Assembly (NCBI RefSeq): GCF_947387555.1
Contig: NZ_CANDNZ010000026.1
Coordinates: forward strand, 1-50,171
Direction: 5' to 3'
Source of the DNA: Thalassomonas sp. RHCl1
GTDB lineage: Bacteria > Pseudomonadota > Gammaproteobacteria > Enterobacterales > Alteromonadaceae
Length of the DNA: 50,171 bases
Part shown: one piece after another, positions 1-50,171 of the stretch
Numbering within the stretch: position 1 is the first letter of the stretch
How the letters are laid out: every line of letters begins with the position of its first letter
Made by a program: the position numbers and the translations under genes
The notes under the pieces: generated by a model
What the model was told of the DNA's origin: nothing
Seen by the model: the letters and a program-made list of their open reading frames with translations, nothing else
The model's database searches: none

Positions 1-266
1 ATTTGATTGATCTTGCTTGATAACTTTTTCAATCATGGCACATTACGATGCCTTTGCGGAGTGACCATCTCAAGCATCCACAAGCTGATCTCTTTAAACT
101 TGAATATGGGGTTACTAATAAGTTTTCAATTAATTAGAAAATATATGGAAAAATGTTCACTGCTAATGTCAGCAGTATGCACTACCCCGACAGTAGAGTT
201 ATATTGAGAGTTAGTAGAAAACTACCTGTTAACATCCGGGAAAATACGGTTTACGGCATGCTTGGC

Positions 267-296
267 AAGCTGCTGCATCAGGAGACACAGCAGCTT
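267..296 (+). terminator. Inverted repeat, possible terminator
   Basis: AAGCTGCTG at 267-275 pairs perfectly with CAGCAGCTT at 288-296 across a 12-base loop, and the + strand continues with GGCTTCTTTTAG. The T-rich tail suits a transcript running rightward, but I see no convincing gene at 1-266, so the gene it serves may lie outside the window. It also sits just beyond the end of the leftward symE-like gene. Confidence 0.4.
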
Positions 297-322
297 GGCT
301 TCTTTTAGCCGTTATGCCGGGT

Positions 323-601
323 TTATTCCTCCGTTATTTTGCTTGCCTGCTTAGGTGTGATGGTAAGCCCATCTTGATTTACCCTAATACTGATCTTTTG
401 CCCGATGGCGAAGCCGGCCAACTTTAGCCACTTTCCCCTGAGCACAATGCAAGGTTCAAGCTTTACCGGCACATAGTTAATCCCTATGCCGCGGGTTTTC
501 GAAGCCGTGCAACAAACGGTTTCCTGTACGGTAAGTTGCCGATAAATAGGATATTTTACTTTTGCCGAGCCTGGCTCTGACGTATGATGATATTCAGCCA
601 T
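323..601 (-). CDS. SymE-family type I toxin
   Basis: This 92-aa protein matches the SymE toxin family, the SOS-induced toxin of the SymE/SymR type I system, which is related to AbrB-fold antitoxins but acts on nucleic acid. The diagnostic part is the C-terminal half: RGKWLKLAGFAIGQKISI followed by a short strand and GLTITPK, the typical 'LRGxWLxxAGFxxGxxixVxxxxGxLxIxP' pattern. The N-terminal half (residues 1-50) carries the usual YRQLTVQ motif. In enterobacteria an antisense RNA (SymR) overlaps the 5' end. I cannot identify it here, but the unassigned stretch above 602 could hold it. There is no neighbouring restriction system as in E. coli. The family call is confident; toxicity is inferred. 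Confidence 0.8.
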   Translation of the reverse strand: MAEYHHTSEPGSAKVKYPIYRQLTVQETVCCTASKTRGIGINYVPVKLEPCIVLRGKWLKLAGFAIGQKISIRVNQDGLTITPKQASKITEE

Positions 602-1138
602 GACTTACTCCTAGCTAGTTTGTTGTGGTTAGCGACCTCTGGGTGTGGGTGCACTCAGGGGTTGCGACTTGCGTTGTTGCCTAAAGGGCAACAGCTGGTG
701 AATTAACAATCTGGAATGGGGGCTCTCCTTAATTGGATGGATCGCACTATTAAATAAAGCCCTTATAACGGGATAAATCAATAATAAGTGGCTTTTTATT
801 TTGAAAGCCATTTGAGGGAGAAGATCATAGGTAAGCTTCTCTATTTATTAGGAAATATATCGCTGATTATTTACTGCTTATGGCAGAAATATGCACTTTT
901 AAGCCGTTAACCTTCATGAGGGCATATCACAGGCCAGCCTGCCAATAGGGAACATACCGGGTGAAAAAATTTCAAGCCTGGGTTTTATCTGAACCTGACA
1001 GGCTGATTTAAGCGCTGCGCTGCAAGCCTGAATGTTAACAACCATCAGCGTCAGACACGTCTGACTCTCCTTAACCTGCTCAGATTTTTAAATTATTTTA
1101 ACGACGGCGAGAGAAGTTTAGTGGCCAGCCTGGCAAAG
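602..1138. other. Non-coding stretch with a palindrome
   Basis: I see no convincing gene here. It contains a perfect inverted repeat GTCAGAC-AC-GTCTGAC at 1050-1065, which could be an operator or a small RNA hairpin. It would also hold the promoter of the SymE-like gene and any antisense RNA to it. Confidence 0.5.
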
Positions 1139-1885
1139 TTATTCTCGGGCGGGGGGATTTTCAGCCGCCTGATTAACTTGTGACAAGGCAGCCCTGACTT
1201 TTTCCACGATAGCTACCGGTGTCGCTAAATTAAAAGCCATACAATTGCCGCCAACCATTTGGGTGCTAAATTCATAAACAGCTCTCATTTTGGTATCTTT
1301 ATAACCCAGGCTTTTTAATCTTGTGTCTATCGAATGCCGGGTGCCAATAACCAGGTCTATTCTTTGATTTATCAGCTTATGCAGGCTGGTATTGTACGTA
1401 GAAGAGATGTCCAGGTGCCGGTGATCTTCAAAGCCACGCTCAAGCAAATATTGATAGGCATACTCTTCCCTGGCACTTCCTATGATATATCGCTTAAGAT
1501 CATCCAATTTTTTTATGTTAATGTCCCGGCGCTTTGATAATGCATAAGCATATATTCGCTCCATTGGTAAAAAAGGGCATAACCATTGAAACTTTAATTC
1601 CCGTTCTTTTGTTCTGTAGATGGAATATATCAAAACATTTTTTTTACTCAGCGCAGTTCTGTAAGCCCGGGTCCAGGGATAAAGGTTAATGGTATATTCA
1701 AATCCCGCTTTATTTAAAATACGGCGAACTTTAGCTGTCGCTGTGCCGCCGATACTGCCATCGGGTAAAAGGTAACTATAAGGTTCCCAGCTTTCGGTAA
1801 CGACTTCGATCGTTTCTACAGCAAAAGCAACCGCTGACATTTTCAGCAAGATACCGGTAAATAATAAGGTTTTGATTATTTTCAT
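1139..1885 (-). CDS. Periplasmic solute-binding protein (SBP family 3-like)
   Basis: The 248-aa product begins with a signal peptide (about residues 1-22, MKIIKTLLFTGILL... AFAVE). It then shows the opening of family 3 extracellular solute-binding domains: IEVVTESWEPYSYLLPDGSIGG and 'KVRRILNKAGFEYTINLYPWTRAYRTAL'. Proteins of this form, common in Shewanella, Vibrio and Colwellia, are usually stand-alone 'transporter substrate-binding domain' proteins with no ABC permease beside them, as here. The ligand is unknown; amino-acid-like ligands are typical of the fold, but many relatives act as sensors or accessory proteins. The gene appears monocistronic, ending close to the non-coding stretch. 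Confidence is high for family and export, low for ligand. Confidence 0.8.
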   Translation of the reverse strand: MKIIKTLLFTGILLKMSAVAFAVETIEVVTESWEPYSYLLPDGSIGGTATAKVRRILNKAGFEYTINLYPWTRAYRTALSKKNVLIYSIYRTKERELKFQWLCPFLPMERIYAYALSKRRDINIKKLDDLKRYIIGSAREEYAYQYLLERGFEDHRHLDISSTYNTSLHKLINQRIDLVIGTRHSIDTRLKSLGYKDTKMRAVYEFSTQMVGGNCMAFNLATPVAIVEKVRAALSQVNQAAENPPARE

Positions 1886-2085
1886 TTATTGTCCGGTAAG
1901 AAAACATATACCTACTAAATTATAATTGAGGATCTTTGCTAATGATGTTTAAAAGCGATTGCAATGGGGATTATGCTGCTTGCTTTGTGCTTATTTTATG
2001 GGGGTGAAAAGTTGCCTTTTATTTGCAAACACCATTGCGAGCCGGGAGATAGGAACTCCCCCGGGGCAGAGATAAGCGTTTTTTA

Positions 2086-2988
2086 TTAAGCTTTCATGTT
2101 GGTTAACAGGTAAGTCATGATTTCATCGTCGTTTTCTATCAGTTTTTCAATAATATCAAGATGATCCCTGTTTTGGGCTAACTTCAGGTAACAGCTTCGG
2201 CCTTGTGCCAGGAGTTTTTGCTGATATTCCTTGGTTTGCCGGAAAAACTCCGGGGTATCCAACTCGGGCAACAGTAAATGCACCGGGCAGTTATGAGCCG
2301 CCGGCGCCAGCGGCAGCAATTGCGGGCTTACGCTGGCTGCAGAGGAGGGCGACATCTTGATTTCATCGTTAACAAAACTGTCCACTAACGGGCGGATGTC
2401 AAACAAGCCTGCTAGTGAAAAGATCCCTTTGAGTTTTTGCACTGCCGGCTCAGAAACATTAAATTGTTGCCAATCGGTGTGCTGCATCATAGTCACTAAC
2501 TGACCGCCTGCCGAGTGTCCCACCAGGTATACCGCAGGGGCGGCGCTTTTCTCCGCTACCTTGAGTATGGCGGCCAGGGCATATTGCATTTGTCTGACGA
2601 TAGACTCCATAGGCGCATTGTTCTCCCAGTCAGGCGCCATACGATAACCGGGCATATAAACCGCAAATCCCTGGTGATTAAACGGCTGTGCCAAATAGGA
2701 AAACTGTTCTTTGCTAAACCACTGCCACCAGCCGCCATGAATATAAACCACAATAGGGGCATTTTCCGGTAACGTATCGGGACGAAAGACATCTATTGAG
2801 CCGGCAAATTCAGCTTCACCGAATTCAAGTGTTGCCACGCCCCTGGCCCGGTATGACGCGCTTTTTTCCTGGGTGAAGGCTATATGGGCCGGCAGGAGTT
2901 CCTCTGTCGGTAAACGCTGTGTCCATAAGGTCGGGTTATATTGTTGATCATTTTTTTCTCTTGAAAAAGCATGCCAGAATTCGTTCAT
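2086..2988 (-). CDS. Alpha/beta hydrolase, kynurenine-formamidase-like
   Basis: This 300-aa cytoplasmic alpha/beta hydrolase has an oxyanion-hole HGGWW motif (YIHGGWWQWFSKEQ), a nucleophile elbow GHSAGG, an acid in LPELDTPEF and a histidine in NRDHLDII near the C-terminus, which together make a complete Ser-Asp-His set. The HGGWW plus GHSAGG pairing and overall length match arylformamidase / carboxylesterase-like proteins (kynurenine formamidase family), although no tryptophan-catabolism genes are adjacent. A strong ribosome site (AGGAAGGAAA) lies a few bases before the ATG. It is divergent from the LysR gene at 3143 with about 150 bases between them, so that regulator may control it. The physiological substrate is unknown. 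Confidence 0.85.
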   Translation of the reverse strand: MNEFWHAFSREKNDQQYNPTLWTQRLPTEELLPAHIAFTQEKSASYRARGVATLEFGEAEFAGSIDVFRPDTLPENAPIVVYIHGGWWQWFSKEQFSYLAQPFNHQGFAVYMPGYRMAPDWENNAPMESIVRQMQYALAAILKVAEKSAAPAVYLVGHSAGGQLVTMMQHTDWQQFNVSEPAVQKLKGIFSLAGLFDIRPLVDSFVNDEIKMSPSSAASVSPQLLPLAPAAHNCPVHLLLPELDTPEFFRQTKEYQQKLLAQGRSCYLKLAQNRDHLDIIEKLIENDDEIMTYLLTNMKA

Positions 2989-3142
2989 TGTTATTTCCTT
3001 CCTGTCTGTGTGATCACTGCCGCGAAGCGATTTATGACCCCTTGGCCATCAGCACCTGAGTCATGGAATTTTTGCTTGTCAGTGTTTAAGGGCTAGTATA
3101 TTGTTTCAATAACTAAAGATAATTAACCAGAAAATGAAATAA

Positions 3143-4039
3143 ATGTTCATAAAATCTGAACACAAGCGCTTGCCCTACCAAATGATGATCTTCGATGAGG
3201 TGGTGAAAACCGGCTCCTTTACCAAAGCTGCACAGGCTTTGGGTCATACCAAGTCGGCGGTGAGCCAGTATATCAGCCAGTTAGAAGCCGATTTGGGGGT
3301 GAGGTTACTGAACCGCAGTACCCGGCGCCTGAATTTGACGGTGGCAGGCCAGCAACTTGCCAAACGCAGCGAGCAGCTGGTGACTATGCTCAGCACCAGT
3401 GTCGAAGAGGTGGTGTCTCAGGTGGCGGCGCCGCAGGGGCGCCTGGCAATAACCGCCCCTTTAGCTTTTGATACCGAATTAGTGACTCCCGTGATTGCCG
3501 GATTGATGCGGGAGTACCCTAAGCTTGAGCCTGAGCTGATATTTACCGATGAGCGCCTGGATCTGTTGAGCCATAAGCTGGATTTGGCTATTTCTGTCGG
3601 TATGCAAAAAGACAGCAGTTATCATGCGATTTTATTGGGAAATATCGGCAGTATTCTGGTGGCATCTCCTGAATTTATTGCCCGCCACGGGATAATAGAG
3701 CCCGGGATGCTGCCGGCTTTACCTTTAATTATTTTGCCCTGGCAGCAGGGGAACGCTAAGGTTGAATACAAAGGCAGCAGTTTGGCTTTTCACTCGGCTG
3801 CAGCGGTTAAAATCAATACCAGCTTAGGGGCCATGAGTGCGGCAATCAATGGTTTGGGACTGGCATTGGTGCCTGAGATTTTGGTGAGTCAGGCAATCAG
3901 CGACGGCCGGTTGCAGCAAGTGTTGCCTGATTATAGCGGTGAGCACCGACAGGTTTATGCGTTGCACTCTTATCAGCAGCAATTACCTTTAGTGATCCGT
4001 TTATTTGTCGAGCGGTTAAAGTTGCGTTTTACCTCTTAG
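3143..4039 (+). CDS. LysR-family transcriptional regulator
   Basis: The 298-aa protein has an N-terminal winged helix-turn-helix (residues about 13-70: FDEVVKTGSFTKAAQALGHTKSAVSQYISQLEADLGVRLLNRSTR) followed by a substrate-binding effector domain (about 95-295). The subfamily style, with 'LAITAPLAFDTELVTPVIAGLMREYP', resembles the DsdA/PtxR-like group of LysR proteins. No strong ribosome site precedes the first ATG; an internal Met at codon 14 is possible but would trim the HTH. The gene is divergent from the hydrolase at 2086-2988, the classical layout for a LysR regulator and its target. The effector is unknown. Confidence 0.88.
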   Translation: MFIKSEHKRLPYQMMIFDEVVKTGSFTKAAQALGHTKSAVSQYISQLEADLGVRLLNRSTRRLNLTVAGQQLAKRSEQLVTMLSTSVEEVVSQVAAPQGRLAITAPLAFDTELVTPVIAGLMREYPKLEPELIFTDERLDLLSHKLDLAISVGMQKDSSYHAILLGNIGSILVASPEFIARHGIIEPGMLPALPLIILPWQQGNAKVEYKGSSLAFHSAAAVKINTSLGAMSAAINGLGLALVPEILVSQAISDGRLQQVLPDYSGEHRQVYALHSYQQQLPLVIRLFVERLKLRFTS

Positions 4040-4179
4040 CCAAATAATGCCATCGCTATGGTTAAGCTTTTCACTGAAGAATACTGGCCGGCACCGCCTG
4101 ATTCAATAGGCAATAAGGCCGGCGTTCGGTGATTTATCCTGCCGGCATTGTTGTTGAATTGAGCATACAAAAAACCGCA

Positions 4180-4566
4180 CTAAAACAGTTCAATTTCACC
4201 AAATTCCTGCTCAGCAAATTCTTTTTCAGAGAACTTCCTTTCCGCTTTGTGGTTAGTATTCATTATTTGATGTAATTCAACATGCCAGGTCGAAAAGATA
4301 TAGATACCAATAGAAAAGAGAAGTTTTTCAAAGCCTTGTTCATTATATCGATAATTTAAACGTTTTAAGACCCGCCTGGAAAGGGGAGTGATCTCCAGCA
4401 ATGAAGTGTTTAACGCAGCTAAGGTTAAATTAAATTCTTGTGAAACGTATTCTTGTAATTCACGCTTTGCATCAATTGAATAGTTTTCGATGATGTAATC
4501 AATATCTTCGTTTGTCAGTTCATTGATATGGGTTGATATAGTACTCCAAAATCGATGTGGTGACAT
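4180..4566 (-). CDS. Hypothetical protein
   Basis: I do not recognise this 128-aa protein. It looks soluble and mostly helical, with an acidic, Glu/Phe-rich C-terminal tail made of three near-repeats (FSEKEFAEQEFGEIELF). There is no signal peptide or clear membrane segment. It lies alone between the LysR gene and the RidA operon. The composition is lower in GC than its neighbours, consistent with an accessory gene. Coding status is likely because of a sound start and a compact reading frame, but no function can be assigned. Confidence 0.55.
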   Translation of the reverse strand: MSPHRFWSTISTHINELTNEDIDYIIENYSIDAKRELQEYVSQEFNLTLAALNTSLLEITPLSRRVLKRLNYRYNEQGFEKLLFSIGIYIFSTWHVELHQIMNTNHKAERKFSEKEFAEQEFGEIELF

Positions 4567-4812
4567 GTCAATTCCTATGAGTATCTGCTATCCCTGGATA
4601 GAAAAGTGTAGTTGAAAAATGATAAATATTTCAAAATTTGATAGCAGTTCTCCTGTTTTTAACGGCAGTATAGGCCTTAGGCAGCCGGGTGAATCAACTA
4701 AAGCTGTTTTTATGATTAACCCGGTGAACTTTAGCTGATGTATGGCTATCCAACATTGCTATTTTCACCGGTGCTTAACCTTAGCAAGACGGCGGTCAGC
4801 CAGCCATATTAA

Positions 4813-4839
4813 GGGGCCTGTTTATTTACCAGGCGCCCC
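4813..4839 (-). terminator. Hairpin downstream of ridA-like gene
   Basis: GGGGCCTG (4813-4820) pairs with CAGGCGCCCC (4830-4839) with a small bulge. It lies about 85 bases past the stop of the leftward RidA gene. A + strand T-tract (TTTT at 4841) also exists, so it may act in both directions. There is no plus-strand gene close upstream. Confidence 0.4.
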
Positions 4840-4923
4840 CTTTTAAGCTTCAGGCCGGATACTTCTGTTTTTTCTTATTTGATGCGTGATAAGTAAAACA
4901 ATATTCCTTGCCTTTTCACAAAG

Positions 4924-5406
4924 CTAATCAAAAACAGCGGCAATACATTCCACTTCAACACTGGCATTTAATGCAAGCTTATTAACGGCAAAGGCGCTTC
5001 TGGCTGGATAAGGAGGCGAGAAGTACTGGGTATATACTTGATTAAATGCTTTAAAGTCAGCAATGTCCGTTAGCATGACCGTACATTTGACCACTTGATC
5101 CATGTTATATCCATGGGCTTGCATCGTTTGTTTAATATTTTTCAGGGTCTGGTCAGCTTCGCCTTTAAAGCCGCCGCTTGCCAGCTTTTTTGTTGCCGGA
5201 TCCAGGCCTATCTGGCCCGAGAGGTACAGGGTGTTTTCAACCCGGACTATCTCAGAAAAAGGTAACCGGGTCGAAGGCGCTTTCGTATTTAAAAACTCTA
5301 CTGCCTTATCACTTTCTTTCGCCGCTATGGCGGGACTTAGCTGCAAGCCTGCTATAGCAGTAGCAAGCAGGCTCAGGTTTTTTAGGTTATTTTTCTTAAA
5401 CATCAT
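4924..5406 (-). CDS. Exported RidA/YjgF-family protein
   Basis: The 160-aa protein has a signal peptide (about residues 1-29, ending SPAIAA) followed by a full RidA/YER057c/UK114 domain. The family marks are LYLSGQIGLDP, the central 'NIKQTMQAHGYNMDQVVKCTVMLTDIADF', and the closing PARSAFAVNKLALNASVEVECIA that carries the conserved substrate-binding Arg. Canonical cytoplasmic RidA deaminates reactive enamine/imine intermediates; an exported version suggests a periplasmic role on an unknown imine or amide. Its start overlaps the stop of the GFA gene by four bases (ATGA), so the two are translationally coupled. The first two codons are both ATG. Confidence 0.88.
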   Translation of the reverse strand: MMFKKNNLKNLSLLATAIAGLQLSPAIAAKESDKAVEFLNTKAPSTRLPFSEIVRVENTLYLSGQIGLDPATKKLASGGFKGEADQTLKNIKQTMQAHGYNMDQVVKCTVMLTDIADFKAFNQVYTQYFSPPYPARSAFAVNKLALNASVEVECIAAVFD

Positions 5407-5816
5407 GTTGACGGCACCGTTTCAAATTTTGTCATTTCAGGTAAATCATCGAGCCAGGGCACTGACGAGCGGCACCAGATCTGACTCGATGGAATAAGTT
5501 CGCTTCTTTGATGCACCGACCCGACCCGGATACCGTAAATCCGGTTTGTTTTATCGGTCGAGGTTGCATAAATACTGCTGCCGCAATTGCTGCAAAAACC
5601 TTGCGCGCGCTCATTGCCGCTTTCGGCTATTTTTATATATTCTTTTGCCTGTCCCTGGCTAAAGGTTAATCCGTCGGGCTTTGATACCACCACGGTTCTA
5701 AAGGCCGCACCTGAGAGTTGCTGACAATCTATGCAGTGGCAAATAAGGACTTTTTCAGGGTCTATTTGCGCATGGTATTTCAGTTCGCCGCAGTGGCAGC
5801 CGCCGGTGATTTCCAT
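5403..5816 (-). CDS. GFA/CENP-V-family zinc protein
   Basis: The 137-aa protein carries the zinc-binding cysteines of the glutathione-dependent formaldehyde-activating (GFA) fold: GGCHCGELKY at residues 6-10, CHCIDC at about 26-31, and FCSNCGSSIYA at about 74-78. Members bind two zinc ions; some are S-(hydroxymethyl)glutathione synthase-like, while most have no known reaction. It is the first gene of a two-gene leftward operon with the exported RidA protein (four-base overlap). A TetR regulator ends the next leftward unit upstream and may control the pair. Confidence 0.88.
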   Translation of the reverse strand: MEITGGCHCGELKYHAQIDPEKVLICHCIDCQQLSGAAFRTVVVSKPDGLTFSQGQAKEYIKIAESGNERAQGFCSNCGSSIYATSTDKTNRIYGIRVGSVHQRSELIPSSQIWCRSSVPWLDDLPEMTKFETVPST

Positions 5817-5862
5817 GGTTACTCCTTTCCTTTTTCTAGGGGTTAGCGTTTAGTGTTAACTT

Positions 5863-6489
5863 TTAAGCACTTAAATAAGGCATGATCATTTTCGGTAACT
5901 CCAGCGAAAATTCCCCGGCATCCAAATCACAGGCAATGGCGGGGGTCAACCCGGGGTAGAGTACCTTGTCCAATAAAGTGTTAATCATCATAAAAACAAC
6001 CATACCGGCTGCTTTTTCCTTATCACTTGCCGTGATCTCCTGGCTGAAGGTCAATAAAATTCCGGCAAGACGCTGGTAAATTACTTTACGGTCAACGACC
6101 TGATCCGAGTCTAATAATGCCGAATGTAGCCGGGAATTGAGATGCAAGGTTCTAAAAACGCTTTTCCGGCCGGCCAAAAATTGAAAGGTCGCTATCGACA
6201 GTTTCTCAACCGCATCTGCCAGTGAAGCATATTTTGTTTGCTCCAAGCCGCTTACCCATAATGTCAGATCATTACCAAAATCTTGATAAAGCAAGGGCAG
6301 CAATGATTCCTTATCCTTAAATCGCCGATAAAACGTGCCGACTGACACTCCCGCATGTTCGGCAAGTTCCTTAATGGTAATGTGCTCAAAAAATTTATCT
6401 TGCAGGCAAGTATGTAAAGCAGTTAACAATTTTCGCTGGGTATCCTGGCTTCTTTGCTGTTTGGGCAGAAAAACATTTTTTGTTGGCAT
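5863..6489 (-). CDS. TetR-family transcriptional regulator
   Basis: The 208-aa protein has a TetR helix-turn-helix at residues 14-60 (RKLLTALHTCLQDKFFEHITIKELAEHAGVSVGTFYRRFKDKESLL) and a C-terminal helical ligand domain (about 75-205). It lies 46 bases upstream of the GFA-RidA pair on the same strand and may be cotranscribed with it, or regulate it. The start ATG has a weak ribosome site. Ligand and targets are unknown. Confidence 0.88.
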   Translation of the reverse strand: MPTKNVFLPKQQRSQDTQRKLLTALHTCLQDKFFEHITIKELAEHAGVSVGTFYRRFKDKESLLPLLYQDFGNDLTLWVSGLEQTKYASLADAVEKLSIATFQFLAGRKSVFRTLHLNSRLHSALLDSDQVVDRKVIYQRLAGILLTFSQEITASDKEKAAGMVVFMMINTLLDKVLYPGLTPAIACDLDAGEFSLELPKMIMPYLSA

Positions 6490-6665
6490 AATGATGGCTG
6501 TGTATCGGTAAAAGTCGTTCGCTGGCCGAAATAATGCGTTTTTTTATGAAAAACAGCAATATAATAATTTGTTGGCATGAGTGCTAGCCACAATCATCTC
6601 AACGAGTTTTTTATATTGCCGTTTTTTACCTTGTCACTATTTACCTCTCGGTAAGGGGACTCGGG

Positions 6666-7964
6666 TTATTTCGCCTGTGCCATGTAATCAAGCGTAAGCC
6701 GGATCAAGGTCTCGGTACCGGTTTTAAAGGCTGATTCATCGGCGAAAAAGTAAGGCGAATGGTTGCTCGGTGCCTGTTTGGGATCCTGGCCAAGTGGCGT
6801 GCCGCCGAGAAAAACGAACAAGCCGGGAACCTCCTGGGCATAAAATGAAAAGTCTTCCGCACCGGTTATTTTCGGCATCATGAGCACCTTGTCCTGGCCG
6901 GCGGCTTTTTCCAAACTCGGCAACATTTGCGCCGTCAGCTCCGGGTTGTTCACGGTAACCGGGTAACCTTTGAATATTTCGACCTCGGCCTTGGCCCCTG
7001 ATGCAGCGGCAATGTGCGTGGCGGTGGTCTTAATTTTATCGAATATCTGCTGGCGGTTATTCATGTCAAAGTTGCGGATGGTGCCGACCATTTCTACTTT
7101 TTCGGGCACTATGTTGCTGCGCACCCCGCCGGATATTTTGCCAAAGGAAACAATGGCCGGCTCTTTGGTAATATCGATATGGCGGCTGATGATATGATTG
7201 ACTCCACTGACGATTTGCGCGGCGGCAGCAATGGGGTCAACACCGTTCCACGGCGTTGAGCCATGGGTTTGCTCGCCGTGGACGGCAATCTCAAAGCTGT
7301 CGGCACTGGCCATGGCAGGGCCGCTGCGGTAACCTATTGTTCCTGCTGGTAATTTTGAAGTGATGTGCAGGCCAAAAGCGACATCCGGCTGATGTCTTTC
7401 GAAAATACCCTGCTTTAACATCAATTCGGCGCCACCTTCTTCCCCTTTGGGGGCGCCTTCTTCAGCGGGCTGAAACACAAACATCACATTGCCGTGAAGT
7501 TGCGCTTTCATGCCCGCCAGTACTTCGGCTGTGCCCATTAACATGGCGACATGGGTGTCATGACCGCAGGCGTGCATCACACCGACATCTACACCGCGGT
7601 AATTGGTGGTTTTGGTCGACTTAAAGGGCAAGTCTGTTTTTTCGGTTACCGGCAGGGCATCCATGTCGGCCCGCAACATCACGGTAGGACCCGGTTTAGC
7701 GCCTTTTAACATCGCTACGACACCGGTATAAGCAATATTGGTTTCCACTTCCATGCCAAGGTTTTTTAAATGCGCGGCGACAATTTTGGCAGTACGGGTT
7801 TCACGGTTACCTAATTCGGGGTTTTGGTGAAAGTCGCGGCGCCATTCGATCACCTTGCTTTCGACACTTTTCAGTAAATCAGCCGTTTGCGCCGGGGCGG
7901 CGTGGCCACTGCCTGATACTAATAAACCGAAAGTCATAGTGCTGGCTAAAATTGATTTTTTCAT
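6666..7964 (-). CDS. Exported M20 amidohydrolase / peptidase
   Basis: This 432-aa enzyme has a signal peptide (residues 1-22) and all metal-binding motifs of the M20D amidohydrolase family: WRRDFHQNPELG, LRADMDALPV, MHACGHDTHVAMLMG (Cys/His/Asp metal ligands), QPAEEG and a C-terminal NHSPYF. Relatives include hippurate hydrolase and N-acyl-amino-acid hydrolases, which cleave an N-acyl group from an amino acid using two divalent metals. The signal peptide places it in the periplasm. It lies in the same orientation as the exported amidohydrolase at 8044-9468, about 80 bases downstream, so the two may form an operon for degrading acylated amino acids or peptides. Substrate is inferred. Confidence 0.9.
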   Translation of the reverse strand: MKKSILASTMTFGLLVSGSGHAAPAQTADLLKSVESKVIEWRRDFHQNPELGNRETRTAKIVAAHLKNLGMEVETNIAYTGVVAMLKGAKPGPTVMLRADMDALPVTEKTDLPFKSTKTTNYRGVDVGVMHACGHDTHVAMLMGTAEVLAGMKAQLHGNVMFVFQPAEEGAPKGEEGGAELMLKQGIFERHQPDVAFGLHITSKLPAGTIGYRSGPAMASADSFEIAVHGEQTHGSTPWNGVDPIAAAAQIVSGVNHIISRHIDITKEPAIVSFGKISGGVRSNIVPEKVEMVGTIRNFDMNNRQQIFDKIKTTATHIAAASGAKAEVEIFKGYPVTVNNPELTAQMLPSLEKAAGQDKVLMMPKITGAEDFSFYAQEVPGLFVFLGGTPLGQDPKQAPSNHSPYFFADESAFKTGTETLIRLTLDYMAQAK

Positions 7965-8043
7965 TATGATCCCAATATTGTTGTTTTTGTTAAATTAAAT
8001 ATGCATTAACACCTGCTGTAAACGACTAATGTTCTACACAGCT

Positions 8044-9468
8044 TTAGTGCAAACCTACCACAGCTTTTGTTGCTTCGACAATTTTGTTGCTGCTATAACC
8101 GATACCATTTTTAAAAACGACGGACATTTTGCGTATCATCGAGGCATCAGCCTTTAAGTCGCCGTCGATTAATACCATGTCGGCATTTTTTCCGCTTTCA
8201 ATGGTGCCTATTTCGTTTTCACGGTTTAAATAATGTGCCGCATTCGAGGTCGATATTTTAATGGCTTGTTCTATGCTAAAACCGCTCTCTACCAGTAATT
8301 CAACCACCCGTTGGTTGGAAAAACCGGCGATCACGCCGCCATAACCTGTGGGATCTGTGCCCGCCATGAGCTTACCGCCTGCTTCGACAAATTTTTTCTC
8401 CAGCGCCATCATTTTTTTATAAACTATTGGCCAGGTGGCATTTTCCTGTTTGGCAATTTTCTCCCAACGGGCTTCATATTGATCGCGTACTTGCGGGGTC
8501 AGTGCTGCCAGGGCTTTGTCTGACGTCTTAGGCCGCCCCTGGGTAAAGGTTTCAAAGACAGTTAGCGTCGAGGTCAGGGTGACATTTTTACTCACCAAAA
8601 AGGCGATCAGTTCATTGACTTGGTCTGATTCAATGTCTAAATCGACTAAAGACTGGTGTACCCCTGTTTTGGGGCATAAATCTTTCTTTTTGTCTTTAAC
8701 AAAATCGGTTGCGGCAAAAAAACCATGTTCGAGGTTATCTATGCCTAATTCTGCTGCTTCCCTGTAGGTAATCGAGCATAAATGTGCGGTAACCTTGTGA
8801 TCACGCTTATGCGCCTGCTTGATCACCTCGGCTAATTCATCCCGGCGAATGTGCATATAGGCCTTGTAGGAAGTCACGCCTTCTGACATCCAGTATTGCA
8901 TCATGGTTTTGGCATTTTCCGCATCCCGCAGCGGCTTAATTTTTAAAATAGGCAGACCCGGGCCATTGAGGTAGGGGGCAGTAACGTCAATATCCGGGCC
9001 TATGGTTTCACCCTTTTTGATCGCATCCCTTAAATTTAAATCGGCATAAGGGGCTGTGGTGCCTGCGGTTCTGATGGTGGTTGCCCCTCCGGCGAGATAC
9101 AGACGCGGAAAGCTGTATAACATCTCGGTATAGTTTGCCTTACCGGTTGGGTAAAACATGTGCTCATGCATCATCACTAGACCCGGGATCAAGGTTTTTC
9201 CCCGACCATCAATAGCTGTGATCCCCTCAGGTATAACGACTTCGTTGCTATGGCCTACCTTGCGTATGGTGCCGCCTGCCAACAACACGGTTTGATTGCG
9301 CCGGGTCGGCTCTCCAGAGCCATCAATAAGGGTGACGTTTTTAATCGCGATTTTATCCTCTTGATATTCGATAAAATCGCTGTCTTTACCGTGGCTTGGC
9401 TGTATCACGAAAGCGGCGAGCAAGCAGGTTAATGTGAATATTTTGCTGGCTGACAGGTGGTTTTTCAT
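8044..9468 (-). CDS. Exported metal-dependent amidohydrolase
   Basis: An amidohydrolase-superfamily enzyme (imidazolonepropionase/prolidase-like, TIM barrel). The metal and catalytic residues lie in HEHMFYPTG, a KAYMHI segment (likely carboxylated Lys), VTAHLCS, DNLEHGFF and AGTDPTGYGG; a C-terminal beta-sandwich stretch follows (GTIESGKNADMVLIDGDL). I place the start at the ATG at 9468 (MKNHLSASK...), 13 codons inside the longest frame, because the longer frame needs TTG and the internal Met opens a clean signal peptide (MKNHLSASKIFTLTCLL... SHG). The neighbouring M20 gene and divergent LysR gene suggest a regulated peptide/amide catabolic unit. Confidence 0.88.
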   Translation of the reverse strand: MKNHLSASKIFTLTCLLAAFVIQPSHGKDSDFIEYQEDKIAIKNVTLIDGSGEPTRRNQTVLLAGGTIRKVGHSNEVVIPEGITAIDGRGKTLIPGLVMMHEHMFYPTGKANYTEMLYSFPRLYLAGGATTIRTAGTTAPYADLNLRDAIKKGETIGPDIDVTAPYLNGPGLPILKIKPLRDAENAKTMMQYWMSEGVTSYKAYMHIRRDELAEVIKQAHKRDHKVTAHLCSITYREAAELGIDNLEHGFFAATDFVKDKKKDLCPKTGVHQSLVDLDIESDQVNELIAFLVSKNVTLTSTLTVFETFTQGRPKTSDKALAALTPQVRDQYEARWEKIAKQENATWPIVYKKMMALEKKFVEAGGKLMAGTDPTGYGGVIAGFSNQRVVELLVESGFSIEQAIKISTSNAAHYLNRENEIGTIESGKNADMVLIDGDLKADASMIRKMSVVFKNGIGYSSNKIVEATKAVVGLH

Positions 9469-9628
9469 AGGCTGTTGGTCTGTTATCTGCGTCTGGCTTT
9501 GCTGCAATACTAATCAGTGCAGAATGAAATGTAAATACAGATTCACATTTTTATTCGGCAATATAATTCAGCTCTCAAGCGGGTAGCTGTTTGCTTACTA
9601 AGAGGAAAAGAAAGGAATAACAAGCTGA

Positions 9629-9659
9629 TAGCGGTTATAGGTGATGCTTATAACCGCTA
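9629..9659. terminator. 11-bp perfect hairpin between amidohydrolase and LysR genes
   Basis: TAGCGGTTATA (9629-9639) and TATAACCGCTA (9649-9659) form a perfect 11-bp stem with a 9-base loop, followed on the + strand by CTTTTCT. It lies about 70 bases beyond the leftward LysR stop and upstream of the amidohydrolase start, so it probably separates these two transcripts, though on the minus strand the T-tract is poor. Confidence 0.45.
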
Positions 9660-9726
9660 CTTTTCTGTTGATATGGTGTTATTAGCCGGGGAAGCCGCGA
9701 GATAGCCGATAAGGGCAGTTAAAGGT

Positions 9727-10617
9727 TCAAGCCTGGTTTTTTACTTTGGTAACCAGTTTTTTCAGCCAGCCGTCTGCCATGGCGGGTTTATAGACCAAAC
9801 TGTATGCTTCCTGATAATGATATTTAAAATCAACGAGCTCTATTGTTTTGAGCGCTGTTGATGTGATGACGAAATCTGGCACGTAGGCAATTGCCTGGCC
9901 CTGGCTTACTATGGATAACAGCGAACTGAAATCGTCGGTGCGAAAGGCGATGTTACGGGGAAATTGCTGATCAGGCCAGCCGTCAGAGCCGATACCGCGC
10001 ACAATACCGCAAAACGGCGAGCTGCTCGGACAAACGAAGGCATACGCGAGCAATTGTTTTAATGTCATTTTTCCTGTCGGGTAATGTGAAAACAGTTGAT
10101 GGCCGGGAGCGGCAACCAGTTTAAAGCTGGTTGTACCCAGTAATACCGAATGTAAATCGGTCGTGTCTATATCCGCCAGGGCTTCCTTGGTTACTATCGC
10201 CAGATGGGCATGACCGGCAATGAGGCGCTTCATTGCCTGTCCTTCAAAGCGGGCATCAATATTGAGCTCGGTACTATTTTCCGGCAACAGCTTTATCAGG
10301 GGGTTAAGGCAATGATTTAATAAAACTGACGGGCCGGTGATATTCACCACTTGTTTAACCTGGTTGCCGGTAAATTCACTGCACATTTGCTCATACTCGT
10401 GTACCAGTTTGGCCGCATATTGAATGAACTTTTTCCCCTGGCTGTTGAGCTGTATATTTCGTCCGACCCGGTCAAACAATTCGGTATTTAAGGCTTGCTC
10501 GACCTTTTTTAAGGTTTTCGATAGGGCGCCCGGAGTCAGATTCAAATCATGGGCACTGGTTTGAATGTTTTGGCTGTGGGCCAGGTGGATCACTTTGCGT
10601 AAATCTTCCAAATGCAC
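9727..10617 (-). CDS. LysR-family transcriptional regulator
   Basis: The 296-aa protein begins with a LysR winged helix (residues 1-60: HLEDLRKVIHLAHSQNIQTSAHDLNLTPGALSKTLKKVEQALNTELFDRVGR) and continues into a type 2 periplasmic-binding-like effector domain (about 90-290). The start is GTG preceded by GGAAA; no ATG is available nearby without losing the HTH. It is encoded upstream of, and in the same direction as, the two exported amidohydrolases, so it is a candidate regulator of them. Confidence 0.85.
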   Translation of the reverse strand: MHLEDLRKVIHLAHSQNIQTSAHDLNLTPGALSKTLKKVEQALNTELFDRVGRNIQLNSQGKKFIQYAAKLVHEYEQMCSEFTGNQVKQVVNITGPSVLLNHCLNPLIKLLPENSTELNIDARFEGQAMKRLIAGHAHLAIVTKEALADIDTTDLHSVLLGTTSFKLVAAPGHQLFSHYPTGKMTLKQLLAYAFVCPSSSPFCGIVRGIGSDGWPDQQFPRNIAFRTDDFSSLLSIVSQGQAIAYVPDFVITSTALKTIELVDFKYHYQEAYSLVYKPAMADGWLKKLVTKVKNQA

Positions 10618-10805
10618 TTAATTCGTTTCCAAATGGTAAATGATGTCGTCAATTTTTTCGATTATAACTCAACAATTAATCTTCTAGTATAGTAAGTGGT
10701 ACCGGGCGAGTTGTTTGCTGACGTTTTGTTATAAAACCAGGCTAAGCCGATATCACCTGAATTTTTTACCAACACCTTAACAAGGTTGAAATATCCGGAG
10801 TTTGA

Positions 10806-11516
10806 ATGACAGTTAATTATTACCGGCAAAAGCTTTCTGCTATGATGTTTGCTTTACTCATACTTGCCACTTTTACCTGCTTGATGGGCACTCCTTTGCT
10901 TGCACATGCGCAAGCCGAACATGGCGATCATGCCTTAATAGGCTCGCATGGTATGGTGCTGATTTATGATCAGCAAGAGGGGATCTTTGCCAGCCACTTG
11001 CCTTTATACCGTAGCCCGCATAACTACCAAATCATTTACAAAGTTGAAGTCTCAGAGCATAAGATGATCCGTGAGTTGCTGACAGCAGGCATGGTAACTG
11101 TGTTGCCAACAAACTTTGACTTGAATAAGTTAATCAGCGGAGAAGCCTTTTCGGTTGAAGCGCAATTTTTTCAGGGACATTTTGAGCGCGGCGGTGAGGT
11201 AAAAAATACCGGCAAAATCAGCTTTACCAAGCCGGTGCTGGTAAAAAAAGTCACGAAAGAACATTCGCAGGCGGCAAGCTTTTATACTGCTGCAATCAGC
11301 AAAACTAAGGCAATTGTTGCCCATAAAATTCAGCATCCCCCTTCTTTTGATGCCCTGGCTTTTATGGCATTGCCGGGCAAAGCTGCAGCGGAAACTAATG
11401 ATGTCATCGTTTGTGATAACCCCAAAGCTTTTGACGCTGACATCATCAGCAAACAGCTGGAGCTATGTGGTATTCCCGCACCTGTTTATCTGGAAACCCG
11501 GGATTTTGAGTTATAA
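10806..11516 (+). CDS. Exported protein of unknown function
   Basis: The 236-aa protein has a cleavable signal peptide (about residues 1-36, ending LLAHAQA). The mature part starts HGDHALIGSHGMVLIYDQQEGIFASHLPLYRSPHNYQIIYKV, which resembles a conserved family of secreted proteins from Shewanella-like bacteria with no assigned function. Two Cys near the C-terminus (VCDNPK, LCGIPAP) could form a disulfide. A ribosome site (CCGGAG) precedes the ATG. It stands alone, divergent from the LysR gene at 9727. Confidence 0.75.
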   Translation: MTVNYYRQKLSAMMFALLILATFTCLMGTPLLAHAQAEHGDHALIGSHGMVLIYDQQEGIFASHLPLYRSPHNYQIIYKVEVSEHKMIRELLTAGMVTVLPTNFDLNKLISGEAFSVEAQFFQGHFERGGEVKNTGKISFTKPVLVKKVTKEHSQAASFYTAAISKTKAIVAHKIQHPPSFDALAFMALPGKAAAETNDVIVCDNPKAFDADIISKQLELCGIPAPVYLETRDFEL

Positions 11517-11605
11517 AAAAAGCCATGAAGTGCTTGTTGTTAAGCTTGAGGTTAGCGTGTTGCTTTCGTCCAGACTTTTAAGCTACCGATGGCGCCTGGC
11601 CGGGA

Positions 11606-12259
11606 TTAAGATCTTAAAAACTCTGAAAGCTGGTCAATATTTTTTACCTGTAGCTGGTTATTCACCTTTTCCACCAGGTTCATTTCCAGCAGCTGATTGA
11701 CAACCCGGCGGTAAACCCGCTCAGAGCAGCCAAAGCGTTCCGCTTCTTTATACACGTGGCCAAAATTGACTTTAGGTCTGGCATCGAGGAATCTTTGTTC
11801 AATATCCAGGGCGATATTGTAGATCAGCGGATGTAAGATCCGGCTGATGGTGGTCGCCATGGTTTCCTGGTATTTATAAGACAGGGATTGGCTGAGCCAG
11901 ATAGCCAATTTGGGATCGCGCTGCATAAACTCGGTGAGCAGGGCTGCCGGCAACACCTTGGCTTCAATGGCTTCGTTGGCCCTGACGTCAAACTGACAGC
12001 GGGTGTCGGTCAGCAGCTCAACATCGCCAAGCAAGCTGTTATCGGCACTGAACAGGCCTAAACTGAAATGCCGGCCATTATCTGCGGTATAACCTACCGA
12101 GAACTGGCCCGTTTCGAGCCAATATAGTTCCGTAATTTCCTGCCCCTGCCTCAATAAATAGTCGTCTACCTGAAACGGTTTGCTTTTAAGATCTTGTTTT
12201 TTTATCAGCTGGCAAAACAATTCATATCCTTGCGCAGCTAATTCACTGAGTGTATCCAA
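11606..12259 (-). CDS. Crp/Fnr-family regulator
   Basis: This 217-aa protein has a cyclic-nucleotide-binding-like beta-roll (residues about 25-110, with QGQEITELYWLETGQFSVGYT) and a C-terminal winged-helix region (about 145-215). It lacks the Cys cluster of Fnr and the standard Arg/Ser cAMP pocket is not obvious, so its signal is unknown. The start is a TTG preceded by AGGG. It is divergent from adenosine deaminase at 12452, making regulation of that gene plausible. I cannot say whether it responds to a nucleotide. Confidence 0.8.
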   Translation of the reverse strand: MDTLSELAAQGYELFCQLIKKQDLKSKPFQVDDYLLRQGQEITELYWLETGQFSVGYTADNGRHFSLGLFSADNSLLGDVELLTDTRCQFDVRANEAIEAKVLPAALLTEFMQRDPKLAIWLSQSLSYKYQETMATTISRILHPLIYNIALDIEQRFLDARPKVNFGHVYKEAERFGCSERVYRRVVNQLLEMNLVEKVNNQLQVKNIDQLSEFLRS

Positions 12260-12451
12260 TAGTGACCCTACAACTGAAATTAAGTATTTTTATCCGATCC
12301 GGACATTTGTCCTGATAGTTTTGAATGGATAGGGGTAATATAGAGAATAATCAGTAGTGATACCAGTAGCTTTTCTCCATTGAAGCCCCTGTAGTTTCTT
12401 CCGTTATCATTTTATTGGTTGAATGTCATAAGCAATATCAGGTAGAGGTCT

Positions 12452-13447
12452 ATGAATTATTTTAATGTGCCAAAAATCGATCTACATTGTCACCTTGATG
12501 GCAGCGTTCGCCCGCAAACCATTATTGAGCTTGCCCGGCTACAGGGCTTATCCTTGCCCAGCGAAGACATCGATGAAATTAAAGCATTAATGGTGGCCCC
12601 TGAAACCTGTCCAAACCTTGACGAGTACCTGAGCCGCTTTGAGCTGCCGCTTTCTGTGATGCAGACGCAAGAGGCTATTGAGCGTATTTCCTATGAGGTG
12701 TTTGAAGATGCCGCCAAAGAAAACGTTAAATATCTGGAAGTGCGTTTTGGTCCCCAGTTGCACCAGCAACAAGGGCTGACATTCAAGCAAATTATCGACA
12801 GTGCTGTAAAGGGGATGAGAAAAGCCGAAAAGCTCTATGACATTCACGGCAACTATATTCTGTCGATATTAAGAACCTTTGCCAAAGACAAGATCAACGA
12901 CATTATCGATGCCGGGGCAAAACACCTCAATGACGGTGTGGTGGCCTTTGATTTAGCCGGCAGCGAGTTGCCGGGCTTTTGTCATGAATTTATCCCTTAT
13001 GCCCAATATGCCATTGAAAAGGGCTACCGGGTGACCATCCATGCCGGAGAGCAGGGCAGTGGCCAGAATGTGCATGATGCGGTGTCGCTTTTAGGAGCCG
13101 AGCGTATCGGCCACGGTATTCATATCAAAGGTCACCAGCAAGCTTATGATCTGGTAAAAAACCAGGCCATTGCTTTGGAAACCTGTCCTAGCAGCAATGT
13201 CCAGACCAAGGCGGTAGATGCCCTGAGTGATCACCCGGTTAAAGCTTTCCATAAAGATGGCGTATTGATCACCATCAATACCGATAACCGTACGGTTTCC
13301 AACACTACTATGACCGATGAGGTACGTAAGGTTGTCGAGGAGTTTAATTTAAGCCAGCAAGAGTATTTTGATATTTATAAGGTCAGCGTTGAGCATTCTT
13401 TTGCTTCCGAGGCGGTGAAGCAGCATTTGTTAAGTTTTGCCCCTTAG
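12452..13447 (+). CDS. add: Adenosine deaminase
   Basis: The 331-aa enzyme converts adenosine to inosine. Zinc ligands and catalytic residues are all visible: H12-x-H14 in [10 protein letters not shown]197 in TIHAGE with E200 as the general acid, H221 in RIGHG, and D278 in INTDN. Length and motif order match bacterial adenosine deaminase, cytoplasmic. A ribosome site AGGTAGAGG sits before the ATG. It is divergent from a Crp-like regulator, suggesting nucleoside-responsive control, which is inference. No other purine salvage genes are adjacent. Confidence 0.93.
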
Positions 13448-13569
13448 GGTATTGCTGAGCCGGCTTGGGTTTTAATGTTTATGACAAAGCGGCTCATGGC
13501 CTTGTGCAGCAGGGAAAAGCGGCGACCACTTTGCTTGCGCTATCGATTGAGGTGATCGCCGTTATCTTG

Positions 13570-14217
13570 CTATCGCCTCTGATGTGTCAGTAACCTTGTA
13601 TTTTTATCAAATACTTTATACTCAACCAGGTTAACCTGGTCATTGGCAAAATACGCATTTAAGTTTTTGAGTTCTCTGATCAACTGCGTATTTGTGGCTT
13701 CTATCAAGGGAGCATATTTACCTGAGATAAAGAGTGCATTGTCTATCGAGTTCACCGCTGCCAAGAGTTTAGTAAATTCTTGTGAAATTTCAAAGAGTTT
13801 ACGCTTTTGTTCCTCATCTTTTATCGCTAAGGTATTGTGGCTTGCCCAGAATTCACCAGAATAATGATTAAGGGCATTTTCCAGCTGCTTCTGTTTAGAC
13901 TTTATTTCGGTAAAATTATTGTTAAGTGTCGTGTTTAGTTTGGCCAACTCTCCGATATTATTCAGGGCAGTATTCATGCGAAGCGCATCGTGCTTAATTT
14001 TGTCACTGGTAATTTCAAGCTCTTGAATATACATAGAGACATCTGCCAGGCTTTTTGCTGCGCTGTTGGCTTTAATTGCGCTTGCTCCCGAAGCAGCAGT
14101 CATTAAGGTTAAAAATACCCCCAAGTAATGTTCAACCAGTTTGTTTTTTATCGTGGTAAAAAGCGTTGATTTGACGGCTTGTGAGTCGCTGTCATCAACT
14201 GGGTTGTTAGTGCTCAT
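13570..14217 (-). CDS. Hypothetical coiled-coil membrane-associated protein
   Basis: I do not recognise this 215-aa protein. It has a short polar N-terminus, one probable membrane segment around residues 30-48 (YLGVFLTLMTAASGASAI), and then long heptad-like helical stretches (about 55-115 and 125-190), so it is likely a single-pass protein with an extended coiled coil. It is monocistronic and convergent with the adenosine deaminase gene. A role in surface structure or signalling cannot be assigned from sequence. Confidence 0.6.
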   Translation of the reverse strand: MSTNNPVDDSDSQAVKSTLFTTIKNKLVEHYLGVFLTLMTAASGASAIKANSAAKSLADVSMYIQELEITSDKIKHDALRMNTALNNIGELAKLNTTLNNNFTEIKSKQKQLENALNHYSGEFWASHNTLAIKDEEQKRKLFEISQEFTKLLAAVNSIDNALFISGKYAPLIEATNTQLIRELKNLNAYFANDQVNLVEYKVFDKNTRLLTHQRR

Positions 14218-14504
14218 ATGAAATTCCTCTAATGCTTTGTAAGCCTGGTATTGGACAGGAACAGCTGGCTGTTTAAATGTTACTTAATACCTGTGTCATA
14301 GCAGGAATAAATCTCACAGTGGTTTCAAAAAAAATTCACGATAATCCTGAGTATTCACGCCGTCACGGTAAAATATTGGCCTGTACCTCCTTTCATTGAT
14401 CTCCCTCAATATCCTGAAATATGCGAGCTGACTTGTCTGGACAGTAATTAAAAAAATCTATATGGTTCATGATGTTATTTACCCTCCAGTTAAAAGGAAT
14501 ACCT

Positions 14505-16340
14505 ATGTTAAGGAAAATATCGCTGGCATCCATGCTGTGTATCAGTGCTTTTTCAGCCTTTGCCGGACAAAATGCCTGGCAAGACGACCATAATGTTTAT
14601 CGCTACCTGAAGAGTCCTTCGGGGGAATGTAAAAATACCAAGGAAGATTGTGCTGATTTACAAGCCTATTCGGTGACACAATTTAAGAAAGCCGATGGCT
14701 TTAATGGTATGCCTTATGGTTTGGGCGGCACCACGGCAATTGATGTCGATAATAATGGCCTGGCGGATTATGATGTGGTGAAATATTCCGGCAATAAAGC
14801 CACCTACACCGCCAAGCATGCCCCTACCGCAGTAAAGCAGGGCAGCTATAGCTATTTTGTCTATTCAGGTGAAGTGATTCTGGACAATTATTCACTCACG
14901 AATAAGAAAATAGGCACCACGGCTGCCGGCGGCTGTGATATCACCACCACAGAAAAATTTCGCATCAGTACCAATAAATCACCGGCATTGGGGATTTATG
15001 TGGCACGCTTTAACCACAATACCGGGAAAGTGTCGGAGCCGGTCTTAGTGCATATGAAGTGTACCGATGATCCCCACGATAATGCCGTGATAAACCTGGA
15101 CCAGGCCGGTTACGTATACGTACTGGTTTCCGGACGTTCAACATCACGCGGCAACTTTGTCTTTAAGAGTAGTGCGCCAAACAGTATCGAGAGTTTTGTC
15201 GATTATACGCCGTTGATGGATGATTATGCCGATCACTTTAAAGATTTGATCGCGGCGGCGGGGCAGAATTTTCCTCTTTCCGGCACACATTACCGCGGCA
15301 TCAATTACCCTAAGATGTTCTGGATTGACGACCCGGCCTATAGCAAGAATGGTTATTTCCGCTTAATTTATACCGTTTACTGTAACTCTGGCGAAACCCA
15401 AACCTGTAAAAGTACCAGGCAGGTTTATAGCGCCAAAATGGTGGTTGACGGTAGCAAAGCAAGTATCCAGGATATCACGCCTATTGCCGCTTATAAGGGG
15501 CATTATGCTATTGCCAAGGCCAGAGGCAAGGACGTGGTGATTGCCTTCAATGTTCATCCGGGCAATAAGCTGGATGACAGAACAAACCTTTATTACATGC
15601 ATTCTTTTGATGGTGGAGAAAACTGGTTCAACGCCAAAAACCAGCGAGTTTCCCTGCCGATTGTTTCCCCTGAGGGCTTAAAAACGGTGGCGGTCAGAGA
15701 ATATTATGATCCGGCAACTATAGGTGGCATCGGACGACGTATCTATATGAAAGATATTGATTTCATGAGCTCAGGCATGGCTAAAAAACCGACTATTTTG
15801 TATGTCGGCAGTCTTTCCGGAGATCACCAGCCGTCAACCCTAGCCGATCATTACCTGGCCAAAGCCCGCTGGACCGGCACCAGCTGGAGCAATGTGCGTC
15901 TGGCAAACCAGGTGGATCACAATTATTCTTCCGGTATGTTGCATCCGAACGGCTCAGATTACCGGGTATTCTACCCCGACACCAGTGATGAGAAAAATAA
16001 TGCCATGGCGGGGGGCGCTGCCGCTTATTTGGATACCGGCGGTACCAGTAGCAGTGTCTGGGGACGTACGCTGATCTCCAACGATGTTGTTGACCCTGAA
16101 ACCGGCTCATCAAGTTATTTGTATAACCTGTGCGAATACAATTACTTTAAGTCGGTATTAAACGGCAGCAATGATTTTGTTGGTATTTTTGCCGGCGGCA
16201 ACATGCATCAATATCGTGAAGGTGCGCCGATTTTTATTGTTGATCTCGCCGGTAATATCAAACGCCTGCCAACAAGCATCAATTATGTTGATGGCAATGG
16301 CGAGGTGTCCCTGGAAAACAGCGAAGCTTGTCATAATTAG
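14505..16340 (+). CDS. Large secreted protein, possible beta-propeller
   Basis: The mature protein of about 590 aa follows a signal peptide (MLRKISLASMLCISAFSAFAG). I choose the ATG at 14505 rather than the longest frame, because AAAAGGAAT lies just before it and it opens the signal peptide directly. The middle contains a BNR/Asp-box-like motif (SFDGGENWFNAK), which together with many short strand-like repeats suggests a sialidase-type beta-propeller, but the catalytic residues of sialidases are not obvious. Cys residues are present (ECKNTKEDC, GCDITTT, SLENSEAC), as expected for an exported protein. It ends at a strong bidirectional terminator. Function unknown. Confidence 0.75.
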   Translation: MLRKISLASMLCISAFSAFAGQNAWQDDHNVYRYLKSPSGECKNTKEDCADLQAYSVTQFKKADGFNGMPYGLGGTTAIDVDNNGLADYDVVKYSGNKATYTAKHAPTAVKQGSYSYFVYSGEVILDNYSLTNKKIGTTAAGGCDITTTEKFRISTNKSPALGIYVARFNHNTGKVSEPVLVHMKCTDDPHDNAVINLDQAGYVYVLVSGRSTSRGNFVFKSSAPNSIESFVDYTPLMDDYADHFKDLIAAAGQNFPLSGTHYRGINYPKMFWIDDPAYSKNGYFRLIYTVYCNSGETQTCKSTRQVYSAKMVVDGSKASIQDITPIAAYKGHYAIAKARGKDVVIAFNVHPGNKLDDRTNLYYMHSFDGGENWFNAKNQRVSLPIVSPEGLKTVAVREYYDPATIGGIGRRIYMKDIDFMSSGMAKKPTILYVGSLSGDHQPSTLADHYLAKARWTGTSWSNVRLANQVDHNYSSGMLHPNGSDYRVFYPDTSDEKNNAMAGGAAAYLDTGGTSSSVWGRTLISNDVVDPETGSSSYLYNLCEYNYFKSVLNGSNDFVGIFAGGNMHQYREGAPIFIVDLAGNIKRLPTSINYVDGNGEVSLENSEACHN

Positions 16341-16355
16341 TTGCACAACAATTAA

Positions 16356-16388
16356 AGTAAAAAAGGCCAATTACTGGCCTTTTTACTT
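16356..16388. terminator. Bidirectional intrinsic terminator
   Basis: AGTAAAAAAGGCCA pairs with TGGCCTTTTTACT across ATTAC. The stem is followed by T-tracts in both directions, so it can end the secreted-protein gene on the plus strand and norR on the minus strand. Confidence 0.8.
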
Positions 16389-16518
16389 ATATTGTTAAAT
16401 TAAGAAAGGTAGATGGAAAATGAAAAAAGATGCAGGGAGTCTGGTTTAGACCCCTTGTTTATTTTTCCCGGTTATCGCCGTTTACCTGGCAGAAATGCGA
16501 CATCAATCTCAGGTTCTT

Positions 16519-18105
16519 TTATGTCAGCCCCAAGCGGCGCATAGTACGGATTAAATTACTCCTGTCGACTTTAAGGCGCCTGGCTACTGCCGCTAAATTG
16601 CCCTGTTCACCTTCCAGTAGCTGACTGATGATCTGACGTTGATATTCATCGGTTGCCTCGCGCAAACCTAAATCATTTACTTCAACCGTTATCGCAGGCA
16701 TTGATGATTTTTGAATATCGCTCTGCATAGGAGGTGTTTGAACCGAGCCTGATCCTGGCGTTATGCTTTCGAGCGGTTGCAAATTAAGGTGCTCGCCGTG
16801 AATACTGACAATGCGGGCTTCACGTCCTTGCTCTGTGATCGCCTTTAGTGCCGCACGGCTTAATAAATGCTCTAGCTCCCTGACATTTCCCGGCCAGTTG
16901 TACCGGGCCAGCTGCTCGATGGCGCTTTGTTGTAAACGTAATTTAGCGACCCCGAGTTGATGCTGGCTTTTTTCAAGAAAGTAGCCGGCAAGCAGTAAGT
17001 AGTCTTTTTCCCGCTCGCGCAAAGGCGGCACCGATAACGGATAGACGCTTAATCTGTGATATAAGTCGGTGCGGAAACGGCCTTCCTTGACTTCCTGCTG
17101 CAGATCCCGGTTGGTGGCGGCGACAATTCTGACATCAACGACTATGGTTTTATCACTGCCGACTCGCTGAATTTCGCCGTATTGCAAGGCACGTAACAGT
17201 TTTGCCTGTACGGCCAGGGGTAACTCGCCGACTTCATCAAGAAACAGGGTGCCGCTGTCGGCTAATTCAAAGCGGCCGCTGCGATCGTTTACCGCGCCGG
17301 AAAAGGCACCTTTGACATGGCCGAACAGCTCACTTTCAACAATGTTTTCCGGCAATGCGGCACAATTGATCTGCACCAGAGGCTGGTTTTTCCGGCGGGA
17401 GTTATGGTGAAGGCTTTTCGCCACCAGCTCTTTGCCGACTCCTGTCTCCCCGGTGATCAAGACCGACAGCTTACTGGGGGCGACGGTATCAATTTCCCCG
17501 CGCATGGTGTTAATTGCTGTACTTTTACCAATAATTTCTGACGGGCTAACGGTTTCCAGTAAACGTTGTGCCACCTGGTGATTATGCTCTACCCGGGCTT
17601 CTAATGCTTCGATATGCTGGCTGGTTTTGATCACCGCTGCCACGGCGGCGAAACAGGCCCGGGTTTCGATCGGATTAAGGGCGTCGAAGCTACCCGCTAG
17701 CATGGCATCCAGGGTGATGATGCCCCATGGGTTGTTGTCGATATAAATGGCGCTGCCCATGCAGTCATGCACATGCAGCTGCTCACTGTTGTCGTCTACC
17801 AGGCCGTCATAGGGGTCTGGCAACTCGGAATCGGCATCAAAGCGGGTGAGTTGCGAGTTGTTTAAGATATGTTGCAGCCGCGGATGTTGGGCAACGGCGA
17901 ATTGCCGCGCCAGGGCCTCATCTTTTAACCCTAAGGCGGCCACGGGCAGCAGGTAACCGTCTGTTAATTTCAGCAGGGCAACCACGTCACAGGGGATCGC
18001 CCGTTGAATGGCTAAGACTAAACGCTGGTAGCGTTGTGTCTGACTTAAATCACGGTTTAAGTCTTCGACAATATCAATAAAGGGAGAAATATTCATAAAG
18101 GTCAT
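16519..18105 (-). CDS. norR: NorR, NO-sensing sigma54-dependent activator
   Basis: The 528-aa activator has an N-terminal GAF domain (about 1-165), an AAA+ domain (about 190-425) and a C-terminal Fis-type HTH (about 485-528). The non-heme iron ligands known in E. coli NorR are conserved by position: R76 in QHPRL, D97 and D100 in LPDPYDG, C115 in HDCMG, and D133 in TLDAM. The Walker A is GETGVGKE (219-226) and Walker B LFLDE (287-291). The sigma54-contact loop reads GAFSGA (266-271) instead of the usual GAFTGA. It is divergent from hmp, with NorR boxes between them, the expected arrangement for an NO-detoxification switch. Confidence 0.93.
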   Translation of the reverse strand: MTFMNISPFIDIVEDLNRDLSQTQRYQRLVLAIQRAIPCDVVALLKLTDGYLLPVAALGLKDEALARQFAVAQHPRLQHILNNSQLTRFDADSELPDPYDGLVDDNSEQLHVHDCMGSAIYIDNNPWGIITLDAMLAGSFDALNPIETRACFAAVAAVIKTSQHIEALEARVEHNHQVAQRLLETVSPSEIIGKSTAINTMRGEIDTVAPSKLSVLITGETGVGKELVAKSLHHNSRRKNQPLVQINCAALPENIVESELFGHVKGAFSGAVNDRSGRFELADSGTLFLDEVGELPLAVQAKLLRALQYGEIQRVGSDKTIVVDVRIVAATNRDLQQEVKEGRFRTDLYHRLSVYPLSVPPLREREKDYLLLAGYFLEKSQHQLGVAKLRLQQSAIEQLARYNWPGNVRELEHLLSRAALKAITEQGREARIVSIHGEHLNLQPLESITPGSGSVQTPPMQSDIQKSSMPAITVEVNDLGLREATDEYQRQIISQLLEGEQGNLAAVARRLKVDRSNLIRTMRRLGLT

Positions 18106-18158
18106 TTTAACCTTTTTTAGGTTGAAATGACATAGGTCTTGATCTAGGTCAAATTAAC
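18101..18158. promoter_or_regulatory. Three NorR-type enhancer boxes
   Basis: Three GT-N7-AC elements lie between norR and hmp: GTCATTTTAAC (18101-18111, overlapping the norR start), GTTGAAATGAC (18121-18131, GTCATTTCAAC on the other strand) and GTCAAATTAAC (18148-18158). E. coli norR-norVW also uses three such sites, so cooperative NorR binding is likely. Spacing is about 20 and 27 bases between starts. Confidence 0.7.
18139..18152. promoter_or_regulatory. FNR/Dnr-type box
   Basis: TTGAT-CTAG-GTCAA matches the TTGAT-N4-(A/G)TCAA consensus of FNR and Dnr/Nnr regulators, four bases from a perfect dyad. It overlaps the third NorR box by five bases. Joint control of hmp by oxygen or NO status is suggested. 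Confidence 0.55.
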
Positions 18159-18200
18159 CTGTATTTCTTTTATGTCTTTAAAAATCAATGGAGTAACAAG

Positions 18201-18217
18201 TTGGCATACTCTGTGTT
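18201..18217 (+). promoter_or_regulatory. Sigma54-like promoter for hmp
   Basis: TTGGCATACTCTGTGTT matches the -24/-12 consensus (YTGGCACG-N4-TTGCW) at most positions, with G-T instead of G-C at -12. It sits about 47 bases before the hmp start and downstream of the NorR boxes. Confidence 0.55.
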
Positions 18218-18263
18218 ATGAGCTTGTCAGTAGTAAATTATTTTATCCTGAAAGGAAGATATC

Positions 18264-19445
18264 TTGTTAGACGCTCAAACCATTGAAATCATCAAATCCA
18301 CAGTTCCTGTTTTAAAAGTGCACGCCGACGATATTACCAAGGCATTTTACCCGCTACTGTTTTCCCAGCACCCTGATGTCGTGCCTTATTTCAATCAAAC
18401 CAACCAGGGCAAGGGCACCCAGCCAAAAGCCCTGGCCAATGCCGTTGTTGCTTATGGCGCCAATATTGATGCCTTAGGTAATTTAAGCGAAACCGTGAGT
18501 AAAATAGTACAAAAGCATGTCGCTCTCGGTATTGAGCCCTCACAATACGATGCTGTCGGCAGTTGTTTATTACAGGCGATAAAAGCGGTATTAGGTGATG
18601 CTGCCACCGAAGAAGTGATTACTGCCTGGGGTAAAGCCTATGGCCAGCTGGCAGATTTGCTTATTGCTGCAGAAGAGTCTCTATATGCGGAAAATGAAAA
18701 TAAACCGGGGGGATGGCGTGGTGAGCGTGAGTTTACCCTGGCCAAACGCATTGATGAAAGTGCAGTGATCACCTCTTTCTATTTTGAGCCGGTAGACGGT
18801 AAAGGCGTACCCCTTTTCGAACCGGGACAATTTTTGACCATTATTTTAGATGATGTCGACGGTGCCCGGCTGAGAAGAAACTACAGCTTGTCAGATGCGC
18901 CCGGCAGCCATTATTTACGTATCAGTGTCAAACGCGAACCGGATGGGGCGGTATCAAATCACCTGCACAGCAAACTTAATCCCGGAGACAAGGTTAAATT
19001 AACACACCCGAGCGGAGATTTTACCTTACGTAAAAACAATAAGCCGTTAGTGCTGTTAACCGGCGGTGTCGGTATTACCCCTGCCATCAGTATGCTCAAC
19101 AGTGAAGCGGGATCCGGGCGGGATATACGTTTTATCCATGCGGCATTAAACTCTAATGTGCATGCCTTTAAGGCACATGTTGATCAACTGGCATCTGAGC
19201 ATGAGCATATTTCGCCTTTATATGTTTACAGCAACCCGGAAAAAAATTGTCAGCCCCACGCCACAGGTTTTATTACCGAAGAATTAGTCGCCCGGCAATT
19301 ACCACAAGATCGTGATGTCGAATTATATTTTCTCGGTCCGGTGCCCTTTATGCGGGCGGCACTGAAAATCGCCAAGAACCTCGGCTTACCTGATTCTCAG
19401 GTACATTATGAGTTTTTTGGTCCGAGTGAAGAGTTAATCGCTTAA
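18264..19445 (+). CDS. hmp: Flavohemoprotein, NO dioxygenase
   Basis: The 393-aa enzyme oxidises NO to nitrate using O2 and NAD(P)H. Residues 1-135 form the globin domain (heme-ligand His in QKHVALGI), about 150-255 the FAD domain (RRNYSLSDAPGS), and 260-390 the NAD domain (LLTGGVGITPAI). The start is TTG, preceded by AAAGGAAG; the N-terminus MLDAQTIEIIKSTVP is closely like that of E. coli Hmp, which supports this start. NorR, encoded divergently, is the likely activator. Downstream comes the HPP gene. Cytoplasmic. Confidence 0.95.
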   Translation: MLDAQTIEIIKSTVPVLKVHADDITKAFYPLLFSQHPDVVPYFNQTNQGKGTQPKALANAVVAYGANIDALGNLSETVSKIVQKHVALGIEPSQYDAVGSCLLQAIKAVLGDAATEEVITAWGKAYGQLADLLIAAEESLYAENENKPGGWRGEREFTLAKRIDESAVITSFYFEPVDGKGVPLFEPGQFLTIILDDVDGARLRRNYSLSDAPGSHYLRISVKREPDGAVSNHLHSKLNPGDKVKLTHPSGDFTLRKNNKPLVLLTGGVGITPAISMLNSEAGSGRDIRFIHAALNSNVHAFKAHVDQLASEHEHISPLYVYSNPEKNCQPHATGFITEELVARQLPQDRDVELYFLGPVPFMRAALKIAKNLGLPDSQVHYEFFGPSEELIA

Positions 19446-19537
19446 GAGGTATTTTTTTACTATGGGCGGCAGGAGCCAATCAACCCCCGGGCCTTGGCAA
19501 ACGGATTTACCTGGCTCCTGAAACAGCGAATATCTTC

Positions 19538-20089
19538 ATGAAAACAAAGCTACCCGCCTGGTGGAAAACGCTGGGCATACAAGATGCCACAGCATCAAGA
19601 GAGCAATTGTTCCTTGCCCTCGGTGGATTTTTAAGTATTTTTATCGTTTTTTTTGTTAGTTATAAAGTTACCGGCCTTAAAGGGGCCGGTGCCATTTTAC
19701 CTTCAATGGGAGCGGCGATAGTACTGTTGATGGCAGCGCCCAAAGCAATCTTTTCCAGGCCCTGGGCCTTATTTACCGGTAATGTATTATCTGCTGTCGT
19801 CGGCGTTTGCTGTTATCAGTGGATAGGAGATAATTTTATTGCTGCCGGTAGTGCTGTCGGTTTGGCTATGCTGGCGATGTTCGCTAGTCGATGTCTCCAT
19901 CCCCCGGGCGGGGCAACGGCCTTAGCTGCCGTGGTGGGAGGAGATGTTATTCACGAATTAGGTTTTTATTATGTATTAACGCCGACTCTCCTGAATTGCT
20001 TCATTATTTTTTTAGTCAGTTATAGCGTTAACCAGTTAATCGGCAAGCGCCTTTATCCTAAGCAAACGCAAGCTTCAGGCACAAGTTGA
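19538..20089 (+). CDS. HPP-family membrane protein
   Basis: The 183-aa integral membrane protein has four to five hydrophobic segments and the family motif CLHPPGGATALAAVVGG (about 123-139). HPP proteins are implicated in nitrite or nitrosative transport in plants and cyanobacteria. It lies 92 bases after hmp on the same strand. In the intervening leader, CAGGAGCCA (19470-19478) pairs with TGGCTCCTG (19512-19520), just before the start, which may affect expression. A nitrogen-oxide role is inferred from the neighbour. Confidence 0.85.
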   Translation: MKTKLPAWWKTLGIQDATASREQLFLALGGFLSIFIVFFVSYKVTGLKGAGAILPSMGAAIVLLMAAPKAIFSRPWALFTGNVLSAVVGVCCYQWIGDNFIAAGSAVGLAMLAMFASRCLHPPGGATALAAVVGGDVIHELGFYYVLTPTLLNCFIIFLVSYSVNQLIGKRLYPKQTQASGTS

Positions 20090-20106
20090 TTTTATTGAGA
20101 GCTGAT

Positions 20107-20144
20107 ATAAACCGGTATCCGGGGTGGACCCTTGCCCGGTTTAT
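20107..20144. terminator. Inverted repeat between convergent genes
   Basis: ATAAACCGG (20107-20115) pairs with CCGGTTTAT (20136-20144), with a possible inner GGGT/ACCC pairing. It lies between the convergent HPP gene and the hypothetical at 20144 and may terminate both. Confidence 0.45.
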
Positions 20145-20488
20145 TAATGGTTGAAGCGGTGATTCCATTTGCCATTATTTTCTTTTTGGCAATTTTCTTC
20201 GGTATCGAATCTTACCCGTTGTTTGATGTCCCGAATCTTGAGCCCGGCAGATGCCAGCTCTTTATCTATTAAGCCGATCAAGTAGCTATCTTTGTGCTCC
20301 GTTCTGGCATCAGAAAGTTCGCTATTGGTATTAAAAACACAGACCACAGCAAGGGAGCCGGGGAATGAGTTGTAATTGACAAAATGTGTTAACCAGATAA
20401 AACCGGCCACTTCATCAAGGGCTGTTTCACAAACCTTGGTCAGCGCCTCTCTTAGTATTTTATCTAATTTCTTGTCGCTTTTTTTCAT
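20144..20488 (-). CDS. Conserved hypothetical protein
   Basis: The 114-aa protein starts MKKSDKKLDKILREALTKVCETAL and has a compact mixed fold with HFVNYNSFPGSLAVVCVFNT. I recall similar short proteins in Shewanella and Vibrio with no established function. It has no signal peptide or membrane segment. It is upstream on the same strand of nothing obvious, and 47 bases downstream of the DsbA-like gene, so it may be cotranscribed with it. Confidence 0.65.
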   Translation of the reverse strand: MKKSDKKLDKILREALTKVCETALDEVAGFIWLTHFVNYNSFPGSLAVVCVFNTNSELSDARTEHKDSYLIGLIDKELASAGLKIRDIKQRVRFDTEENCQKENNGKWNHRFNH

Positions 20489-20535
20489 ATAGTTGTTACC
20501 TAAGTGCGCAGTGCTGCATTTCTCCTTGCAGGCAA

Positions 20536-21171
20536 TTATAAAAGAGCTGATGTCTTGTTTTGTAAATGGCTTATGATGCTGTCATAGCTGGTTTGCCAGT
20601 GATGGTAATCAAGTGCAATCGGTACTTGCTCGTCATCTGTTGCTAAGACCAGTGACGGAAAGCCTTGGATAGGTAGTTTTCTGGCAGCAGCAATTTCATC
20701 CGTTAACTTTTGCTCAATGTCGTGACTTGTCAGCTGCTCTTTAAACTGAGCTTTATCAAGACCTATTGTGGCAGCAATATCAGCCAGGGTGTCGAGTTCA
20801 GAAGGATTCTTTGCCTGCAGATAATAGGCTTGCTGAATAGCCAGGTACATGGCCTGCTCTTTATCATATTCACGGGCGATGATCACCGCCCGGCATGCCG
20901 GATAGGTTGAACGTCTCGGACGGCAGCGGGACCAGAAGTCGAAATTAAACTCTGTGCCCAGTTGTTGGGAGATTTTATGCCAGGTTTGCTGCAAAAATGT
21001 TTGCATCTCATCAGGCATAGGGGCATCACTATCCGGTGCTAATCCCCCGAGGCGATATTGGATCTCTACCCTTGTTTTCAGCTTTTCCTGCAAAGTCTGC
21101 CAGGTAGGGCGATAACCCCAGCACCAGCTGCACATAGGATCGTAAACATAATATAAAACAGGTTTTTTCAT
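20536..21171 (-). CDS. DsbA/FrnE-family thioredoxin-fold protein
   Basis: The 211-aa protein has the DsbA-family opening YYVYDPMCSWCWGYRPTW with a CSWC-type redox pair, an inserted helical domain, and the cis-Pro loop IQGFPSLVLA. No signal peptide is present, so it is a cytoplasmic FrnE/2-hydroxychromene-isomerase-like member rather than a periplasmic DsbA. Such proteins reduce or oxidise thiols or handle glutathione adducts. It sits about 340 bases from the edge of the peptide cluster, divergent from the GT4 gene. A role in that cluster is possible but not shown. Confidence 0.82.
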   Translation of the reverse strand: MKKPVLYYVYDPMCSWCWGYRPTWQTLQEKLKTRVEIQYRLGGLAPDSDAPMPDEMQTFLQQTWHKISQQLGTEFNFDFWSRCRPRRSTYPACRAVIIAREYDKEQAMYLAIQQAYYLQAKNPSELDTLADIAATIGLDKAQFKEQLTSHDIEQKLTDEIAAARKLPIQGFPSLVLATDDEQVPIALDYHHWQTSYDSIISHLQNKTSALL

Positions 21172-21506
21172 AAAGTTATTCCGTTTAACCGCACATGTTG
21201 AAAGTTAAGCATCCGCCAGACACCGCCTCTAGTAAAGGTAAAAAGCCCCGGGCGGGGTAATGATACTGATTATTGCCGTGCTTGTATGCCGAAGAATCTC
21301 TGCTATTTGATTTGTGTGACTAAATTTTGTTAATGATATGATAATAAATTAATAATATTTTGCTTCTGTTGTGGTTATTAGCAATAATGGATTGCTCAAA
21401 GGCTTGGCCTGTTGATGGGCTGATTTTGCCTGTACGGCAAGTATTGGTGCCCTGGCATTGCCCGGGCGCTAAGCCGGCAGTAGATATTAAATGAAGGAGA
21501 ATTTAT
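21172..21506. other. Non-coding divergent region
   Basis: No gene is seen. A GC-rich hairpin CCCCG-GG-CGGGG lies at 21246-21257. The region should hold promoters for the DsbA-like gene (leftward) and the GT4 gene (rightward); the latter has a ribosome site AAGGAG just before its ATG. Confidence 0.5.
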
Positions 21507-22694
21507 ATGGGATTGACTGTTGCTATTTTGGGTAAGTTTCCGCCTATTTCCGGTCAAGTGAGTACCTTGAACCTTTGGTTAGCCAATGGATTAGCTGAAA
21601 AAGGGGCAAAGGTTGTTGTTTGTACCGACGCCTATTACCCGCGTAAACAGTCGATACGCGCATCGCGCGATGAGAGTGATTCCGATATCTGGCGTGAGCT
21701 TCACCCCGGTGTTTCTGTGGTTTATGCAGCCCATTTGAGTGATTCGGTATTCCTGCCTTTTTCTGAGCTGGGTTATGTTTCTTATCTGGCACAGGCACGA
21801 AAGACCATTTTGGCGCACAAACCCGATGTGATCTTCTCCCATTATCTGGAGCCCTACGCCCTGGCCGGCAGTCAAATCGCAGATGAGCTGGGGATCCCGC
21901 ATGTGGTGACCCATGCCGGCAGTGATATTGTTCGTTTGTGTGGCTCAGAAGATTTGCGGACCTTATATCGCTCGGTATTGAGAAATGTCACTTATTTTGT
22001 CCCCAAATCCCGGATTGCCGGGGATGTTTTCGCCGAATATTGTCCTACCCGTACGGTATCTCCCTATTTGCCCGATCCCAGGTATTTTAACGGCAACAAC
22101 AAAGCCGGTACCCGGGATTGGGGCAACCAGGATGAACCTGTTTTTGGTTTTTACGGCAAGTTTGTCCACGGTAAAAAACTTGATGATATCATCCAGGCGT
22201 TTCGTCACTATCGCCAAAGGTACGGCAAAGGTCGGTTATTGTTTGTCGGCGGGGAGATCGGCGGTAAGTTTCATCTTAGCGAATATCTTGATGAGTCCCA
22301 AGATGAGGCGATTGAGGTTCGCCGCTTTATCCCTAACTGGGAAGTACCGCGTTTACTGAACAGTTTAACGTGTCTGGTTTATACCAAGTCCAGTTATAAA
22401 GTGGCGCAACATGCGGCGATCATCCTGCGTGAAGCCGTCGCCTGCAATACTCCTGTGATTGCCACCCAGGAATCCTTGCTTGGATGTCCGGATTCCCTAA
22501 TGGAATATGCGCAATTTAATTTTGTTGAACCCGATGCCGGGGCAGAGGCGCTTAGTTTTGCCATGGCTGAAATGGTTGAAGTTGGCCGCAGCGCAGCAAA
22601 AGCAGGTCATGAAGAATATTTTCAGCGCGGCTACGCACAATATGTGGACTCCTGGTACCAGTGTCTGCTTGATGCCGCGGGCCAGAAAAAGTAA
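21507..22694 (+). CDS. GT4-family glycosyltransferase
   Basis: The 395-aa enzyme has the GT-B layout: an N-terminal Rossmann half (VAILGKFPPISGQVSTLNLWLANGLAEKGAKVVV), and a C-terminal half with VFGFYGKFVHGKKLDDIIQAF, GRLLFVGGEIGGK and the nucleotide-sugar region VAQHAAIILREAVACNTPVIAT, where the EX7E-type Glu lies. The family transfers a sugar from UDP/GDP-sugars with retention. It is convergent with the sulfotransferase gene and separated from it by a hairpin. I regard it as the probable edge of the peptide cluster; sugar and acceptor are unknown. Confidence 0.85.
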   Translation: MGLTVAILGKFPPISGQVSTLNLWLANGLAEKGAKVVVCTDAYYPRKQSIRASRDESDSDIWRELHPGVSVVYAAHLSDSVFLPFSELGYVSYLAQARKTILAHKPDVIFSHYLEPYALAGSQIADELGIPHVVTHAGSDIVRLCGSEDLRTLYRSVLRNVTYFVPKSRIAGDVFAEYCPTRTVSPYLPDPRYFNGNNKAGTRDWGNQDEPVFGFYGKFVHGKKLDDIIQAFRHYRQRYGKGRLLFVGGEIGGKFHLSEYLDESQDEAIEVRRFIPNWEVPRLLNSLTCLVYTKSSYKVAQHAAIILREAVACNTPVIATQESLLGCPDSLMEYAQFNFVEPDAGAEALSFAMAEMVEVGRSAAKAGHEEYFQRGYAQYVDSWYQCLLDAAGQKK

Positions 22695-22719
22695 GCGGGC
22701 AAAAAGCAGTGATGCAATG

Positions 22720-22737
22720 GGGCAGGCTTGCCTGCCC
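22720..22737. terminator. Hairpin between convergent genes
   Basis: GGGCAGGC (22720-22727) and GCCTGCCC (22730-22737) make an 8-bp GC stem followed by TTT on the plus strand. It lies after the GT4 stop and before the convergent Stf0 stop. Confidence 0.5.
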
Positions 22738-22764
22738 TTTCGCTGGGCGGGTATATCATTTCGC

Positions 22765-23598
22765 CTAAGTTTCTACAGGAAAAGCCCCCGACCAGTTGCC
22801 GACATAACCGGGAAAGTCAGCGCTCAGGGCCTGCATATCCATGTCCCGGTAACCAAGGCGTTGATAGTCTTCGTTAAACCGCTGCTGCCAGAGTTTACTT
22901 TCCTTGTTACCCTGCACATGGATATCCGGCAGGGTCACTGGAGTGCTGTCTTTGCTATCCGCCCCCAGAAAAGTGCTGATTTTATCAATCGTGCTCTCGG
23001 TATCTTTTGCCAGCTCTTCATAAGTGACAGATATGGTTTTGCTTTGTTGCTTGTTGAAATATTGCTGCCAACCCTCTTCCTGCCAGCGCAGATATTCACG
23101 ACATTTTAGAATATGCCGGTAAACATATTTAGGCTGCTGTTTTTTTTCGGCGCTGGCAACCCAGGAGTGGGTTTGCATCGAGCGCGACAATGACACTGCC
23201 TGGGCGGTTTTGTTATCCCGGGTAAGAAACACATAAGCCGTGGGGGCAAGTGCTTGCAGCATTTCAGGATGAGCAGCTTGTAGTGCCACACGGTGCGACC
23301 AGAATAATTTACAAGCAAAAATACCATTGGCTGATGTGCGCCACGTTTTCAACTGTTCCAGATATTCACGGCTGTTTTGTGCCCCGAACCGGCGGGCCAG
23401 TTGATGGCGGTAAGGCAGGTTCAGATATTCGGTGGGACCGCCGAGTACGCCGGTTTGCCACAACTTCAGGCCCAGCAGGGTGCTGCCGCTGCGTGGTGTG
23501 GTGGCAATAATATAAGTACTCAGCGGTTTGTCAGGCCGCCGGGCATAGTCATAATGTTTGCTATAAAGATCATTAAGATGTCCGATCGACATTATCAA
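22765..23598 (-). CDS. Stf0-family sulfotransferase
   Basis: The 277-aa enzyme has the 5'-phosphosulfate-binding loop TTPRSGSTLLG (about 32-42), then a Stf0-type start (GLKLWQTGVLGGPTEYLN) and the mid-protein FLTRDNKTAQAVSLSRSMQT for 3'-phosphate binding. Stf0 enzymes move sulfate from PAPS to a hydroxyl, classically on trehalose in mycobacteria, but many are in biosynthetic clusters. It is the last gene of the leftward arm, 52 bases after the acid ligase. It implies that the cluster's product is sulfated on a sugar or hydroxylated acyl group, which is inference. Confidence 0.88.
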   Translation of the reverse strand: MIMSIGHLNDLYSKHYDYARRPDKPLSTYIIATTPRSGSTLLGLKLWQTGVLGGPTEYLNLPYRHQLARRFGAQNSREYLEQLKTWRTSANGIFACKLFWSHRVALQAAHPEMLQALAPTAYVFLTRDNKTAQAVSLSRSMQTHSWVASAEKKQQPKYVYRHILKCREYLRWQEEGWQQYFNKQQSKTISVTYEELAKDTESTIDKISTFLGADSKDSTPVTLPDIHVQGNKESKLWQQRFNEDYQRLGYRDMDMQALSADFPGYVGNWSGAFPVET

Positions 23599-23650
23599 GT
23601 TTCCTGTGTATCTTTAGCGGCTGTTGTTATTTCCAAGCCTGAATCCAGAC

Positions 23651-25225
23651 TCAGCACTGATAGGCAAATTCAAGTTGAGTATGGGACTTGAGCTTTTGCC
23701 GGTGCAGCTTGCCGGTTGCTGTTCTTGGCAAGCTGGAAACAAATTCTATTTGCTGGATATGATGTGAGGGGGTCTGCTCGAAAGCCTGACTTACCGTTAT
23801 AAGGATCTCATCGCGTATGCGCCGGGTTGGCCGTGTTCCCTCAACTAATAAGATAAAGGCTTTAAGCTGGATCACCCCGTCGCTGTCGGGATGACCTACC
23901 ACCACAGACTCGGCAACCTTGTCTACCTTTTGGATCTCGGCTTCGACGCTAAGTGGGTTAACCCAGTCGCCGCAGCCCACTTTTAGCAGATCGTCGCGCC
24001 GTCCCTGGAGAAAATAATAACCGTCCTGATCCCGGGTGAAGAGATCCCCGGTACGCACCCAGCCATCGCGAATGCGCTCAGCAGTTGCTATGGGATCTTG
24101 CCAATATTCCCGGCAGACACTGTCTCCCTTGAACCAGAGCTCGCCGGTTTCTCCTTCTTCAACCGGGGTTAATTCCGGCCCGCCAAGCAGCTGTACCTGA
24201 TAACCTGACAGGGGTTTACCCAGGCTGCCAAGTTTTGAGGCATCCGGAGTATTGGAAATAAAAATGGCATTGGCTTCCGTGGTGCCGTAGCCGTCGAGCA
24301 GGGGCACGCCGGGAAAAACCTCTTGCCAGCGCTGTGCCAGTGTCGGGCTTAATTTTTCACCGGCAACAACCGCCAGTCTCAGTTTGTTAAACGGGCCGTC
24401 GGGGCCGCTTTCCAGCATAGCCACCAGGTTTCTCGGCTGGCCGATAAAAATTGTCGGCGGCTGTAGCCGGGCAGTTTGTTCAAGCACTTCCTGGGTCGGT
24501 ACCGGCTCTATCAGTATTGAGGCGGCGCCGGATAATAAGGGAAAGACCAGGTTGCAGCCCAGAGCGTAGCCAAAAGAAAGTTTAGGTACGCACAGCACTA
24601 TATCATCACTTTGATATTTCACTACCGGATCGGCATAGGCTGCGGCACAGTGCAAAAGATCGATATGGCGGTGGGGAATGCCTTTTGCCGCCCCGGTAGA
24701 GCCTGAGCTGAACAAGATATAGGCGAGATCATCACCGGTGCGCTCAACCACTTCAAAGGGGGCATCGGTGGTTTGATCAAGAAATGGCGTACGGCTTTGG
24801 CAATCGATAAAGAGCAATTGGCAGTTTTCAAGCGCTTCAAGGGAGGCGCTTGTTGCCGCCAGGGCAAGCTTACAGTCGGTTTTATCTATGATATGCTGAG
24901 CTGCCTGCTGCGACAGCCCCGGGGCGGCCGGGACGGCAACGGCGCCAACCGACATGATACCGAAGAAAGCGCCGACAAAGCCGATAGAGTCGGGCATCGC
25001 CATCAGCACCCGTTCTCCCGGACGGATATCAAGGGCGGCAAGTTGTCTGGCGTAACCGGTGGCAATATCCGCCACTTCCCGGTAGCTGAATGCTTGTCCG
25101 TCAACCAATAAAGCGGTGCGATCTTCATGGCGTTTTGCCTGAGCAAACAAGGCGGTTGTCGCCAGGTTGTTGGCGGTTTGTGTTTTATTCATCTTGCTAA
25201 ATGTCTCCAGTTTTCGCGTGTCCAT
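23651..25225 (-). CDS. AMP-forming acid ligase (benzoate-CoA-ligase type)
   Basis: The 524-aa enzyme belongs to the ANL superfamily: it activates a carboxylic acid as the acyl-AMP. Motifs are ILFSSGSTGAAKGIPHRH (P-loop-like A3), LDGYGTTEANAI (A5), VRTGDLFTRDQDGYYFLQGRRDD (A7/A8) and the catalytic-Lys end PRTATGKLHR (A10). The style matches benzoate- and 4-coumarate-CoA ligases. No carrier protein is fused or adjacent, so the acyl acceptor is CoA or another gene's product. It resembles the ligase at 34470-36032 (shared HxDxLxCA after A3), so the two arms carry paralogues. A Met at codon 12 is an alternative start. Confidence 0.88.
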   Translation of the reverse strand: MDTRKLETFSKMNKTQTANNLATTALFAQAKRHEDRTALLVDGQAFSYREVADIATGYARQLAALDIRPGERVLMAMPDSIGFVGAFFGIMSVGAVAVPAAPGLSQQAAQHIIDKTDCKLALAATSASLEALENCQLLFIDCQSRTPFLDQTTDAPFEVVERTGDDLAYILFSSGSTGAAKGIPHRHIDLLHCAAAYADPVVKYQSDDIVLCVPKLSFGYALGCNLVFPLLSGAASILIEPVPTQEVLEQTARLQPPTIFIGQPRNLVAMLESGPDGPFNKLRLAVVAGEKLSPTLAQRWQEVFPGVPLLDGYGTTEANAIFISNTPDASKLGSLGKPLSGYQVQLLGGPELTPVEEGETGELWFKGDSVCREYWQDPIATAERIRDGWVRTGDLFTRDQDGYYFLQGRRDDLLKVGCGDWVNPLSVEAEIQKVDKVAESVVVGHPDSDGVIQLKAFILLVEGTRPTRRIRDEILITVSQAFEQTPSHHIQQIEFVSSLPRTATGKLHRQKLKSHTQLEFAYQC

Positions 25226-25279
25226 TCGCCTGATCCCCTGTGCCCGTAGCGCAAGGGATGGCAGGTAAGAACAACGCCG

Positions 25280-26092
25280 CTAGTTCTGCACTTTTGCTGC
25301 TTTGGGTGCAAGCCTGCTGTTATTTTCAAAACCTGCCATCAGCCAGCCGCCAACGGGAGTGAGAATATCACGCGCCAATAACGCAAGGGCTTGGGGCTTA
25401 TTCTCCAGCAGTTCATTGTAGGCCTGGCGCAAGCGCCGGTTAATGTCGGGCGCCGCCGCTTCCAGGTGGTTGGCCAGGTGCTTGCCGCGGTGGGAAAAGG
25501 CCCCTTGTTGTTTGAGCAGCAAAGAAGAGAGCGGCGTAAACAGTGCCATACCCGCCATCAGTGCCTGATCTTCCGTCTTACTGCGGCAGAGCTCTGAAAC
25601 CAGGCTGGTGACCGATGAACGGATAATATTGATTTGCTGTGCCGGCGGGGCGTCCGGGCCGGTTTCAAGCAGGGTACTTGCCGCCTGCCTGGCCTGGGTA
25701 CTGTCTTGCCATTTATCGATAACCACTTCTCCCAGGGCTAAAGCGCTGACGATCCAGTCATTGCCGCTATGGCGGGCATTGGCCAGCAAGTCCTGGATAT
25801 GATCGGCGCCGGTCTCGATAACATCAAGGCAGTAACCCTGATGAGAAGCAATATGCTTGCGGATGCCAGCAAAATTTCTGCGCACCACCATAACATCTAT
25901 ATCTGAGTAGGGGGTCATTTTTCCTGTGGTGGCGGAGCCGTGGATGAGCAGCAAGATCACATCAGGGATTTGCGCTTGTATATAGTCACTGACCAGGGTT
26001 TTGAGTGCCTTAGCGGACAGGGATTTTTTCCGGCTTGCGCTGTCGGGGTAGATCTCCGCCAGCAGTGTCGCCATAGTGTCACTATGATGCAT
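25280..26092 (-). CDS. MNT-type nucleotidyltransferase-domain protein
   Basis: The 270-aa protein has a minimal nucleotidyltransferase domain: LLIHGSATTGKMTPYSDIDVMVV gives the GSx10DxD metal-binding pattern, followed by a helical C-terminal region (about 130-260). Such domains transfer NMP to small molecules (e.g. aminoglycosides) or proteins. Its start overlaps the stop of the S9-like gene by 11 bases, so it is translationally coupled and probably works on the same product or in self-protection. Substrate unknown. Confidence 0.8.
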   Translation of the reverse strand: MHHSDTMATLLAEIYPDSASRKKSLSAKALKTLVSDYIQAQIPDVILLLIHGSATTGKMTPYSDIDVMVVRRNFAGIRKHIASHQGYCLDVIETGADHIQDLLANARHSGNDWIVSALALGEVVIDKWQDSTQARQAASTLLETGPDAPPAQQINIIRSSVTSLVSELCRSKTEDQALMAGMALFTPLSSLLLKQQGAFSHRGKHLANHLEAAAPDINRRLRQAYNELLENKPQALALLARDILTPVGGWLMAGFENNSRLAPKAAKVQN

Positions 26093-27941
26093 TGACCAGC
26101 TCCTTTTGTGTTGTTGTCTGTACCTGGGGGCAAAGATCCCGGATAAAGCTATGCAAGCTGGTTAACAGGGTTTGCCAGCCTTCGTGGCTCTGGAAAATAT
26201 GACCTTCGTTTTGTACCGTGATATAACGGCAGTCAAGCTCTTCCGGCAGCGACATCATAAAATCAGAGCTGTGCTGTGACGGCGAAATCGGGTCCCTTTG
26301 ACCGTGCACCAGCAATAGCGGGGTATTGATTTGAGGGGCATAACTATCCAGGGCAGTAGTTAGCATGTTGTCTTCACTATAAAGGTGGCGCCACGGCCGC
26401 AGCGGGGGGATATCCGCGCTATAGACAGGATTAATGAAAGCGGCGCCGTCAATATCGTTATCGGCCAGGTAAGCCAGCGCAGGCAGACAGCCGAGACTGG
26501 CTGCGACTAGAAAAACCGGGCCGTTGCAGCGCTCACGCAGCTGTTTGATCGCTGTGTCTATCTCTGTTTGTGCTGCCCGGGCATAAATTGCTTGCTGAAC
26601 CCGCTTATCGCTGCCGCTCCCCAGTGCGCCGTTGCCGTTAAGGCCAAGCAACAAGCCGTGTTCACCTGTCAGAGCCTGAAGCTCTGAGCGGATGCTGTAG
26701 TGGTAAAAAAGCCGCTCCGGCCCGCTGGCAAAGAATCTGTGGGGGCCCATGACATAAAGTATTGCAAAATCAGGCGTTTTTTCATTTCCTGAAAAGACCA
26801 GCGAGTTAGCTGAATCAAGCTGTGCTTGTTCCTGAGGCTGTTTGTTATTCGGGGTTTGCCGGACTTGCTGCCGCTGTGGCAGACTTTCCCGAGATAAGGT
26901 CCAGCAGGGCGTACTTTCCAGAGTCTCAACCACCCGGATATAGTCCAGGTTATTGACCCAGCTTGCTTGGCAAGTCGCCTGGGCCTGGTCTAGGTAAAGG
27001 TAGCCGTCACGGCCCAGGCATTGGCTGCGCCGTGCCCCGGGTATTCTTGTATCCTTGCCGCTGATAATCACGTTTTGTCCGTTTGGCGACCAGGACATCA
27101 GGTCAACTTCCAATGAAGGGTCACTCAGGCGCTGTCTGTGGCCGTTTTCATCAATCAGGTAGAGGCCGGATACCGTATCTAATTCGCCAAGTAGAGCGAT
27201 GTTTTGGTTATCAAGCACCCGGCAGTTGATTTGCAGCTCGGCAATACCTACTCCGGCCACGTCGTCGAAAAACGTTTTATTGTCCTTGAGGCGCAGCAGG
27301 GTAAAGCGGCATTTTCCCTTGATTGGGCAATCCCCTAGTGCCAGGAAAAGCCCGGTTTGTTTTGTGCCTTTTAAAGAGATCTTGTCAATATCCCGGCCTT
27401 CAAAGGGATAGCGGTAAATTTCTTCGCCATCAGCTGTGACAACCAGTAAGTGATCCATTTCTTTCTTTGCCAGGTAAACTGCGTCACCGATAGCGGCAAG
27501 CGCGAGAATATCCCGGCTCACCAGTTGCGGTTGTTTTTCCTGTAGGCTATCTAGGGAGGGGCACAGGTATAGGTTCTCCCTAGATAGCACCAGCAAAGCG
27601 CCGTTATCATCGTATACCAACTGGCTGACGGGTTTGGAGAAGCTGTGTGTTTTTAACCTGCCCTGCAGATCTGACTCATGCACATCTAAAAACTGCGATA
27701 CCGCCAGCCGCGCACCATCCCGGTGCCAGGCCGTTAAGGTACCGTCAGCGGTTGGGATCAGCTTGGGGCTGCGCCATAAATTGCTCCGGGTGGTTTTGGT
27801 ATTGAGGAAACACTGGCTTTCCATCTTTCCCTGCGGTGACCAGCCGACGACAACTTCTGCCCAGGCCTGAGCACAGGGGGAGCAAGAGAGCGCCAGGTAA
27901 AACGGTAACTCCGGGCTGCTTTGTCGGGAAGTGCTAGCCAC
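26082..27941 (-). CDS. S9-like two-domain hydrolase (propeller + alpha/beta hydrolase)
   Basis: The 619-aa protein has an N-terminal strand-repeat region typical of prolyl-oligopeptidase propellers (about 30-360; 'LMSWSPNGQNVIISGKD') and a C-terminal alpha/beta hydrolase. The triad is S482 in AASLG, D550 in HGQRDP and H581 in NEGHIF. The nucleophile elbow is AxSxG instead of the usual GxSxG. The start is GTG, supported by GGGGAG seven bases upstream, and overlaps the glycosyltransferase stop by eight bases. It is a candidate maturation peptidase, esterase or acyltransferase for the cluster product; none is proven. Confidence 0.78.
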   Translation of the reverse strand: MASTSRQSSPELPFYLALSCSPCAQAWAEVVVGWSPQGKMESQCFLNTKTTRSNLWRSPKLIPTADGTLTAWHRDGARLAVSQFLDVHESDLQGRLKTHSFSKPVSQLVYDDNGALLVLSRENLYLCPSLDSLQEKQPQLVSRDILALAAIGDAVYLAKKEMDHLLVVTADGEEIYRYPFEGRDIDKISLKGTKQTGLFLALGDCPIKGKCRFTLLRLKDNKTFFDDVAGVGIAELQINCRVLDNQNIALLGELDTVSGLYLIDENGHRQRLSDPSLEVDLMSWSPNGQNVIISGKDTRIPGARRSQCLGRDGYLYLDQAQATCQASWVNNLDYIRVVETLESTPCWTLSRESLPQRQQVRQTPNNKQPQEQAQLDSANSLVFSGNEKTPDFAILYVMGPHRFFASGPERLFYHYSIRSELQALTGEHGLLLGLNGNGALGSGSDKRVQQAIYARAAQTEIDTAIKQLRERCNGPVFLVAASLGCLPALAYLADNDIDGAAFINPVYSADIPPLRPWRHLYSEDNMLTTALDSYAPQINTPLLLVHGQRDPISPSQHSSDFMMSLPEELDCRYITVQNEGHIFQSHEGWQTLLTSLHSFIRDLCPQVQTTTQKELVNAS

Positions 27942-29118
27942 AACTTTGCTCCCCTTGTCCGGTAACCAGGTTTTCGATCAGCGCTACCGCAGCCGATGCC
28001 GGCGGCAGTTGGTAGATTTCGTCGGCTATTTTTTCAGCCGTCTCTCTAAAGCTATTGTCGGCCAGGACCTGGAGAATCCTGTCCCGGATATTGTCAACAT
28101 TGACATCTCCCGGGGCAATCATGCGCCCGGCACCGGTGCGCTCGCAGGCTTGTGCATTGCGCATCTGAACGGCGCCGCCGCGCGGGATCACGATCAGCGG
28201 CAGGCCGTGGGCAAGCGCCGATACGGTTGAGCCGCAACCGCCATGGCACACCACAGCGTCACAGTGGGGCAGCAGTTGTTCATGGGGAATATAGCGCTCA
28301 ATATGAACATTCTCGCCATGACTGCCCAGGGCCGCCGGATCCAGGTTCTCGCCGACAGTGATCACCAGGTTGACTCCTTTGCCGGCCAGGCCGTTAATAA
28401 TATCGAGATAGATATCCGGGGCGGTATTATAGGTGGCAACCGTACCAAAGGTAACGTGGACAACCGGGCCGTCGGGCATGGCGCTCAACCAGGCGGGGGC
28501 CGCCGACGGTTCAAGTTTTTCCGGCACCGCCGGCTGGATGGAAAAGGCGGTCTCAAGCGACAGGCCAAAAGGGGTTTGTAACATAGGCGGACAGGGATCG
28601 AGATATAAAGTCTTGAATACGCCGCCGTTGGCAGGCGGAGTTACCCCGGATTCGAGCCAGAATTCATTTAAGGCATTCTCCAGGCGTTCAAGCTGAAAGG
28701 CCGCCCGCATCGGCGACGGCCAGCCGACGGCAACATTGGGCAGGCCAAGCAGGTGGCCGGCAAGGGGGGCCGCATATTCGCCTTCTTCATGTAATAACAC
28801 ATCCGCCTGCCATTCTTGTGCGACTTCCATCAGGGGTTTTAGCATGGCCCGGGGGGCTATCTGGGAAAACATCCGCGCCGCTTTTTGATCCGGGCGCAGC
28901 ACTTCCTGGTTCGGCATCGGCTCATCGGCGGCAGCGATCAGGTCGTCCATGTCCATACCGGCGGCGACGGCTTTAAAGCCATCGCCGTTAATTTCCCCGT
29001 GAAAGCCGGGGGCAATGGCAAAAAGAATTTCATGGCCGGCCGCCGCCAGGGCTTTGACCGTGGGCAGCATAGGGTGATAATGGCCTAAAGCCGGGATGCT
29101 GGAACAGAGAATTTTCAT
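27934..29118 (-). CDS. GT1-family glycosyltransferase (macrolide/UGT type)
   Basis: The 394-aa GT-B enzyme opens MKILCSSIPALGHYHPMLPTVKALAAAGHEILFA and has the C-terminal sugar-nucleotide site with CHGGCGSTVSALAHGLPLIVIPRGGAVQMRNAQ, as in EryCIII/UGT-like natural-product glycosyltransferases. It transfers a sugar, often a deoxysugar or hexose, to a small-molecule or peptide acceptor. It is second in the leftward arm, 53 bases after the flavin hydroxylase. The gene has neither sugar-biosynthesis partners nor an activator nearby, so a common sugar nucleotide is likely. Confidence 0.88.
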   Translation of the reverse strand: MKILCSSIPALGHYHPMLPTVKALAAAGHEILFAIAPGFHGEINGDGFKAVAAGMDMDDLIAAADEPMPNQEVLRPDQKAARMFSQIAPRAMLKPLMEVAQEWQADVLLHEEGEYAAPLAGHLLGLPNVAVGWPSPMRAAFQLERLENALNEFWLESGVTPPANGGVFKTLYLDPCPPMLQTPFGLSLETAFSIQPAVPEKLEPSAAPAWLSAMPDGPVVHVTFGTVATYNTAPDIYLDIINGLAGKGVNLVITVGENLDPAALGSHGENVHIERYIPHEQLLPHCDAVVCHGGCGSTVSALAHGLPLIVIPRGGAVQMRNAQACERTGAGRMIAPGDVNVDNIRDRILQVLADNSFRETAEKIADEIYQLPPASAAVALIENLVTGQGEQSCG

Positions 29119-29171
29119 GATTGTCTTCCTTTTGTTCTTTCCTTTGAAATAAGCGTGTCAGCGGGCTGAAA

Positions 29172-30650
29172 TTACACGGCTTGTGTGCTGTTAACTATTG
29201 ACGCCGCTGCCGCTGTCGGTACCGGTACGGGCTGTTCGCTGATAAGCTGGTCGATGATTCCCCTGAACTCCTGCCAGGGGGCTTCGCGGAAATTATGTCC
29301 GGCAAGGATCATCGAGGCGCCGGCGAAAAACTGCTCATATTGCAGCTGGCGTCCGGCAAATTCACTGCCTACCAGATCCCAGATCAGGCGTACCAGCTTT
29401 AAGCGCTCACCGGCATCTATGTTTGGTGTGGTCCAATAGTTATTAAACAACGCCGACATTTGCGGATCCTGAAAAATAGAATGATCCGCCGGCAGGTTAA
29501 AAGCACCGCCGCCAAGCAGGGTACGCAGCTCAGCGATAAACTTGCTGTAATGCTCTACGCTCCAGTTCAGGGCGGCATACATCATCCTGCGGTTATAACC
29601 CATATAGCCGTTGGCCCAGCTTTCTCCCGCCTGGATTTGCCCGGCGATCATGCCGGATAAGGCGGCTTCCTGGCCCGCCAAACGGCCCAGGGTCTCGCGT
29701 ATAACCGGGATCTCTTCAAGATTGTTGGCGCTTACCAGGCGCTCTGCCAGGCCGAGTATAAAGCCGAGTTTGCTCTGGACCCGGACATTGGACTGGTGAT
29801 TGCCGTATACATGAGCCGGGGTGTTGATATAAATAGCGCGTGCCAGCTGCGGATCGTTATGGACGAAGACCCGATCCCACGGGATAAAGACATCGTCGAA
29901 AATCAGCACGGAGTCGGTTTCGTCGAATCTTGTGCTTAAGGGGGCGTCCCAGTGATGTTTTACCGTGTTTTCATAGGGGCGGCGCGCCCACATCGACAGG
30001 CCGGGGGTATTACAGGGCAGTGAAAAGGTAATGGCTTCTGCTTTGTGCTCGGGAGCCAGGGGAATAATATTACCGACCCAGATCTCATCGGCAAGAATGG
30101 CGCCTGTTGCCAGCATCTTCATGCCACGCACGATCACTCCGTCATCACGCTCGGCCACTACCTGGCAACTTGGCGAAGAAATATTCGGCCGCTGGTAGAA
30201 CTCGGGATCCCGGCTGGTTTGCGGCGGCACCACGGCATGGGCGAGAAAAATGTCTTTTTGCCGTAAGAAATCGTAATAGCGGCTGATATTGTCGGCATAA
30301 GGGCCAAACATTTGTGGTGCCGTAGCCATTCCGGTGATAAAGCTGGAAACATAATCAAGAGATCTGCCCATAAGGCCGTGGTGGTAAGACGCCAGTGTAC
30401 GGTGTGCCGAGGTGCGAAATTCCAGATCTTCACGTGTTCGTGCCATCTTGTAATAAGCACTGAAAACTTCGCCGTTTTCGGTATAAGAAAGTCCGGCGTC
30501 TGCCCGTTTTTTATCATAGATATCGGCAATGGTGCGTGCACCATGGCGAAAGGCGTCATGTTGGCTGACATCCTCCACTTTTTCATTGCCGATATAGACA
30601 GTTCGTCCATCACGCAGACCCGAAAGATACTGCTCGCCAGATTTCAGCAT
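29172..30650 (-). CDS. HpaB/PvcC-family FADH2-dependent hydroxylase
   Basis: The roughly 490-aa enzyme matches the 4-hydroxyphenylacetate 3-hydroxylase / PvcC / 4-BUDH family: RTSAHRTLASYHHGLMGRSLDYVSSFITGM, the flavin-binding region GMKMLATGAILADEIWVGNI, and 'AGQEAALSGMIAGQIQAGE' in the helical C-terminal half. I place the start at the ATG at 30650, which has GGGGAG eight to nine bases upstream, while the longer frame needs TTG. Family members hydroxylate phenols, including peptide-like or CoA-bound substrates, with FADH2 supplied by a separate reductase that is absent here. First gene of the leftward arm, divergent from the precursor gene. Confidence 0.88.
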   Translation of the reverse strand: MLKSGEQYLSGLRDGRTVYIGNEKVEDVSQHDAFRHGARTIADIYDKKRADAGLSYTENGEVFSAYYKMARTREDLEFRTSAHRTLASYHHGLMGRSLDYVSSFITGMATAPQMFGPYADNISRYYDFLRQKDIFLAHAVVPPQTSRDPEFYQRPNISSPSCQVVAERDDGVIVRGMKMLATGAILADEIWVGNIIPLAPEHKAEAITFSLPCNTPGLSMWARRPYENTVKHHWDAPLSTRFDETDSVLIFDDVFIPWDRVFVHNDPQLARAIYINTPAHVYGNHQSNVRVQSKLGFILGLAERLVSANNLEEIPVIRETLGRLAGQEAALSGMIAGQIQAGESWANGYMGYNRRMMYAALNWSVEHYSKFIAELRTLLGGGAFNLPADHSIFQDPQMSALFNNYWTTPNIDAGERLKLVRLIWDLVGSEFAGRQLQYEQFFAGASMILAGHNFREAPWQEFRGIIDQLISEQPVPVPTAAAASIVNSTQAV

Positions 30651-30987
30651 AAATCTACTCCCCATTAAAATCACAGACAATCGCTGTTGTCCGATATTTC
30701 CCTATCAAATCCATATTTAACTTATGGTTATTAGTACGAAAAATAAGGTTTTCACCTTAATTAATGTAACAATTTGGTTACATTTGTTTTTGGTTTCTAA
30801 GAGCCATTATGAGCACTAAACTCGGTTTGGCTTTATAAATCAAGCCTTAAAGATTAAAAAAATGAAAATAAATATTTTTGATAAAAAGCGATTGACAGCA
30901 TGTACGAAGTGTATAGGATGTTAATTGCATGTTACGCATGCGTTTTTAAATTAAGTAGAAAAATCAATATAAATAAGGAGATTAAAT
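30651..30987. promoter_or_regulatory. Divergent promoter region of the peptide cluster
   Basis: For the rightward arm, TTGACA at 30892-30897 and TAGGAT at 30914-30919 (16-base spacer) make a plausible sigma70 promoter, about 70 bases before the precursor ATG. ACGCATGCGT at 30934-30943 is a perfect palindrome just downstream, and GCATG occurs again at 30927-30931; this could be an operator. No dedicated regulator gene lies in the cluster. Confidence 0.5.
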
Positions 30988-31101
30988 ATGTCTTATCAAA
31001 CAGCTGAAGTAATGGAAGAGTTGAAGGACTTCGCACTTGAGTCTAGCGACTCTTCTGAAAACCAAAACGGTGCAGAAGCTGGTTGTCTGTCTTGCTCTTA
31101 A
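30988..31101 (+). CDS. 37-codon RiPP precursor peptide candidate
   Basis: This short gene encodes 37 aa: a 20-aa acidic helix-prone start (MSYQTAEVMEELKDFALESS) followed by a Ser/Asn/Gly-rich stretch and the ending GAEAGCLSCS. It has an ideal ribosome site (AAGGAG at 30975-30980, seven bases before the ATG) and its own promoter-like elements. The two Cys (33 and 36) at the extreme C-terminus are the only ones and are the obvious modification site; N-terminal part would be the leader. It is followed by an attenuator and by modification genes including an MNIO enzyme, the standard layout of a RiPP operon. No processing protease site (GG) is clear, though N-G-A-E-A-G precedes the Cys. Confidence 0.8.
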   Translation: MSYQTAEVMEELKDFALESSDSSENQNGAEAGCLSCS

Positions 31102-31121
31102 TAGCAAACTAGGCAGAACCT

Positions 31122-31178
31122 AAAGGTAAGTGAGTGTTGTTTTACCTTTTGGTATGACTTCGCTCACTTTATTGATTT
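31122..31178 (+). terminator. Attenuator between precursor and modification genes
   Basis: Two overlapping hairpins can form: AAAGGTAA (31122-31129) with TTACCTTT (31142-31149), and AAGTGAG (31128-31134) with CTCACTT (31163-31169). The two share bases 31128-31129, so they compete. The second is followed by TATTGATTTTTATGTTTT. This would give much precursor mRNA and less readthrough into the enzymes, which is typical of RiPP operons. Confidence 0.55.
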
Positions 31179-31253
31179 TTATGTTTTACTTAATTTCTAA
31201 TGGATAAGAGACCAGGCTTGGCCGCCTAAGGCAAGCAGGGGTTGGGAGGGACC

Positions 31254-32069
31254 ATGACCAGGTTAGCTGACTTTGAGCAGTCCGTGCTCACCATTCTTTC
31301 TTCAAATCTTCAAGAGCAGGATAAAATTCCCCAGATACGTACCTTGATGAGGGAGGCACTTACCGGGCCTGAGTTTGTCATGTCCTGTATAGAGCGTGCC
31401 CTGGGCCATTTCGAACAGGCACCGGATCTGAAACCGCAGCCGCCGCTGCTGGTGTCACTGGACCAACAGTTTGCCGCGCACCTTATTTATTGGCCGCCGC
31501 ACCATAAAAACAGTCCGCATATGCACTCCACCTGGGGGGTTACCGGGGTTTTCCATAATGAAATGGTGTTTGAAACCTATGACAATGCCGGCGATCTCGA
31601 ACATCCAGAGCTGACGGTGGATAACCATATCGAAGCCGTGAAGGGAGAAACCGGGTATTTGTTGCCCTCGTGCATCCATAATGTCGCCAATGAAAGCGAC
31701 AAACCCTCGGCAAGCCTGCATCTGTTCGGTACCGATGATATGAATCGTCCGGCAGAGTGCACTACCGTATGGTTCGGCGATGCCACGCGTATGCCGGGAG
31801 AGTTGCGTCCCCGGGCGATGGCCATTTTTACCGATATTTTACTCGGCATCGACGGCGAGGAAGCTGAAGGCCTGATGACCCGGGTTTTTGAACTTGCCGG
31901 TAATAAGACCAAGTTACGTCTTGTCCAGGGACTTTCCGGACGAAATATCGCGCTCAGCTACCGTCTCAGTGTTGCCCTTGAGCAAGCGCTTGAAGGGGCC
32001 GACCGGGAGCGCCTGGCAGCGATCAATAATAAATTATCCCAGCAGGTAGCCAGCCTTGAGCAAGCCTAA
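31254..32069 (+). CDS. Cysteine-dioxygenase-like cupin
   Basis: The 271-aa protein has a central cupin matching cysteine dioxygenase: H89-M90-H91 in SPHMHSTWGVTGVF, an E/Y segment (NEMVFETYD), and H142 in SCIHNVANESDKPSASLHLFG, which parallels the 'ISHRVENVS...VSLHLY' of the enzyme. These three His are the Fe(II) ligands. A C-terminal helical extension of about 80 aa is not part of that fold. Cysteine dioxygenases oxidise a thiol to a sulfinate; here the Cys of the precursor, or a cysteine-derived building block, is the natural candidate. Start is the ATG at 31254 with GGAGGG upstream (the longer frame needs TTG). It overlaps the next gene by 14 bases. Confidence 0.82.
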   Translation: MTRLADFEQSVLTILSSNLQEQDKIPQIRTLMREALTGPEFVMSCIERALGHFEQAPDLKPQPPLLVSLDQQFAAHLIYWPPHHKNSPHMHSTWGVTGVFHNEMVFETYDNAGDLEHPELTVDNHIEAVKGETGYLLPSCIHNVANESDKPSASLHLFGTDDMNRPAECTTVWFGDATRMPGELRPRAMAIFTDILLGIDGEEAEGLMTRVFELAGNKTKLRLVQGLSGRNIALSYRLSVALEQALEGADRERLAAINNKLSQQVASLEQA

Positions 32070-32892
32070 TGATTATATGACTGCCGCTTTTCAGGCAGCG
32101 CTCGCCGATATCGCCACCAACGAGCAAAAAGCGAAACGTTATCTCGGACAGTGCGGCAGCGAGCTGCTTCCCGAGCAGCACCAAGCCTGTAAAGAAAGTT
32201 TAGCCGCCCTGTCGCCAACGGCGCGTAAACGCGTGACCTTGTTGGCTTCTTTGTTATCCGAGCGCCGCTTTAAGCGGGTAGCCAATCTTTTACCTGCCTC
32301 CAGAGAAATGCTGGGGGATAATTTCAGCCATCCGTGGCAGAGCTATCAGCAGAGTGCGCCGCCGGGCATGCCCAGTGCAACCGAAGAAGCGGTATCTTAT
32401 GCCAATTTTCTGCAGAAATCCGCTCGGGAAAACAGCCTGCTTAAAGATGTTTTACGCTATGAAGCCGGTCTTAATGAAGTATCCCGCAGACTGCTTCACA
32501 GGGATGAAAAAAGTGATATGCAAATGCAGGTACGGCCGCTGGCTCTCAGGGATTGTGTCAGCCTGTGCCCTTATGTGCTGGTGGAAACTTTCAGCCATGA
32601 TGTGATCACGGCAGTCAAGCAGCTCAGGGCCGGGGAAAGTGTTGCCAGTGAGCAGCAAACCAGTCAGTCGGTCATTTTCAGACCCAAAGAAGAAAGCGGG
32701 CTGGCGGTGGATGTTTCGATTATTCCAAACAAGCTGGCAAGCGTACTTGGCCGGGCATATAAACCGGCCCCGGTGGCGGCCCTGGTGCGCGGGGAAGCTG
32801 CAGAAGTGCAGGCCAGCCTGATGCCTATGCTCGACTATTTAATGCGTGCCGGTGTTTTAAGGCTGAGCCCGTCTATGGTGCTGGTCACCTGA
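32056..32892 (+). CDS. Putative MNIO partner / recognition protein
   Basis: The 278-aa protein has an N-terminal helical half with RRFKRVANLLPASREMLGDNFSHPWQSYQQ and SATEEAVSYANFLQKSARENSLLKDVLRYEAGLNEV, which resembles the DUF2063/TglI-like partner subunits that accompany DUF692 oxidases. A C-terminal alpha/beta stretch (about 155-278, ending in a small winged-helix-like segment) could be the RRE that binds the leader. It starts at TTG (32056) within the previous gene, or possibly ATG at 32077. It is the natural partner for the MNIO enzyme at 33579 even though two genes separate them. Family assignment is from pattern only. Confidence 0.6.
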   Translation: MSKPNDYMTAAFQAALADIATNEQKAKRYLGQCGSELLPEQHQACKESLAALSPTARKRVTLLASLLSERRFKRVANLLPASREMLGDNFSHPWQSYQQSAPPGMPSATEEAVSYANFLQKSARENSLLKDVLRYEAGLNEVSRRLLHRDEKSDMQMQVRPLALRDCVSLCPYVLVETFSHDVITAVKQLRAGESVASEQQTSQSVIFRPKEESGLAVDVSIIPNKLASVLGRAYKPAPVAALVRGEAAEVQASLMPMLDYLMRAGVLRLSPSMVLVT

Positions 32893-32973
32893 CGGCGAAG
32901 ATAACATGTGCTTTAAGTCAGCACCATCAATGAGTTTAATCTGTTAGTAATACACATATAGGGAGAGTTTATT

Positions 32974-33402
32974 TTGGAAGGTTACCGGATCAGCACCAAG
33001 CTTGAGGAAATGGATTTGTCTTTTATCCATGGATTTTTAACGGAAAGTCCCTGGGCCAAAGGCATATCCCGTGAGGCGGTAGAAGAAGCGATCAAGCATT
33101 CGTTATGTTTCGCCGTTTTTACCGATGACGGAGAACAAATTGGTTTCGGACGGGCAATTTCCGACTATACCACCTTCGCCTTTCTCGGCGACGGTTTTAT
33201 CAAGGAAGAGCACCGCGGCACAGGACTGAGTAAGTGGGTGATGCAGGAGATGACCAATCACCCGAAATTGCAGGGGGTAAGGCGTTCTTTGATCGCCACC
33301 GTTGAAGCTCACGGCCTGTATGAAAAATTTGGTTTTAAAGCCATCGCTAAGCCGGAGTATCTGATCGAGAAGTGGAATTGGCAGGCTTATAAGCAGTCGT
33401 AA
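32974..33402 (+). CDS. GNAT-family acetyltransferase
   Basis: The 142-aa protein has the GNAT fold: FAVFTDDGEQIGFGRAISDYTTFAFLGDGFIKEEHRGTGLSKWVMQEM shows the beta4 and the acetyl-CoA loop (EEHRGTGLSKWV), then a late beta strand (RRSLIATVEAHGLYEKFGFKAI). Start is TTG, with GGGAG eight bases upstream. GNAT enzymes acetylate amines, so N-acetylation of the peptide or of an amino sugar is plausible. It lies between the two halves of the MNIO system, 81 bases after the previous gene. Confidence 0.85.
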   Translation: MEGYRISTKLEEMDLSFIHGFLTESPWAKGISREAVEEAIKHSLCFAVFTDDGEQIGFGRAISDYTTFAFLGDGFIKEEHRGTGLSKWVMQEMTNHPKLQGVRRSLIATVEAHGLYEKFGFKAIAKPEYLIEKWNWQAYKQS

Positions 33403-33456
33403 CTTTTTTGCCGAGTCTTGGCTTAAGGAAAAAATGCCGGGAGCCAAGGGATCGGC

Positions 33457-33483
33457 GGTGTGCTTGCTGCGGGCTTGCACACC
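33457..33483 (+). repeat. Hairpin between GNAT and MNIO genes
   Basis: GGTGTGC (33457-33463) pairs with GCACACC (33477-33483), followed by ACTTTATTT. It could be a weak terminator or an mRNA stabilising stem in the 176-base gap. Confidence 0.4.
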
Positions 33484-33578
33484 ACTTTATTTGGGACTTG
33501 CCCGTTATTGATCGCCACCCGGGGCCGACAACAGGCAAGTCTTAACATGGACATAGATGAATCAACCGGAGGCTGTTG

Positions 33579-34436
33579 ATGCAACCTAAATTCGATAAGG
33601 CCCGCCTGCCCATGCTGGGGGTGGGACTTAGTTTCAGAACTGAGATCGCACAGGAGATAGTTGAGCAGATTGACTCGTTCGACTTTCTTGAGTTGATTGT
33701 TGAAACCGCCTTTGCCGGTATCTTGCCGGATGACTTTTACGAGCAGGTGGTAGGCCGGGTGCCGGTAACCGCCCACGGGGTCAGTGCTTCTTTGGGCTCA
33801 CTTGATGAGGCCCGCATCGATGACGGCCATCTGGAGCGGGTTAAGGCTGAGCTGGCCCGGTTGCGTTGTCCCTGGTTCAGCGAACATCTGGCGTTTACCA
33901 AGGCACAGCAAGTGGACGCAGGACAATTACTGCCGCTGCAGCGCAGCCAGGCAACGGCGGATTTTGTCGCACAAAAAATCCGCCATATGGCCGAGGTGGT
34001 GGGCATTCCCGTGCTGATTGAAAACATTGCTTATTATTTCAATATTCCCGGGGCCGAAATGGACGAGGCCGAGTTCCTTACCCGGGTGATCGAGGCGGCC
34101 GATTGCGGTTTGTTACTCGATATCAATAACCTTTACGCCAATTGCCTTAACCATGACCTGGATCCCATAGCTTTTATCGATAGCCTGCCCGCCGACAGGG
34201 TAGTGGAAATTCACCTGGCCGGCGGCGAGGAAATCGAAGACGTCTATATCGATACCCACGGCCATGCGGTTAACCAGGCAGTATTCGACTTATTTGCTTA
34301 TGCCTGCCGCACGAAAGCGCCGAAAGCCGTAGTGCTGGAACGAGAAAAAAATATTCCGTCTATTGACGAACTTATCGAAGAAATTCAGGCGATTAAAAGT
34401 GTCTGGCAACAAAGCCGTATGGCTATTACCGCGTAA
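33579..34436 (+). CDS. DUF692 / MNIO multinuclear non-heme iron oxidase
   Basis: The 285-aa TIM-barrel protein shows the family residues: GVGLSFR at 14-20, H66 in VTAHGVSASLG, SEH at 101-103 in WFSEHLAF, E148 in VLIENIAYYF, DINNLY at 181-186, E210/H212 in VVEIHLAG, and D225/H227 in IDTHGHA. These are the metal ligands of MNIO (MbnB, TglH) enzymes, which use two or three irons to remodel Cys or other residues of RiPP precursors. TglH with TglI removes the beta-carbon of a C-terminal Cys; MbnB/MbnC makes oxazolone-thioamide. The start is the ATG at 33579, with GGAGG six bases before it; the earlier TTG is not needed. Confidence 0.92.
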   Translation: MQPKFDKARLPMLGVGLSFRTEIAQEIVEQIDSFDFLELIVETAFAGILPDDFYEQVVGRVPVTAHGVSASLGSLDEARIDDGHLERVKAELARLRCPWFSEHLAFTKAQQVDAGQLLPLQRSQATADFVAQKIRHMAEVVGIPVLIENIAYYFNIPGAEMDEAEFLTRVIEAADCGLLLDINNLYANCLNHDLDPIAFIDSLPADRVVEIHLAGGEEIEDVYIDTHGHAVNQAVFDLFAYACRTKAPKAVVLEREKNIPSIDELIEEIQAIKSVWQQSRMAITA

Positions 34437-34469
34437 TTTTAAACAGGCATTTTGCCAAAGGAGTTAGAG

Positions 34470-36032
34470 ATGACTGTTGCAGAAAATAATTTTACCCTAC
34501 CCGGGAGCGGGGATCGCTATAACCTGATTGCCGATCTTCTGGTCAAACATGCCGACGGCGGCGCTTCCCCTGTGCCTGCCCTGTATTTTAACGATCAGGT
34601 GATCAGCTATGGCGCACTTTATCAAAGTGTCGGCATTGCCCGTGCGCTGCTGATGGACCAGGGGGTTATGCGCGGGGACAGGGTGGCGCTGGTGCTGCCG
34701 GATACCCCGGCTTATATTTATATTTTCCTTGCCGCCATTTCGCTGGGGGCGATACCGGTAGGCATTAACCCGAATGAGAATGCCTCCGATATCCCCGCGC
34801 TGCTAAAACATATAGGCGCCAAATGTCTGGTGGTTTCTGTCGAGAATGCTTCGCTGAGACAAAGCCTGGCTCAGTCCGAGATTGCAAGTGTGCTGGTTGA
34901 AGTGGACCCTCTGTTTGAACAGGCGACTAAGGCTTTTGTCGATAATTCAGCTCCTTGCTGTGACTATGAAGTCATGGCCGCCAACGATGTGTTATACCTG
35001 ACCTTCAGCTCGGGCACCACAGGCAGGCCCAAAGCGGTGACCCGCCGTCATCTGGATATTCTCAACTGCGCACAAAGCGTGGATGCCGGGTTGATGGGGC
35101 TGACGCCAAAGGATACTGTGATGACGGTGACTAAACTGACTTTTGGTTATTCCCTGGTGGGCGGCTTGATGTTTAGCCTGCTTGCCGGTGCATCCCTGGT
35201 TGTTGCCGAAGAAAAAATGACGGTGGACAAGGTTATCGCTGCTGCCAAACGTTACCGCCCGAGTGTGCTGTTGGCACAGCCGCGGATTTTAACCGAGCTT
35301 AACCGCCACAGCGAAGCGGGGGAGCATGACTGGTATCGCTCGCTGCGTATGGTGATGTCTGCCGGGGATGTATTGTCGGCATCGGTGCGGGATAAGTGGA
35401 CTAACTTGACCGGCCTGTCGGTGACCGAAGGCTTCGGCTCGGTGGAAGTGGGGCACTTTTTTATTGCCGGTAACGGCGAAGATATGCCTCAGGGAGCTTT
35501 AGGCAAGGTGCTTGACGGTTATCAAGTACAGCTTATCGATGACGATGGCCGTGAGGTTAAGCAGGGGCAACAGGGGCGTTTGTGTATCCGCGGCAACAGT
35601 GTAACTACAGGTTACTGGAACGATCCCCAGCGGACCCGTGCGGCTTTTGAACAGAGCTGGTATGTCAGCGATGATGTTTTTACCGCATCCGGGGACTATT
35701 TATTTTATGCCGGACGCTGGGATCATATGATCAAAACCGGCTGCGGCGAATGGGTGAGCCCGGTGCGTATTGAAAATGTCATTCGCCGCGATGAGCGGGT
35801 AGAAGATTGTGCGGTCATGGAAGCAAGGGATGAAGACGGGGTATCAAGGGTTAAGGCCTTTATTGTGCCCGGTAATGGCAGTGACCCCAAGGAGCTGCAA
35901 GGGGGGATTCTCGATTTGATCGAATGTCAGTGGCCGCAGCTGGATCATATGCGGGTGCACCTGATGGAATTTGTTGAAGCTATTCCGCGCTCTGCCAATG
36001 GTAAAATAGTACGTCCGCGCGCCCGGCGCTAA
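34470..36032 (+). CDS. Second AMP-forming acid ligase
   Basis: The roughly 520-aa enzyme is an ANL acid ligase with LTFSSGTTGRPKAVTRRH (A3), VTEGFGSVEVGHF (A5), WYVSDDVFTASGDYLFYAGRWDHMIKTGCGEW (A7/A8) and the end PRSANGKIVRPRARR (catalytic Lys). It resembles the ligase of the leftward arm. I use the ATG at 34470, which has AAGGAG upstream, rather than an upstream TTG. It lies 33 bases after MNIO and 12 before PhyH. Two acid ligases suggest two acyl groups, or that one substrate is processed twice. Acceptor unknown; neither arm has a carrier protein. Confidence 0.88.
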   Translation: MTVAENNFTLPGSGDRYNLIADLLVKHADGGASPVPALYFNDQVISYGALYQSVGIARALLMDQGVMRGDRVALVLPDTPAYIYIFLAAISLGAIPVGINPNENASDIPALLKHIGAKCLVVSVENASLRQSLAQSEIASVLVEVDPLFEQATKAFVDNSAPCCDYEVMAANDVLYLTFSSGTTGRPKAVTRRHLDILNCAQSVDAGLMGLTPKDTVMTVTKLTFGYSLVGGLMFSLLAGASLVVAEEKMTVDKVIAAAKRYRPSVLLAQPRILTELNRHSEAGEHDWYRSLRMVMSAGDVLSASVRDKWTNLTGLSVTEGFGSVEVGHFFIAGNGEDMPQGALGKVLDGYQVQLIDDDGREVKQGQQGRLCIRGNSVTTGYWNDPQRTRAAFEQSWYVSDDVFTASGDYLFYAGRWDHMIKTGCGEWVSPVRIENVIRRDERVEDCAVMEARDEDGVSRVKAFIVPGNGSDPKELQGGILDLIECQWPQLDHMRVHLMEFVEAIPRSANGKIVRPRARR

Positions 36033-36044
36033 CAGGAGAACAAA

Positions 36045-36902
36045 ATGAGCATAAACCAACACGATCGTGACTTATACTGCCTGAAACAGGCCGGGTATAT
36101 CGTGCTGAAAGATTTCGTCGATATCGCACTGGTGGATAAAATTGAAAAAGCCTGTGTCGGCTTCGAGCTTGAGGTGGAAGCTTTCAGATCTGAGCAGGAG
36201 GTGATTTTATCTCACAGCTGGCCGCTGAGAACCACCCGCTGCCTTTATGCCGTCAGCCAGGAGCTTCAGGATTTGGTGATGCGCGAGCGTATCCAGAAAC
36301 TTGTTCACGGCTACCTGGATAAACCCGTACTGCGTGACAGTCTGATGCAAACCAATATGCCGGATCCGAGAAACGCCGAGCGTGGCCTGGACGGCGATAT
36401 CAGTTTCCACCGGGATACCTTGTGGCCGGACGGCGAGATAACCCCGAATTATTTACACGTTTTTTTGTTGTTGAACGATTTTACCCCGGAGCACGGGGCA
36501 ACCATAGTCGTGCCCGGCACCCACAGGGAAAAAGAACCGGGTTATTATTTTAAAAACAGCGATCCGCGTCCGCCGCAAAAAGGCATAGATTACCGGGTTT
36601 ATGAACAGAGTTATTTCCCGAGTACCACGCAACTGTTGGCGCCGCGCGGTTCGGTGATTTTGATGGATCCTATGATGATTCACTCCCAGGGTATCAATAT
36701 TGCTGATACCCCCAGACGGGTGATCAACACCACCTTCAGGGCCGCACAAACCGTGGGTAAGCCGCCGCTGCTTAATGCCAGGGCAATCGCCGAGCATACC
36801 GCCCGAGTGCCGATCCGACAGGATTTATTGTCCCTGCTTGAAGATACCGAAAGCCTGCCGTCGGAATATGGTCCGTTACGGGAGCTGGTGACCGAGGCAT
36901 AA
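36045..36902 (+). CDS. PhyH-family Fe(II)/2-oxoglutarate dioxygenase
   Basis: The 285-aa protein has the phytanoyl-CoA-hydroxylase fold: the Fe ligands H122 and D124 in SFHRDTLWPDG and H213 in MIHSQGI, and R225/R226 in TPRRVINTTFR for the 2-oxoglutarate. Family enzymes hydroxylate or halogenate fatty-acyl-CoA and natural products. It is coupled to the acid ligase (12 bases), so hydroxylation of an acyl-CoA formed by the ligase is attractive. Last rightward gene of the cluster. Substrate unproven. Confidence 0.88.
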   Translation: MSINQHDRDLYCLKQAGYIVLKDFVDIALVDKIEKACVGFELEVEAFRSEQEVILSHSWPLRTTRCLYAVSQELQDLVMRERIQKLVHGYLDKPVLRDSLMQTNMPDPRNAERGLDGDISFHRDTLWPDGEITPNYLHVFLLLNDFTPEHGATIVVPGTHREKEPGYYFKNSDPRPPQKGIDYRVYEQSYFPSTTQLLAPRGSVILMDPMMIHSQGINIADTPRRVINTTFRAAQTVGKPPLLNARAIAEHTARVPIRQDLLSLLEDTESLPSEYGPLRELVTEA

Positions 36903-36961
36903 AAGTATTAGCTCCGTTTTTCGGACTTTTTACTCACTTTTGCCAGAGCTCAATATAAAAA

Positions 36962-36990
36962 CGCCGGAGGCAGCTAAGCTTACTCCGGCG
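36962..36990 (-). terminator. Intrinsic terminator of the ABC transporter operon
   Basis: CGCCGGAG (36962-36969) pairs with CTCCGGCG (36983-36990). On the minus strand it is followed by TTTTTATATTG, a strong T-tract, so it ends the leftward permease gene. It also lies 60 bases after the rightward PhyH gene, where the plus-strand tail is weak. Confidence 0.8.
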
Positions 36991-37022
36991 CTCTTGGTTG
37001 TCGGCGTTTTGTCCGCTGAGCT

Positions 37023-38135
37023 TTATGCCATTTTAAGGTAGAATAAAAACAGGGCGTAAAACAGGCTCGGTAAAATAAAAAAGTTACGGTAAAACTTAGT
37101 GACGCTGACAATAGTAAGCAGCACACCTAAAGGTAACAGCACTAACATCCCCACGGAGAAATTTAAGCCAAAAGTGATGACTGAACCTGTAAGCACGGCA
37201 ATCACCATGGCCGGCAGCATATCAATAAGATAACGGCTGCGGTGCTGATTTAACAAACCGGCCAGGTAATGGGGATGCTTACGGTAAAACCTTTCATTAT
37301 CAAATTGATAAGAACCTATCACCAGGGCCAGTACCCAGCACACCAATATTTGGATAAAGCCGTTGGCGCCTAGCGCCATTTTATATTGCACATAGGCAAC
37401 CAAGCCCAGAAACAAGGCGCAAAAGTAAATACGACCGGTGAGATTGGTGGGGTTTTTCATGATGGCAATCCAGCGTATTTGCCAATACTGCTGCATACGC
37501 CAGGTCTGTTTGCCGATAAAGCGAAGGGGATCGAAAACCGCTTCCAGCAGCAATAAGGCTAAGACCCCGGTGTTGAGGGTAACGGCACTGATGTCATAGT
37601 GTTTTATTGTAAAATACAGCAGTACAGGCGCCAGGCATAGACTTAACCAGGGAACCCCTTTATTTTTTATACTGATCCAGGCAAGCACTATGGCCGAGAG
37701 GGCAAAGAGCGGGAAGTGCAGCTGATGGATGAAAGTTTGCCAATCAGGAATAAAGGTCACTAAAAACAGCGGTGCCAATAACGGGATATTGCCGGCGGCT
37801 AAGGTCAGCAAAAAGGTTGCCGTGTATCTGTGCCTGGCGGGGATCAGCAAACTGGCCATATAGGGTTGATAGCTTTGCGCCAAAATGGCTGTTTTCTGGA
37901 TCCTAAGTAGCAGATATAGCAGGATAAAGTAACCCCACTGGTACAAAATACGCTGCTCCGGCGGAGTTTGCATATCTGCTATCACACTTAAAGACACCAG
38001 GGCGGTGAGGATAGATGCCGGGATTGCCAGGTAAAGTATCATCATTAAAAAGCTAACTAGCTGGATCACCGATGCCAACATACGTTTTAATTCAAAATAA
38101 TAAATTTGCCCGCGCAGTTTAAAATAATGGCTCAT
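37023..38135 (-). CDS. ABC transporter permease
   Basis: The 370-aa protein has about eight to ten hydrophobic segments in a repeated layout and no ATPase motif. It starts MSHYFKLRGQIYYFELKRML and overlaps the ATPase gene by four bases, making a two-gene ABC-2/Ecs-like exporter. It ends at a terminator and is convergent with the peptide cluster, so it may be that cluster's exporter, or unrelated. Substrate unknown. Confidence 0.78.
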   Translation of the reverse strand: MSHYFKLRGQIYYFELKRMLASVIQLVSFLMMILYLAIPASILTALVSLSVIADMQTPPEQRILYQWGYFILLYLLLRIQKTAILAQSYQPYMASLLIPARHRYTATFLLTLAAGNIPLLAPLFLVTFIPDWQTFIHQLHFPLFALSAIVLAWISIKNKGVPWLSLCLAPVLLYFTIKHYDISAVTLNTGVLALLLLEAVFDPLRFIGKQTWRMQQYWQIRWIAIMKNPTNLTGRIYFCALFLGLVAYVQYKMALGANGFIQILVCWVLALVIGSYQFDNERFYRKHPHYLAGLLNQHRSRYLIDMLPAMVIAVLTGSVITFGLNFSVGMLVLLPLGVLLTIVSVTKFYRNFFILPSLFYALFLFYLKMA

Positions 38136-38746
38136 GATATGATGCTGTTGCCTTGATTTAATTCATTGAGAAAGACACTGCGGTAGTGTTCATTTTCGGT
38201 AAAGCTCTCTTCATGGCTGGTGACGATAATTTTCCCGGGGTAGCTGTCAAGATAGGTCAAAAGCCAGGTGCGACTTTGGTGATCTAAGCCGGTTGTCGGC
38301 TCGTCAAGCAGCAAATATTGCGGTTGATGTGCCAATGCCAGCAACAGTGAGATCTTCTTTAAATTGCCAAGTGATAAAGCAGAGACTTGTGTGGTTAACT
38401 GGGGAGCAAAACCTAAGTGTTCAATGAATTGCGTGGGAAACGGGCAAGCATGCTGCGAACAATGAAATTCAAGCAACTGTTGCGGCGTTAAGAAATCCGG
38501 CAGCATAATTTTATCCGATGATATCCCCAACTGGCGTTTGGCGGAGACTGAAGAAATGGGTTTATCATCTAAGGTTACTTTCCCCGAGCTGGCGATTTCC
38601 AGGCCTGCTGCCAACATCAACAAGGTGGTCTTACCGCTGCCGTTGGGGCCAATAATGCAGTAGCGTTGTTGATCAAATTGATAGCTTAATTGATTGATAA
38701 CCGAGTTTTTTTGATAAGACTTTGAAATTTCGTGAAGTAAAAGCAA
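38132..38746 (-). CDS. ABC transporter ATP-binding protein
   Basis: The 204-aa protein has Walker A GPNGSGKTTLL (34-44), a signature loop LSLGNLKK instead of canonical LSGGQ, Walker B YLLLDEPTTGLD and the H-loop TSHEE. It is small but complete, as in CcmA/Bcr-type exporters. It is the first gene of a two-gene operon with the permease (ATGA overlap). Confidence 0.88.
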   Translation of the reverse strand: MLLLHEISKSYQKNSVINQLSYQFDQQRYCIIGPNGSGKTTLLMLAAGLEIASSGKVTLDDKPISSVSAKRQLGISSDKIMLPDFLTPQQLLEFHCSQHACPFPTQFIEHLGFAPQLTTQVSALSLGNLKKISLLLALAHQPQYLLLDEPTTGLDHQSRTWLLTYLDSYPGKIIVTSHEESFTENEHYRSVFLNELNQGNSIIS

Positions 38747-39004
38747 GTGTTTTCCTTAACATTATATTAATAAATGTAATATGCAAAAAAACGTGGGTGG
38801 AAGCAACTTAAAATAAAAAGCAAAATACAGTAAGAGGTAGAGGAGAAATCGTTTGTTTCGAAAGTATCCGGTAAAGCCCTTTGGCGGGAGCAAGGCCACG
38901 AGAGTTCGGCTCCCGGCAGCAGAGATGACATCTCACAACCCTTGGAGTATATAAAGGTGAAGTTGAGAGTGATCTCGAGTGTACGATTTATAGCAGGAGG
39001 GGGA

Positions 39005-39042
39005 ATGACTTATATTGTGCCAGTTACTATAATATAGTAACT
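39005..39042 (+). promoter_or_regulatory. parDE promoter with palindromic operator
   Basis: AGTTACTAT-AAT-ATAGTAACT (39022-39042) is a perfect 9-bp inverted repeat. It contains TATAAT (39028-39033), and ATGACT at 39005-39010 makes a -35-like element with 17-base spacing. This is the standard TA autoregulation design: the antitoxin operator covers the promoter. The rest of 38747-39068 shows no gene. Confidence 0.7.
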
Positions 39043-39068
39043 TTATAAAAGTAAGAATTAGGAGAAAG

Positions 39069-39329
39069 ATGATGGCTCATACGACCAGCATTAACCTAGG
39101 TGATCATTTTACAGCTTTTCTAAGTCAGCTCACTGAGAATGGGCGTTATGGCTCCGCGAGTGAAGCTGTGCGCGCAGCGCTTCGCTTACTTGAACAAGAA
39201 GAAAGCAAAAGAGAAGCTTTACAGAATGCATTGACTGATGGTGAAAATAGCGGTGAAAGTGAAAACTCTATCGCCGATATCATGCAAGCAACCCTTGCTC
39301 AATGTAAAGCGGAATCGAATGACCGGTAA
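39069..39329 (+). CDS. parD: ParD-family antitoxin
   Basis: The 86-aa protein has the ParD ribbon-helix-helix start (TTSINLGDHFTAFLSQLTENGRYGSASEAVRAALRLLEQEE) and a C-terminal toxin-binding tail. Start codons 1 and 2 are both ATG; the second has better spacing from GGAG. It overlaps parE by 11 bases. It neutralises ParE and represses the operon through the palindrome just upstream. Confidence 0.92.
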   Translation: MMAHTTSINLGDHFTAFLSQLTENGRYGSASEAVRAALRLLEQEESKREALQNALTDGENSGESENSIADIMQATLAQCKAESNDR

Positions 39330-39618
39330 ATTCAAACAATCCAAAAATGTTGACCAGGATATCGTACAAATCACAACGCGAAGTTTTAGTGATTTTGGTG
39401 AACGACAAACAATAAAATATATTGAAGGCCTGATAGAAACACTGCAGTTTTTGGCTGACAACCCTGAATTAGGTCGTGATTATATTCACGATAAGTCACA
39501 GCGAAGTTACCTTTTTTATCGCTATATAAGTCATGTTATTTATTATCGGCAGCGAAAGAATGACATTTTTATTGTGCGTATTCTTCATACCAATATGTTA
39601 CCAGAGATCCATTTTTGA
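39319..39618 (+). CDS. parE: ParE-family toxin
   Basis: The 99-aa protein from the ATG at 39319 (MTGKFKQSKNVDQDIVQITTRSF) matches the RelE/ParE fold: IKYIEGLIETLQFLADNPELGRD and SHVIYYRQRKNDIFIVRILHTNM. A longer frame starting further upstream belongs to the parD frame and is not used. ParE poisons DNA gyrase. Start overlaps parD by 11 bases. Confidence 0.9.
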   Translation: MTGKFKQSKNVDQDIVQITTRSFSDFGERQTIKYIEGLIETLQFLADNPELGRDYIHDKSQRSYLFYRYISHVIYYRQRKNDIFIVRILHTNMLPEIHF

Positions 39619-39648
39619 CACTCCGCTTTAATTATCCAGGAAGAATCA

Positions 39649-39822
39649 ATGCAAATAAACCAAAAGGGAAAGCCTATATCTCAGACAGATAGTGATAAAC
39701 AGTCACAGTTAATGGATGAGCGTTTAGCTTTTTTAAAATTGGTCAATATGGCCGAGAGAGATATTGTCTCTGGCCGGGTAATGAATTTGGATGAAGTGAT
39801 GAAAACCTTGATAAAAGAATAA
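39649..39822 (+). CDS. 57-aa small protein after parE
   Basis: A small gene of 57 codons begins at the ATG at 39649, preceded by AGGAAG (39637-39643). Its product ends DIVSGRVMNLDEVMKTLIKE, with a middle of helical acidic residues (QLMDERLAFLKLVNMAERDIV). The C-terminus resembles the tail of antitoxins or their short accessory proteins. It sits 30 bases after the parE stop on the same strand, so it is likely cotranscribed. Function unknown; third TA component or a separate antitoxin are options. Confidence 0.6.
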   Translation: MQINQKGKPISQTDSDKQSQLMDERLAFLKLVNMAERDIVSGRVMNLDEVMKTLIKE

Positions 39823-39987
39823 AAGGTTCAAAAAGTACTCGGTAGCACCCACCTAAACCAAGCACTATAACTGACAACTTAGCTGCTTTTGAAACGAAAT
39901 TAACTCCAAAAAACACCTTCCGAGATGAAAAAACAATAAGGGAAATTATCAGGAAATGCTCATGCCCAAGGGGGTAGGAGATGCCTG
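39823..39987. other. Short intergenic region
   Basis: No gene is visible between the small protein and the convergent ccdB. I see no strong terminator. Confidence 0.5.
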
Positions 39988-40305
39988 CTATATACCTGTG
40001 ATCGCAAAGTCAATTGCTGCGATAATTTCATCTCTCATTGCTTCTAATGAGCCAATAGGGGTCTTGAGTAAACTGGCAGGTATCGAGGCTATTTGCGGCG
40101 TAAGTAAAATAAACTCTTCATTTTTATACCTTATGGTTGGTGTTAGCCCATCCATTTTTTCATTTCTAAAATAACTAAGTCTTCCTAACGGGATCACTAT
40201 CCTTGTGGTTATGTCACTAATCAGAGCATTTTGGACATCAATAATATAGGGGTATGCTTCACGGCTTTTTTTACCTGGATTCTCGTAGACATCAAATTGT
40301 GGCAT
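39988..40305 (-). CDS. ccdB: CcdB-family toxin
   Basis: The 105-aa protein matches CcdB: PQFDVYENPGKKSREAYPYIIDVQNALISD and RIVIPLGRLSYF near the middle, with LTPQIASIP and the helical end 'RDEIIAAIDFAITGI'. CcdB binds gyrase. It overlaps the ccdA stop by one base (TAATG), so it is translationally coupled. Confidence 0.93.
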   Translation of the reverse strand: MPQFDVYENPGKKSREAYPYIIDVQNALISDITTRIVIPLGRLSYFRNEKMDGLTPTIRYKNEEFILLTPQIASIPASLLKTPIGSLEAMRDEIIAAIDFAITGI

Positions 40306-40550
40306 TAAAACTCTCTAAATTCATCAGCAAAACAGCCATTTTCTTCGACAAAGTCATTGTAGGCAGTAATGGCATTTTTATTCTCTTTAACCCATTTTTT
40401 TTCTTCAATACTTTTTAATTTATCTGTTAAAGCTTGCTCTAAAGTAGCGGATAAATTAATGTTAAGAGCTTTTGTTTTCTTCAGTAAGTCACTATTTAAG
40501 CTAAGGTTTGTTGCTTTTTTTGGAGCATCAAAATCGTATAATGGTTGCAT
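40305..40550 (-). CDS. ccdA: CcdA-family antitoxin
   Basis: The 81-aa protein from the ATG at 40550 (MQPLYDFDAPKKATNLSLNSDLLKKTKALNINLSATLEQAL) matches the CcdA DNA-binding domain and the CcdB-binding tail (NAITAYNDFVEENGCFADEFREF). The longer frame (132 codons) is not used because GGAGAG lies seven bases before this ATG and the upstream part reads through the G-tract. First gene of the CcdAB operon. Confidence 0.93.
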   Translation of the reverse strand: MQPLYDFDAPKKATNLSLNSDLLKKTKALNINLSATLEQALTDKLKSIEEKKWVKENKNAITAYNDFVEENGCFADEFREF

Positions 40551-40581
40551 AATTTTCTCTCCATATGATGATATGCTAATT

Positions 40582-40601
40582 ATGCGCATCCTAATGCGCA
40601 T
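40582..40601. promoter_or_regulatory. Tandem ATGCGCAT operator upstream of ccdA
   Basis: ATGCGCAT occurs twice, 40582-40589 and 40594-40601, both perfect palindromes with start points 12 bases apart. They lie about 30-50 bases before ccdA and are likely the CcdA operator. Confidence 0.6.
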
Positions 40602-40668
40602 TGTAAAGGTCGATAGAAGTTCAGTAAGGGATATTGTTCGAGGCTGTACCTCGCTAGAGGAAGAGGTT

Positions 40669-40680
40669 GGGGGGGGGGGG
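40669..40680. repeat. 12-G homopolymer upstream of ccdA
   Basis: Twelve consecutive G on the plus strand (C on the ccdA coding strand) lie about 120 bases upstream of ccdA, between it and the ATPase stop at 40834. Such tracts slip during replication and can vary promoter spacing. Its presence is certain; a function is not. Confidence 0.85.
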
Positions 40681-40833
40681 ACAGATAATCTTTTTATAGT
40701 CACAAATTTTAAACCGGTCGAAATCGACCTGTTTAACGTCAGCAGGGCTCAGTTTAAAAACCAGGAGAAAATTATATGAATTAGCTCAGACCTAACCTGA
40801 CAACTTTCCTTGAAAAAAGAGGCTTACCATGTG

Positions 40834-43257
40834 TCATGAATATAATTTACTCAAAAAGTTGTAGTAACATAAATCACCATTTTTGAGTTGCCTTTCCAAG
40901 GCCAAATTTTTTACTTTCATCATGCTTTCGTATTCAGCATTTTGTAAGAAGCTCAAAGCCTTAAAATATTCGTATAATGATTCGAACACCCGACACAAGG
41001 TTTTCTTTACCTGAATTTCATACCCCTTTTCCAGTTTTTCCCGGCCTGCCTCATTGTTTTGTTCGAGTATCAGTGCGGCACCTTCGAACATCAGTCCAAC
41101 ACCTTCATAAAATATAAATCGTTTTTTTCTGGATAAATCAACCAAGGCTTTAGCATACTTTAATGCACTTTTCGCATCTTTAATATGTAAGCTTGACCAG
41201 GCAGCCCCCTGTAATGCGATAGCCAGGCTAAAGTCATGCTCGAAGCGTTGGCAATTGTCTAAGGTTGCTGCAATTAATGCTTTTGTTTCATCGACTCTTC
41301 CCGATTTTGAGGTGATGAGCACTTGAAACATGTCGATCATGCTTCTTGGATCCTGGCCATAATGCAGTACCTGCTCGGAGATAAGGGAATTGCCAATAAG
41401 GGCATTAGCAGCACTGATATGGGCCTGTGCCACCGCCATATTCCCTTTCCAGTAATATGAATTCCCCATTGCGATATTTGCCTGGATCAGCACATTATTA
41501 TCTTTTAAGCGTTCACCAAGGGAAAGGCATTCCTGGGCAATGTTCAATGACTCTTTAATTTCCAGTGTCCCTAAATGGCAGGCCCACAGGCCAAAAAGTG
41601 CAGCCGACAGTTCTTCCACTTCTCCCAAGCCCTTGCATAATTCCCGGATCCTGAGATAAATTGATTTTACTTCATTCGAGGTCCAGCCGGTTATCGCTTT
41701 AACAGCATTACTCTGCAAAACAAGTACCTTAAGCTCATTTTCCTTAGCCCGGTTATCCGGTAGTTGCCGGGTAACCGCCAAAGTATTTTCACATATAGCA
41801 TTGGCCTCTTCATAAGCGCCTAAGTTAAGTGCGTTTTTGATTGCCTCAAAGCTGTAGGTCAGGCTTTTATTGAGATCGCCGGCTTGCAAAAAATGATGGG
41901 ATAGCTCAGCGGCAACTTCACGGGGGTGGTTTTTGTACAGGTTTTCAATCGCAAGACCGACATCTTCGTGCAGCAGCATTCTTTCCCTGCGGCCCAAGTC
42001 CTCATAAATAAACTTCTGTGTTAAGGCATTGTTGAAATGGAAAAGTGAAAACCATTGCTCTTGTGAACGGTTCAAATTTCCTTCGAACATAATCTGTAAT
42101 GACCTTTCCAATTCTTTGGATAGGATACGGACGATTTTACGTTCAGGCACTTCAAGTACTTTGCTTAATACATATGACCGTGAAGCTATCCCTTCGATGC
42201 TTGCCACGGCAAGTACTTCCTTGGTGAAATCGTTTAAACTGTCCAGCCGGTTTCGGAGCAAGTCCTGAATTCTGTTTGGCAGGTGGCTCCAGTTTAAATC
42301 CGGCGTAGAACACCAGTAACCATGCTTGTTTTTTACCAGGTAGGATTTCTCCTGCAATGACTTTAAAACTTCCATAGCAAACAGTGGATTAGCGTTGGTG
42401 TGTTGCAGCATGTTCTTTCGAAAATCTTGATCGAAAGTATTATCTTCACGATCCAACAATAATGTTAAAAACTGCATTTTTTGTTCATCGGGATCATTGC
42501 CTAAAGGCAGGTAGAGGTTCTCGTTGGTTTCGAGTAACTTTTTGGCAACACCCAGCATAGGGGCTACCCGTCCTTCACGAAGCGCACTTTCTTCCTCCCG
42601 GTAACAGCCGAGAATAAAAACCGGAGCTTGGCCCAAGTGGTTCATCAGATAAATCAACATGCTGGCTGATGCGGCGTCTAACCACTGCATGTTATCAATA
42701 AACATGACGACAGGTTTTTGTGAGGCAAAAGACTGTAAGAGGCGGGTAAATTGAGGGGCAATTTTTTCATGCTGCAGCGCCTGGCTGCTGTTTTCGGTAT
42801 CAAATTTATCTTTTAATTTCTTAAACCAGTCTTCTTTTTCTAATAACCGGGCACCTAGTTTCACCAACATATTGGATCCAGGGATCAGCGAACCAATTAA
42901 GTCGGGCGCGTTATCCATTAACAGCTTGCCCGTTTCAGAAACCAGGTTTTTGACCCTGTTTACATTGGCTTGATGGCCGCCATCTTGCTCTATGGATTGT
43001 GTAATCAACTGCTCGGCAATTTGCCTGAAAGGAAGGTAAGGATCACATAGCCCTACCTGAGCATTACAGATTGATTGCGCAACTTGTATGTTTGTCTGAT
43101 TGCTTAAGTTTTTTAGAAACGCCTGTACTAAACTGGTTTTACCTACGCCAGCTTCACCCGTTATCAACCTTATCCCGGCCTGGCCTGCGCAAACCTGCTC
43201 AAGGTTTTTTTGCAATTGCTGTAATTCTTGATCACGTCCAACAAAATGACTGGTCAT
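40834..43257 (-). CDS. Large AAA/TPR ATPase (regulator-like)
   Basis: The 807-aa protein has a nucleotide-binding domain: Walker A GEAGVGKT at 34-41 in FVGRDQELQQLQKNLEQV..., Walker B VVMFIDNMQWLD, and then a long TPR-like helical region (about 400-800). It resembles the ATPase-plus-repeat part of MalT/LuxR-type (LAL) regulators, but no C-terminal HTH or cyclase domain is visible. I set the start at the ATG at 43257, preceded by AGGGAAG, because the longer frame adds about 40 unfamiliar residues. It is divergent from the DUF917 gene. Confidence 0.8.
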   Translation of the reverse strand: MTSHFVGRDQELQQLQKNLEQVCAGQAGIRLITGEAGVGKTSLVQAFLKNLSNQTNIQVAQSICNAQVGLCDPYLPFRQIAEQLITQSIEQDGGHQANVNRVKNLVSETGKLLMDNAPDLIGSLIPGSNMLVKLGARLLEKEDWFKKLKDKFDTENSSQALQHEKIAPQFTRLLQSFASQKPVVMFIDNMQWLDAASASMLIYLMNHLGQAPVFILGCYREEESALREGRVAPMLGVAKKLLETNENLYLPLGNDPDEQKMQFLTLLLDREDNTFDQDFRKNMLQHTNANPLFAMEVLKSLQEKSYLVKNKHGYWCSTPDLNWSHLPNRIQDLLRNRLDSLNDFTKEVLAVASIEGIASRSYVLSKVLEVPERKIVRILSKELERSLQIMFEGNLNRSQEQWFSLFHFNNALTQKFIYEDLGRRERMLLHEDVGLAIENLYKNHPREVAAELSHHFLQAGDLNKSLTYSFEAIKNALNLGAYEEANAICENTLAVTRQLPDNRAKENELKVLVLQSNAVKAITGWTSNEVKSIYLRIRELCKGLGEVEELSAALFGLWACHLGTLEIKESLNIAQECLSLGERLKDNNVLIQANIAMGNSYYWKGNMAVAQAHISAANALIGNSLISEQVLHYGQDPRSMIDMFQVLITSKSGRVDETKALIAATLDNCQRFEHDFSLAIALQGAAWSSLHIKDAKSALKYAKALVDLSRKKRFIFYEGVGLMFEGAALILEQNNEAGREKLEKGYEIQVKKTLCRVFESLYEYFKALSFLQNAEYESMMKVKNLALERQLKNGDLCYYNFLSKLYS

Positions 43258-43426
43258 CCAAGCTTCCCTGCAGATAGAAAAGTGATTACGGCCGTTTAGG
43301 CACTTATCTGCAAGTATAAGTCTGTAGTTCATATGCTTACAAACTGATCGGCTATTCTTGTAATGAAAAGAAACCAATACTTATTTAGGAACCTCTTCGA
43401 GAAGTTATTTTAAAAAGGAAAGGAAA

Positions 43427-44596
43427 ATGGCAAAGCTTAGCAATGAAGATTTACAATGGTTATTAGAAGGCGCGACATTTTTGGGCTGCGGCGGCGGAGG
43501 TTCATACTCCGTTGGTAAAGAGATTTTAGCGGCGGCGATTGCGCTAGGTAAAGACATAGTATTAATCAGTGCAGAGGACTTACCCCTAGATTCTCTGGCC
43601 ATTTCGCCAGCAGCCATAGGCTCTCCCGACGCGGTATCGGCGCAGGATGATAGCGTGCCTTTCATAGCATCTGCACCTAAGGCATTTGATGCTTTACAGA
43701 TGGCAATCAACAGCCAGAGAGAAATTCCAGAGCCAGCTGAATATGTGATAGCAGGCGAAACCGGCCCCTGGGCAACAACGATCACCCTGTACCTGGCTGC
43801 TAAAAAGAACTTAACCGTTATTGATGGCGACGGAGGCGGCAGAGCAATGCCGCAGCTTAATATGACCTATTTTACCGCGCAGGAGGTTATAGCTTCGCCT
43901 ATCAGTGTGGCAAATGATACAACCCAAGCCAGCAAGTCCGTTGTCAGTACGTCCCGGGTTGGCAGCACAGATTTGGCAGGCGATGTGGTACGGGGCATCA
44001 TCAGCACAGACTCTTTTGGTAATACAGGTGCTTTTGCAACCTGGCCTATGGGGAAAAAAGATGTTGTGACAGCCAGTATCACAAATAGTTTGTCATTTAC
44101 GTTAAAAGTAGGAGAAGCGATCACCAGGCACAAATCTGATCCGGATAAATATCCTCTCTCAGAGGTTTTAGATGTCCTAAGGACCGAGCGCGGATTTGCT
44201 GAGATCATCATGAACGGGGAGTTATGTCTTTTCTCGGAAACAACAGACGGCACTTTTGATATGGGCCAGGCACGCTTTAAGGATAAGACAACGGGAAGGT
44301 CACTTTACATTTATAATAAAAATGAAAATATGATCGCTTATTTCGAAGATGAAACTTCTCCTGCTGCCCTGGCTCCTGATTCCATATGTTTCTTACGTGA
44401 GGATGGCTCCCCCACGACAAATGCCGATATTACGCCCGAAGATATAGGGCAAAGTTTTTACATCATAGGATTTTCGTCTGATCAACGAATGAGAAATCAA
44501 ACAACCGTCACCACGTTTCTCGACGCGCTGAAAGATATGGGGTATGCAGGCAGGTTTGAACCGATAGAGGAGTTAAGCAAGCACTGGCCAGCTTAA
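43427..44596 (+). CDS. DUF917-family protein
   Basis: The 389-aa protein opens LSNEDLQWLLEGATFLGCGGGGSYSVGKEIL, the glycine-rich start typical of DUF917 / S-methyl-thiohydantoin desulfurase-like proteins, associated with hydantoinase-type enzymes. A later VIDGDGGGRAMPQLNMTYF is also typical. Ribosome site AAAGGAAAGG precedes the ATG. It is divergent from the large ATPase, with about 170 bases between them. A reaction on a thio-hydantoin or peptide-like ring is conceivable, but unproven here. Confidence 0.78.
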   Translation: MAKLSNEDLQWLLEGATFLGCGGGGSYSVGKEILAAAIALGKDIVLISAEDLPLDSLAISPAAIGSPDAVSAQDDSVPFIASAPKAFDALQMAINSQREIPEPAEYVIAGETGPWATTITLYLAAKKNLTVIDGDGGGRAMPQLNMTYFTAQEVIASPISVANDTTQASKSVVSTSRVGSTDLAGDVVRGIISTDSFGNTGAFATWPMGKKDVVTASITNSLSFTLKVGEAITRHKSDPDKYPLSEVLDVLRTERGFAEIIMNGELCLFSETTDGTFDMGQARFKDKTTGRSLYIYNKNENMIAYFEDETSPAALAPDSICFLREDGSPTTNADITPEDIGQSFYIIGFSSDQRMRNQTTVTTFLDALKDMGYAGRFEPIEELSKHWPA

Positions 44597-44863
44597 TTTA
44601 ATAGATGTTAAAGGCTTAAGTTAGGCTGTTCAATAGGGTCTTCAGCTAAGTAAAAACGACCAGGAAATTTAGTGCTTAGTGTGGTATAAGCACGGCTACC
44701 TCAAAAGGAAGGGGCTGATAAAAGACCTGTTCAGTTAAAGCCTAGATTATAAACAGCTGATAGTTTTTTTGGAGCAATGTATGAGGACTATGTTCAGTGT
44801 TTGTACTTTAAACCATACAATACTAGTATTAGGGGAATCTGGAAGTGATCTAGAGTTTTAACT
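44597..44863. other. Non-coding stretch
   Basis: No gene or strong structure recognised between the DUF917 gene and the peptidase gene. The ribosome site of the downstream gene is poor. Confidence 0.5.
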
Positions 44864-45349
44864 ATGACTCAAATCGAAGGAGTTAAATGTGAGCATCAGC
44901 AGGGAGTCAACCTTTGCTGGGCCGCTACTTCGTTGTGCGTGATGGACTATTACCGAAAATATAATCTATTTCCAGCCTCGCAGCAGGAGTTAAAGGTTAA
45001 ATTCACTGGGGGAAAAGATGCCAAATTTGATGTGATCCATGTACTGGAAGCTTACAATATTTCAAATGGCACAGATGATAAACATCCCCGTATAGGCAAC
45101 ATTCTGGAAAGTATCAGAATGAATGAGCCGATGATTCTTCAAATCGGACCTAAGGATAATATGCACTTTGTCGTACTGATAGGTTATAAGAAGGTCGTGG
45201 ATAAGATGTATATAATTCTCGACCCTTTGGATGAACCACCGGTAGCTAAAGAATTGACTCTATCGGAGCTTGGAATTATTCAAGGCTTACAGTACACAAA
45301 GGCCCCGAGAAAGCCACGCGGATGCAAGTGCAGCTGCACAATATTGTAG
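44864..45349 (+). CDS. Papain/C39-like cysteine peptidase with Cys-rich tail
   Basis: The 161-aa protein has the features of a papain-like (C39/AvrRpt2-type) fold: C18 in GVNLCWAATSLCVMDYY with Gln just before it, H101 in NMHFVVLIGY and D120 in YIILDPLD, a complete Cys-His-Asp set. The end reads KAPRKPRGCKCSCTIL, with Cys at 154, 156 and 158 after a basic stretch. In bacteriocin systems C39 domains cut the leader after a double glycine, normally as part of an ABC transporter, absent here. So it may act as a free leader peptidase for the lanthipeptide. The cysteine tail is unexplained. Confidence 0.75.
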   Translation: MTQIEGVKCEHQQGVNLCWAATSLCVMDYYRKYNLFPASQQELKVKFTGGKDAKFDVIHVLEAYNISNGTDDKHPRIGNILESIRMNEPMILQIGPKDNMHFVVLIGYKKVVDKMYIILDPLDEPPVAKELTLSELGIIQGLQYTKAPRKPRGCKCSCTIL

Positions 45350-45961
45350 AATGTATTGAAGACCCTAAGTTCGTAGAGGTCATAGTCAATCTATGTTTGA
45401 TAAATTAAATTGGCTGCTACTAACAGGTCTTCCTTGACGTGATAAGTAGCCAGGGAAATTTCTCTGAGCTGAAATCCTGCCGGCCAAATTTATTGTGCCA
45501 CTTCAAAGCTACAAAACTCACATGTGAGAGGGGCATATAGTTCGTTGGCGCTTTCGAAGTAGTTGGCCGTTGACAAAATAGAGTAGGGTGGTCCATAGGC
45601 GATATAGGAGTGTAATTGAATCAGTAAAATCAATGTTCGAGAGTCTATAAGCATTTTCTACTTTTAGCTTCAATTATTTTTCGGGGGGATTACCAAGTAA
45701 GCTTGTGCCATGTTTTCGGCATGAACTTCATTGGCAATCGTCGTTAGTTGTGAGGAGAATGCTCCACAGTTTTGCACTAAATTCATACCTCATCACCACG
45801 CCTTTCGATAAATCCATGGGATGAGGGTTGTCGTATGATCGCGATAGTTCCACTAACTTGTCTCTATGGCGTGCAATTAGTTAATTTAAGCCACAAATAG
45901 CATAACCTAGCCGGTTAATAGCGTCGGCTCGGGCAGGTTTTCTATGTGGCTTTTATTATTT
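45350..45961. other. 612-bp non-coding stretch with a possible coding remnant
   Basis: No intact gene found. On the minus strand, 45728-45916 can be read as 63 codons with one internal stop (about 10 codons in), including LIARHRDKLVELSRSYDNP and PMDLSKGVVMRYEFSAK. This looks like real protein sequence, but I cannot identify it, and the reading frame is not continuous. A decayed gene, perhaps from a mobile element or from the lanthipeptide locus, is the simplest reading. Confidence 0.35.
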
Positions 45962-48900
45962 TTAGTATGGCTGCATGCATACTTTGCCTTTTGGACTCAA
46001 ACTCCCTGTTAATGCAATATCAGTTGCCGGTAATTCCAAGGCTAAAATGGATGGTACACGATCCGGATAGGCCACCCGCAATAGTTGGTAGCCCATGCCA
46101 GCCAAACCGACCATAAAACCCGGTGTTTCCAGATTATGCATATAGCCGGACACCCAGCCGCTGGATTGCTTTCCGGAGAGGAGCTGCTTCGCCAGCTTTT
46201 TGGCCTGTGCAGTGAGTTCGTGCCGGTTCAGTATCTTGCTGCCCTGTAGCAACAGGTCCAGGTTACCCAGGGAGCCGTGACACAGGGAATGGTTATCTTC
46301 GAAGCCATTTGCCAGGGTTGTTTTCAACGCCGCCTGAATTTCATCCCGCAGCTGATCGTCCTCCTGGTAAGAAAACATCGCCAGCCTGGCCAAACCTATA
46401 CCGGGTGCGCCATGACACCAGCCCGTCATAAAATAGTAGCCCTCATCCTGAACAGAAGTTTCCGGGCGTTTACCCTGGCGTAAATCCGGCCAGTTGCTCA
46501 TCCGCTTGCAATAAAGACTGCGCTCGTACAGCAATGCTTGGCTGGCGGTATCAGCAAAAGAGGTATCTTTTGAAACCTGAGCCAAAGAAAACATTGCCCA
46601 TGCGATCCCGGCAACACCATGCGACATGCCGGCCAGAGGCTCAGTGCCGGCAGCTTCCAGTACCCAGGCCGTGCCAGTACCGGTATCTTGCGCCCGTTGT
46701 TGCAGGTGGCGGCCACAGGCCTCGGCCAGTGCCAGGATATTTGATTTGGCTCTGAACCGGTACAGGCCGAGCAAGGCAATGATGGCGCCGGCGGCGCCGG
46801 CAACGATATCCTGGTTTTTATCTTGTGCTAATTGTCCGCTGATATGAACTATCAGGCTTTCAGCCTCGTCGAACAAGCTCTCATCCTGCCAGATGCAGCC
46901 CAGATGGCACAACAAATAGATAATGCCGCCCCAGCCGCTGAACATGCCAATATCCCGGATATCGCCCGGATGGCTTCGCCACAGGTATTGGGCAGAATGC
47001 AAAGCTTCCCGGGCTAATTGCCGGTAAGCGGCATTGTCATCTACTTGCCCCAGGTAAGCCAGAAACAAAGTCACGCCGGCAAGACCATCATACAAGGTGG
47101 GCGTCATCGGCTCTAAATCCCAATGAGAATTGCCAACGGCTTTCCAGGTGAACCAACTTGCTCCACCACCGCTGCGAAAAGCCAGTTCACTGATGCGCCC
47201 GGCCAGATCCCGTGCGCCGTCAAGCAACTCCCCGGTCGTGGCCGGCTGTTCATGCTCTGCCAGGTCAATATGCGAATGGCACGCAGGGCGGTTCGACAAG
47301 TCGGCCGACAGCAAAGATGACTGGATAACCCAGCATTGCCGGATCAGCTCGTTACGATTTAAGGAGTTGATTTTCTGGCGTACCCGGGACATGCCGGAGG
47401 TAGAAAAAAAATCTTTAAAGATCTCGCCGCTGTCCGTCACCACATCTTTGGAATCGGGCCGTGTGGTAAACAGCGGAACATCCATCCGGCGTAATGATTC
47501 ATGCTCTGACTTGATCAGGGGGGCAAGGTATTTACGGTGTCCCGAGGCCACCCAAAGCTGATCAAAAAAGATGTCCCGCTCCAGGGCGTTGCCCATAAAG
47601 TCAGGGTGAAGACTTTCCATCAAAAAGCTGGCATACATCCGGGTCTCGCGAAAAATCACCCTCACTTCAGCACTATTAAACGCACTCAGGGGGCCTGCGG
47701 GCGCCAGCAACTCGTCGCGGCAGGAAAGGAGCAGGGAGAACAGCTCCGCAAATCCCGCAACAATATCATCACTAAAGTCCTGCGCTCTAATTGCTTCCCC
47801 CATGAGTGTCGGCATGTTACTGGCGCCGGGAAAGCTAACGACCTTGCGGGTAAATTGCATTTGGTCGGTTCCGGCATGCTCTATGTCCAATACGGGCATG
47901 GGGGTTTGCTGATCCTGAACTTCGGAAAGTCCACTCAAGTCGACCCCTTCGCCTTCTCCGCGTTGAGTCCATATTCGCCGGGGCAGTAATCCGGTAGCAA
48001 GCACGGTACGTTTTAGTGCGACGGCGGGGGGCTCATTAGCATCGCCGCCACCGGAACTTTCCTGTCCCAGCCAGGGATGAAACAGGGTTTCCAAATCCAC
48101 CAATACCGGGTGTTCGCCACAGGCAATGAGGTTTTCGTAGTGAAAATCATTGGCTTCCAATGCGTATAACAGTGCCAGTAATCCTCCCTGTCGCCGGTAA
48201 AAGCGTTTAAGTGCCGCTTTATCCTGGCAGCTTTGCTGCTGTGCAAACTCTACCCAGCCATGGGTTTTGGCTTCATATGTGAGCAGTGACTTAAAGGGGC
48301 TAGAGAAGCCTTTGTCGTTAAGCCAAGTCAATAACTGGCCAAAAGCGGCTTCAACAGCTACCGAGCGGGGCTTATAAACTAACTTCAGCCCACAGGAAAA
48401 TTCGAGAATTGCTACGGTTTTACCTCCCCGGTGGCTGTCCCCCTCCGCCGTTTTTACTTTGCAAACCTGTCCCAGTTCCTTGCCCTGGTTAAATGTTTGC
48501 TGCAACACAGGCCAATCAGCAAATAACCGTTTAAACAATTCCAGGGCATTTTCCTGCCAGCGCTGGATAGATTCTACCACCAGGCGGGCCATAACCGGAT
48601 AATCCTGTAACAGTGCGCTTCGAACACTGTTATCGGTTAACCGGGCAACAAAGTCGTTAAAGCGCTGTTGCGGGCTGTCACCCTGAAGCTTTTGTTCCAC
48701 CCGGGCAATTTGCAACTCCATGACCAGGGTGCGACCGCAAATCATCGCCAGTCTGGAAAACAGTTCTTCAAATAATTGATCACAACATGAGGTCAAATTG
48801 ATCTTTTGCTCATTTTCTTGTGATACAAGGCGGTTAAGCGTCAAACGTAATTCTTTTACTCCCTGTTGCATCAATGGTTTGATAAGTGTCAGTAAGTCGC

Positions 48901-49297
48901 CGCTGACCATTCCTGGCGGGTTCACAGAGGGCAATTTTACCGAGCTATGGTCCTTATTGAATGCGGCTTTAAGATAGTCTAGCCATTGCGGTTGCTGTGG
49001 GATGCGTTTGCTTAAGTCATGACTTGACTCTGCGGTAATAAACTTGAAACTTTCCAGATCTAAGCCATCGGTTTCCAGGCGCTGACAAAACAGGGATGCA
49101 TCTTCATGAAATGGCTGTCGGGATAGCCAATAATCCGCCAGTTCAGTGTTGGCATTGTCGCTGGCATCGGAGCCGGCAAGATCACCGGGCAAACCATGTT
49201 TTCGCTCTGCCAGCGCTAAGCCCCAAGAGAAGTCTGTGTCTGATATTGATAGCCGAGCCCGATCGTCCAATCGCTGGGATGTATTTTGCGAATCCAT
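45962..49297 (-). CDS. lanM: Type 2 lanthipeptide synthetase LanM
   Basis: The 1111-aa enzyme has a DUF4135 dehydratase domain (about 140-650) and a LanC cyclase domain (about 740-1090). In the dehydratase, K309 in LVYKPRS, D384/H386/N389 in NDFHYEN and D401/E403 in VDLETLFH are the kinase-like catalytic residues. In the cyclase, C961 in WCHGAPG and C1006/H1007 in SLCHGSLG are the zinc ligands. The enzyme phosphorylates and eliminates Ser/Thr to Dha/Dhb and adds Cys thiols to make lanthionine. It lies 134 bases after the precursor gene with a hairpin between. No LanT, LanP or LanFEG is seen. Confidence 0.96.
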   Translation of the reverse strand: MDSQNTSQRLDDRARLSISDTDFSWGLALAERKHGLPGDLAGSDASDNANTELADYWLSRQPFHEDASLFCQRLETDGLDLESFKFITAESSHDLSKRIPQQPQWLDYLKAAFNKDHSSVKLPSVNPPGMVSGDLLTLIKPLMQQGVKELRLTLNRLVSQENEQKINLTSCCDQLFEELFSRLAMICGRTLVMELQIARVEQKLQGDSPQQRFNDFVARLTDNSVRSALLQDYPVMARLVVESIQRWQENALELFKRLFADWPVLQQTFNQGKELGQVCKVKTAEGDSHRGGKTVAILEFSCGLKLVYKPRSVAVEAAFGQLLTWLNDKGFSSPFKSLLTYEAKTHGWVEFAQQQSCQDKAALKRFYRRQGGLLALLYALEANDFHYENLIACGEHPVLVDLETLFHPWLGQESSGGGDANEPPAVALKRTVLATGLLPRRIWTQRGEGEGVDLSGLSEVQDQQTPMPVLDIEHAGTDQMQFTRKVVSFPGASNMPTLMGEAIRAQDFSDDIVAGFAELFSLLLSCRDELLAPAGPLSAFNSAEVRVIFRETRMYASFLMESLHPDFMGNALERDIFFDQLWVASGHRKYLAPLIKSEHESLRRMDVPLFTTRPDSKDVVTDSGEIFKDFFSTSGMSRVRQKINSLNRNELIRQCWVIQSSLLSADLSNRPACHSHIDLAEHEQPATTGELLDGARDLAGRISELAFRSGGGASWFTWKAVGNSHWDLEPMTPTLYDGLAGVTLFLAYLGQVDDNAAYRQLAREALHSAQYLWRSHPGDIRDIGMFSGWGGIIYLLCHLGCIWQDESLFDEAESLIVHISGQLAQDKNQDIVAGAAGAIIALLGLYRFRAKSNILALAEACGRHLQQRAQDTGTGTAWVLEAAGTEPLAGMSHGVAGIAWAMFSLAQVSKDTSFADTASQALLYERSLYCKRMSNWPDLRQGKRPETSVQDEGYYFMTGWCHGAPGIGLARLAMFSYQEDDQLRDEIQAALKTTLANGFEDNHSLCHGSLGNLDLLLQGSKILNRHELTAQAKKLAKQLLSGKQSSGWVSGYMHNLETPGFMVGLAGMGYQLLRVAYPDRVPSILALELPATDIALTGSLSPKGKVCMQPY

Positions 49298-49386
49298 TGC
49301 ACTTCCTCAAAAAACTGGCCATTTTTTATTATTAGAAATCAGGTCGCTGTCTTGGCCATTATCCAGGTTTGCTGATATATCCTTAG

Positions 49387-49412
49387 GAAAAAATGGGGGA
49401 GCAAACTCCCCC
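49387..49412 (-). terminator. Terminator/attenuator between lanA and lanM
   Basis: GGGGGAG (49395-49401) pairs with CTCCCCC (49406-49412) around CAAA. On the minus strand it is followed by ATTTTTT. Partial readthrough gives high precursor and low enzyme levels, as in many lantibiotic operons. Confidence 0.75.
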
Positions 49413-49431
49413 AAAAACTATAGCCAAATTC

Positions 49432-49632
49432 CTAGAAACAGTGCCGTGGCGGGCAAGGAGAGCATATAGCTGAGCCCATCGCGCTGAAGGCTTCCGGATT
49501 ACCGTCTATTACTTCCTGGTCCAGTTCATTATTTGCAGCTGGATGACCGGGCGTGTTTTCTAACTGTCCCTGAGACAAACTGCGACGATAAGCCGGATCT
49601 TTCCAAGTTTTGATAATTTGACTTACTGACAT
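49432..49632 (-). CDS. lanA: Lanthipeptide precursor peptide (LanA)
   Basis: The 66-aa peptide opens MSVSQIIKTWKDPAYRRSL, like mersacidin/lichenicidin-type leaders, and continues with an acidic part ELDQEVIDG. The likely core starts after G44: NPEAFSAMGSAICSPCPPRHCF, with Ser50, Ser54 and Ser58 and Cys57, Cys60 and Cys65, so three lanthionine rings are possible. ELDQEVIDG before the core resembles the usual site for a double-glycine-type cut, but it is DG, not GG. GAGG lies eight bases before the ATG. First gene of the lanA-lanM unit. Confidence 0.88.
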   Translation of the reverse strand: MSVSQIIKTWKDPAYRRSLSQGQLENTPGHPAANNELDQEVIDGNPEAFSAMGSAICSPCPPRHCF

Positions 49633-50171
49633 AATTTTAACCTCGCTATTTTTCTATGTTTCGCCAATGGGGTTGACGATTGAATAGTGATGGCAACCAA
49701 GCCGCATAATGTGAGCAGCAAAAACCGGTCACCGGGTGATTACGCCTATCAAGGCTTACAGCAGGTTTGCAGAAAGAAGATACGTCTTATCTAAATATTC
49801 CATATTTATGACTGAGAATATGACTTCATGGATAAATGCTCGTCCCTGTGACCAAGAGCAAAAGATGGCATGTAGACAATGTAACCTATATAAATTGATT
49901 GTCAAATAGCCTTTTAAAATAATGATTAAGCTTTTGGTATGTGTAATACAGTGTCATTTCGGAGACAGTTTGGCTTATAAAAATCACAATCAGATGGCGC
50001 CATAGCAGTGGCTTATTAACTGTTTATTTTATTTGCTACCCAGCTAGCTATAGATTTACCATAACAGGCTAAACCGGCGCTCAATCAAGTTATGGGACAT
50101 ATATGGTCACTCCCCCCGAGTCAAATAGATTTGGGGATTTTCTCTTCTTTTTGCCTGCTTCTGCTATATGC
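49633..50171. promoter_or_regulatory. lanA upstream region with candidate promoter
   Basis: On the minus strand, TTGACA (49905-49900) and TACATT (49883-49878) with a 16-base spacer could be a sigma70 promoter, giving a leader of about 240 bases. The remainder (to 50171) shows no convincing gene; a 34-codon frame starting near 49690 on the plus strand lacks a ribosome site. Confidence 0.4.

Follow-up and report, generated by a model that had tools for sequence, protein, structure and literature searches.

The stretch of DNA analysed here, a 50,171-nt window from Thalassomonas sp. RHCl1 (contig NZ_CANDNZ010000026.1, assembly GCF_947387555.1), probably carries an MNIO-type RiPP pathway of a GCxxC-precursor type, with a dedicated glycosyltransferase and unusual tailoring genes, whose chemistry and product are predicted from sequence. 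MNIO enzymes perform unusual sulfur chemistry, and to our knowledge only few of their reactions are known. The combination of an MNIO, a DUF2063-type partner and a 37-aa peptide as precursor is well supported as a RiPP pathway. The original prediction had noted a tiny two-cysteine peptide gene followed by MNIO-operon genes at 30988–36902, where the locus was initially delimited, and this observation was borne out by codon usage, conservation and domain searches. Its interpretation as a RiPP pathway with MNIO, partner and precursor was likewise upheld, while the locus itself was found to extend past that span.

The precursor gene (30988–31101, plus strand) encodes the 37-aa peptide MSYQTAEVMEELKDFALESSDSSENQNGAEAGCLSCS and was assigned from its open reading frame, codon usage, conservation and the recurrence of GCxxC upstream of related MNIOs. 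As predicted, it is a tiny gene with a good ribosome site, AAGGAG lying 7 nt upstream of the ATG at 30988, and the only cysteines of the peptide, Cys33 and Cys36, fall in its last five residues, within the C-terminus GCLSCS. With 22 ORFs from the surroundings of ribosomal protein L16 as reference set (their own values spanning 0.57–0.80), the codon adaptation index (CAI) of the gene was 0.784 and thus ribosomal-protein-like. None of 352 windows of 37 codons taken from ten further genes attained this value, and one of 3000 open frames from a Markov null did. The peptide is 100% identical between Thalassomonas sp. RHCl1 and T. actiniarum, and its gene lies within 361 nt of unbroken identity, which ranks first in length among 2306 identical runs (the next being 194 nt). 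Downstream, a stable hairpin was predicted by folding at 31121–31181 on the plus strand (MFE −30.9 kcal/mol for 31098–31200, z −4.74), which is probably a 3'-end stabiliser or an attenuator. A sigma-70-like promoter candidate (TTGACA-16-TAGGAT; 30892–30919, plus strand) lies inside the identical run, the two promoter-like sites found being no more than the 2.2 expected in shuffles. By its codon usage the ORF has the appearance of a genuine gene with strong expression, and judging from this bias and the hairpin the peptide would be made in quantity.

The MNIO (DUF692) enzyme is encoded at 33579–34436 on the plus strand and was assigned by Pfam, NCBIfam and conserved columns, with a PF05114 score of 271 bits against a cut-off of 25. 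Of 16 His/Glu/Asp/Asn columns with a conservation of at least 95% across 40 other MNIOs it keeps 15, including H66, H103, E148, N149, E163, D181, N184, H212, D225, H227 and E254, while the remaining column shows a D-to-E change at 256. The expectation that all metal ligands are present thus holds apart from this one substitution, the ligand role being judged from sequence conservation.

The proposed partner protein (32056–32892, plus strand) had been called DUF2063/TglI-like. No Pfam or NCBIfam family came near its cut-off, PF09836 (PME-type 1) gave no match at E ≤ 1, and the relation to DUF2063 partners was seen neither by blastp at E ≤ 1e-3 nor by hhalign with the single sequence (probability 1.4%, not significant). 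When a profile including distant homologues was compared with 26 DUF2063 partners, hhalign returned 94.2% (E 1.1e-7, score 56); as controls, the reversed profile scored 19.9 and none of 60 column shuffles exceeded 16.2. The DUF2063 relation was thereby upheld by profile, without the Pfam signature, and the protein would be a DUF2063-related partner of the PME-type-2 kind, a type whose published definition is structural. A two-sequence HMM of the partner, run against 2645 ORFs of MNIO loci, matched only genes zero to one places downstream of MNIOs. Structure prediction reached a mean pLDDT of 36 with two sequences and 55 (pTM 0.56) with five, the RRE half being poorly resolved, and a Foldseek search of this low-confidence model against the PDB gave 14 matches, the best at E 3.4, with 3dee and 8hi7 not among them. 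As the fold search, which was the one test of the TglI-likeness, gave no match below E 3, the relation to DUF2063 partners rests on the sequence profile. Homologues of the partner were absent from plasmids at E ≤ 0.01, and were found in two of 196 family genomes (own included) and in its own genome only among 369 genomes of the class.

To place the MNIO among its relatives, a set was compiled from 29 loci and 119 further places, with an extended stretch for one, among the matches listed; alignments below 200 columns, L019 (the same locus as L065), the T. actiniarum copy L061 and the cupin-search loci L046–L060 were left out. Among the 158 distinct MNIOs thus obtained from the matches listed, two (L065 and L041) are preceded within 400 nt by a GCxxC peptide that lacks a signal sequence, and in the tree of these 158 both fall in the window MNIO's clade of five. 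The grouping of the window enzyme with L065 and L041 has a support of 0.88 with long branches; in terms of branch length the window enzyme is nearer to L039 and L038, with L065 ranking 4th and L041 50th of the 158 among the matches listed. The identity of L065 and L041 to the window MNIO (34%) does not exceed that of bufferin-type enzymes, which goes up to 40%. Homologous loci without such a peptide, which the original prediction named as evidence against itself, also occur: two of the four other clade members carry it, whereas L038 (TIGR04222 type) and L039 do not. In a wider scan, covering 1500 nt to either side of the MNIOs among the matches listed, 12 small GCxxC ORFs turned up, of which ten belong to nine DUF2063-type loci; taken by itself the motif is therefore not uncommon. 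Because GCxxC recurs at the two related loci, Cys33 and Cys36 can with good reason be proposed as the residues modified. The peptide of L041 had no match in plasmids at E ≤ 0.01.

The extent of the locus was revised by the glycosyltransferase searches. The GT4 enzyme of L065 had a single match in the whole Thalassomonas genome, the GT4 at 21507–22694 (plus strand), and the reverse search hit two of 239 genomes, the own one and G324, where the match adjoins the GCxxC MNIO L065; within the family of G324, G324 alone was found. The span 30988–36902 is therefore too short, and since the match is obtained in both directions, the pathway probably starts at 21507. Between GT4 and precursor lies a divergent operon (22765–30650, minus strand), which probably belongs to the pathway. 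Its first gene encodes an HpaB-type flavin-dependent phenol hydroxylase (29172–30650), followed by an EryCIII/MGT-type glycosyltransferase recognised by Pfam and NCBIfam (27934–29118), an alpha/beta hydrolase (26082–27941), a nucleotidyltransferase-like protein (25280–26092), a second enzyme resembling benzoate-CoA ligase, which shares 31% identity with the ligase at 34470 (23651–25225), and a Stf0-type sulfotransferase (22765–23598). The hydrolase has a weak prolyl-oligopeptidase match (Peptidase_S9 below cut-off) and a very weak match to the Atxe2 isopeptidase, and is possibly the leader peptidase; neither a dedicated exporter nor a recognised leader peptidase was identified. In plasmids, HpaB matched 262 records at E ≤ 1e-20, every one below 60% identity, while the hydrolase had no match at E ≤ 1e-5.

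The plus-strand run was confirmed by domain searches to contain, besides the MNIO, the predicted GNAT acetyl/acyltransferase (32974–33402), an acyl-CoA ligase of benzoate/anthranilate-CoA ligase type (34470–36032; Pfam, NCBIfam) and a PhyH-type Fe/2-oxoglutarate dioxygenase (36045–36902), with HxD at residue 122 and the distal His placed by eye; PhyH had no plasmid match at E ≤ 1e-6. It is possible, if clearly the less favoured view, that only the plus-strand RiPP core is real, and that the ligases, HpaB, sulfotransferase and hydrolase belong to a different, adjacent pathway for a small molecule. When 15 window genes were compared by blastp with the 2645 ORFs of MNIO loci, the matches were confined to MNIOs, the GT4 at L065, ligases from three further loci and a single weak GT28 hit, and relatives of these tailoring enzymes were not found at L065 or L041. 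Against a separate pathway, a ligase and PhyH share the MNIO's same-strand run with short gaps, the minus-strand operon is enclosed by RiPP genes since GT4 lies beyond it, and the gene order is kept in T. actiniarum. The whole gene set was found, in the searches made, only in two closely related Thalassomonas species. At E ≤ 1e-54 the MNIO was matched three times in 395 family genomes (by itself, by its T. actiniarum counterpart and by an enzyme whose locus carries a GKCG peptide), and the P0001 search of four genomes of the genus gave two. A genome-contig scan by six short peptide words yielded at least seven loci at 32–39% identity, many relatives being missed by such words.

The gene following the precursor encodes a cupin (31254–32069, plus strand) with a C-terminal extension of about 105 aa, which PDB and Pfam searches and His89, His91 and His142 suggest to be thiol-dioxygenase (3MDO/CDO)-like. 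The three histidines are all present and invariant with P0008 and L060, and the match to the 3-mercaptopropionate dioxygenase 3uss (E 1.9e-4) agrees with the predicted CDO-like cupin, whereas CDO_I itself stays below the Pfam cut-off (12.2 bits against 23, E 0.13). Its best relative found, on a Streptomyces plasmid, adjoins a 178-aa protein with all six cysteines in the last 24 residues. This was one of five plasmid records, of which the surroundings of three were compared, with no RiPP-like features at the Pseudomonas and Pseudanabaena records. Among 398 phylum genomes nine matches were obtained at E ≤ 0.001, the own protein and eight at E 1.3e-8 or weaker.

Taken as one RiPP pathway, the locus suggests the following route. 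The DUF2063-related partner would bind the acidic leader and offer the GCLSCS end to the MNIO; by family knowledge this enzyme would oxidise Cys33 and/or Cys36 with O2 to a thiooxazole-type heterocycle or another four-electron cysteine rearrangement. The thiol-dioxygenase-like cupin may act on the other cysteine thiol, PhyH may hydroxylate, and the aryl-CoA ligases and GNAT may attach an aryl acid, perhaps hydroxylated by HpaB. The dedicated GT4, observed in genetic association, would add a sugar to the peptide or a peptide-borne group, and the product would be freed by a protease, for which the hydrolase at 26082 is a possible candidate. Putative decoration genes beyond GT4 were found in Thalassomonas, within the searches made. 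We tentatively suggest, as one speculative option, that MNIO and cupin, both non-heme iron enzymes that use O2 but differ in fold, divide the GCxxC cysteines between them, one being rearranged and one converted to a sulfinyl-type group, before an aryl cap and the type-defining GT4 glycosylation, with the Streptomyces plasmid cupin as a second user. If so, the cupin beside the Cys-tailed protein would represent a second, MNIO-free peptidyl-cysteine oxidation. A dedicated glycosyltransferase and a thiol-dioxygenase-like cupin are two tailoring activities that our literature search did not find described with MNIOs. Reconstitution with mass spectrometry should be simple because the substrate is very small, has two cysteines and is apparently highly expressed, and the GCxxC plus GT4 signature offers a direct rule for mining further members.

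A pathway with this gene combination was not found described in the literature search, part of which covered a fraction of the matching papers. This agrees with the original prediction, except that CxxC precursors lacking a signal peptide have been published for one small group of MNIOs, 'adjamnio-7', which corresponds to SSN cluster 7 (PMC12452194). The precursor here likewise has CxxC and lacks a signal peptide, and the two may be of the same type, a likeness judged from the description of the precursors. According to the same source, small MNIO groups come with larger clusters, tailoring genes being present in many, and ten of these groups use PME-type 2 partners. None of the words 'cupin', 'PhyH', 'AMP-binding', 'acetyltransferase' and 'glycosyl' appears in its main text (PMC12452194). 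The biphenomycin-like pbs pathway, as far as the available part of its description goes, also joins MNIO, partner and cupin in one RiPP cluster, but its PbsQ, a relative of a JmjC-domain protein, acts as an Orn hydroxylase, unlike the thiol-dioxygenase-like cupin here (PMC12257519), and no radical SAM enzyme was present among the 20 proteins scanned here.

It is unlikely that the peptide is instead a metal-handling one following bufferin/captophorin logic, with MNIO-made thiooxazoles binding copper and the other genes adding to a metallophore. The locus shares with bufferins and captophorins (BufB, HvfB, FonB) the enzyme superfamily and a DUF2063-related partner; BufB and HvfB are the MNIO's best-scoring models (230 and 220 bits), and its best BLAST matches adjoin bufferin- or GKCG-type peptides. 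Both scores are under the NCBIfam equivalog cut-offs of 310 and 360, in a test where four control enzymes reached 383–406. Moreover, the 37-aa precursor has no Pfam match, no DUF2282 match, no EGKCG motif and, by hydropathy, no Sec signal (best 11-aa value 0.04), Pfam DUF2063 is missing, and the tailoring cluster is large. Bufferin or HvfB membership was rejected on the equivalog scores and precursor features.

In pearlin biosynthesis a PEARL (LanB-like) enzyme appends a cysteine. Rather improbable, and somewhat more so than metal handling, is a pearlin-like carrier peptide, a reusable scaffold on which one cysteine is turned into a small amino-acid-like compound, to be cleaved off and decorated by the ligases, GNAT and PhyH. 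Tailoring genes of the small-molecule kind are numerous for a peptide of 37 aa, which would fit, as would the position of the cysteines at the extreme C-terminus, since MNIO and partner act on a C-terminal Cys in the TglA/TglHI system of 3-thiaglutamate, at least in the portion of the source available (PMC9016710). Here, in contrast, the cysteines are encoded in the precursor and not appended, the strong codon bias suggests stoichiometric use, and no PEARL/LanB-type ligase occurs among the 20 proteins scanned in 21507–49297, on which ground pearlin membership was rejected. In the PDB search the MNIO also matched 3bww (E 4e-38) better than the entry 8hci, with 8hi7/8hi8 (E 1e-27), of which 8hi7 is TglHI according to PMC12452194.

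That the ORF at 30988–31101 is no gene and the conserved block a regulatory RNA is very improbable: the upstream DNA and hairpin are conserved against T. actiniarum to the same degree as the ORF, which offers zero synonymous changes for testing protein-level selection, yet the CAI is at ribosomal-protein level, GCxxC recurs, and no Rfam match exceeded the gathering score in the window. The counts of synonymous changes across the window's genes covered those aligned without gaps, three with gapped alignments (NTase, HpaB and LanM) being left out. Equally far-fetched is that the peptide, whose core has Ser and Cys, serves the lanthipeptide synthetase (LanM) at 45962–49297 in the same window instead of the MNIO, as GCxxC peptides recur directly upstream of the MNIOs at L065 and L041 and LanM is 15 kb away; it was set aside because a separate likely precursor, a 66-aa ORF picked by eye at 49432–49632, adjoins LanM.

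The 37-aa precursor ORF (P0001; 30988-31101, plus strand), which ends in GCLSCS, is a real gene. Its 37 codons follow a good ribosome site, both of its Cys residues lie within the last five positions, and its CAI was 0.784, with 22 ORFs chosen mechanically around ribosomal protein L16 as the reference (own CAI 0.57-0.80; a few are possibly not ribosomal). For ten further genes of the window the CAI was 0.425-0.566, and the value of 0.784 was reached by none of 352 37-codon windows from these ten genes and by 1 of 3000 Markov-null open frames. Across all frames there are 524 open 37-codon windows that start with ATG; one of them reaches the value and is taken to be the precursor ORF itself. The locus is also present in T. 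actiniarum (G061), with nucleotide identities of 96% over 29977-38922 and 91% over 20132-29976. The block 30833-31193, including a promoter candidate, the ORF and a hairpin, is identical in both and constitutes the longest of 2306 identical runs (runner-up 194 nt), and the hairpin following the precursor has a stability 4.7 sd above shuffles. With no substitutions to compare, selection on the precursor protein is not measurable between these two sequences. Neither the peptide nor the partner protein (P0003; 32056..32892) was found in the other two genomes searched from this genus.

The MNIO enzyme (33579..34436, plus strand) matched PF05114 with 271 bits. Comparison with 40 other MNIOs gave 31 columns of at least 95% conservation, from which it deviates at S18, Q121 and E256; of the 16 His/Glu/Asp/Asn columns among them, it retained 15. 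It scored 230 against the BufB model (cut-off 310) and 220 against the HvfB model (cut-off 360), compared to 396 and 383 for two BufB controls adjoining bufferin-like peptides, and 397 and 406 for two HvfB controls adjoining GKCG peptides. MNIOs are present in 222 of the 369 class genomes, where the best identity outside the genus was 42% among the matches listed, and identity outside the genus reached 41% at the family level (395 family genomes, E ≤ 1e-54). The genome of the window holds two more MNIO loci (G000:C1:1100284-1101081 and G000:C3:437675-438520), which, judged by ORFs and an HMM, have Cys-rich peptides and DUF2063-type partners.

Among 158 distinct MNIO ORFs taken from the fetched MNIO loci, FastTree grouped the window MNIO with those of loci L041 and L065 (support 0.88), and then with L039 and L038 (0.98). 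This putative clade is suggestive rather than firm because the branches are long: ranked by branch length from the window MNIO, L039 and L038 are 1 and 2, L065 is 4 and L041 is 50 of 158. Within 400 nt upstream of the MNIO, any small ORF occurred in 150 of the 158 cases, CxxC in 21 and GCxxC in two, namely L065 and L041. A wider scan, covering 1500 nt on both sides, yielded 12 small ORFs with GCxxC; the remaining ten come from nine loci whose partners are of the DUF2063 type, do not lie immediately upstream of the MNIO, and are taken as chance frames. No clear signal peptide was seen in the L065 and L041 peptides (hydropathy 0.03 and 1.41), and a GCxxC peptide is absent at L039 and at L038, which is of the TIGR04222 type. 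At L039:955-6441 the MNIO lacks a DUF2063-like partner, and the genes nearby, judged by eye on their motifs, look like PQQ synthesis genes. In the gammaproteobacterium G324, L065:9653-12795 is a compact run of GCxxC peptide, MNIO, partner and GT4. L065 is the simplest version of the pathway found.

The original prediction described P0003 as a DUF2063/TglI-like partner. No useful Pfam or NCBIfam family was found for it, and structure prediction did not resolve its fold. A two-sequence HMM of P0003 and the L065 partner, run on 2645 ORFs, matched only the L065 gene itself (also fetched as L019), L041:9903-10481 (E 1.8e-4), the first gene downstream of an MNIO, and L038:10398-10925 (E 2.8e-4), the second gene downstream of an MNIO. 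The L041 partner matched the HvfC family with E 5e-6, under the family cut-off, and Pfam DUF2063 at 0.008. A five-sequence partner profile matched 26 DUF2063 partners with a probability of 94.2% (E 1.1e-7, score 56.1), with controls far below (reversed 19.9; best of 60 column shuffles 16.2), and the DUF2063-like label was therefore right in substance. Leaving out L041 and L038 gave 80% and E 1.4e-5.

At L065, the GT4 gene overlaps the 3' end of the partner gene. Searched against the whole genome of the window, it gave a single match (E ≤ 0.001), at 21519-22472 (E 5e-30), inside the GT4 gene at 21507-22694 (plus strand). The reverse search of 239 class genomes (E ≤ 1e-15) returned two matches: the own genome, and the GCxxC MNIO locus of G324 (E 1.8e-30). 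From this reciprocal link we conclude that the pathway would extend from approximately 21507 to 36902. The nearest solved relatives of the GT4, both weak, are BshA and a tetrahydrobiopterin glucosyltransferase. The reading of the locus as an MNIO RiPP pathway whose precursor is of the GCxxC type, and to which a GT4 is dedicated, is well supported. The tailoring genes beyond the GT4 have so far been found in Thalassomonas only.

Among these, the cupin (P0002; 31254..32069) carries the thiol-dioxygenase His triad (His89, His91 and His142) and matched 3-mercaptopropionate dioxygenase with E 1.9e-4. It has Gly at what we take to be the position of the crosslinked Cys of CDO, and Phe instead of a presumably conserved 3MDO Tyr. 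The best relative found outside the genus is encoded, in identical copies, on plasmids of two Streptomyces strains (28% over 145 aa, gapless), as the next gene after a 178-aa protein with all six Cys within its last 24 residues. On the plasmid of Streptomyces sp. NBC_01136 (L058:9377-11679), the 178-aa Cys-tailed protein, the 347-aa cupin and a 236-aa protein had no Pfam matches at E ≤ 1, and no MNIO is among the annotated genes of this plasmid, whose gene table is incomplete. Both ligases of the window, one of them in the minus-strand operon at 22765-30650, are similar to benzoate- and anthranilate-CoA ligases and share 31% identity, and HpaB, from the minus-strand operon, resembles 4-hydroxyphenylacetate hydroxylases. 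The ligase and the GNAT may carry out aryl acylation; the pathway chemistry, the order of steps and the product are what we infer.

No paper describing the gene combination was seen among those listed by the literature searches, which did not extend to most subscription papers. Signal-less CxxC precursors (adjamnio-7) are described for a small MNIO group in PMC12452194, so the precursor type of the window may be known in outline.

The window is an entire 50,171-base contig of a genome totalling 7.56 Mb, and its stretch 40610-45655 is unmatched in the T. actiniarum piece compared. This stretch encodes an S-Me-THD-family protein (43427-44596, plus strand) and a protein of 161 aa that weakly matches papain/C39-like peptidases and has the C-terminus ...GCKCSCTIL (44864-45349, plus strand). 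The window also holds a class II lanthipeptide synthetase (LanM; 45962-49297, minus strand) and, just upstream of it, its likely 66-aa precursor ending in ...AMGSAICSPCPPRHCF (49432-49632, minus strand); the LanM stretch (45656-49957) is also found in T. actiniarum, with 90.7% nucleotide identity.
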